Positions 1-64,000 of a DNA stretch of 64,000 bases are shown here, piece after piece. Each line of letters opens with the position of its first letter. Position 1 is the stretch's first letter. Source of the DNA: Bolinopsis microptera (lineage: Eukaryota; Ctenophora; Tentaculata; Lobata; Bolinopsidae); assembly GCF_026151205.1 (NCBI RefSeq), contig NC_087072.1, forward strand, positions 16,073,669-16,137,668, in the 5' to 3' direction. The notes below the pieces were generated by a model. That model had not been told where the DNA came from. It saw only the letters and a program-made list of their open reading frames with translations, and did no database searches. The translations under genes were made by a program, and so were the position numbers.

Positions 1-932
1 ACGGGTGATACTCGTAAAATATTTGTTTCAAATATTAGGACCGTCATATATCAGGACCGTCGACGAGTCCAACTCGGCGCGCGTCCTGGTAGGTTATAAA
101 CCTACCAGGATTATAACCTTGATTACTCCATGCATTGCATCGCGCGATATTTAATTATATATGATCCAAATTTGCGCGGCCCACAAAATATTTTAATATG
201 TAATCGTAAGTATATCATTAATAATATATAGCTTTGCTCATGCAAAATTGATTAATTGTTAACGATAATTACTTGTCATACGTTGTATGACCCGCCGCGC
301 ACGAAGTGCGCGGCTCCCCCTGTATCGTCGAAGACGATATAGTGAAGCGACAGTGGGGGTCACCACGTGATACAAATAATTACATAATTAACATAAATAA
401 CATAATATCATAATAAAGGTTTTCATGATCATGTTCTAACATTTTTATTTTACGTATCATGTACATACAATTGTTGCTTTAACCAAAGCCCTCTCGCTTG
501 CAGTATATAGCGCGAGACCGCCGAAACAATTAGAACGTCACCAGTCACGCAGTACGCGTCGCACAGTACCAAGTACGCGTCACGCGGTACGCGTATATAG
601 ATGGCTATGTGAAATACAATTGTGCGCTGCATGATAAATAAAATAAACATTTTACAAATATGAATAACATCATTCAAAACATAACACCTCATCAAAATGA
701 CAATGTTAAATTAGTTAGTAGTTTGATCATTGTTAATGGTCTGGCCCGGCGCGCGATACTTCGTAGCACTTTCGAGAAGAAAGCGGCGCGCGATACTTCC
801 TAGAAATTTAGACGAGTAACATCCTTAAAGTTAGCAAGTAATACACCTGTAGTTTTATAACCTACCAGGACGCGCACCGAGTTGGACTCAAATATTTTAC
901 GGAACAATTATTTTACAAGTATCACCCGTTAA
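1..932. mobile_element. TTAA-flanked foldback/MITE element, family A
   Basis: Both ends carry the same roughly 80-bp inverted repeat. The left end reads ACGGGTGATACTCGTAAAAT and the right end is its complement, finishing at a TTAA (929-932). The window starts inside the left TTAA. Each terminal repeat carries a TCCTGGTAGGTT / AACCTACCAGGA palindrome (about 85-111 on the left). A hairpin-forming segment with CCGCGCAC/GTGCGCGG arms lies near 293-323. No transposase reading frame is visible, so this is non-autonomous. Constant TTAA ends in several copies (see 35.6-37.3 kb) suggest piggyBac-type mobilisation; that assignment is inference. Confidence 0.75.
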
Positions 933-1970
933 GTATAATACAATAATATTTTTATCGGGCGAAATTGAAAGCCCCGACACAGCCGTTGCTCTAACCAGAG
1001 CCCTATCGCTTGCAGTATAGCGCGCAACCGCGACCGTCACGCAGTACGCCTATACACATGGCTATGTGAAATACAGCCGCGCACTCGTGCGCGGCGGGTC
1101 TAGAACGTGTGACAAACCCAATCCTAACCAACAAATAAAATGGGATGGATCCATTTGAGTGTTTACCAGTCACCTAGTATATTATATCTCGACTCAAATC
1201 TTGTTTAAAGCTATGATAGCTATACTATATAGAGCTGGAAAAGTTTGAAATTGTTAATAAATTTGTATGTTAATTATTTATCGATTAACTTACAATATTC
1301 CCTTGCATTGCAATAGTATTCATAATTTTATTGATCTGTTACTCGCTAATTCTGTTAAACTTATACATATGATGTATTAGTAAAGTTAGACCTTAATTTG
1401 AAATTTCAAACTGCAGTACAATTTGTGATTCGTAGCAGATAAAGTTTCGCCACAGTTGTACTGCTTCGAATGTACCCCCTCCGCCGACCTGATAAAATGA
1501 TTGATGATGGGTTGGGCAGCGTCTGTCACAATTGTTTCAAATTATCAAAAAAAGATCTCCTATCCGACCTCCTATCCGACCTCCGTCTGTAGTAAATTGC
1601 TTTCTCAGATTAACTTTAATAACCTCATTTGTATATGGTATGATCTGTGATAACTAAATAGTTTTTCTCCAATAGTCACTGGTATGTGGTAGATTTTTTT
1701 TCTTAAAAGTGGAAATATATAATGTTAACAGCTGTTGTGCAAAGTTTTAATTCAAGTTAGTATGTCTGATTATCGACTGCTTCATCTTGATATCAATAGT
1801 TGATAGATTAAGTGGTATATAGTTGCCTTCACGTACCAGTAGGATACGAGTAGTGATCCTGAATTTTGAAAAGGTCACTCAAACAATTAAGTGGTATCGT
1901 ATATGGACACGTTCATTGAAGTTTGAGGATATTGGTAAATATTAGTGACTCTACTGAATGGCACGATGAT
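933..1970. other. Intergenic; fragment of family A, otherwise nothing recognised
   Basis: Positions 985-1100 repeat, in diverged form, a segment of the element at about 484-610 (a CTTGCAGTATA...GCGCG block followed by ATGGCTATGTGAAATACA). The remainder to 1970 is AT-rich, with no coding signal, RNA gene or clear repeat. Confidence 0.5.
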
Positions 1971-4900
1971 GTAAAATGTGTCACACTATGAAACTATATA
2001 AACCCTCTAACCCTAAGATAATCGTTTCATCCTCTAGATAAACTTTGTCGCATAACGATATCTTTATCAGACGATTAGATATCGCTTAAATGCGGCCGGC
2101 AGTGAGTTGTAAACTTTGTCACACTATAAAAACGTGACGGAGTTTATATGGACCCCTTGTTGCCGTGTTTGACCAAATTTTCGAATTTCCAATTCATATA
2201 ATAGCTGTATATGACTATTATCTACATATTTAGCGACTTTTTTCCTTAAATGGTAGCACCATGTAAACTCCGTCACACATTTAAGAAATTTATATGAGGG
2301 ATGTTTATGACATCCTGACAAGAAATGCCGAATAGTCTAGCATTATTTTGTGAGCTGAATGTGTTTGGAATTGTTCACATATTTCATTGTTATAGGCAAA
2401 TACAAATACAGAAGGCAGAAAAAGGTAAATTTAGTCACATAAAGTTGTATGATATCTCAACATGTGTGAAATTGAGTAAATATTAGTATACCAACTTAAA
2501 CACCCTATATTACGTATTATGGATCAATTAGCAATATTTCAACCATACGCCGGTCATATAAATTATTATATGGAAGTGATATGTTAACATTGGATAAATT
2601 TCAACACCTGAACAGGGTACAAATTTGTAAATTTCGTCACAAAAAAAAATCATAATTTTATTTGCTCCGTGTTGGCAAAATAACTAATTTATCGACAAAG
2701 TGATGGTGATAAAGTAACATTATATACTAATTGAGGTATGATTCTTCAAAATAGGGGCAAGAAATGTAAATTTCGTCACATCAGCCATTGCATTAGTTAG
2801 ATAGATTTTCTTTCATATCAACTGCCCTTATTATAGTTGGAATGGATTTATACAGGAATAATTGAAACCCATGCCCATTTTTCATCAAATTGTAATTATA
2901 CTGTTGGGGCAGGAAAAGTAAATTTCGTCACATTTCGGTAAATTAGTGATATCAAACTCAGCATTGTTAAACTTGGGTTCTGATTTGCTGAAAAATAACC
3001 TACCAATAATTCCTGGAAGAATATTGAATTCTAATCGGGGTATGGTTCTTCAAAATAGGGTCAAGAAATGTAAATTTCGTCACATACGTCATTGTAAAAT
3101 GTAGATACATTTTCTTTCACATCAATAGTCCTAATTATAGTTTGAAATGATTAATTCAGAGATAAAGGAAATATAGAAACCCATGCCCATTTTTTATAAC
3201 ATTGAAATTATACTTTTGGGGCAGGAAAAGTGAATTTCGTCACATTTCGGTAACTTAGTATAATTAAACTCAGAATTGTCAAACTTGAGTTCTGATGATC
3301 TGCTGAATAATAACCTACTAATAATTCCTGGAAGAATATTGAATTCTAATCGGGGTATGGTTCTTCAAAATAGGGTCAAGAAATGCAAATTTTGTCACAT
3401 ACGTCATTGTAAAATTTAGATACACTTTCTTTCACATCAACAGTCCTAATTATAGTTTGAAATGATTAATTCAGAGATAAGGAAATATAGAAACTCATGC
3501 CCATTTTTCATCACATTGAAATTATACTGTTGGGGCAGGAAAAGTGAATTTCGTCACATTTCGGTAACTTAGTAAAATTAAACTCAGAATTGTTAAACTT
3601 GAGTTCTGATTTGCTGAATAATAAACTACTAATAATTCCTGGAAGAATATTGAATTCTAATCGAGGCATGTTTCTTCAAAATAGGGTCAAGAAATGTAAA
3701 TTTCGTCACATCAGCCATTGCATTAGTTAGATAGATTTTCTTTCATATCAACTGCCCTTATTATTATTGTGACAATTTTTACATCAACTGCCCTTAACTT
3801 GAATCAGCTCTATCCGTGCATCGTCCTTATATACAGTTTTCCCGCCTTCCAAACCTAAATCAGATATAAATGATTTCGGCAATTCACCCAAAATTTTAAA
3901 TTCCATATAATGTGACAGAATTTACATCATTTCCCAATAAGTGCATGTATTTTCTAACTTTTCAAAACAACATATTTTAGGGCTATGATTGGTAGAAGAA
4001 CCATCAAATAATGAGTTGAAAGGGTTTTGAGGACACCTCACAGTAGAAAAGAGGTATCGTATTCTGAGTGTGACAAAGTTTACGAAATATTGCCTTAAAA
4101 CCGTTTGATCCCTGCCCTTTAGCCAAATGTTGTATCATAATTGTTAGAATGACCTAATCTACTATATTTTAAACCAAAAAATGCTAATTGGGCAGCTATG
4201 GTTAACACAGTCACAAAAATGTGACATTTTTTACATTATAGTGCCTAAAAACAATAAATTGTATTTCTGAGCCGTGTATATGGAAGTATGGGTCACGTGG
4301 CTAATGTCCAGAACTTCTGAACACGCTATTTTTTTTGGTTTACCAATATCCTTAAACTTCAACATGAACGTGTCCATTTACGATTTCGTATCATTTTGTG
4401 ACGATGTTTACATCAACTGCCCTATATACTTCAATCAACTGTATCTGTGTATCGTCCTCATATAGAGTTTTCCCGCCTTCCAAACCAAAATCAGATATAA
4501 ATGATTTCGGAAATTCACCCAGAATTTCAAATTCCATATAATGTGACAGAATTTACATCATTTCCCAATAGCCAAGTGCATGTATTTGTTAACTTTTCAA
4601 AACAACATATTTTAGGGCTATGATTGGCAGAAAAACTATCAAATAATGAGTTGAAAGGGTTTTGAGGACACCTCACAGTAGAAAAGAGGTCTCGTATTCT
4701 GAGTGTGACAAAGTTTACGAAATGTTGCCTTAAAGCCGTTCGATCACTGCCCTTTAGGCCTACATTGTCTCATAATTGTTAGATTGACCTAATCTACTAT
4801 ATTTTAGACCAAAAAATGCTAATTGGGCAGCTATGGTAAACAATGTCACAAAAATGTGACATTTTTTACATAATAGTGCCTAAAAGCAATACATTTTATT

Positions 4901-5065
4901 TTTGAGCAGTGCATATGGGAGTATGGGTCACGTGGCTAATGTTTAGAACTTATGAACACGCTAGATTAATATATGTTAAAATTAAGCCACTATCGTCAAA
5001 AACGCTGTTTTAGAAATTTACCAATTTCCTCAAACTTCAATGAACGTGTCCATATAGTTCTCTCC
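1971..5065. repeat. Satellite-like array with a motif every ~153 bp that reverses orientation
   Basis: A short motif, consensus GTAAATTTCGTCACA, occurs 12 times in forward orientation, beginning at 1971, 2109, 2263, 2425, 2627, 2766, 2918, 3070, 3230, 3385, 3544 and 3696. It then occurs eight times as its reverse complement (TGTGACnnnnTTTAC), beginning at 3769, 3911, 4069, 4220, 4397, 4542, 4704 and 4855. Most spacings are 138-164 bp. Between motifs there are higher-order repeats: about 310-bp units at 2720-3720 and two about 630-bp units from 3780 to about 5065. No credible reading frame is present. Confidence 0.8.
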
Positions 5066-6787
5066 TTGATATGCGAAGAAGCTGTTGCAGCTAATACCTT
5101 TCGTGTTGCCCACGGGGACATGAAGAATAATTATGTACAGAAAGCAAAATTAATGATAAAAGCTCAGTTCATAATTGCATTGATCACAATTGAATTAACT
5201 AAAAATTCGGATCAGCGGAAGGGACCCTTACTGGTCATTGTAAATACAAGTTACAACTACCTGTAACATTAATGTGTCAGATCAATCGGACGAATTTGGC
5301 ATTTGCATTTCCGAGGACTATCATAATATTGTAGATGTTACAAAACATTTGAACTACTTCTGGACAGGGAAAATGAAACTTCCACCAATTGTCAAACCTA
5401 TTTTACACAGATTTTCCGTTCACAACCCCCTACAAGTAAGTAAGTAAGTAAGTAAGTACAAAGAAGGTGTAATATTCTTATTGACCAAAATGTGTCTTCC
5501 AAATCTATGGATTGGTAAAATTACATAATGGTGGCATACAGTTTTTTTAAATCTTGGGAAAAGACTTTGAGGGTGTGAAAGTTACTCTGATATATCATGT
5601 ATTTTTGGACACTGATTTGGAATCACCGCATGACGTAGGATAAAAATACCTCCCTGAGGAATAATTGGCAAAGAATTGTTTTGGTCTAGTAAAACACAAA
5701 TCGGATTGTGTATGGTAAGGGTTGTGGTTAATGTTGTGGTGAGCCATATATTGTTGGCACAGTTCCCCTTAAGAGTATACCCTCTAGGCATATTGTTGGG
5801 AAATCTCTTAAAAAATAAACTGCATAAAAATAACATTATTCATTAATATGCATCTGAGTGCATCGGATGGAATGCCAGTTAAATTTGCATTTATAATCGG
5901 TAAAGCAATGGGACATTTTACACAGCTTAAGTAACTTTAAAGTGTGGTCTGGCACACAAGTCACTAACAGGCTGGTAATATTTCTGGTGGATTCACTGAA
6001 ATTGAAGGAGAGTAAGAAAGGGCATTGAAATTAACCCTTCATCTTAGTTCAATGCCATAGGAGCTGTTCCATTAAAAATTTGTTGATTGCATTTTTCTCG
6101 GAGACAAAAAAATTGTTGCAAATTTGGGTTTCATCTTGTTATATATTTTATTGTAACTTTGAGTTTAATTTGAGCATAATTTGTCGTTGTGTTATCAATT
6201 AATCGTTGATTAAAATTTTTGATGGATTGATTTTAAATTTTTTAGTATTATTCTTTACAATGCTTCAAGATACAGGTTAGAGATGCTAGAAACTAAATCC
6301 CTAATCTGAAGTTTTAAGCAAATAGTCAGTTTTAATTCCCTTATTGTCCAAATCTTTTCCCTCTATGGACAGTAAGATACTGTTATGCCAATTCTAGGTA
6401 CTCCATGATTAAACATGAAGTTGTTATATAGCATTTCATTTTTGAGGAAACCGTATCTATTACTCAATAATTAATTTTTTTAAATGTTCGGCTCAGGTCA
6501 ACCCCCACACTTCAAATAGTGATTAAGATTCAATAAGACATGTTCCGTTGATGACTAGCCTAAGATTAATCCATTGTTTATTCTAGGTTAAGATATGGCA
6601 ATAACTGAGGTACACAGGATTTCTCCACTTATACTATTAATATTATGTGAGTAATAAAATAATTTTCGATTATTGTTAAACCAATTTACTGACATTATTT
6701 GACGACTATCTTTTCGTGAAATCAGAACATTTTTGCAACACGTACATTTTACTTTGAATATTGATATTGAATTGATCTTTTCCACAG
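5066..6787. other. Non-coding stretch upstream of the PLXDC-like exons
   Basis: AT-rich sequence with a short (AAGT)n run near 5435-5456. The first exon of the PLXDC-like gene, expected to encode a signal peptide and to end in phase 1, should lie here or farther upstream. I could not identify it with confidence. Confidence 0.4.
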
Positions 6788-23916
<17,129 letters not shown>

Positions 23917-24395
23917 TATCATGATAGGGACTAGAATGTTCTAAAATTTTCTGCCGATCTATATAAGATATAGGATGAGATGTATGATTATCCTGTGAGA
24001 AGAGTAAAGAAGTAGGTGAAATGTATGAAGATGAGGTAGGATGTGACGAGAAAGAAGAGGATGATGGATTTATCTGTGGTATGAGGTGACGAAATATTGA
24101 GACAACAAACTGAAGCGAGACGTGTGTCAATATTCGAGCCGATTGAGATAATTTAACACTAAATGACTGATGATTTATGCAATCTGATTTATTTCGTTTG
24201 ATACATAATTTATTTTTATATGTCTTATTCTGCACAATTTTTTACTGCACATGATGAACCATTTATTTTCTTATGTATACATTCATCCTTGAATTTTACC
24301 GCAAGACTACAATGACGAATATTTTTTCTTTTCTTCGAGTTTCTTCGTTACGATGCTATTGTTGAAGAGGACTACATTTATCTAACTATTGAGTT

Positions 24396-24546
24396 AGGGG
24401 CCAACATAATATTACGTAATCACTGAGGGGAGGAGGATGGTTCTGAATGATTACGCTAATGTAATTTATTCACTACAGGTATGTTGTTTGTAGCTACAAC
24501 GGGGTCTAAAAATGGCCAAAAAGTGATTACGTAATATGTGAACGAG
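24396..24546. mobile_element. MITE family B, diverged copy
   Basis: The ends are inverted repeats built on ATATTACGTAATCAC / GTGATTACGTAATAT. The same ends, better conserved, occur at 43349-43520. Short, non-coding. Confidence 0.7.
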
Positions 24547-25151
24547 TATAACTATAATAGAGATGGAGCATACTAAATCTGGGCTGCACAAGTTAGCAGA
24601 CTTACTGTAGTCCTCGAATAAAACCAGGGCACATTCTTGCAAGTAAAGTAACGTCTCGCTTGTAAACCTACAATGTGGTTTGGGAGGTTGACATTATAGT
24701 GGTCCTGCAATTTTTATAACAGTGTGTTCAAATATATGATATATTGTTTGACCACATGACGTGACGATAAAAAACTCGAGTAAGTTTATGATGATGATGA
24801 TATGTTTATTCTTTTTATTATTGTCTTTTACCGTCCTGATGTAATAACACACATGTAAATGGATAAATGTATCATACCGCAACACAGAGAGTTTTATTTA
24901 CTCCCACCTACAAAAGGGTCGAGTGTATGAAATTGTGGGCTGTGGATAAGAACAGCTGCACTGGCTTTGTTGTGAAATGTTCCTGTGAACTGGCAATTCG
25001 TTATGGGAGTTAACTAATTACAAATTATTTTGACATACACCGAATCACAGAATGTTAAGTCATTGAAAGTCTTTTTAATATCTCCTTTTTATGCTTGCAG
25101 CTGCATTTTGATGGTTCATGGCACTGCGCGGAATTATAATTAGGAAGATTA

Positions 25152-25511
25152 TGGGCCATCTACTTAGGACGTCCGCCAAAATCGCAGATTTTCAGACCAC
25201 CCCTCCCACTGTCCAGGTGTGTCCGAATTTTCAAAACCTCCCCCGGACGTCCGGATTTCCAGCTAATAAAACCAACTCAAATTCATTGTTAATAAAATGT
25301 GTAGTTACTTAAAATAGACAATAATACATTTAGTGTCGAACAATTTCAGTACAGTTACATTTAAGTACTTGTTCAAAATACAGGGATCTAAACTTACAGA
25401 GTAATTAGTGTCAAAGAGTTGAAATAAATGGGACTTTTTCGTTAATTCTGCCAAAACGTCCGGATTTGTCCGAAATTCCAATTTGCCGGACGTCCTAAGT
25501 AGATGGCCCCT
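25152..25511. mobile_element. MITE family C, copy 1
   Basis: Terminal inverted repeats GGGCCATCTACTTAGGACGT and its complement bound about 360 bp. Internal sequence (TAAAACCAACTCAAATTCAT, GACTTTTTCGTTAATTCTGC) is shared with the copy at 36115-36423. Confidence 0.8.
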
Positions 25512-26495
25512 TAGTAAGTTTCGATCCCTACCTAGGCTATACCTGGGCTATACAGATGGTATGATTTATGAAGGTGGTCATGAACGATACACTCCATCAT
25601 AACGATTACAATTCATGCAGCAGCAACAAGCCCACCAGAAAAGAGGAGTCCTGGTAACTGGCATGTTCAGGCCAATTTCATATTACTTTCATGCACATCA
25701 CTATGGGTCCTGTAAATAACTATTAACTGGATTTTCGACACGCTGGCCCCCACTGAGATGTACACAAGTTATGGGACCTGCCCCAAAATCATGATAAAAT
25801 CCGGCTGGTTGGAACGCGCGAACTTGAAATTGTGATAAAATTTTGCCAACGCTTCCAAAACAAAGATTAATTAAGGAAGCGCGCGCCGTAAACCATGCTT
25901 TCTCGCGCGGCCAGTTCAGTATGCAAGACGATGTGAATATTTAGCTGGAATGATGCCAGATTCAGTTACAGAATGTCTGATGCTTGCTTGTTATGTTGCA
26001 AGGGCGTGTTCATGATTGTCCTACAACAAGCAACACAAGGATTTTTCATTTCATGACATGTGACGCCAGGCTATTTTCCTGAATTACTTTTGATCGAAAC
26101 AAATCGACAATTGATACAATAATTGTTTTGTCACAATGGAGAATTTAAAACAAGTTAACAAGAAAATTTAGCTAAGAAATGTCTCATTATCAAAATATCA
26201 CTTCAATTGTATCCAAAACACACACGTCTAATTTGGCAAGTATCGGAAACTTTGGCCTATTTAAATCACGTACAAGATTCATAAATACAATGTATTGTAA
26301 TGAGGAACGTTGTCATGAGTTTAAAGAAAATCAGCAGTCAAATGAAGTATCCACGAAATTTTTGTTCAAATATTAATCATGTGAAATTTAGGATAGGCGT
26401 ACGTTCAATTCGGATAGATATCACTATAAGTTATTTCACTTCTTGAAAAAAGAATCTATCATATATTCAAATTTCTCCGATACTGAATTTCACTT

Positions 26496-29400
26496 TCAGT
26501 CGTACGCGTAATCCCCTGCGTACTCCCCGTGGGTATTAACGTACGTGCCACTATGTGATCTCTGCCGCTCCATTTCAATTTCAAAATCTAGTGTGCTGTC
26601 CCTGCGCAAGAAGCTATCCAGATCGCGATCGGCCGAAGTAGACATACTAGAGCTAACGTAAATAGGTCCCGAACCACCCTCTTCAACTTCTTCTATCCTC
26701 CTCTGATAGTCGCTCTCTGTGCGTGGGATACTCTCACAGAAGCTGGAACCGATGGTTGAGCCCTGGGAGTCCAGGCGAGTAGTGTGGCTGAAGGAGTCTA
26801 ATCTGTCGCTGCCTACGATACCACATGTACTGCTGGCTATGGAGTAATTTCGGGTGTTGCAGACTTCAGCTTCTTTCCGACCTGGAGAAGAACCAGTTTT
26901 CATGTTGTTTTATGGTAAACAATCTTAAACTAAGATCAAACCAAATTGGATCGTTTAATCAATATTTATATATCTTAAAATTGCATTGCCATAAATGCAT
27001 TGAAAATATCATTCATTATGTCTCCCAAACCTGTGTTGATGGGACAGTAGTAAGGGGTAGACATGGCTGCGGGGGGTACGACATCAGTCATACTGTCCTG
27101 TTTGTCAGGTCTGTCAGGTACTCTGGAGGATATGGACCCGAGTGAGGGCCGGCATGTGTACCTCAGCGACTGACTGCTCAGAGGTGCGTTAGCTGAAGGA
27201 AGAAGTAGTGTTATTGATAGAGAAATAGTTCAGTATGATGTTATCTATAATATTTGTCTGTGAGCATTCTGACATTGTTGCCGATGTTCTGTTAAACAAA
27301 CCGTTCAGAAGACAGGGGTGCAATATCTCAATGTAATGGAGAATGTCGAAAGGTTACGGTTACTTTCATGTAACAACTACAACGTTTTGAGTTCTTTGCT
27401 AATACTGTTATAAACTTAATTAACACAGAAATACGTGTACATTTGCAATTAACATCATAACTTCCAGGATGATAATGCAGCAATATCATGCTAGGTTATT
27501 CTCGCATTGGGCTACTCAAATTTAAGTTTAAGAATAATACACATGATAGGACAGTCGCTGTAAGGTGTAAGATATAGCTTATAGTTGATCTATGAGAGCA
27601 ATGTATTCTGTACGGAAAGCACCGTAGAACAAAATCTTGGCAATATAAGTACTTCTGGACCACCCTGTATAACTACATGCAAATTCGAACATGACGGCCC
27701 TTTCCCATCTTCACGGTTAATGATCATGTTAGATGGAAATTTTCCACAGAAGCTATGTGTTATTACGAAAAACTCAATCACAACTGCAGGTACATCAACC
27801 TACATAATATATCATGCTGCAACATAAACCATGCAAAAGTCACGACCATGCTAAGCCACAACAATGCTTTGAGTGAACCATGCGAGTAATCTCACTGATA
27901 AAGTATCAGTACCGCTTTCAGTTTCAGGTTCTTCTTCGATCTCTTCAAATACTTGTGAAGCTCGGTCGATGAAGCTCGGTGAAGTTCGGTCCGCCACTAT
28001 TTTTGGTTTTCGTATCACAACTGCACAAAAATCACAAAATATTAAAAAGCAAGATATCTGCATACGAATCAGACAATAAAAAACAAGTTAGGCCGGAAAA
28101 CAAAGGAGAGACCTATTAATAGCATAATTATCTGGGCACGTTGGAAATGGTAGCACAGACCGAAATAAAATAGTGGAATTTACGTTATATTATATATATT
28201 ATCTAAGAAGAATCTCCGAACATGCAAGGACCTACGATAAGTGTCCTCAGATTTCCCGAAGTATAAACCAGGTTCAAATTCGCAGAGGGACTGACGAGCA
28301 GGACGACTAGCAGCACTATCATTCCGTCCACGATTACCAATTTGATCCTCCGATTGTGCCCTTTTGAAGCTAGTGTACTTCTTGTGCTCAAACTTGTAGG
28401 TAAATGTAGGGGAGGGTGTGGGGGAGTCTTGTGCAACCGGGGAGAGTAAGGGAGAGGAGGGCATTTCAGGCTGGAGGCTGTACCGGGCTTTAGCACCACG
28501 GTTTTTCAGGTATTCGCTAGGTAGGTCTATCATGGGCAGGAAAAGGAGATGTTTTAAGTTTAAAGAATATCCAAGGGATGCGATATTCTCAGGATAAGAA
28601 ACGATATACATATTATTGATGAAGATTAATGATTAGAATTTTTTAACGACTCAATAGCTATAAAAAAATCTATAGATCTGTTAGTAGACAGATAAAGTTT
28701 AAAATTACATTTTCTCTCCGGGCCGGGTCGAAGAAGGACCGGACTGTTTCTTTGCTGGGGGCTGGGAGTGGGTGATCTCAAGAGCTCATCAATCATGTCA
28801 TCACTGTCATAACACTCACTGGGCATTCTAATACGGTGATTTGGATTGACTCTATGCATAACTGGCGTCTTCTGGAGTGACATGGTGCTCACCGGCAACG
28901 CTGTAAAAATAGAGTTGAGGATTAATTTTTTTCACTTACGCCTACGGCGAATCAAATCATCCCTATCATCGAACTTTCCCACCATAAAGACAATCATGAT
29001 TAAATTCTGAACGAAGGAAAATTCTGTAACTATACATGCCACAACGATATTACGAAAACATACTTATATGGTATATAAGGCACCCCACCCCAGAGGGAGC
29101 ACGATCGCCTCCCTGCACCCCCGGTACACTTACTCAAACTTAATCCCACTGATCCAAGCGGTCGACTCTCCTCGTATGAGTACGCTTCTCGGCACCCTAT
29201 GTTGTTTTTGTCCGCGTTAGCACAGCAGCTCCATTTATCTCTCTTGTAGTGGCCCGGGTGGTACTGTGACTGCATCCGGTGATCGTTATACGCCGAACAA
29301 ACTGCAACAAAATGTGACATTTATTGATATGACACGTACCTTATGATCGTGTAACAGACGTATATGCATATATTTTCATAGCATGCACCGCACCCTTACT

Positions 29401-30699
29401 CATACTACGCATATTTAAACCATAAATTTCCACAGATTTATAAATTCCAAAATGCGTTGCACTATTTTCTGTAGATTAACACAGCTGTAGAGCAGATTCG
29501 CAGAAAACACCCGCCCAATTCCCGCAGCTGATTCTACTCAAGAGATAATTTGGAGTTGTACTCACGTTTTCTTACGTGGATCTTCCATGATTCTCTCATG
29601 TCGTGATCCTTGGCTTGGATATACAGATGAAACATCTTCCCTTTTTCCAAATACCCTACCTGCAGCACGGAATATACAGTCAATCACCATTAAACATAAT
29701 TAAAACATAATTAAAACATAATTAAAACATAATTAAAACATAATTAAAATATAATTAAAACATAATTAAAACACAATTAAAACATAATTAAAACATAATT
29801 AAAACTTTGACTCTATATCCACAGTTATTCACCATGGATTTGTTTGTTATTAAATAGTTTTTCATAAATTTTTGGATTTAGATTAATTCGATGTAATGGG
29901 TCCAAGTTACTGCGGACATAGTTCACTATGTGTTTACCGTGTTTGGGTGCCCATCATATTTTACAGATGGGGGCGATATTTTGAACGATTCTATTTTATA
30001 TTCATCTATTGCTGTACTCTGTAAAATTTGAAAAGTATTTAATAAAAACATAATTAAAACATAGTTAAAACATAATTACAGGCTCTAATAATGTAGTTTT
30101 ACGAAGAACTCAAGCCTCATATTGCATGTTTTCCTGCGCGTGTCCAAATGCAACATATAATTAGAACATAAGATGAAATATTGTCAAACAAATTAAAGAC
30201 CATAATGATATAAAATAAACTAATATTAAATGAGCTGACTTAGTTAATAGAGATATAAGTGTGCACTGTGCACCTGAAAGACGTGGGGGCGGTTAAAGGA
30301 GCATTCCTCAACGTCCTCACAGATCTTGATACCCATCACACTCACGCTACCACGTGTCTGGAGTAGTTTAACAGTCAATATTAACATTTTATAAACACTA
30401 GTTTAACAGTCAATATTAACATTTTATAAACACTTTTATTTAATAATTGATTTGGGTGGTTCTGATTAAACTTATCAACGTAATTCCTTGGCCAACTTTT
30501 AGGCTGATAGATAAATTGGGAACATTAAGTCTACCTGTTTTCCATCTTTACTTTTGTATACCAGCTGATGCTTGTACAGAACGAACATTCTTGTCTGGAA
30601 CTTGGCGACGGTTGTGGCTTTCTTCATCATTCGTCTCTTCTGCATCTCATCTTGAATTATTGGTGGCAGCACTTTGGTGGCTGCTGCCATTTTGCTCAT
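26496..30699 (-). CDS. PH domain + BTK zinc motif protein without kinase domain
   Basis: Nine minus-strand exons: 30699-30535, 30357-30274, 29659-29566, 29301-29134, 28900-28709, 28526-28236, 28020-27913, 27192-27031 and 26881-26496 (stop); about 549 residues. Residues ~27-114 form a PH domain (basic FQTRMFVLYKHQLVYKS start, FQVGYL core, W in the last helix). Residues 129-151 are a BTK motif with H129, C140, C141 and C151, at exactly the H-x10-CC-x9-C spacing of Tec kinases. The remaining ~380 residues are low-complexity, rich in Ser/Pro, with acidic stretches and tyrosines, including a YVN (Y535, a possible Grb2 SH2 site) near the C terminus. No SH3, SH2, kinase or RasGAP domain follows. A phosphoinositide-binding membrane adaptor is inferred. 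The start lies just after a splice acceptor, so a 5' UTR exon is likely. The exon 7-8 junction is the least certain: an alternative pair is donor after 27896 with acceptor at 27169. Confidence 0.85.
29689..29806. repeat. AATTAAAACAT tandem repeat
   Basis: About ten 11-bp units with one or two substitutions, in the intron before the third PH-BTK exon. A three-unit echo lies at about 30043-30078. Confidence 0.9.
30364..30436. repeat. 36-bp direct duplication
   Basis: TAGTTTAACAGTCAATATTA and the following 16 bases occur twice head-to-tail, just outside the second coding exon of the PH-BTK gene. Confidence 0.85.
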
Positions 30700-30709
30700 G
30701 CTCTTCTTG

Positions 30710-33700
30710 CTGCAAGGAGAATTACGGAGGTCATTTTCGTTTTCGACTTTCAAAGTCAAACAAAGAATGTTATTTACGGAGACTAATTTGTCCCTGATGT
30801 CCTACTTATAATAATAATGGATTTTACTGGTAATTTATCAAATTATCTTATTATCAATGTTACTTTAATTCGTATTAGAGCTTAGAGCCAAAGTCAGCGG
30901 CTCCATTTCAACAAAAATGTTAGTAATTTTGAGAGGAAGGTGCGATGAGAACTAAGCAAATAATAGCAAAAATAATAGCGGGACTGCTATAAACAAGATG
31001 AGGAGAGTGTGTCGTGATGGAGGAAGTTCAAAAGCAAAAGTTGGAGCTTCTTAGTCTTCCCTGGCGCTGTTTACTTATTAACAATAATACCCTCAATGCT
31101 ATGAAACTTCTGAATAATATGTAAAAACCGGTACAATTCGTTAATTACCTAAGGACATAGTTTACATTTAAACATAGTTTTATTACATGCGTATTACTTA
31201 AATCGGAATCGCAAATATAATAAGGAAGGTCGTGTCCCATTGACTTAGCGAATATTTAATATACAACAATTAAATAAACTACACCATATGAACAAACTAC
31301 AGCTGAATAAAGAACATAATATAAACAAACTATAGTCGAATAAGCTACATATTAACAAACACGATAGTAAGAACACATGTCACACTCCAACATGTTAAAT
31401 GCTGCACCCACGAATACTCAACCCTCATATGTTCTGTCTACTGTAGTGTAAAAATGTTAACAATGTTGTAGTCATGGTTAACAATACTGTATGCTCGTGA
31501 TGGAGAAGGTTTAGAATATCTAAGTACTCAGTACTTATAGTAGGTGCAGCCAATGCATGTTCGAGTTGGCAAAATCACGAGGTTTCTTTATGTCGAAACT
31601 ACAATATTTACGGCTATCCTGAAATCTGGAGGAATAAACGGACAATCTGATTAATAACATTATAATGTTATTAATCAGATATAGAGAGGAACTTAAAATG
31701 GACATGGAACTTCAAATAATATCCATTACTATTGTCGCCATTCTTCTATAACATTGTTGTATAACATTGTATAACATCCATAACAACCTTTAGTCGATAA
31801 TTTTGCTAAATGTGAAAATGATGGCGTCGAATGGCGTCCCCAGTATAAGTAACAATTGAAAAAGATAAATATTTGCTACATAGCCGGCTAAGCTAGACAC
31901 AATATCGTGTGTAAATTATTATCCACAAAATAAGCAGATCAAAAGACAAATAACTACATAATTGCTGCACACCTGCAGTGAGAGCTACCAAGAGAAGGTA
32001 CATTTTGCAGTTCAAGCAGGTGTGTGTTGCAAGGGGGTGTGACTATTGTTTCAACATATACCTGTGTTCTGGACACACTACATATTTCCAACAAAGCTGG
32101 GAGAAGGTAAAGGGAATGAAATGATCACATAATTCCTGCTGTATGTAGCGGCTGCAGGACGCAGGTCGGAACAAACAATTCTACTTCCTCTTAGCAGGAA
32201 GATATTGCAGATACGAGGTAGTGTGTTGTGATACCGCAGGTTGGAACGGTGCCACGATTGAGTGGTGGAGTGGCAGACAAGAACTGAGAGTAAAATAATG
32301 TGGAATTACCTACTTGACCACTAGTAATCGTGCATTGCGTAAAGAAAACCAAAAACAGTCAAGTCACAAATGTCAATTAAGAGAGAAACCTCAAACCAGA
32401 CCAGCAAAAAGCACATCTCTTTATCCAACACTGTATGATAAAATGATCCACAATTGTAAATATACCCTCTATAATTGTGACCCAAAAGCCGCCAGGCATT
32501 GACTGCAATTACTGCAAGGGAACGATAACGTGAGGAACTGGATTGCAGAGGCATGAGGACGAAGGATCAATGTTATCAGTTTGATGAAGTTAAACAATGA
32601 TGGACACTAATATCCGAAAGTCAAAAGTGCATCGTCAGGACAGATTAATGTCCTCTCTGCCCCCTACACAATAAACTGATGTCGCCGTGCTGTACTTGCA
32701 GATGTCATAAAATATCGGGGCACCTATCAGATTTCCAAATACCTATCTTGACCACGCCACCTGGTTATTGCTCATGTAAAATCGAAATCTTTAAACTTGG
32801 AAATGTTTCGATGAGTAGTAACCTATAACATGTATATATGTATACTAGAAACCCGCTAGTCGAAAGCTTTGTTCGAGGAAATTTCAAAAATAACGTTGTT
32901 ATAATTTATCTTCATCATCTAGCTCTGTATACTGTAAAAAGTATGGATTTTATTCGACAATGACGAAAACGTTTTAAGTTAGTACCTAAGTATTCAGATT
33001 CCCTAAACGATACTTTTTACCGCATCAAAAATATCAATTACAACAAGTCATGAATATTTATACCGTCCGTTGCCGGTGGAATGTCGTCAAGTTTAAAATA
33101 TAGCATAGATATTAGTTATGTATAACCTAAATAATATTTATAACATACTAAATATATCTTATCGAATATTTTTCATAATACGTTATCTAACGTTGGACTC
33201 ATGTTATTGTTATTAGACACTTCGTCGAGCTCTGTTCTGTAACGCCCACGTTACAGAACAGTTGTAATTAAAAATTTTAACCAGTTAACCTGATTAATGA
33301 TTTTCTACTTAAACTTTTGCTTTTACATTTAATGTATCAGTATGAGGTTGGTATATTGCATGCAAAAGATCAAAAACAAAAAAGAAAGTTTACCTCAAAT
33401 CAGCTGGGACAATTGGTAAAATTTGGCCATGGGAAATGCAGTGGCATAAAATTTAAAGGAAAACGAAACAGCCAAATTTGGTTCTGCTTTCGTTTCAAGC
33501 CTGAAGGATTGATAGAAACTCTGAAAATGTTGTTTAAAATTAAGTGAAATAATTGGTAAGAGATTAGAGACCTGATCTAGAGAAGATGTGCCGCATGCAG
33601 CTGAGTAAGAATTTATGATAGCAGCCGTCTCAGATATAGGAAAAGAAAATGTTATCTTAGTGAGGCTAAAATTCCATTTTAAATTCTATGAAAGCTGCAA

Positions 33701-34290
33701 GCAGACTGCCGGCTGTTAAATGCCCAATAGATTGTGCATGTCAATGAGAAATAGTCTTTTTGAACTTCAACGTTCAAGATATTGTAGTCGTGGAAATAAC
33801 AATATCAGATATGGAGGGAGTACACGAGACAAAAATCACATTGGAATAACTGGTCACTATTGCTGAAAAGCAGAATCAAGAATACAGAATGTCAGTGAAA
33901 ATGGTGATCTGAGTAGTGAGTAGCAATGTATGGGTTGGCAGTCTGTATTCAGAAGAACTGATTGCCTGTTCCAAGGAAAAATCTTACAGTTTATACAATA
34001 TCTTCGGTATAAACTATACAAATTATCTTACATGGAAGTAAAATTTGATGATGCAATTTTCCAGGGTAAGTTTGTGCAAAAATATCATCAGATTACGTAA
34101 TAGCCATTACCTGTTAATAAATACAACATCACGACATCAGCTGAGTCTAGCATGACACAATATCTTTTAAAAATTTAAGTTGATAAGTTATTTTATCTCA
34201 ATAACAGTTACTAGAGTTCTGAACCCAACCCAGAACACCATAACCTCAGAAGTTGACATGTCATTTGAACACTCACCAGTCACCAAGGTA
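30710..34290. other. Gene-poor region upstream of PH-BTK gene
   Basis: This should include the promoter and 5' UTR exon of the minus-strand PH-BTK gene, which I cannot place. It contains the perfect palindrome at 31645-31680. The rest is AT-rich with no conserved coding segment. Confidence 0.45.
31645..31680. repeat. 36-bp perfect palindrome
   Basis: ATCTGATTAATAACATTA is followed immediately by its exact reverse complement, with no spacer. Confidence 0.95.
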
Positions 34291-34484
34291 CAAACCCATC
34301 GTTGATTATTTGGAATGATCTCATCCCCTATGTATTCGAAATATGTAATGCTAATGAAAATGGGATAATAATCCCGGGTTCTTCCAAAAATTCAGACTTA
34401 TCAGCCTCGTCAGGTATTATTAAATCTAACCTTAAAAAGCACTTGCTATCCCTCCAAAATCGAGGTGACCCTAATATATGGTAA
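34260..34484 (+). pseudogene. Possible C-terminal remnant of a non-LTR retrotransposon ORF
   Basis: The frame reads SLIIWNDLIPYVFE, then a spacer, then IKSNLKKHLLSLQNRGDPNIW and a stop. The order of a W-N-x-L-P-like block followed by an LK-K-LL block resembles the end of many LINE-type reverse transcriptase polyproteins. No reverse transcriptase core was found upstream. The assignment is tentative. Confidence 0.35.
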
Positions 34485-35469
34485 CTAATCTATATTATAT
34501 CTCAAATTCTACATCCGGTACGGCTCTGCACACATAATATCTCTCTCTCTCTGCCATGAAACATGGCTAACCTTTCAAACTATGATTTAAAACATAAACC
34601 TAGACTAAAACTCAACTGGGCTCTCCTATGTCACCAAACTAGACCAATAAGCAATTTTAGCTTAGATAATTATATTTTTCTATATTTGTATAATAAGTAT
34701 ATTGACGTAGTATAGTGGATGGTTGAGGGGGTTTCAAGCACAGGTCACTCTCAAATCCTAAAGATAAGCAGTGGCCTTCGGCACTTGAAACCTCTTCAAA
34801 CCTCCCCTGATTTATTTATTATTGATATTGTTTGATTGTGCCGTAAAAATAAATATTTGTTTTACATTTTATTAAAAATATTTGTTTTATTATTCAGATA
34901 TCAAGGAGCAGGAGGCAGTTGCAGTAGTCACGTGTCCTGGAGTCACGTGACCTGGAGTCAGTTCTGTAGAAGTAACTTGTAACTCTGTAGAACTAGAAGT
35001 AACTTGTATCTCTGTTGAAGAATCAAAACTCATAGTGATAATGGTGTTATACTTATAACTTGTAAATTGAATCATGAATACAGAGTGAATGTGACTAATA
35101 GGGGTGACTATATTTGTCCTACCTTACGAGACATATTTATGTTCGACATAATTCCGGTGACCTAAATGATTTGGGTACGAATTACTGGGCTGCGCTCAGC
35201 CTGTCATTCCGCCGAATCTTTTTTCATATGTTTATCATTATGAACATGATAGCCTGAGGTCCCCAGGTTGCAGGTAAGGTACGAAAATATGGAAATTTGT
35301 TCCGAAAACTGCAACATTTCGTACTCCAAATTAAATCATGGTATTTGGGATTTTTTTCATTTCCTTATTTTACAAAGATTAACCCCAATATTTGAGAAAA
35401 TTAACAACAAATATTTTCTCTGATAAGCTGTTTCATTTTGTAAACAATTTCTCCGGGGCCAGTACAAAC

Positions 35470-35552
35470 ATTATTTTCACGGCCGACATAATTATTCACG
35501 CTAAGGTCTTCAGCGTGAAAGTAATGTCCGTGACAATCATGTCCGATAAGGT
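35470..35552. repeat. Hairpin repeat (family D), copy 1
   Basis: An ~85-bp segment that can fold on itself (TCACGCT / AGCGTGA inner arms around AAGGTCTTC; GACATAATTAT against its imperfect complement as outer arms). It is nearly identical to 57454-57533, 22 kb away. Confidence 0.8.
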
Positions 35553-35584
35553 GAGTTATTGGATATGGCGATATGTTAACTGAA

Positions 35585-37335
35585 TAAGATAATAATTGCA
35601 TAAAATAATGTGCATTAAAATAGGTGACGAGTTTGTACTTGTAGGTTTATAACCTACCAGGACGCGCGCCGAGTTGGACAAATATTTTACGAGTATCACC
35701 CGTTAAGTGACGAGTATAACAAACAAAGGTTAGGTGAAATTGTAGGATGATGCATGTTGCATGTTTATTAGTATTACTAGTTCAACATTTAGGACCGTGT
35801 TTGGTTCCGCCTTCGTGTTCATGATAAACTTAAAGCGAGTCATTTGATCGTTTCCACTCTCCCGTCCTCGTGTCCGCACCCTTTTAGAAAAGTTCCGCCC
35901 TTGTTTCCTTACCCTCCGACCCTCGTGTCCTCCGCCCTCGTGTCCCGTTTCCGACTGTTTATCTGGTCTAAAAACTTTTTTTCGCGTCGCGAGCCTCACT
36001 AATATTTGCTATAGACAATAGACATAGTGCTATGGTCATAGATCAAACTTTCAAAGTTGAGTACCTTCACCTACATTTGCGAGTGACTTCAGACTTGTCT
36101 AATGTCTAACTCTAAGGGGCCATCTAATTAGGACGTCCGCCCCCCCCCAGGCCCACCGTACCCCGGCACCCCCTCCGGCCCCCGGACGTCCGGATTTCCA
36201 GCTACTTTTAAGAGTACAAATAAAACCAACTCAAATTCATTGCCAAAGAGTTGAAATAAATGAGGCTTTTTCGTTAATTCTGCCAAAATTTCCGGACGTC
36301 CGGATTTTCAGAAACCACCCCCTCCCCCTAGCCTGTCCGGATTTGTCCTAAATTCCAAAACCACCCCCCCCCCCCCCCCCCCCCCCCACCCTTTTTGCCG
36401 GACGTCCTAAGTAGATGGCCCCTAATATATAAGGCTAATGTTTAACTTTAAGTACTGATACAATTCATTGACAAAAGTAAGTTCCGAATTTCGGCTCCCA
36501 TCCAAATTATCGACCAATTCATGTAACTTTTTAATAATTTGTAATTGCATTTGTTCACTTTCTGTTATTGTTTTGTAGGTTTACAACCTATAACCAGGAC
36601 GCGCGCCGAGTTGGACTTGTCGACGGTCCTGTTATGTATATGAATTAATATGGAACAGATATTTTACGAGTATCACCCGTTAATTATTCATATTGTTAAA
36701 CGTTCCCGTTTTTTAATAGGTGAACCCGGATTTTTGTTCTATTTATTATTTATCATTTATATCCGTTTAATCATTAATAGTAATAGTATTAGTATACGCA
36801 CGAAGAAATACAACTAATATTTTTGTACTACACTGCAATTATTAGATAAACAAATTGATTAATAAAATAAATAATTTTAGTTTATAAGTATAACCTAACA
36901 TCATGCATTTTTAATGATTTGTAGGTCTAAGTCTAACTTTATAACCTATAACTTGACCATTGTTAATGGTCTGGCCCGGCGCGCGCTACTTCGTAGCTCG
37001 TGCCATCGGGCCATTTCGAGAAGAAAGCGGCGCGCGCTACTTCGAAGAAATTTAGACGAGGAACATCCGTCAACCTATTATATATAACAAGACGCGCGCC
37101 GAGTTGGACTCGTCGACGGGCTAATATATCTGAAACAAATATTTTACGAGTACAGAGTATCACCCGTTAAATTAACGGGTGATACTCGTAAAATATTTGT
37201 TTCAAATACAGGACCGTCGACGAGTCCAACTCGGCGCGCGTCCTGGTAGGTTATAATTATAAATGATAAACCTACAACCGTTAAACGGTCTTGGAACAAA
37301 TATTTTACGAGTATCTATTTTATCACCCGTTAATG
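35585..37335. mobile_element. Cluster of family A TTAA elements
   Basis: Right-hand ends (GAGTATCACCCGTTAA, or GTATCACCCGTTAA with small changes) occur at about 35643-35706, 36580-36683 and 37080-37170. One short, complete copy with both ends spans 37172-37333. The GGCCCGGCGCGCG...GAAGAAAGCGGCGCGCG block at 36971-37040 matches 745-800 of the first element. CTCGTGTCC-rich degenerate repeats occupy 35860-35950. Confidence 0.75.
36115..36423. mobile_element. MITE family C, copy 2
   Basis: Inverted ends AGGGGCCATCTAATTAGGAC and complement, with two poly-C tracts (the longer about 36361-36388). It is inserted within the family A cluster and shares internal sequence with 25152-25511. Confidence 0.8.
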
Positions 37336-37535
37336 ATAATATTAAAATTAAATGCAATGCATGGGTCATCGGTATAATACTACATCGGTAGTACTTTAAG
37401 TACTATATAGTACTAATAATTATGAAATATTTTATATGAAAAATGTATTCTTCATTCATAATCATATCTACAAAACTTCTATTATTGTTAATAATAATGG
37501 ACCAAATAATCGAAATTATTTTGGACACTGATTTT

Positions 37536-38748
37536 TTAACCCTTTGCACAATTTGCATCTGTTGCCCCATAACAGTGATACAAGGCGATGCAACATTCGA
37601 ATTCCCTCGTTGATTTCGATTCTTTGCATTTACCGGATTTCTTCTTGCACTCTGAAATCGAGATATTTCGTCAGTGTCAAAAGTATGTTACAGTTAACGT
37701 ACAAATACAATGATAACAATGCTTTAATGCTGTTCGTAAGTATTCATAATAAATACTTTGTACAACATACAACTAAGTACTAAATGCTTACTGCATACGT
37801 GCAAATCAATTGTAGAATACTTACGGACGAAGGAGGTGTTCTTATTGAACGAGTTCAAATCCTTGAATTGCGTGCAGTTCGTATCGTACATTTTCTTAGC
37901 CTTTTCTAAGCACCTGCAATTCTCACCTCGGTCGCGACCCCAGACTGTTGTTTTCATATACGTATAGAGATCCGACACACTAATGGAGCAATTAACTTGA
38001 TCTGAAACTTCAAAGCCCGATTAGTCATGAAATGTAATATATATAATATAACATAAACATAATATTTATATATAATATTTATATCTTTTAATGTTTATAA
38101 ACATTAAAAAATTAAACACCCTGACCCGGTTCACCGCATACTTTTATTTGCCAGAAATTACTTATTTTCCTGATACAAGTTTTATATTGTATTAATTAAT
38201 TTAGACACGTATGTAAATTGTAAACATAAAAATGAGGGATCTTTGTTTATAATAAATAAATACTTTATATATTACATCAGCTCATGATTTGATTTCTAGT
38301 TAATTATTTATTGCAGTAATGTTAAAAGTATTAAATCTTTATTTGCTATTGAACTCAGGCTGCACCACCACGATTCGGGGTTCAGTTTAAGTTTAACTTT
38401 CTAGTCGATAATTAGAGCATTTCTACCGTAAAGAGCTGCTAAGTGCTAGTTAAGTGCAACATATCTAATTACCGTCAGAGACAATTTCTTTATAAAACCT
38501 ATGAGCCATGTTAGTTGAAGTAAGGAGGATGCAACAACGTGGTGATTGATACTGGAAGTAGTACATTTGGTGTGGGATTGAAATGATTTATTGATAATTT
38601 AATTACTCTGATAATGTTGATAATGTTGATAACGTTGATAGTGTTACGTACTCTGAACAGCAAGTTGCGCCTCCTCCACATCTATGGTTGACACCACAAG
38701 GGCAGCAGATGCTACGAAAAACAGGATCAAAATCACAGACGAATTCAT
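37536..38748 (-). CDS. Secreted peptide with ten cysteines, function unknown
   Basis: Three minus-strand exons: 38748-38652, 38001-37825 and 37651-37536 (stop), all joined in phase 1, giving 129 residues. Residues 1-21 form a clear signal peptide (MNSS then a long hydrophobic run). The mature part has ten cysteines at 37, 61, 63, 75, 93, 100, 111, 112, 118 and 126, including C-x-C and adjacent CC. There are N-glycosylation sequons at N36, N74 and N87. No further membrane segment is present. I do not recognise the family; disulfide-stabilised extracellular peptide is all that can be said. Three ~102-bp tandem repeats lie immediately upstream of the start. Confidence 0.8.
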
Positions 38749-38830
38749 AGTGGACAAGTTCGTAATATAATGAAATATGTTTTGGAAGTGGAGGTAATAT
38801 ACCCGTGATGGCGTGATCTTCTCTGGCGCG

Positions 38831-39120
38831 TTGGTTTGGTTAGTGGTTCCTTCTCCGAGAATTAGATTTCCTAATTTGAGTTTAACAGGAACACGTTTCA
38901 CATCCAACTACTAAAACTGTACTCAAACTGTTGGTTTGGTTAGCGTTTCCTTCTCCCAGAATTAGATTTTCCTAATTTGAGTTTAACAGGAACACGTTTC
39001 ACATCCAATTACTAAAACTGTACTCAAACTGTTGGTTTGGTTAGCGTTTTCTTCTCCCAGAATTAGATTTTCCTAATTTGAGTTTAACAGGAACAAGTTT
39101 CACATCTAACTTGTAACTAC
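38831..39120. repeat. Three ~102-bp tandem repeats upstream of the secreted-peptide gene
   Basis: Units containing GAATTAGATTTTCCTAATTT and GAACACGTTTCACATCCAA begin near 38831, 38932 and 39033. They lie within the presumed promoter/5' UTR of the minus-strand gene starting at 38748. Confidence 0.85.
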
Positions 39121-40338
39121 TCAAACTGTACTCAAGTGTAATTTACAAATATCCTCGGCCAAAAATATTCTAATTTTCGTAAAATATTCTGAAAGGAATA
39201 ATTATAAACCCTAATTTATGATTCAGAGCTAGTAACCCTCCACTCAACGGATATAATATACATATTTAACGTGTTTAAGGGAAATAATCAATAATCTCTC
39301 GAAATAAGTTATCTTCCCAATGGGAATCACTGTTTGATCACTTACACGGTGGATCAGAGAAAGCTTATGCAAACTGAGAACTGATACGATGATATTTTCA
39401 AACAAACAATTGTATTAACTTAATGTATTGGTAAACATTACAAAATTCACAGTTAAATAATCTTCAATAACCAATGAGCTTGATCACTATTTAGTGTGAT
39501 CTGCTTTTAAAGGGTCACAGTATGGGTCACATACATTAGGTCACTCTTAAAATAGTAGCCCTAAACAGGATTCGAATGAACCATTGCATTTCGCTGAAGT
39601 CTGATTTGTTCCATGCAAAAAAAGTAAGCCTATTCTTTAAACAGGCCATCCTTAAAATTCTAATTTCTAATATTAGTTAAGTGGTACCTACTCAATTAAA
39701 TGTTAGGGTGACACTTTAAATTTAAAGCAACGAATTTAATCAGACCACTTTAATATCTAATTGTAAAGTGTTGCGTCGTTAATCTATATATAGATTTGTA
39801 ATTGCAATAGTAATTGTATATATACACAATTACTGTTAATTCTAAATAAGCATAATCTGATGTAAGTATAATTCTGATAAAAAGTTAAATATTGACTTGG
39901 TTAAATTCCGATAAAATGGTTGTCTGAAATATTTTTGAGGAAATGCTTTACCTTACTTCTTACATTCTCAGCGAACAACTATTCATCAAGTGCTGGACAT
40001 CTCAGATTTTCATAACTGAAAAACTCCAAAGCGTATTGCAGTAAACTACTATGGCACCAAAAAACAACAAGCCATCCAATCTAACAGTAAACAATCAAAT
40101 AATAAAAGTAAACAAAATTTCTAAAACAAGAATTGTAATTATTTAGATAGAAAATTCCACTACAATACGTAACAAACAAGATATTAAATCGTTATAGCGA
40201 AGGAATAAGATCAGACCGTCTTGATCATACACAATACATATCCCACAAACCAAAGATCTGAATTTTGATATCAAACATGGTCAATTACACCAATCAAACT
40301 TTGATGGATGGTTTAATGTTCCACAAAGTCAAAGTTTT
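39121..40338. other. Intergenic, nothing recognised
   Basis: AT-rich sequence between the secreted-peptide gene and the 3' end of the ABCG gene. I see no coding or RNA feature. Confidence 0.5.
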
Positions 40339-41186
40339 CTAGTTTGTCTTCTCTTTGATCGGTTTCCTCTTCTCCCTGACACGAAGCCACATGAATAAGA
40401 CAGAGAAGGCGAGGAAGCCAGCCGACAGTAGCAATATCGCTACAAAGTCTGGGAACCACACGTCATTCTGAGGGGTAGCAAGTTATTAACTAGTAGTTTT
40501 AACTCTTTTTAAAGGAGAGGGGTAGCTAAGGGGATTTTTAAATCCGTGCCTCTATTCCCCGAGAGTTTCCACGCCAACTGGCGGGAGCTCTAAACACACT
40601 TCGCGCCTCGTTGTGTGAATCCGGTGACTAGTGGCGGGAGCTCTAAACACACTGTGCCTTTTGACCCACGCCATGTGGCCCGTCGCACATGGCGTAGTGT
40701 GGGCAGGAAATCCGTGCCTCTGAATAGAGGCGCGGATTTGCTAAATCCACGCCAAGTGGCACAGTGTGTTTAGGTTAATCGGGTCATGTGGCCCGTCGCC
40801 ACATGGCGTAGTGTGGGCAGACGGGGGGGGGGGGCAATGACTACCAATGGAGACTTTTGGGGACTAATGGGGACTAAAAATCATGGGGACTAGAGGTCAA
40901 CTCGTTGACGTAATTCACCATTTGTCCCCATAAGTCCCCAGAATTTTTGACAGTTATTTATGGTTTTCAAGTTAGTTTAATAACGATACGATCGAGATGT
41001 TTTGTCCAAGATAAGAGTAGGATAAATCTAAATGGGGACTAATGGAGACTTTTGGGGACTAATGGGGACTAAAAATCATCTAAATGGGGACTAATGGAGA
41101 CTTTTGGGGACTAATGGGGACTAAAAATCATGGGGACTCTGGGTAAAATCGTTGACGTAATTCCCCAAGTCCCCAAAAGTAGTCAT

Positions 41187-41222
<36 letters not shown>

Positions 41223-44200
41223 GCAGACCCTTACTATTATGTATATAGTACTTGTCAGTATTGTGGGTGGTGTTGTATACTGTTTAGACGGCATTATCTC
41301 TAAACCCACATAATCTAATCCCTTTTTTGAGGAGAGTTCTGGAGAGGAAGACGTTGCAAACAAGAAATATATTTAACATTATGCGTAACATGTGTAAAGG
41401 TGTAAGATGTTTGCCATATTTCGTACAAATTGTGTTTCCTGTTGCTGATTGATCAAATACTCACTGCATCGAGATGGTAATAGCTGAGAACTTGGTTGCC
41501 GTCCTTGAATACACATAGACTCTCTGGAACTTTGTCACACTCTGCCAGAAAATAATTATCAAAGTTTCAAAGGTCAGCTAGTCGTGTAGCTTTACCTAAG
41601 TAAAGTAAGTGTGGTTGTTCTGTTCGAATGTGAACGTTACATTTAAATAAAGGTCTGACATATGAAGTTAAATTGCAGCAACTACATCATTATACAGTTA
41701 AAAAACACATTTAGTTGATGAAACAAATGTGGAATAAATAACTAACTGATTTCAGCGTCCTCAAACTCGCTAATAAGGACCATTCCAAAGGCGTACTTGA
41801 ACCAAGATCCATACTTTATAGGGTAGAAGTAGTACGGGGTAGACCTGATGAGAAACATGTAATACAGTAGACAAGAAGGTACATTAGTAGGTACCATCTC
41901 AAAAACAGGTCTTAATAAAATTCCTGTTCTTACTTCTTAGTTATAACTACAACCAGCTTAAAACTAAAAGTCAGATACTAATTAACCTAATTACTAACGC
42001 TTCATTTTGATAGAGTCCGCCAAACAAGAAGAAAGGCAGGATAATGAGAGGCGACAAAGCAGCTGATATGACGGGACTACCAGAGGCAGTTCCAACAAAG
42101 TACCCCACAGCTGTTGAGACTACAGACACTGCTAGACATGCTGCGTAGCATGTGAAGAATGCCACTACATTTCTTCTTAGTCCTGGTATGTGTGATCAGG
42201 GCTTAGTCGGGGGTTTGGGTGGTATTTATACATTCCAAACTGAACTCTCTACACCTAAATATTATGATAAAGATTAAACACTTATTTTCTAGGGTTCGAT
42301 AAAACACGTTATTTGTATAAAGTTAAGTTGGTACCTGCCATGAGCCAGGTAATGACCCACTGTATAAGTGTCAGGACTATTAGATAGGGCATCTGAAATA
42401 ATGGTTCATCGTTAATTGGAAAACGAACAGTCTTATAATATCTGAACCTATGGGAACTATAACATCATTAGGGGGGGGGGGGGGGGGGGGGGGGTCATAT
42501 ATAACCTTGTTCTTCTGGAGATTATAATCTGAAGAAAGAGTTTCACCTCTAAAGTAAAGCGAGGTATGAGAGCCCCCATAATTCCGTACATTCCATTTCT
42601 GTACTCCCGTTTTATAATCGGTAAGTCTTCTGGTATTGTCTGCGGAGAATGAATAGTTTTACCTTATATTGATGATTAATATATTATGTTATGATAATAA
42701 CTCAACACAACTGACAACTCAATAATTAACATGTCAGTGACTACAAAAGTAACCTAGACGAAACAGGAATTTACCGATCCTTGAAGGAAGACGTTGGAGA
42801 ATGTGATGGAAGTAATGAGGAAGAAGAGAAGTCCACTCTTATCTTGAACGGACTCTTGTCCATTACCCGTGTTGAAGTAGGCTAATCCACCCAGTAAAGA
42901 TATCACCTGAGAAGGTTATCGACCTTTTAGTTTGAGTCATTTTTTAATGTATACAGAGTACTTGCAATGTGGGCCACGATATCAGGCATATTTTTTAACA
43001 TTTGCTGATTAACCGATTAACTGATTAAAATTACAGATAAATATTATGATAAATATTCAGTTATTACTAAATACTAATGTTACTTACAAGGGCTTGAACT
43101 AATCTAATTTTGGTATAGCCAGGATTTCTGGTTACATTCTTCCAGGATCTGCCAAAGTTAGCCGACATTTGTGTAGAGAATATGCTCCTGGATCTAAGAA
43201 ATTAGAGGAGTTAATTATTAGAGAATTAGTTTGTGATTTGTGTCCCATAATTCAGCAAAACTATCAACAAGGGAATAAGTGATCGGGCATAATTTAATGA
43301 TGCAACCAGGAGGATATGTTTGATTCCTAGTCCTATGTAGGGTATGTAAGGGGTCGTTCACATATTACGTAATCACTTTTTGAACAATTTTTACCCCCCC
43401 CCCCCCCCCCTGCGTAATCAGTTTTACACAGCTATTGTGTCAAAATTACACTAGCGTAATCATTTGAAACCCCCCCCCCCCCCCCCCCTCGGCTGATTAC
43501 GTAATATGTGAACGACCCCTAATAAGCATAAATCAGATTACATTCCTGTGTATTTTCTGAGACTTTTTCCCAATCCAATAGCTTATTGAGTATCAGGTGA
43601 TCAAGACGTATGATCGATTGATTGTGTTAACAAATACTGATTTACACTCTGTTGACTGTTCAGATAAACAATTATTCTCAACACTCACCCTTCCAAATTA
43701 GTCTTAACATCTGATTCATTCTGTGCCTCTTTCTCCACAACCGCGATGTTTTTCTTCAATGTGGCAAGCTCTTCCGATTTAGCGAACACACCCGTAACTT
43801 CCTGCAATTTTAAGTTCATGAAATTATGTTGGATTATAATCGATAGGGTTGATTTACAGTTTATTTTTATTCATTAAAAAAAGATACAGCGAGTTATTTA
43901 TAATGTTTATGTCTAATGTCTATTATGACTAACAAAACAGTTAGAATTTTAACTTAAACTTACGTCGACTCTTTTTCTGCATTCTTCTTCCTCTCCAGGG
44001 ACAATGGCCAAAGTGAAGATATAGTGATCAGCCGGATTGTAGTTATCTGGACAGGGGTAGTTGACGGACTTGAAAAACTTGAGAGCGTCAGCACTGTCCC
44101 CCGTAAACGCGCATTTCCCCTCAGCAACCAGGTACAGCCTGTAATAATAAGAATATGAATTTTGTGTTGGATCATTTTTATTGGGATACACTTACAGCTG

Positions 44201-47200
44201 TTGAACGGCCATGAGAGAACCTAATTTTTTCAACCGTCTTCAAATTTGACTCCAATTATGGGATCATGACAAATGACTCAACGGCGTAATACCTTCTGGT
44301 TAATTTCTAATATTTTTATGCGTCATTCAATTAGACTGCGGAAAAAATTGTTCAGAATAAACCGTTTACACTCGGAAGAAAAAAAATTACAGTATTTCAT
44401 GGTCGGTTAATCTAAAATACTACATGTTTTGCCAGTCAACAAACATCTTGTCCGAGTGATACTGGACTTGGAAGAGAAGGCTGGAACAGTTTTACCTCAT
44501 CCATAGCCTGTCATGAGACACACCGTCACACTTCTCGCAAGAGTGACAGTTAATCCTTGACAGTCTTCCTGCCTTACAACTGATAATCCACCTGTCTCAA
44601 ACACCAGGAGCAAGGCACGTGGTCAGGTGTTTAGTCACGTGATACAGCTCTTATCTCCTCATTGGACAGCAGATATTGGAGTAAAAGCAGAGAGATTGTA
44701 GACAAGCTTTCATTTCTCGTTTGACGATGACGCTTCAACTGCAGTTTCAGTTTTACAATAAACTTAAAAACACCGCAGCTGATAAGGAGGTAGGTTCTGT
44801 TTTTTACCCAGTTTCTAATTTCTCTTTAGGATATCAAGGCTTTTAAATGCAAACTGTCAAAGACACTGTTTCCTTCAACGTTTTTACTTTGATGTAGGAA
44901 CTTTATTTATTACCACAGATTTTCATATAATGTTTGGAGAATTGAACTTGTGGTCGGATGATAATATTTATATGACATTTGACATTATCGACAGGTATTG
45001 GAAGTAATCACAGGTTACAAGGTACAATCATGGATAGACAAGGATCCTCTGCAGATAGTCGACCTAGTCAAGGTAAGTTTTAGAATATATCCGTCATTAC
45101 ACCAATAATTGTAGAAAAGAGTAACATTTTGAATTGAAATTTGTTTCACATTTTACATAATACAGTGCAGCGAGAATTGATATTTGAGCACAGTTTATGA
45201 TTATGGAATGATTAACGAATGTTTAGCGATCATATCTTCATAGAAACCGGGGAGGGGAGACCAGGACGCGCAAGACAAGACCATGCTGAACGAGATTATC
45301 AACCATCTGTCTTTCTCAACTTCTTTCCGTGGGTGGATGTCCTTCCCTGACTACGGCACCTCAGCTCTCTACTATACCCCATGTCTAGAGGTCGAACTTA
45401 GAGGTGAGTCACATTGAGTTAACAAGATACAACTATTTAAGTATTTAACTATAAACTAAGGGTTGTGTTTTGCTCTGCTGGCACATTAGATATTTAGTTT
45501 TTAACACTCCGTCATTTCATTCGTTACTACAAAGTACACTTTAGCTCGTTAAATTTAAAATGCACTTTCGTACAATTACAGGGGGGGGGGGGGGGTCCGA
45601 AAGTCAGTGTGCAAACGTTGGGTCTTATACCTCCACCGTGTTTTATATTTGAGAGTTGTTGCTTTGCATTTGGCATACTGTACCTACTTGTTCGATGATT
45701 CCGTTACAAAAATTTGAATATTTTAGACCACGCCCATTCAATATGAAAACACCTATATTGTTCTGGTGACAAATTCCTCGAACCAGTGGTGGTAGTTAGT
45801 CATACCAGAAAGAATTATTTCAATTGGACAGTCAGTGACTGAGCTATTAAGGTTAACGTTTGTACACTAACTTTCGGCCCACCCCTCCCCCCCCCCCCCC
45901 CCACCCCTGTATATAAATATGTTGCGGAAAAAGTAGTGGCCATTTTCAAAGGTATGTCAACTTCTGCTCCAAACGGCCTTCCTAGTTGAAGTTTTTGGGA
46001 GCAATGTGGGAAACCTCCCTCCCCAATCCCCATGATGACATTTACATTTAGTTGAACGTATAATTAACAATTCCGAACACTAAAAAGGTTCACTATTCAG
46101 GGGTGGAATTTTGTTCGATGATCACTCCCTTTGAGATCTACCCACACTTTGATACACTAAGCTCTGAGGATTGTAAGATATTGGCTGTGTTCGAACATGA
46201 CATACAGAGGATAATGATCTACATCTGCAAGGAAGGCTCCGTGTGGAACAGGATCTACCTTCACTATGATGATCTGGAGAATCACGTCGTTCAGCAGGTA
46301 TGTTATTTCTTAGTCCCTGTTTCCCTTTCTTCTATTTTATGTTTTTCTAATTTCTGTTTTATTTAATCTCGATGAGATTAACATTTAATTAATAGCAATT
46401 AAACGAGCTGGACGCTGGTAGTGGTAAGAGATCGTAGGCTTATATAGGGTTAGCTGATGAACAATGAACAATGAACATTCGATATTTTCGTCCAAACTGC
46501 GATAGTTTAACAAGTACAACTCAGCTTATTTTACCTATCACGCATAATATTATAATTAGTAGATGTTGGTAAAGCAGGAATCTTAATTATTTCTTATTTA
46601 ATTTTATGACCTAGATAACTGAAAAAGACACTACCCGTCTGGTACTTTGTCTGAAGTGCTGCCCCTCATTCTGGCAGTCACTACCCGAGGTATGCATCTC
46701 AATTCTCATTTATTTTCTGGTACAATTTACTCACATGCCTATAATTTAACTGTAGTGAAAAAGATATCACAATAATTCAGCACGGACTCAGTAATGATTC
46801 ATCGAGTCGATGATTTAATATTCGATAGAAGTATTTAGCTTTTTATGATTATAATTTGTGAACCATTCTCGACAGACGGTTGCCCAAAAAAGAAAGAAGC
46901 TCTCCCGAGACCACTGTGCCGGCGATCAGCTGGAAAAGAAACTGCGTCTAAAGACCCCCTGGACAAGAATAAGGACCCTGACTGATGATGAGGAAAAGTG
47001 CGACATTCCAAAGTGCTCCACCCTCGTGTTGACATACCCAACAAACGGCTCAACACTCAGCAGGATCGTGTCCGGGTTCAAGAAGCACAAGTACCAGTGT
47101 TACTTCACCAAGTTTGATGATCTGAGGTACCCGGAGAACGGTATGAGGGGGAATGGAAAGTGCTGGATCGAACGGCTGATGGAGAGCAACCCACTGCACC

Positions 47201-50200
47201 TTGACAATATAAACTTGAGATATTCTCTAAAATGTCTGGAATCTCTGGGCTTCCAGTTTTTGGACAAGCTTCACAAGACCTCTACAGAACATAAGAATTC
47301 ATTCTTTAGATTCCTTCAGCAAAAGATAAAGGAAAACGATGTTGAAAGAATTGACTTGGTCACCCAGACCATTTTCAAGCTGGTGCAGGCTTTTGACAAA
47401 GACCCATTCTTGGACCCAGCAACTGTCTTCCAACTGTACTTTGACAAGGTTGACGTGAAGCCGTTCAACGTAGAGTCCCATTACCAATTTATCAAGAGGA
47501 TAGTAGTTACGCCGTCTAGAACCATCTTTGTGCCACCAGAGCCCATCGCTATAAACAGAATTCTTCGTCAGCACATAATGTACGTGGAGAATTTTGCTAG
47601 GGTCTGCTTCAGAGACGAAGACTTCTCTCAGTTCAACGTACATTCGGAGCAAGCGACATACAACGTTCGGAAAGTTATAGATGAGGGAATCAGGATCTCG
47701 GATGACATCGTGTTCCAGTTCTTAGCGTGCTCCAACTCCCAACTAAGATCGCAAGGACTCTGGTTGTTTTACCCACAGTGTCCCATCACAGTTGAGTCCA
47801 TCAGGGATAGCATTGGAGAGTTGAACAAGATGAAGACAACCCAAAAGTACGTGACTAGGATGGGGCTCGCTTTCACAGCAACTGACTTCTCCTTGTCTGA
47901 AGAAGTTGAAATCCAGGAGATTCCAGAAAAAGAGAGGATAGTTGGGAACAAAAGGTTTATCTTTAGTGATGGAGTAGGCTGTATCTCACCAGGAGTAAGG
48001 GACCTTATCGTGAAGGAGAAGTATGGGTATCAAGCTGACTATAAGCCAATAGCATTCCAAGTGCGGGTCGGAGGATGCAAGGGTATGGTTGCTGTAAACC
48101 CAGATCTAGATGGCCTACTACTTCAAATCCGTCCCAGCATGAAGAAGTTTGAGTCTACTCACAAGCAGATAGAGCCATGTGGGTACTCGGGGCCCAGAGA
48201 GTTGTACATGAACAGACAGGTAATAGCTATCTTACGGGCACAGGGGGTCCCAGACAACAACTTTATCTCCCTGCAAAACAAAAGTCTCATAGAGATAGCA
48301 GACATGTTGACTAAAGAACCACTTGCCTGCCACGAAATGGGATCAATGCTGAGGGTCAGGGTGTCTAATCTTGAGAGAAGTTCCATCAGAATAACAACAG
48401 AGCCATTCCTGCGAAGACAGCTTGTTTCTCTCTACAAGTTTAAGGTTCGAGATGCACTAAACAAGACTCGCTTTAGGATCGACATTGACAAAGGCAGACA
48501 AATGAAGGGAATCATGGACGAGACAAACACTCTCAACTATGGAGAAGTGTTTGTTCAGTACACCGAACTCAACGGGACTAACTTGAAAAGAATCCTTATA
48601 GGCGACCTGTTTGTCACTAAAAATCCATGTCTCCATCCAGGTGACCTAAAACGAGTCCGGGCCGTTGACGTTCCAGAGCTTAGGCATCTGTATGATGTTG
48701 TGGTGTTCCCTTCAAAAGGACAAAGGCCCATACCTAACGAACTATCAGGTTCAGATCTTGATGGTGATGAATATTTCGTATGTTGGGAGCAAATGCTGAT
48801 GCCAAAGAAAGATTGCGAGGCTGCTGAGTACTATGTTGAGAAATTAGATCCGATAAAAGACTCCTCAACCGAGCCACCGCCGGAGTTCGCCGATGCTCAA
48901 ATTAATGACTTTGTCTTCAACTACATAACCAAGGGTTCCAAATTGGGTCAGATCAGCAACGCCCATGCTATCTGGGCCGATCGACTAGAAAAGGGTGTCC
49001 TCTCCAAACAATGTGTTTCTCTAGCTGAAAAACACAGCGATGCAGTTGACTTCATAAAAACTGGCATAGCACCAGTCTTCGACTTTTCCGAGAGAAGCTT
49101 GATCTACCCAGACTGGATGATGAAGCCAGACAAAGCCGCTTATAGCAGTAAAACTGCAACAGGGAAGATGTTCCATATTGTACAGGGTTTGGAGCACTCG
49201 GTCCTAGATCTGAATATTCCTGAAGAAAACATCGCCCCGGACGAAATATTCCTACTGGATGAAGGTCCAACGGATGAGGAACTAGAGAGTGCTACCAAAC
49301 TTTACACAACGTATTGTACGGAGTTATCCAACATCATGGTGGCCTACGGAATTGCAGATGAAGGAGATATTGCTGCTGGCTGTTTGAACTCCATAAAGAG
49401 AAGCCTCGCTAAGGAGCATGAACGGAACTATGATATGCGGGAACAGTGCCTGTCCATGTTTAGATCCCTCCAAAGGAAGTACAGAAGAACGTTCTTTTCA
49501 AACCTTGGTGTATCTCAAGAGAACTGGAGACAGGAAGAAGAGAAGGTGCTGAGACAAGCTGCAGCCTGGTACTTTGTCACTTATCACAAACCACAACCAT
49601 ACCAAGATCTCATCCTGCTTAGCTTCCCCTGGTGCGTGGCTAACATTCTCATCAGGATTCCAGAGCTCATGAACACGTCAACAATACCTAACTCGATAAG
49701 AGACAAGCTGAGGGCAGAGCTGAGAGAATGGTACGGTGTCAAGTTGAGGAAAGGAGCTGAGTTCAAAGATCGAGGTAAAGAAGTCCTGAAGCTTTTGAAT
49801 AGTCCTGAGATGGTCAGTGTGACAGATATTAGCCGATACACCTATGGACTGATTATTGGAGAAGCCTTTATTTATTATGTGAACGAATCTCCAAAAGATT
49901 TTGCTCTTGAACTAAAGAGCTGGCTAGCGAAGCAAAGTTTCGACGCAGACGTTTCGGGTGAACTGAAAGACTTAGCGACAGACTTCCAAAAATCGAGCGA
50001 AAATTGGGCTGTCTCAGAAATCTGCGTGAACGATAAGATGATGAAAGTTATTGTCACAAATGATAAACTCTTGCTGAGAAAGGTGAAGATCTTAAAACAG
50101 TACTGCCAAAAGTACAAAATTCTGGGTCACACCATGTTTTTAATCTTAAACTGGGCTGAAAAGAACAACATAACCACTAACGCGGGTCTGGAGGCAGATA

Positions 50201-53200
50201 TTGGGATAAGCTTCCTGGAATTCATGTTAAGGAAACAAGATGGCCAGATCTATGAGATGTCCGAAGAGTCCTACCTCCTTGATGATGTGATAATCGGTCA
50301 GTATCCCCTCAAGAACACAGCCACGTTGTACCTGGAGTATCTGAAGTACATAATAGGAGACTGCAAGATGGAAGGAGAAGATGACATCCTAGGGACTGAT
50401 CTACTGGAGATTGCTCGTACACTACTCGGAACTGAAAAGTGTATGATCGCACTGATGAGAGAGTATCATTTCGTTTCCTACGCTCTCAAGTTCGAGTCTA
50501 ATGAGAGCTACAAGCAGAACAATATCATCAGGAAAAAAGATAAGAAGATGTGCTTCAACATTGCTCGAGCTACTTCCTTCTGTTCGAGCTTCTTTAACGA
50601 TCCCGACATCACTGAAACCTTCGAGACGGGCCAAAAGATCGAGATAAAGATCAGAGAGACGGAACTGGGATCTATTAACGCTCTGGTGTTGGAAATTTGG
50701 GGTGACAATCCCCAGAAGATGAACGAAATTGCCGATGCTTTTGAAATCGACGAAGATAGATTTCAATTATTTGGCAACTATTTGTTCATCCGTCAAAAGA
50801 ATTTCAATCAATTCAATTTCCTTGCTCCAAAGACGATCGACAAGCCGCTTAAAAAGTATTTCTCCCTCCGGAAGCACGAGTCAAAGCCTCGGGAGAAAAA
50901 TCCACTGAAACACGATATAGATCCGATGTATTACAATAACGATAATAACAATAGAGACGAGAGTTTGAAGGAGCTGGTCTACAGGGAGATTCTCCGAAAG
51001 ACCCGTCTGATGAGAGATGGGCTCTACAACCAGATTTCTCACGGGAAACTGACCATCAACACCACTTTCGGAAAGCTGAAAATCAAACGGTGTGAAAATG
51101 GTAGTCTGGACAAAGAATACATGTCTTTGTTCCTAGACACCAAAGGAAACATCTTAAAGAAACTTAGAGGAGTCACCAAAGCTACTCCAAAGGTAACGAC
51201 AAGTTACGTGTTTAATGTGATATACGAGGGTATTTCCTACAAAGTACATTTCGACAAATTCCACAAACTGAAGTCGCTATCTTTGACTGACATCGTATGG
51301 ACAGACATGATGATCCTGCATGACCGGGGAGTAGATATGAACATCATGATGACATCAACCCACTCGCTGAAAGGGGAGCGTTTGAACCATCTACCCTTAA
51401 CATACGAGCTTTTTAGAGGCACTAAGAAGTGGATTGATCGGGTAGACAATGGGAAAGGGATCCAACTAATAGATAGGAACGAAATACCTTGCTTCATTTC
51501 CTCCATAGAAGTGATTACAGAGAAACAGTACAAGTTCTGGAAGGATCCTGCTCTGGCCGATATGACAGTTTCTGAGCTGACAGTCGAGGTGTATCAGGGA
51601 TTGGAAAAAGGTTTCGTAAGGCACTCCAGGACTTATTTTGAGCTTAGACTCTCAGCGACTATAGACACCCTCTTAAACACAGAGTTCTTGAAGACATATG
51701 AGAATGTGGCGCTGGATATAGCCACTGTGGATATGAATACACGAACACCTAGAAGAAGTGGGAGTTGGAGAGCCGCGACCTCTGACCCAGACTCAGTTCC
51801 AATTCTTCCACGCAGACCCAACAAAAGTGGTCCTCGCCAGACTACTGAAGACAGTGCACCTACCATTACCAACATCTACCCCTCACAGTTTCCCGGAATA
51901 GCCGAGGAAAATTCAGTTGCGAGTCGTAGTAATGTGAGTACCGGTGCTCCATCATTGACCAGGTCTGGTGACTTACCACCTTCAACTAGTAACAGTGTCA
52001 GTAGACTAGCAAGACAAGTTAGGATGAGAGCCATGGCAACCAGTGGAGATCACGACGAGTTTGAGCAACTCACTCCTCAACAGTTGGAAAGTAAAGACGG
52101 ACTTACAACAGAAGATTACATATTTCAAGTTGAACAGCCACCGGTTTTTCACCCCATCCCAGGTCCGAACTCCAGCTTTACCAACTACACAGATTTGCAA
52201 ATCGGAAATGATATTTCTTATCATCATCCTCTTAGTTATCCTACTGTTATTGGAACGCATGATCCATCCGGTGATGAACTAAGTCTTAGCTTGGATCCTA
52301 CAACTGTTCAGGGAATAGGAGCTGGATATCAACTATCTTCACAGGAATCCAATGAAGCACCGGAGCTTGAGGATCTGGATCAGTTTGACATGACCTTCTT
52401 GGACCCCACACAGCTGCTCCCAACACACGAGATAACAGAACCAAAATCTCCGTCTCCACACAGCAACGCTTCCTCTGGTCCCGACATTATTCTGGTGGAA
52501 CAAACCTTTACGGAGTGTCCAGGATCAGGTGTTTCTGGTAACCCCTTTGAGGAGGAAGTTCATGATGAACCTAACGTCAGCGATTATGAAGACAGGAAAT
52601 TCTTGGATTAGCTCCTCTAACTGCCCTTATACTCCTTAGGTAAGCTTCTTAGGTTATTAAAGTTATGTCAGGTGAAATTAGCCCTTGATCGAACCTGAGT
52701 GGTCAGAGATCAATTCAAGTGTATATTAGAATTCAAATTAAAAATGGAAGAACGTTCAGTTTTCAATCTGACAATATTATATACACGATTGAAATTCTTG
52801 AACTGGCTTCGATTAGCTGAAATCTTTATAAATAGCTGATTTGCGAGTCATGCTAGGGTTACCATATAGTTCGGAAAATATATAAGTTTTAAGAACGACA
52901 CTCTTTCAGGTGAAAGGAGGTTCCTGACGTTTTGAAGCACCTACCCATTTTGAAGCGGAACTGTGTTTTGTTATTTTAGATTTTTTTCAACAATATTGAC
53001 ACTTGAAAATGCATTTAAAAGCATGAGCATATCTTTATTTGATCAGTTTTTTAGATGAAAGGTTTTACACATACCAAGTTTTAAGTTGAAAATAGTTTGT
53101 ACAGATTTGATGCAGTATGTTTTGAGCGAATCATAGATTTGTTGAACTTAAAATCTTCCAGTTGGATTGAATGATTGAATATTTAAGCTAATATCGTTTT

Positions 53201-56200
53201 TGATAAATGTTAATTTCGTTATGAATAAATGAACTTATTGCTTAATAGTCATTTGTCCAAGATACAATATTTTTAGTTTATTAGACGATGCTAAAAGTTG
53301 TTGGAAAACTAAAATAAACTCACTGATCAAACATAGCAAAGACTTCAGAGGTAGGCTGATGTATCGTACAGAGCACAGTTCTGTTTGCTTTAGCTAACTT
53401 TCCAATAATTTTAACAATATTCCTTGCCATGAATGAGTCCAGACCTGAAATAAAACTATTAAATATATGAGACTATGATACATTGTATCAGGATAATGTG
53501 GTACTCTCCTTGTGTATAAGAATAACAGAGTAAGCAGCATGTAAATCATTACCGCTGGTAGGCTCATCAATGAAGAGGAGTGGAGGGTTCATGAGGAGTT
53601 CACAAGCAACTGACAGTCTCTTTTTCTCTCCGCCAGAAATACCACGAATCATACCACCAGGCTGCCCACAGAGGCTGTTCTCTATTTTCTTCAACCCCAA
53701 CTAGAAACGAGAGAAAGTTAATACAAATCTGAACAGATTTGACAGGCAATGCATGGTCAAAATGTCCATCACATATATTTTAACTCTTATTACAACAGCG
53801 TAAGAAAAATTGAAGTTAATCATTGCCATGATAACCATTTGATATCGTATTTAGATCGCACGATTAAATCGATCGACGCGAATCGAATCTTGATGCATTG
53901 CGCCATGTCATGCATCCTGAGCTGGATACGCTACATATTATATGCATGAGCGCGATGCATGCAATCATAAATCAAGAGGCTTGCATATATTGAACATATT
54001 GACACGGGTGCAGAGTTGAGTCTGTACGGAACCTAGTAGTTTCAGATCCTTGTTTAACTTGCCGTACAGCAAGGTCATCCACTACTTTAGCCCGGCGAGG
54101 CACATAACTCCCTCTACAACTCCATGACAAATGTTTCATATATACTAGCCGAATTCACAATGCCATGTGCGCGCGCCGCGCCATGCGCTGCTGCATGCGC
54201 TGCATCGATTTAAAACAACCGCGCGTCAAAGAATTAAATTAAGGCCATCGCGCGCTGCAGAATCTAGATCAAGAAACCGGTCACGTACTGTCCCTAGAGG
54301 GTAAAATTAAAATACCGCATCAATTACCACCAGCCGACTCAGAATACGAACGTCGTTCTACAGCTGAGGTTGTGCCTTGCATAGAATTCAGAATGTAATC
54401 CACTTTTAGTTTCTACCATTGAACCCCTCCAGGAGTATCAAGCGCTAAATTGCCGGCCAACACCGTCTTTAAAAAATCTATGATGCTGTTGCAATTTGGA
54501 CCAAAATTTGTAAGCTTTTGAACAAAAAATTTAAAGAATGGACTTTTTCGGCTCTTTGCCACCGCTGTTCTTGACTGACTCCAGTGCTCAAATCACAATG
54601 AATGTAGACTGCCGGTGAAGAATGAAGATTATGTGTATCGTGTAAATTATACCATTTAACTCAATTAAACCCCACAATCTACTTCCAAGCTTTTTAAAGG
54701 CTGAAATCAGGAAGGATTATACCGACTTTTGTGCGGAAATTCTATTTTCAAGTTTTTCGTGGAGGAATTTTGCGTAAATTCTGGACGAATGCCGAGCACA
54801 GTCATTAGTCGTTACACTTAACAATATTCCATGTGACTAGCAGAGTGATTATATTTCATCATCGAAGTGTAGTTTCAGTGTCTAACTTCACCAAATCACA
54901 CAAACCTCGTGTAAAACTTTGTTTACTTTTCTCTTTTTCTCCTTCATTTCAACATCTCGCCCCATTCTGAGATTCGCCTGAAATGTTAAACATATGTATA
55001 AATGTGACATATTAAATATTAATAATCAATTCTGGGTATGTGTCGTGTCTAGGCATTTGTAACTCATATTTCGTAGCCGTAGAGTAACCATAAAAAGTAA
55101 ACTACAAAACACAAAAATTGTTTGATAGGCTTGCTGAATATTACATTAATTTAATTTGGAAATATTATGACTAGGAATTAGATTTTTAAATTCCTCACTT
55201 TAAGCCACTGGGATGTAGGGACACACACTATTATTATTAAAGCAAGCTTCTAGTTTCGGGATAGCCTGTAGCAGGCAACGCTCGATACTAATGATTCTAC
55301 AGACCTACACAAGTGCAAGTAAGTAGGTAAATATTTCATGCTAGGCATGTGGCACCCATTACGGACACGCAGACTAAAATTAATGGAAATAATTACCGGA
55401 CTTTATTTTTCACGGACCTTAAAGGACCAGTTAACTGAAAAATTTGTAGTCTCCAATTTGGCTAAGATTTAAATCAGCTGTGACAAACTGGTAAAGAATC
55501 GTATCGCCGAAAGAACCAACTCTCTAGCGTACGTGTAACGCGTGTTATTGCAATAATAAGCTGTGGCCTCGTGACGTCACGAAGTCCCTCAGTGCGCGCT
55601 GACATAGCGTAATACGTTGCAAATGTTTATCGTTGTCATTAAAACACGTGTTACTCACTCAAATTTTAGAATTATGACTATTACCCGAGTTCTCCAAAAT
55701 CCTTATAGTTTTGGCTATCATCCTAACTAAAGGAATAGCTGATTGGATGTACAGTGCTCACGTCATGATTTTAAACAGTGATATAGGTTCTTGGACAGAG
55801 GCGGTTGAATGTACGGTTAGAAAGTTTCTGCTATTACAGTTCTTATGTCATATGTGATAATTTTGGATTGTTTTCATTGCTTAATTACACAAGCAGGGAG
55901 ACTGTACCGATTATTTTTCCCCAGTCCATGAAACTCTAACGAATTTAAAAGGATCTAGATAAGTAGGAGATAGTTTGTTCAATTCCGAGAGCAATTATAT
56001 TTATAGCATAGCGAAATTTCTAACTTTAATCTGCATGTGTCAGCCAGTACAGGAGACAAGAAGTCTGGCTACTTTACGGCCGTTCCTCTGGGACCATTAG
56101 TAGAAGTAGCTTCTATCAGAACAGTGCCGTGGGAACAGAATTCCCGCCAAAATACCCGGTCTACCAAATAGTAATAGTGATTGGAGTGTACGGTGTGCGG

Positions 56201-58342
56201 TGTGTTACAGTTTTGAATTATACTTCGGCTTACCTAGCTGTTATCCTAATTGCATTATCATCGGTACATAACATAAATAAACTACTGGTAAGTTTAAATA
56301 CCAAGTGCAAACGTGTTCAGTCAATCGACCCACTGAACAAATATAGAATTTCCAAGATCCTATTATTCTTTGGCCATATATTAATACGGCACGATCGATT
56401 GTTAGATGGTTAAACGACTATACAATTCTAAAACTATGAGCTAGCACTTTAATCTAAAAATACACTTTTTATATTACTCCTGATTTTTACATTTCACGTA
56501 AAACATTGTCGCCACAGGTTGATCATGGACACTAACAGCTTAATTTGAGATAAATGACTATGAGTTTCTCTAAAGTTAACTCTAAAGTTGTGTAATCCAG
56601 TCATTTATGGACATTTATGGAAATGAACCTGCAAATGTTCAGATACTCACGAAACTTTGCACAGACCTTCCCGAAGGTATGAATAAACGATTTTCGTTTG
56701 GAGACATTTGTTTGACAGTGGAGAAAACCCAGGAGGACCACGCCCATATTGACCCAATAACGTAACCGACCCCTTGCTTCTGAAGGTCGTAGATACTTCA
56801 AAATAGGCTTAAACGAAGCCACATATGCATGTTTATATAGGAGTTATCGAGCAACACATGGCCTAAAATCCTTACTTTTCGAGAAATTCGCCAAAAACCA
56901 TTTTGGGCGTGGTGCTGAGCCCATTTTCGATAGGATCGTGATAGAGTCTTTAGACACTAGACAGGGTGCAAAAGAACCGCAATTAGCATATTAATATATG
57001 ACTTACGAACAAACATATGCCTTAAAGTGCTTACTTTTTCAGTTATTGGCGAAAAACTGATTTTCGGTTCCAGAAATCATGCAAAACTATGGGTATCTGG
57101 TAAATTGGGCTATGAAGGTTTTTGAATGTGTGCAAATTGTGCAGAATGGCCATGTTTATATACAACTTATGAAGCAACATGTACCCTAAATTACTTACTT
57201 TTCGAGTTATTCGGGGAAAAACATTGTATTATGTCCATTTTCTACCTGTAAAATACATTCTCACGAGCTCCTCTGCGCGCGCAAGGGACTTCGTGACGTC
57301 ATCGCCAAAATAATACAAACGCTATTTACACGCGTTAGAGAGCAGTTAGAGATTTAGGAATTTCGACTCGTTGCTTAGTTTGCTATTAATCACAATCTGT
57401 CAAAATATGAGTATAACTTTTTTTTCAGTTAACTGGTCCTTTAATGCCACAGAAATTATTTTCACGGACATAATTATTCACGCTAAGGTCTTCAGCGTGA
57501 AAGTAATGTTCGTGATAATTATGTCCGATAAGGTAAGCTACACATTGTTTTCTTTGCTAACATTAAAATTAAAAGATACGTGAAACACACAAATCATATC
57601 CACTTGTATTGATAGTACAAGGAAATACACAAATCATGTTTATTGTTGTATACACTGTACACTATACCTAGCTGTTCAAAGAGGAACACATTCCATTTCC
57701 GTGCATATATCCTTAAAGTGAAAATGAAATAAAAGCGTATTTCAAGAGGAATATATCATAGGGATTATAATAAGAAAACAACCTTATCGTAGTTACAATA
57801 AAGAGAGTGGTGTACCAATGTAAACTCACGTGAAACATTAAGACCTCTTTGACTGTTAGAGTTCCAATAAAGAAATCCTCCTGTTGGACGTACGCAGAGA
57901 GAAGGGATGTTGTGCGGCCCGTCAGTGGCTTTCCGTTCACTAGAATCGTACCTGAAAATTGTATATTATTCATCTTATTTTTTGATGTATTTAACGTACT
58001 TGGTGATAGTTACCAATTCAAAACTTATTTTAAAGCCTAAATCCGGAATTAAGATAACAGAAATGAGCAGTAAAACTGGTAACCATCACCATATTCAAAA
58101 TTTTACTAGTGAACGAGAGTAAGCAAGCAGTTTACGTGCTACATTGTCGCAACATTTGTGAACTGCTGTCTGTAACCTTGGTTATTATGCTTGTAAGTTA
58201 GAATATCTGGAGGTTTGATATTCAAATGCCTGGCCTGCCTGCCGTCTCATTTGGTGTAATTAACCGGCTATTTAAAACATTTCTAGGATTAAAGACCAGA
58301 CCTAAGTACTGTCTAATACCCTGTAATCCTGTAGTACCCACT

Positions 58343-58380
<38 letters not shown>

Positions 58381-59947
58381 TTTAGTAACACAGTCACGTA
58401 GGCAGGATTATCTGGCTATGTGGGTAGCTGTAGTAACACTGTTAGATATAATAGTGGTCAGTGGACCGCATCTAATACTCGAATTACAGTGTCTACGTAT
58501 ATACATATATATACATAATACATTAGTTAGCCTCAACAGTCAATGAAATACAACAATTGTCTTGAATCCCAACTTCTCTGATTTAACTTTGCAGACATTA
58601 AATATCCTAGTCACATTCGGCTCTTAACCTCGAGACAATTTCCTCTAGTCCATTTCAAGCTCTCTAAATTTGACACAAGTGAGCACTGAACCATACGTCA
58701 GTTAAGCACTACCCAGATCTAAAGAATGACGACATCAAAGAAATCTTGAAATATCATTAACATCTACCTGATTCATCAAGCTTGTGGTCGTTCTTCATAG
58801 CTAATGTGTTGAGGAGAGTCGTCTTGCCTGCACCACTGTGTGTTGCAATATTACTTAGAATTATGCCCAAATAGGTGACATAAAGGTCAATCGTTCATGA
58901 AATTACGATTAACAGAAAAAAGAGGTTTCAAGAGTATAATAAGTAACTAGTAACTACATAATATATAATATTATCACTATACATTAGTCCGTAAATTTAT
59001 TATTCGGGCCAAAGAAACATATTTATAACAGTCAATAATTTTAATAACCATAATCTCCCCCCCCCCCCCCCCCCCCCCCCCCCCCATAATATTACCGACT
59101 AAGGTAGTTAGTAGTTTCTAATTAAGTAATGTAAAGGGTGTCTCACCTTGCCCCCATGATTGCCATGAATGTTCCGGGCTTGCATAAACCAGAAACTGAA
59201 ATTATATTAAGTCATGTTTACTTTTCAACTTCAGGAAAAACATATATAACCCGTTGTCATGGTGACTAAAAGTTACAGGATTCAACACAATGGGCTAATC
59301 ATGGCTTTAAAGCTGCGCATATTGAATAATATTCAATATATATTAAGACGCAATGAAACTATCGGACTACGATGTATGGGGACTGCCACCCCATTACATT
59401 CTGTTATATACCTCCTTTAAGAATTTCTTTTTTAGTAATAGTGTCCTTGTTGGAGCGACAACAGGCAGGACCCTTCCCTGTGTCCACAGATAGAGACACT
59501 TTCACGTCCTCCCATGACAGAGTCACTTTGGAGTATGCACCAAATCTGTTAGTCTCATCATCTAACTGCAAATTGGAGTATTTTAATAAAACATTCAATC
59601 AAAAACAATTTGATTAAAGCAAATAGTAAATTAGAGTGCTTTTAGTTGGGAGGAAATGTTACAAATGAAGCATGCAATTAGATTGTGATCTAGAATCATC
59701 AATAATTTCTTGGCAAGCTTAAGATAAAGTATCATAAAGTTGAACTCTAAAGTTGAACTCTAAAGTTGAACTCTAAAGTTGAACTCTAAAGTTGAACTCT
59801 TTCACTTACTGCACTAAAATCAAGACTGTCACTGGATGTAACTGTTGCGTCAGGTACGTTACCACTGTTGGGGTCCACATCTTCCAAACTGAGACTGTTG
59901 TTAGCAGGTAAAACAATTACAGCAGCAGATTCGTCTTCATAACTCAT
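40339..59947 (-). CDS. ABCG (White-type) half transporter, 18 exons
   Basis: Coding exons: 59947-59810, 59565-59412, 59195-59147, 58835-58768, 57951-57830, 54977-54906, 53700-53553, 53444-53324, 44138-43964, 43801-43689, 43193-43088, 42906-42775, 42639-42547, 42392-42335, 42182-41999, 41844-41747, 41541-41465 and 40467-40339. All phases agree, giving 678 residues, normal for an ABCG half transporter. The nucleotide-binding domain comes first: Walker A GASGAGKTT (112-120), Q-loop YVQQED, signature ISGGEKKR (222-229), Walker B LLFIDEP (D246, E247), H-loop H279. A membrane domain with about six helices follows, with the RNGMYG segment and a cysteine-bearing last extracellular loop. It would work as a homo- or heterodimer exporting lipids, pigment precursors or drugs; the substrate cannot be read from sequence. 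Intron 8 (44139-53323) contains the antisense RdRP gene. Confidence 0.95.
40540..40822. repeat. GC-richer repeat block in last ABCG intron
   Basis: ACATGGCGTAGTGTGGGCAG occurs twice (about 40687-40706 and 40801-40820), each preceded by CATGTGGCCCGTCGC. GGCGGGAGCTCTAAACACAC also occurs twice (40579-40600 and 40633-40653). Probably an older mobile-element fragment. Confidence 0.7.
40823..41220. mobile_element. hAT-like MITE with 8-bp target duplication
   Basis: The ends are inverted (poly-G then GCAATGACTACC... / ...GTAGTCATTGC then poly-C). GGGCAGAC flanks both sides (40815-40822 and 41221-41228), an 8-bp duplication typical of hAT elements. Inside, a GGGGACTAATGGAGACTTTT block is repeated. 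It lies in the last intron of the ABCG gene. Confidence 0.8.
43349..43520. mobile_element. MITE family B, well-preserved copy
   Basis: 27-bp inverted ends beginning AGGGGTCGTTCACATATTAC flank two poly-C tracts. It sits in the ABCG intron between exons 43193-43088 and 43801-43689. Confidence 0.85.
44727..52611 (+). CDS. Eukaryotic RNA-dependent RNA polymerase, nested antisense in ABCG intron
   Basis: Six exons in phase: 44727-44789, 44995-45072, 45244-45403, 46101-46297, 46615-46689 and 46876-52611, giving about 2,102 residues. The polymerase synthesises RNA on RNA templates to make or amplify small-RNA precursors. Hallmarks of the cellular QDE-1/EGO-1/RDR family, in order: an N-terminal [11 protein letters not shown] strand; FSDGVG (554-559); a QVRVGGCKG block; [18 protein letters not shown]; and the catalytic [11 protein letters not shown] with DLDGD at 818-822. 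[11 protein letters not shown] segment and FPWCVANIL follow. The family core usually ends near here, but about 1,000 residues continue: a helical region with [11 protein letters not shown] near 1280, a beta-rich stretch (about 1560-1800), and a Ser/Thr/Pro-rich, acidic tail from about 1820. All three catalytic aspartates are intact. The in-frame extension upstream of 46876 is intron. A poly(A) signal AATAAA lies near 53224. Confidence 0.95.
45581..45907. mobile_element. MITE-like inverted repeat in RdRP intron 3
   Basis: Poly-G followed by TCCGAAAGTCAGTGTGCAAA at the left is mirrored by TTTGTACACTAACTTTCGG and poly-C at the right. It is non-coding and lies between RdRP exons 3 and 4. Confidence 0.7.
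52612..53323. other. 3' flank of RdRP and end of ABCG intron 8
   Basis: The RdRP 3' UTR probably occupies most of this stretch, with AATAAA near 53224. That is only about 100 bp before the antisense ABCG exon 53324-53444, so transcripts from the two strands come very close or overlap. Confidence 0.55.
53754..54905. other. ABCG intron with CG-rich ATGCATGCGC-type repeats
   Basis: Around 53870-54250 there are many short overlapping palindromes (GCATGCGC, GCGCGCGCC, ATGCATGC) that resemble a degenerate mobile element. No terminal repeats could be paired and no coding signal was seen. Confidence 0.4.
55419..57444. mobile_element. 2.0-kb non-autonomous TTAA element in ABCG intron
   Basis: Perfect 24-bp inverted ends TTAAAGGACCAGTTAACTGA plus AAAA; the right end is 57421-57444. 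An imperfect inner extension reaches about 190 bp (ACGCGTGT and GACGTCACGAAGTCCCT shared by both arms). Three internal units of about 160 bp with a conserved CTTACTTTTCGAG core lie near 56860-57205. No transposase frame was found. Confidence 0.8.
57454..57533. repeat. Hairpin repeat (family D), copy 2
   Basis: Nearly identical to 35470-35552, with the outer arms better preserved here (CGGACATAATTAT / ATAATTATGTCCG). It directly abuts the right end of the 2.0-kb TTAA element. Confidence 0.8.
58346..58380. repeat. Poly-C tract
   Basis: About 35 consecutive C in an ABCG intron. A similar tract of about 28 C lies at 59058-59085 in the next upstream intron, and a poly-G tract at about 42472-42494. 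Confidence 0.9.
59741..59805. repeat. GTTGAACTCTAAA tandem repeat
   Basis: Five 13-bp units immediately beside the donor of the first coding exon of the ABCG gene. Confidence 0.9.
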
Positions 59948-60221
59948 ACCTCATGGATAATGGATATAGTATTTTGTTCAATAATGCCACAAGTACATAT
60001 TTTGAAATTCCAAAGTTCACAAAAGCATATATTTCACCTTTTACATAAAAGATACCAAAAACATACACATTTCCAGGTACAAAAGTTAAAGTTATTTATA
60101 ACAAATAATGGAGCTTACTAAAACCAAAAAATTCAGTGTGAATTTAAATGGCATACAAAGAATACAAGTTTACCCATTGATAATTAAGAGCGTCAGACTT
60201 AGAACCTTTTTTTAAATGCAA

Positions 60222-60491
60222 CTACAGATGCTGGAAGCCCTCCCTATCACTGCAGGCAATTAATAATTTAGTAAGAGCTGTTATAAAGCTGTCATCTCCT
60301 GTTAACGACTTAAGCAGATTAGGATGATGGCCATCTGAGACAGTGCTTTTAAAATTATTAGGCTTTAATTGTTCCTTTTTAACATTATCAAACATAACAG
60401 CAATATCATATATACAATTGGTATCCTCAATATTTCTATCAGATACGGGTCGGAGTGGCTCACGGACAAACAGAACTAAAAGCACTTGCAA
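60222..60491 (-). pseudogene. Possible reverse-transcriptase fragment
   Basis: An 89-codon frame ends in DGHHPNLLKSLTGDDSF... and ALTKLLIACSDREGFQ. This resembles the start of the non-LTR reverse-transcriptase domain, where GPDG-hPxLLK is followed by a helix. The catalytic core is absent. It lies upstream of the ABCG start on the same strand. Tentative. Confidence 0.35.
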
Positions 60492-60640
60492 GTACCTCTA
60501 AGATAAGATAAGATTTAAAATTATGCCTCTCTGGGTATCTCATATACAAATATAATTACTTCAAAACTGTACAATTTACGTTTAATAAACTATTAAAATA
60601 TAAAAATTAAAAGAAGTAACTGAAAACTCTTGCTGTAAGG

Positions 60641-60740
60641 NNNNNNNNNNNNNNNNNNNNNNNNNNNNNNNNNNNNNNNNNNNNNNNNNNNNNNNNNNNN
60701 NNNNNNNNNNNNNNNNNNNNNNNNNNNNNNNNNNNNNNNN
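60641..60740. other. Assembly gap of 100 N
   Basis: Exactly 100 N, the usual placeholder for a gap of unknown size, so adjacency of the two sides is not proven. Confidence 1.
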
Positions 60741-63700
60741 TTTTCTTTTTTTTGATAATATTTTATTTTTTTTCAAAGTTTAATAATAATTTTGGGTTTT
60801 TAAAAAAGGGATTTAAAAAAATTGGGGAAAAAATTTTAAAAAGTTTCCCAAAAAAAGCCCCTTTATTTTCCCTTGCTTTTTTTATGTATTCTTTTTTTAT
60901 TTGTTTTTTCCCCCCCCTTTTAAAAATTTTTTAAAAATAAAATTTTTTATTTTTTTCCTGCTAAAGGGGCTCGCTTTTTTGGGGCAAAAGTTGTCATCTT
61001 TTTTGGGTAATTTTTTTTTGTCGGGAAGCGTGTTTAAAAATTTTTTTGAAATTTTTTCAATTTATTTTTTTATCGTTTTTTTTAATTTTTTTCCGTGCCC
61101 CTCCCCCCCATGATCAAAAAATTTACCTTTTTAAAAAATAATCAATTTTTTTTCGATTTAATTTTTTGGGGTTTTTTTTTTTTTTTTAAAAAAAAGTTTT
61201 TTTTGGATGTTTATTTTTTTACTAAACTCATTTTTTTACACCCCTTTATCTTGATTCTTGTTTCTTTTTACTTTTTTGGGGAAAAACTATATTTCTCCTT
61301 TTTTTTTTTTTGTTTTTTAAGTTTCTAATGTTTTAGAGGGGTTTTTTTCAAAAAGACTAAAAATCGTTTCCAAAGAGCAAAATTTGAATAGTTCAAAAAC
61401 CCGGGAAAACCGAAGAAAAATATTAAAAGGTTATTAATTGGGGGGGGAAAACAAAACTCCCTGTTTAACCCCAGAAAAAAAAAATATTGTGTAATAATCT
61501 TTTCCCTCTTTTAACAGATCATGGACATGTTTTTTTGTACGAAAAAAAGGTGCAAAAAAAACCCGGGAAACTTGTTTTTCACCCCGGGGCCCGGTAGAGA
61601 AAAAGTCAACCCAACCTCCCAAGGTACAAAAGGGTGGAAGGGAACCCTGAAGGGGGTGGGAGTGAAAAAGGGTTTCCCGGGAAATGGACCCAGACCCCCC
61701 ATGACCGTACAAGTAAACCCAAATTTTGGTTGTTTGGGGGGCCTTTTTCTCAAAAAAATCCCCCAAAAAATTTTCCACCGGCCCCCTCCCGTAAAATTTC
61801 GGAACATTTGAAAAAAAAGGTGGTAAGTACCGGGATCAGTCTTTTTAAAAACTTCCATGGCGAAAAAAAAAAAAATTTTTTTGAAAAACCTTTCGGTTTT
61901 TTAAATGTGGGCAATCACAAATGTGGGATAATTTTTCCCAGTTTTTTTTGCCCGTTTTTTTAAATTTTTTGGGTAAGGTTTTGGGCCCAAAAATTTCCAA
62001 AAATCCCTAGTTTTTCCCCCGAGGAAGTGCTTTTTTAAAAAGAGCTTTTCAAAAAAGTTGGGGGCTCCCAACATTTCCAAGACATTCCCATGACCCGGGG
62101 TTTTATTTGCAAAAGTTTTAAAAATCGGTTTCCAACGTGGGGCCGTTTTTTGGTCACGTGGGTTGAGATTTTTTTTGTTAAAAAATTTGTCATGTAGGTT
62201 TCCCAATTTTACGCTTTAAAATATGTGCCCCAAAAAACTTCTGCAGAAAATATCGTTAAATTTTGCCAACTCCCAACTTGTATGATATTTTTTCAGTAAT
62301 CTTTTGGGGTTGCAATATCTAATATCCTTTTTTTTTTTTTTTTTTAAGTTTTTAAGAAATAAATTGCGCCCCAAAAACGCCCAAAAAAAATGTTTTCGCT
62401 AAAATATAGAAGAAGAAGAATTATTTTTAAGTTTTTTTATATTTGTTTTAGTTTTTTTTTATGGTTGCTGTGATTTTTGTTAAATTAATTGATGTTTTAA
62501 AGATTTTTTAAAAGCTTTTGGACTTTTTTTTAAAAGCTTTTAGTTTTTTCTAAAATTTTTATTTCCCGATTTAAATTTCCTAACTCATTGAAATTTCCAA
62601 AAATTTTATAACAAAAACTAATTACTTTTCGAAAAAAAAAAACCCTGAAAATTTTTTGGGGGACCCCCAAAGTATTCAAAAGCGGTCTATGAAATATGGT
62701 AAAAAAAATAATTTTTCCCCCAAATTTTTTATTAAATTTTGCACCACTATATATGAAATAAACACTAACTACCCGTAATTTCACAAAAACAAAAAGACTA
62801 TCTGGGGCGTATAGGTGGAGGGAAGAGGGGGACCAAAGGGGCTGTTTTTCTATTTATTTAGCAGAAGGGAAAGGGGGGGGCCCCCTTTCAAACAGGGGAT
62901 TTTGTCAAGGGGTAAAACAACGCTTACCCTTTTTCTTTGGATATCCAACCTGTGATAAGAACTCCTTGTGGGAAAGGTTAAAATTAATTTTTACTTTGGG
63001 TGGGGATATTTTTGGTAAAAATTATTCGTCCAGAAAAAAATAAAACGGGTAAATGATTAGTTACTTAAGGAAAAAATTTTATCCCCGTTTTTTTCCCATT
63101 AAGAATAAAATTTTGGGGAAATATATTTTTTTCACTGCTATTCAGCAAACGTGTTTGATTTTTTAAATAACATATCTTTCCCCTCAGGTCAAAAATGTTC
63201 CACCTGGAAAAAATAGGTGAAGCTGGATTTACCCGCTCTTAAAGATGCTGAATCCAAAATGCCACCAAAAGAATACGATGATGAAAAACCTTTTAACCAC
63301 AAGGGTTATTTCCCAAAAAGCCCTGAAGCTATATATGCGATGGGGAAGAAAAATTTTTTTGATTTGGCATCCTTGGTTTACACTACCATCGCGGTAAATA
63401 AGTCCCCCTTGAAGACCCCGAGCTGAAACGAATTAAGTTTGGGATTTTCAGAAGCAAGGGGAAAGCCCAACGACAATTCCCCCCATTTTGGAAGTAAAAT
63501 TTTCTATAAACCATACTTCCCCCAATAAGAGGTTTCCCAAATTACTTTTTCCAGAATTGAAAAGAAGTATAACTTGCATAATTTCCGTAATTTCCATATC
63601 GCCTATTTGGCGTTGGCCCCTTTAAATATGGTCAATATTAAATATGGATCATATTATGGGGTAATATTTGGAACTCCATTAAAAAAAGGATTAAAAATAT

Positions 63701-64000
63701 GGGACTAATAAAGTAAGTCCCCTCCTTTTCAATCCCGAAACACCGTGGGGAAGTTAACGGTCCTAAACAGGGGAGAAACACCTGTTACATACTAAATCCT
63801 AAAACCAAGTTTAACCTTAAGATGAAAAGGCCCGGGAAAGAAAGGCAAAAACCTGCCGCTTTAGAAAGAAAGCCCCCCAACCTCGGTGCTTCCCTTTTCT
63901 CTACTAAAGTCCAATAATGAAAGAAGTAACACCCACGTCAACTGTCTGGAGCTAAAAACCGTAAGACCAGGTACATTATATTTTTTCCAAACCAACAGCA
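60741..64000. other. Low-quality contig end with inflated homopolymers
   Basis: Immediately after the gap, composition changes sharply: runs of 4-10 identical A, T, G or C occur every few bases, unlike the preceding 60 kb. This looks like unpolished consensus and will contain frameshifts. Protein-like shadows exist (for example 61512-61830) but cannot be called. Confidence 0.8.
63217..63400 (+). pseudogene. Possible exon fragment of unknown protein in low-quality sequence
   Basis: A frame containing MPPKEYDDEKPFNHKGYF and AIYAMGKKNFFDLASLVYTT has a natural amino-acid composition and is followed by a GTAAATAAG donor-like site. The sequence just before it is frame-broken, as expected from consensus errors. 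I do not recognise the family. Confidence 0.3.

What the first reader, a model, noticed from the sequence alone, without database searches (positions are those of the whole stretch)
44139..53323. Complete RdRP gene nested antisense inside an ABCG intron
The ABCG exons on either side join in frame (ca|g gives Q in [11 protein letters not shown]), so the 9.2-kb interval is one intron, and it holds a whole six-exon RdRP gene on the opposite strand. Every ABCG pre-mRNA would carry the antisense of RdRP mRNA. An enzyme that acts on RNA templates is thus itself encoded opposite a transcript that could pair with its own message, which invites a self-regulatory model (inference).
Basis: partly seen in the sequence, partly recalled or inferred. 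Interest (0 to 1): 0.75.

Follow-up and report, generated by a model that had tools for sequence, protein, structure and literature searches.

The report
RdRP gene inside an ABCG intron
An intact gene for an RNA-copying enzyme sits backwards inside one intron of an intact transporter gene, in what is very probably a comb jelly; the arrangement is real, but genes inside introns are common in such animals and nothing here shows that the enzyme regulates itself this way.

Summary
ABCG is one continuous gene on the minus strand (18 coding exons, 678 aa, no internal stop, 17 of 17 introns GT-AG). Its intron 8 is exactly 44139-53323 (9,185 bp, phase 2). That intron contains an intact plus-strand RdRP gene with six coding exons (44727-52611, 2,102 aa), Pfam RdRP E = 2.1e-145, DLDGD motif at aa 818. 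There are no Ns in 40000-60000.

The assembly's size and 13-chromosome layout match the ctenophore Bolinopsis microptera. In another ctenophore, 2,357 genes nested in introns were counted (PMC8527503 passages). Two ABCG paralogs here have an intron at the same codon and phase, only 253 and 1,311 bp long, so RdRP most likely entered an older intron.

ABCG and RdRP coding exons do not overlap; only unspliced ABCG RNA could pair with RdRP coding sequence. No RNA data were available, so self-regulation is neither supported nor excluded. Argonaute-family and Dicer-like genes are present, so an siRNA test is possible.

Verdict: a new member of a known kind, a nested intronic gene.

The parts
40339..59947 (-). 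ABCG half-transporter gene, coding span, 18 exons, 678 aa: exons 59810-59947, 59412-59565, 59147-59195, 58768-58835, 57830-57951, 54906-54977, 53553-53700, 53324-53444, 43964-44138, 43689-43801, 43088-43193, 42775-42906, 42547-42639, 42335-42392, 41999-42182, 41747-41844, 41465-41541, 40339-40467
   Evidence: splice model without internal stops, 17 of 17 introns GT-AG; ABCG1 match E=3.2e-80; Pfam ABC_tran and ABC2_membrane on single exons
44139..53323 (-). ABCG intron 8, 9,185 bp, phase 2 (host intron)
   Evidence: donor GTGAGT, acceptor TTACAG; same codon and phase in paralogs on C7 and C1
44727..44789 (+). RdRP coding exon 1 (first ATG after an in-frame stop)
44995..45072 (+). RdRP coding exon 2
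45244..45403 (+). RdRP coding exon 3
46101..46297 (+). RdRP coding exon 4
46615..46689 (+). RdRP coding exon 5
46876..52611 (+). RdRP coding exon 6 (5,736 nt): whole PF05183 domain and a C-terminal region of about 900 aa without a confident family
48754..48768 (+). DLDGD motif (aa 818-822); that this is the catalytic aspartate motif of eukaryotic RdRPs is recalled
   Evidence: position
53224..53229 (+). AATAAA, possible RdRP polyadenylation signal; cleavage 10-30 nt downstream would fall before ABCG exon 8
   Evidence: use not testable here
53313..53318 (+). second AATAAA; if used, the RdRP 3' end would run into ABCG exon 8
   Evidence: use not testable here

Best explanation
This is an ordinary host-nested gene pair. 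An RdRP gene came to lie, in antisense orientation, inside an ABCG intron that already existed. RdRP would be transcribed from its own promoter in the roughly 590 bp between ABCG exon 9 and its ATG, and end near 53.24 kb. ABCG would be transcribed through the 9.2-kb intron, which is spliced out. RdRP presumably makes second strands on RNA templates, feeding Dicer and Argonaute. Shown: both gene structures, the nesting, the same intron position in two paralogs, and the presence of Argonaute-family and RNase III genes. Inferred: separate promoters, transcript ends, direction of the insertion event, RdRP function, and the absence of obligatory coupling.
For: Both genes are intact with GT-AG introns. 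An intron at the same codon and phase occurs in two other ABCG paralogs, 253 bp (C7, L040) and 1,311 bp long (C1:4.12 Mb, L038), too short for an RdRP gene; the only other RdRP locus found in the genome is on C3. Without the RdRP gene (44727 to about 53250) about 660 bp of intron 8 would remain (588 + 73), within the range of the other 16 ABCG introns (108-2,852 bp). Nested intronic genes are common in a related ctenophore: 2,357 in 1,654 hosts, 12.24% of exonic bases (PMC8527503 passages). [quoted passage not shown]
Against: The time and mechanism of insertion are unknown: no direct repeats of 11 nt or more link the two edges, two 10-nt matches against 1.1 expected, and no A run of 6 or more follows the stop. 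Only four multi-exon paralogs were checked for the intron, and two of four share it. Neutrality of this pair is not tested; PMC3786989 itself reports a nested pair kept across Drosophila and possible constraint (passages), and conservation in other ctenophores, if found, would argue the same here.
Confidence: 0.85

Rival explanations
1. Transcriptional interference. Polymerases on ABCG and RdRP collide or occlude each other inside intron 8, so that the two genes are expressed in different cells or stages. No double-stranded RNA is needed.
For: Opposed transcription units over about 8.5 kb. Interference between nested and host genes is reported in human cells, and some human nested genes are quoted as negatively correlated with their hosts (PMC3192792 passages); antisense competition is suggested as a control in ctenophore nested genes (PMC8527503 passages).
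Against: Surveys of 109 human and 752 fly pairs quoted in PMC3786989 found no significant host-nested expression correlation. No expression data here.
Confidence: 0.15
2. Self-limiting RNAi. ABCG intron 8 RNA pairs with RdRP mRNA, Dicer cuts the duplex, and the siRNAs lower RdRP, an enzyme whose product feeds the same pathway.
For: Antisense over the whole RdRP gene. Argonaute-family genes (19 Piwi-domain matches counted exon by exon, 17 over the cut-off) and one locus with two RNase III matches. Endo-siRNAs are abundant in the ctenophore Mnemiopsis, and in a sponge nearly half of unique endo-siRNA clusters on coding genes fall on antisense-overlapping gene models (PMC6211395 abstract and passages).
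Against: No overlap of coding exons, so mainly nuclear unspliced RNA could pair; endo-siRNA clusters under-represented in introns; no RNA data; the arrangement is common in general.
Confidence: 0.04
3. Retrogene (a reading of the origin, compatible with the best explanation). RdRP entered the ABCG intron as a cDNA copy, which would explain the 5,736-nt exon, and gained or kept a few 5' introns.
For: All five RdRP introns lie in the first 573 of 6,309 coding nt (6e-6 if positions were uniform and independent). The C3 paralog matches in twelve tblastn pieces over aa 75-1115, of which aa 192 onward is one exon in the window gene. Seven ABCG paralogs have an open frame covering about 500 aa or more of the query, so long intron-free stretches are not rare in this genome.
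Against: No target-site duplication or poly(A) tract; five introns present; no close intron-bearing parent (C3 copy 24-70% identical per piece). 3'-biased intron loss in place would look the same.
Confidence: 0.3
4. Assembly artefact: an RdRP locus wrongly joined into the ABCG intron.
For: The window has a gap at 60641-60740 followed by error-like sequence (by eye), so the assembly was gap-filled nearby.
Against: No N in 40000-60000; both genes have clean frames, and the nested coding sequence reaches to within 0.6-0.7 kb of the ABCG exons on both sides.
Confidence: 0.03

Closest known systems
Nested intronic genes of the ctenophore Hormiphora californensis (PMC8527503, passages read)
   Same: [quoted passage not shown] 2,357 such genes in 1,654 hosts
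   Different: Those were defined from an Iso-Seq based annotation; here only coding models are available
Drosophila 2mit in intron 11 of tim2 (PMC3786989, passages read)
   Same: Protein-coding gene antisense inside one intron of an unrelated host gene
   Different: 2mit has two exons and its nesting is reported as conserved in Drosophila; conservation is unknown here
Eukaryotic cell-encoded RdRPs with solved structures (7w84; 7roz, RNA-dependent RNA polymerase 2; that these are plant enzymes is recalled)
   Same: Polymerase region aligned over about 720-730 residues, E 8.9e-95 and 6.8e-94; DLDGD motif
   Different: 2,102 aa, with about 900 C-terminal residues without a confident family; QDE-1 of fungi matches far less (E 2.9e-14)
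Human ABCG1
   Same: Aligned over residues 92-665
   Different: Host intron 8 carries an RdRP gene; intron positions of human ABCG1 were not compared

Membership tests
Nested intronic gene (host-nested pair) | Nested coding sequence lies wholly in one intron of another gene | tested here: met
   44727-52611 lies within 44139-53323; no coding-exon overlap
Nested intronic gene (host-nested pair) | Host exons on both sides form one continuous gene | tested here: met
   678 aa open frame over 18 exons, ABCG1 alignment crosses the junction
Nested intronic gene (host-nested pair) | Both transcripts exist as separate RNAs | not testable with these tools
   no RNA data held
Eukaryotic RdRP (PF05183) | Full domain above the curated cut-off and DxDGD motif | tested here: met
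   486 bits against cut-off 23.8, positions 1-580 of 582; DLDGD; the meaning of the motif is recalled
Eukaryotic RdRP (PF05183) | RNA-dependent RNA synthesis | not testable with these tools
   needs an enzyme assay
ABCG half-transporter | ABC domain followed by ABC2 membrane domain in one chain | tested here: met
   Pfam hits on single exons; alignment to ABCG1 and ABCG2
cis-natural antisense (exon-exon overlapping) pair | Mature transcripts overlap | tested here: inconclusive
   no coding-exon overlap; the AATAAA at 53313 could give a few bases of 3' overlap with ABCG exon 8; untranslated parts unknown
Retrogene | Intronless copy with poly(A) tract and target-site duplication from an intron-bearing parent | tested here: not met
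   five introns present; no repeat of 11 nt or more and no A run; C3 paralog distant

The most novel reading that the evidence does not exclude
The RdRP gene is held in check by antisense RNA from its ABCG host: intron 8 RNA and RdRP mRNA form a duplex that Dicer and Argonaute turn into siRNAs against RdRP, a feedback on small-RNA amplification in an animal lineage without microRNAs, kept by selection as a nested pair.
Probability: 0.04. Interest if true: 0.7.

Novelty: new member of a known kind. Interest (0 to 1): 0.25.

Why it matters
As a gene arrangement it adds one well-resolved case to a common class, with evidence that the host intron is older than the nested gene. [quoted passage not shown] If antisense coupling were shown, an RNA-silencing enzyme would be under control of its own pathway, which is testable with existing kinds of data.

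Tried and rejected
Two separate ABCG genes: rejected, since the halves are complementary, join in frame, and no match above 67% identity lies outside the window locus. Retrogene hallmarks: not found. Selection for transcription through the intron: polyadenylation hexamers on the ABCG strand were not depleted. Identity from COX1: no match in the assembly, so the organism was inferred from assembly figures instead. C-terminal RdRP region: no PDB match up to E = 5, only Pfam matches below their cut-offs, and a single-sequence fold of 632 aa with mean pLDDT 32 was useless, so no fold search was made. Eight other ORFs of the window gave no Pfam match up to E = 0.1. Conservation of the nesting in other ctenophores: the own genome is listed as having no relatives here, so not tested. 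A base rate of nesting in this genome was not computed; literature values were used. The intron check covered four multi-exon paralogs (L040 and L038 share it; L036 reads through; L041 was not resolved, its most sensible join lying a few codons upstream); other multi-exon paralogs listed were not checked. RdRP subgroup (alpha, beta, gamma) was not determined.

My first two ABCG splice models had wrong boundaries at a few exons and gave internal stops; one search has the corrected boundaries, checked again. No base was changed.
Full report
Observation. I rebuilt both genes from the sequence. On the minus strand, 18 exons from 59947 down to 40339 splice into a 678-aa protein with no internal stop, and 17 of 17 introns are GT-AG. 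Against solved structures it aligns over residues 92-665 with human ABCG1 at E = 3.2e-80; ABCG2, ABCG5 and ABCG8 also match, and the top hit is the double-length transporter CDR1 at 9.4e-84. The interval 44139-53323 is its intron 8: exon 8 ends FDQ with the first two bases of the Q codon, exon 9 supplies the third base and continues LYLVAEGK. On the plus strand, six coding exons between 44727 and 52611 splice into 2,102 aa, 5 of 5 introns GT-AG. The polymerase family PF05183 matches almost end to end, E = 2.1e-145, and two cell-encoded RdRP structures (7w84, 7roz) match at 8.9e-95 and 6.8e-94. The DLDGD motif is at aa 818. The finding is therefore correct as described, including its coordinates.

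The RdRP gene is lopsided: five short exons with 573 coding nt, then one exon of 5,736 nt that holds the entire polymerase domain. If intron positions were uniform and independent, all five falling in the first 573 of 6,309 nt would have a probability of 6e-6. A second RdRP lies on contig C3. It matches the window protein in twelve pieces at 24-70% identity over about 16 kb, so it has many introns where the window gene has none; its splice sites were not worked out. This fits a cDNA-mediated event or 3'-biased intron loss, but hallmarks of recent retroposition are missing. Long open frames are not rare here: seven ABCG paralogs have a frame covering about 500 aa or more of the query, five of them nearly the whole conserved part, and the RNase III locus is listed with an open frame of 1,626 aa.

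The host intron is probably older than the insertion. I checked four multi-exon ABCG paralogs for an intron at the FDQ codon. Two share it in the same codon and phase: C7 (FDR|ICLVSEGE, 253 bp) and C1 at 4.12 Mb (FDN|IMLLHNGQ, 1,311 bp). C3 at 3.75 Mb reads through, and C5 was not resolved, its most sensible join lying a few codons upstream. The seven paralogs with long open frames read through this codon too. Neither short intron can hold an RdRP gene. With the RdRP gene taken out, about 660 bp of intron 8 would remain, within the range of the other 16 ABCG introns (108-2,852 bp).

The organism. The own genome has 264.65 Mb in 232 contigs. Thirteen sequences of 15.2-26.2 Mb make up 97.5% of it, and the fourteenth has 0.2 Mb. 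Bolinopsis microptera is reported with 265 Mb, 13 chromosomes and a largest chromosome of 26.2 Mb (PMC11797021, passages), and with 97.23% of bases in 13 scaffolds, gap-closed with a long-read tool (PMC10232365, passages). The reported scaffold number, 346, differs from 232. Only one RNase III locus, with two domain matches, was found, as expected for a ctenophore with one Dicer and no Drosha (PMC3563456, passages on Mnemiopsis). I infer Bolinopsis microptera or a near relative; no sequence-level identification was possible.

How ordinary it is. In Hormiphora californensis, 1,654 genes host 2,357 nested intronic genes, with 12.24% of exonic bases in nested genes (PMC8527503, passages). A sponge paper calls about 10% nested exonic bases a normal value across animal phyla, and adds that annotation method matters much (PMC10282587, passages). 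In Drosophila about 6% of genes are nested, and nested genes are frequently in opposite orientation; expression of 109 human and 752 fly pairs showed no significant correlation, and nesting is said to be considered neutral, although 20-34% of pairs are kept among Drosophila species (PMC3786989, passages). About 63% of nested human genes are on the opposite strand, and some show negative correlation with their host (PMC3192792, passages). So neither nesting nor the antisense orientation needs a special explanation.

The self-regulation idea. It is possible: ABCG pre-mRNA would be complementary to RdRP RNA, Argonaute-family genes are present (19 Piwi-domain matches counted exon by exon; genes not counted), Mnemiopsis has abundant endo-siRNAs, and antisense gene pairs are proposed as a source of endo-siRNAs in a sponge (PMC6211395, abstract and passages). 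Against it: coding exons do not overlap, so pairing over coding sequence would need unspliced ABCG RNA; unique endo-siRNA clusters were under-represented in introns in that paper (in the Drosophila validation part as I read the passage); and poly(A) hexamers on the ABCG strand are not depleted. In amphioxus, which has RdRPs, the authors found no candidate siRNA population (PMC6396948, abstract). Simple transcriptional interference is a likelier form of coupling, if there is any. None of this was tested with RNA.

Relation to print. A search for RdRP with nested gene, intron and antisense listed one paper, on human transposable elements. Searches combining RdRP with ctenophore terms listed 4, 7, 7 and 6 papers; in the passages I read of PMC6211395, PMC9923473, PMC10328071, PMC6085071 and PMC8191739 I saw no statement on whether ctenophores have cellular RdRPs; the other listed papers were seen as listings only. 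This is not proof that it is unreported, since supplements and most subscription papers were not searched.

Verdict. Real, well defined, and ordinary in kind: a new host-nested pair. Interest 0.25, mainly because the nested gene is an RdRP in a probable ctenophore.

Noticed in passing
L002-L012 (own genome C3:2484080-2500126): A second eukaryotic RdRP gene, matching in twelve pieces over about 16 kb, with an intact [13 protein letters not shown] motif; with the window gene this makes two RdRP loci in a probable ctenophore.
   Followed up: partly
60641-63000: A 100-N gap followed by about 2 kb rich in homopolymer runs that looks like unpolished long-read gap filling, upstream of ABCG exon 1 (judged by eye).
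   Followed up: no
49855-52608: About 900 C-terminal residues of the RdRP have no PDB match and no Pfam match over its cut-off; DUF7752 comes nearest. A single-sequence fold failed.
   Followed up: partly
L013-L019 (contigs C10, C4, C1, C6, C3): Seven ABCG paralogs with an open frame covering about 500 aa or more of the query, including two neighbours on C4 and two on C1, beside intron-rich ones.
   Followed up: partly
43350-43519: Element in ABCG intron 10 with inverted 26-base ends (GGGGTCGTTCACATATTACGTAATCA) and long C runs inside; looks like a MITE (family not searched).
   Followed up: no
41189-59085: Eight poly-C or poly-G runs of 15-37 bases in 40000-60640, mostly in introns.
   Followed up: no
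38880-39110: A unit of about 101 bp present in three tandem copies downstream of ABCG (marker string at 38880, 38981 and 39082).
   Followed up: no
L061, L062 (own genome C2:9738852-9740081): The only RNase III locus found carries two domain matches in a frame listed as 1,626 aa, so Dicer-like and largely in one exon; no second locus that could be Drosha.
   Followed up: no
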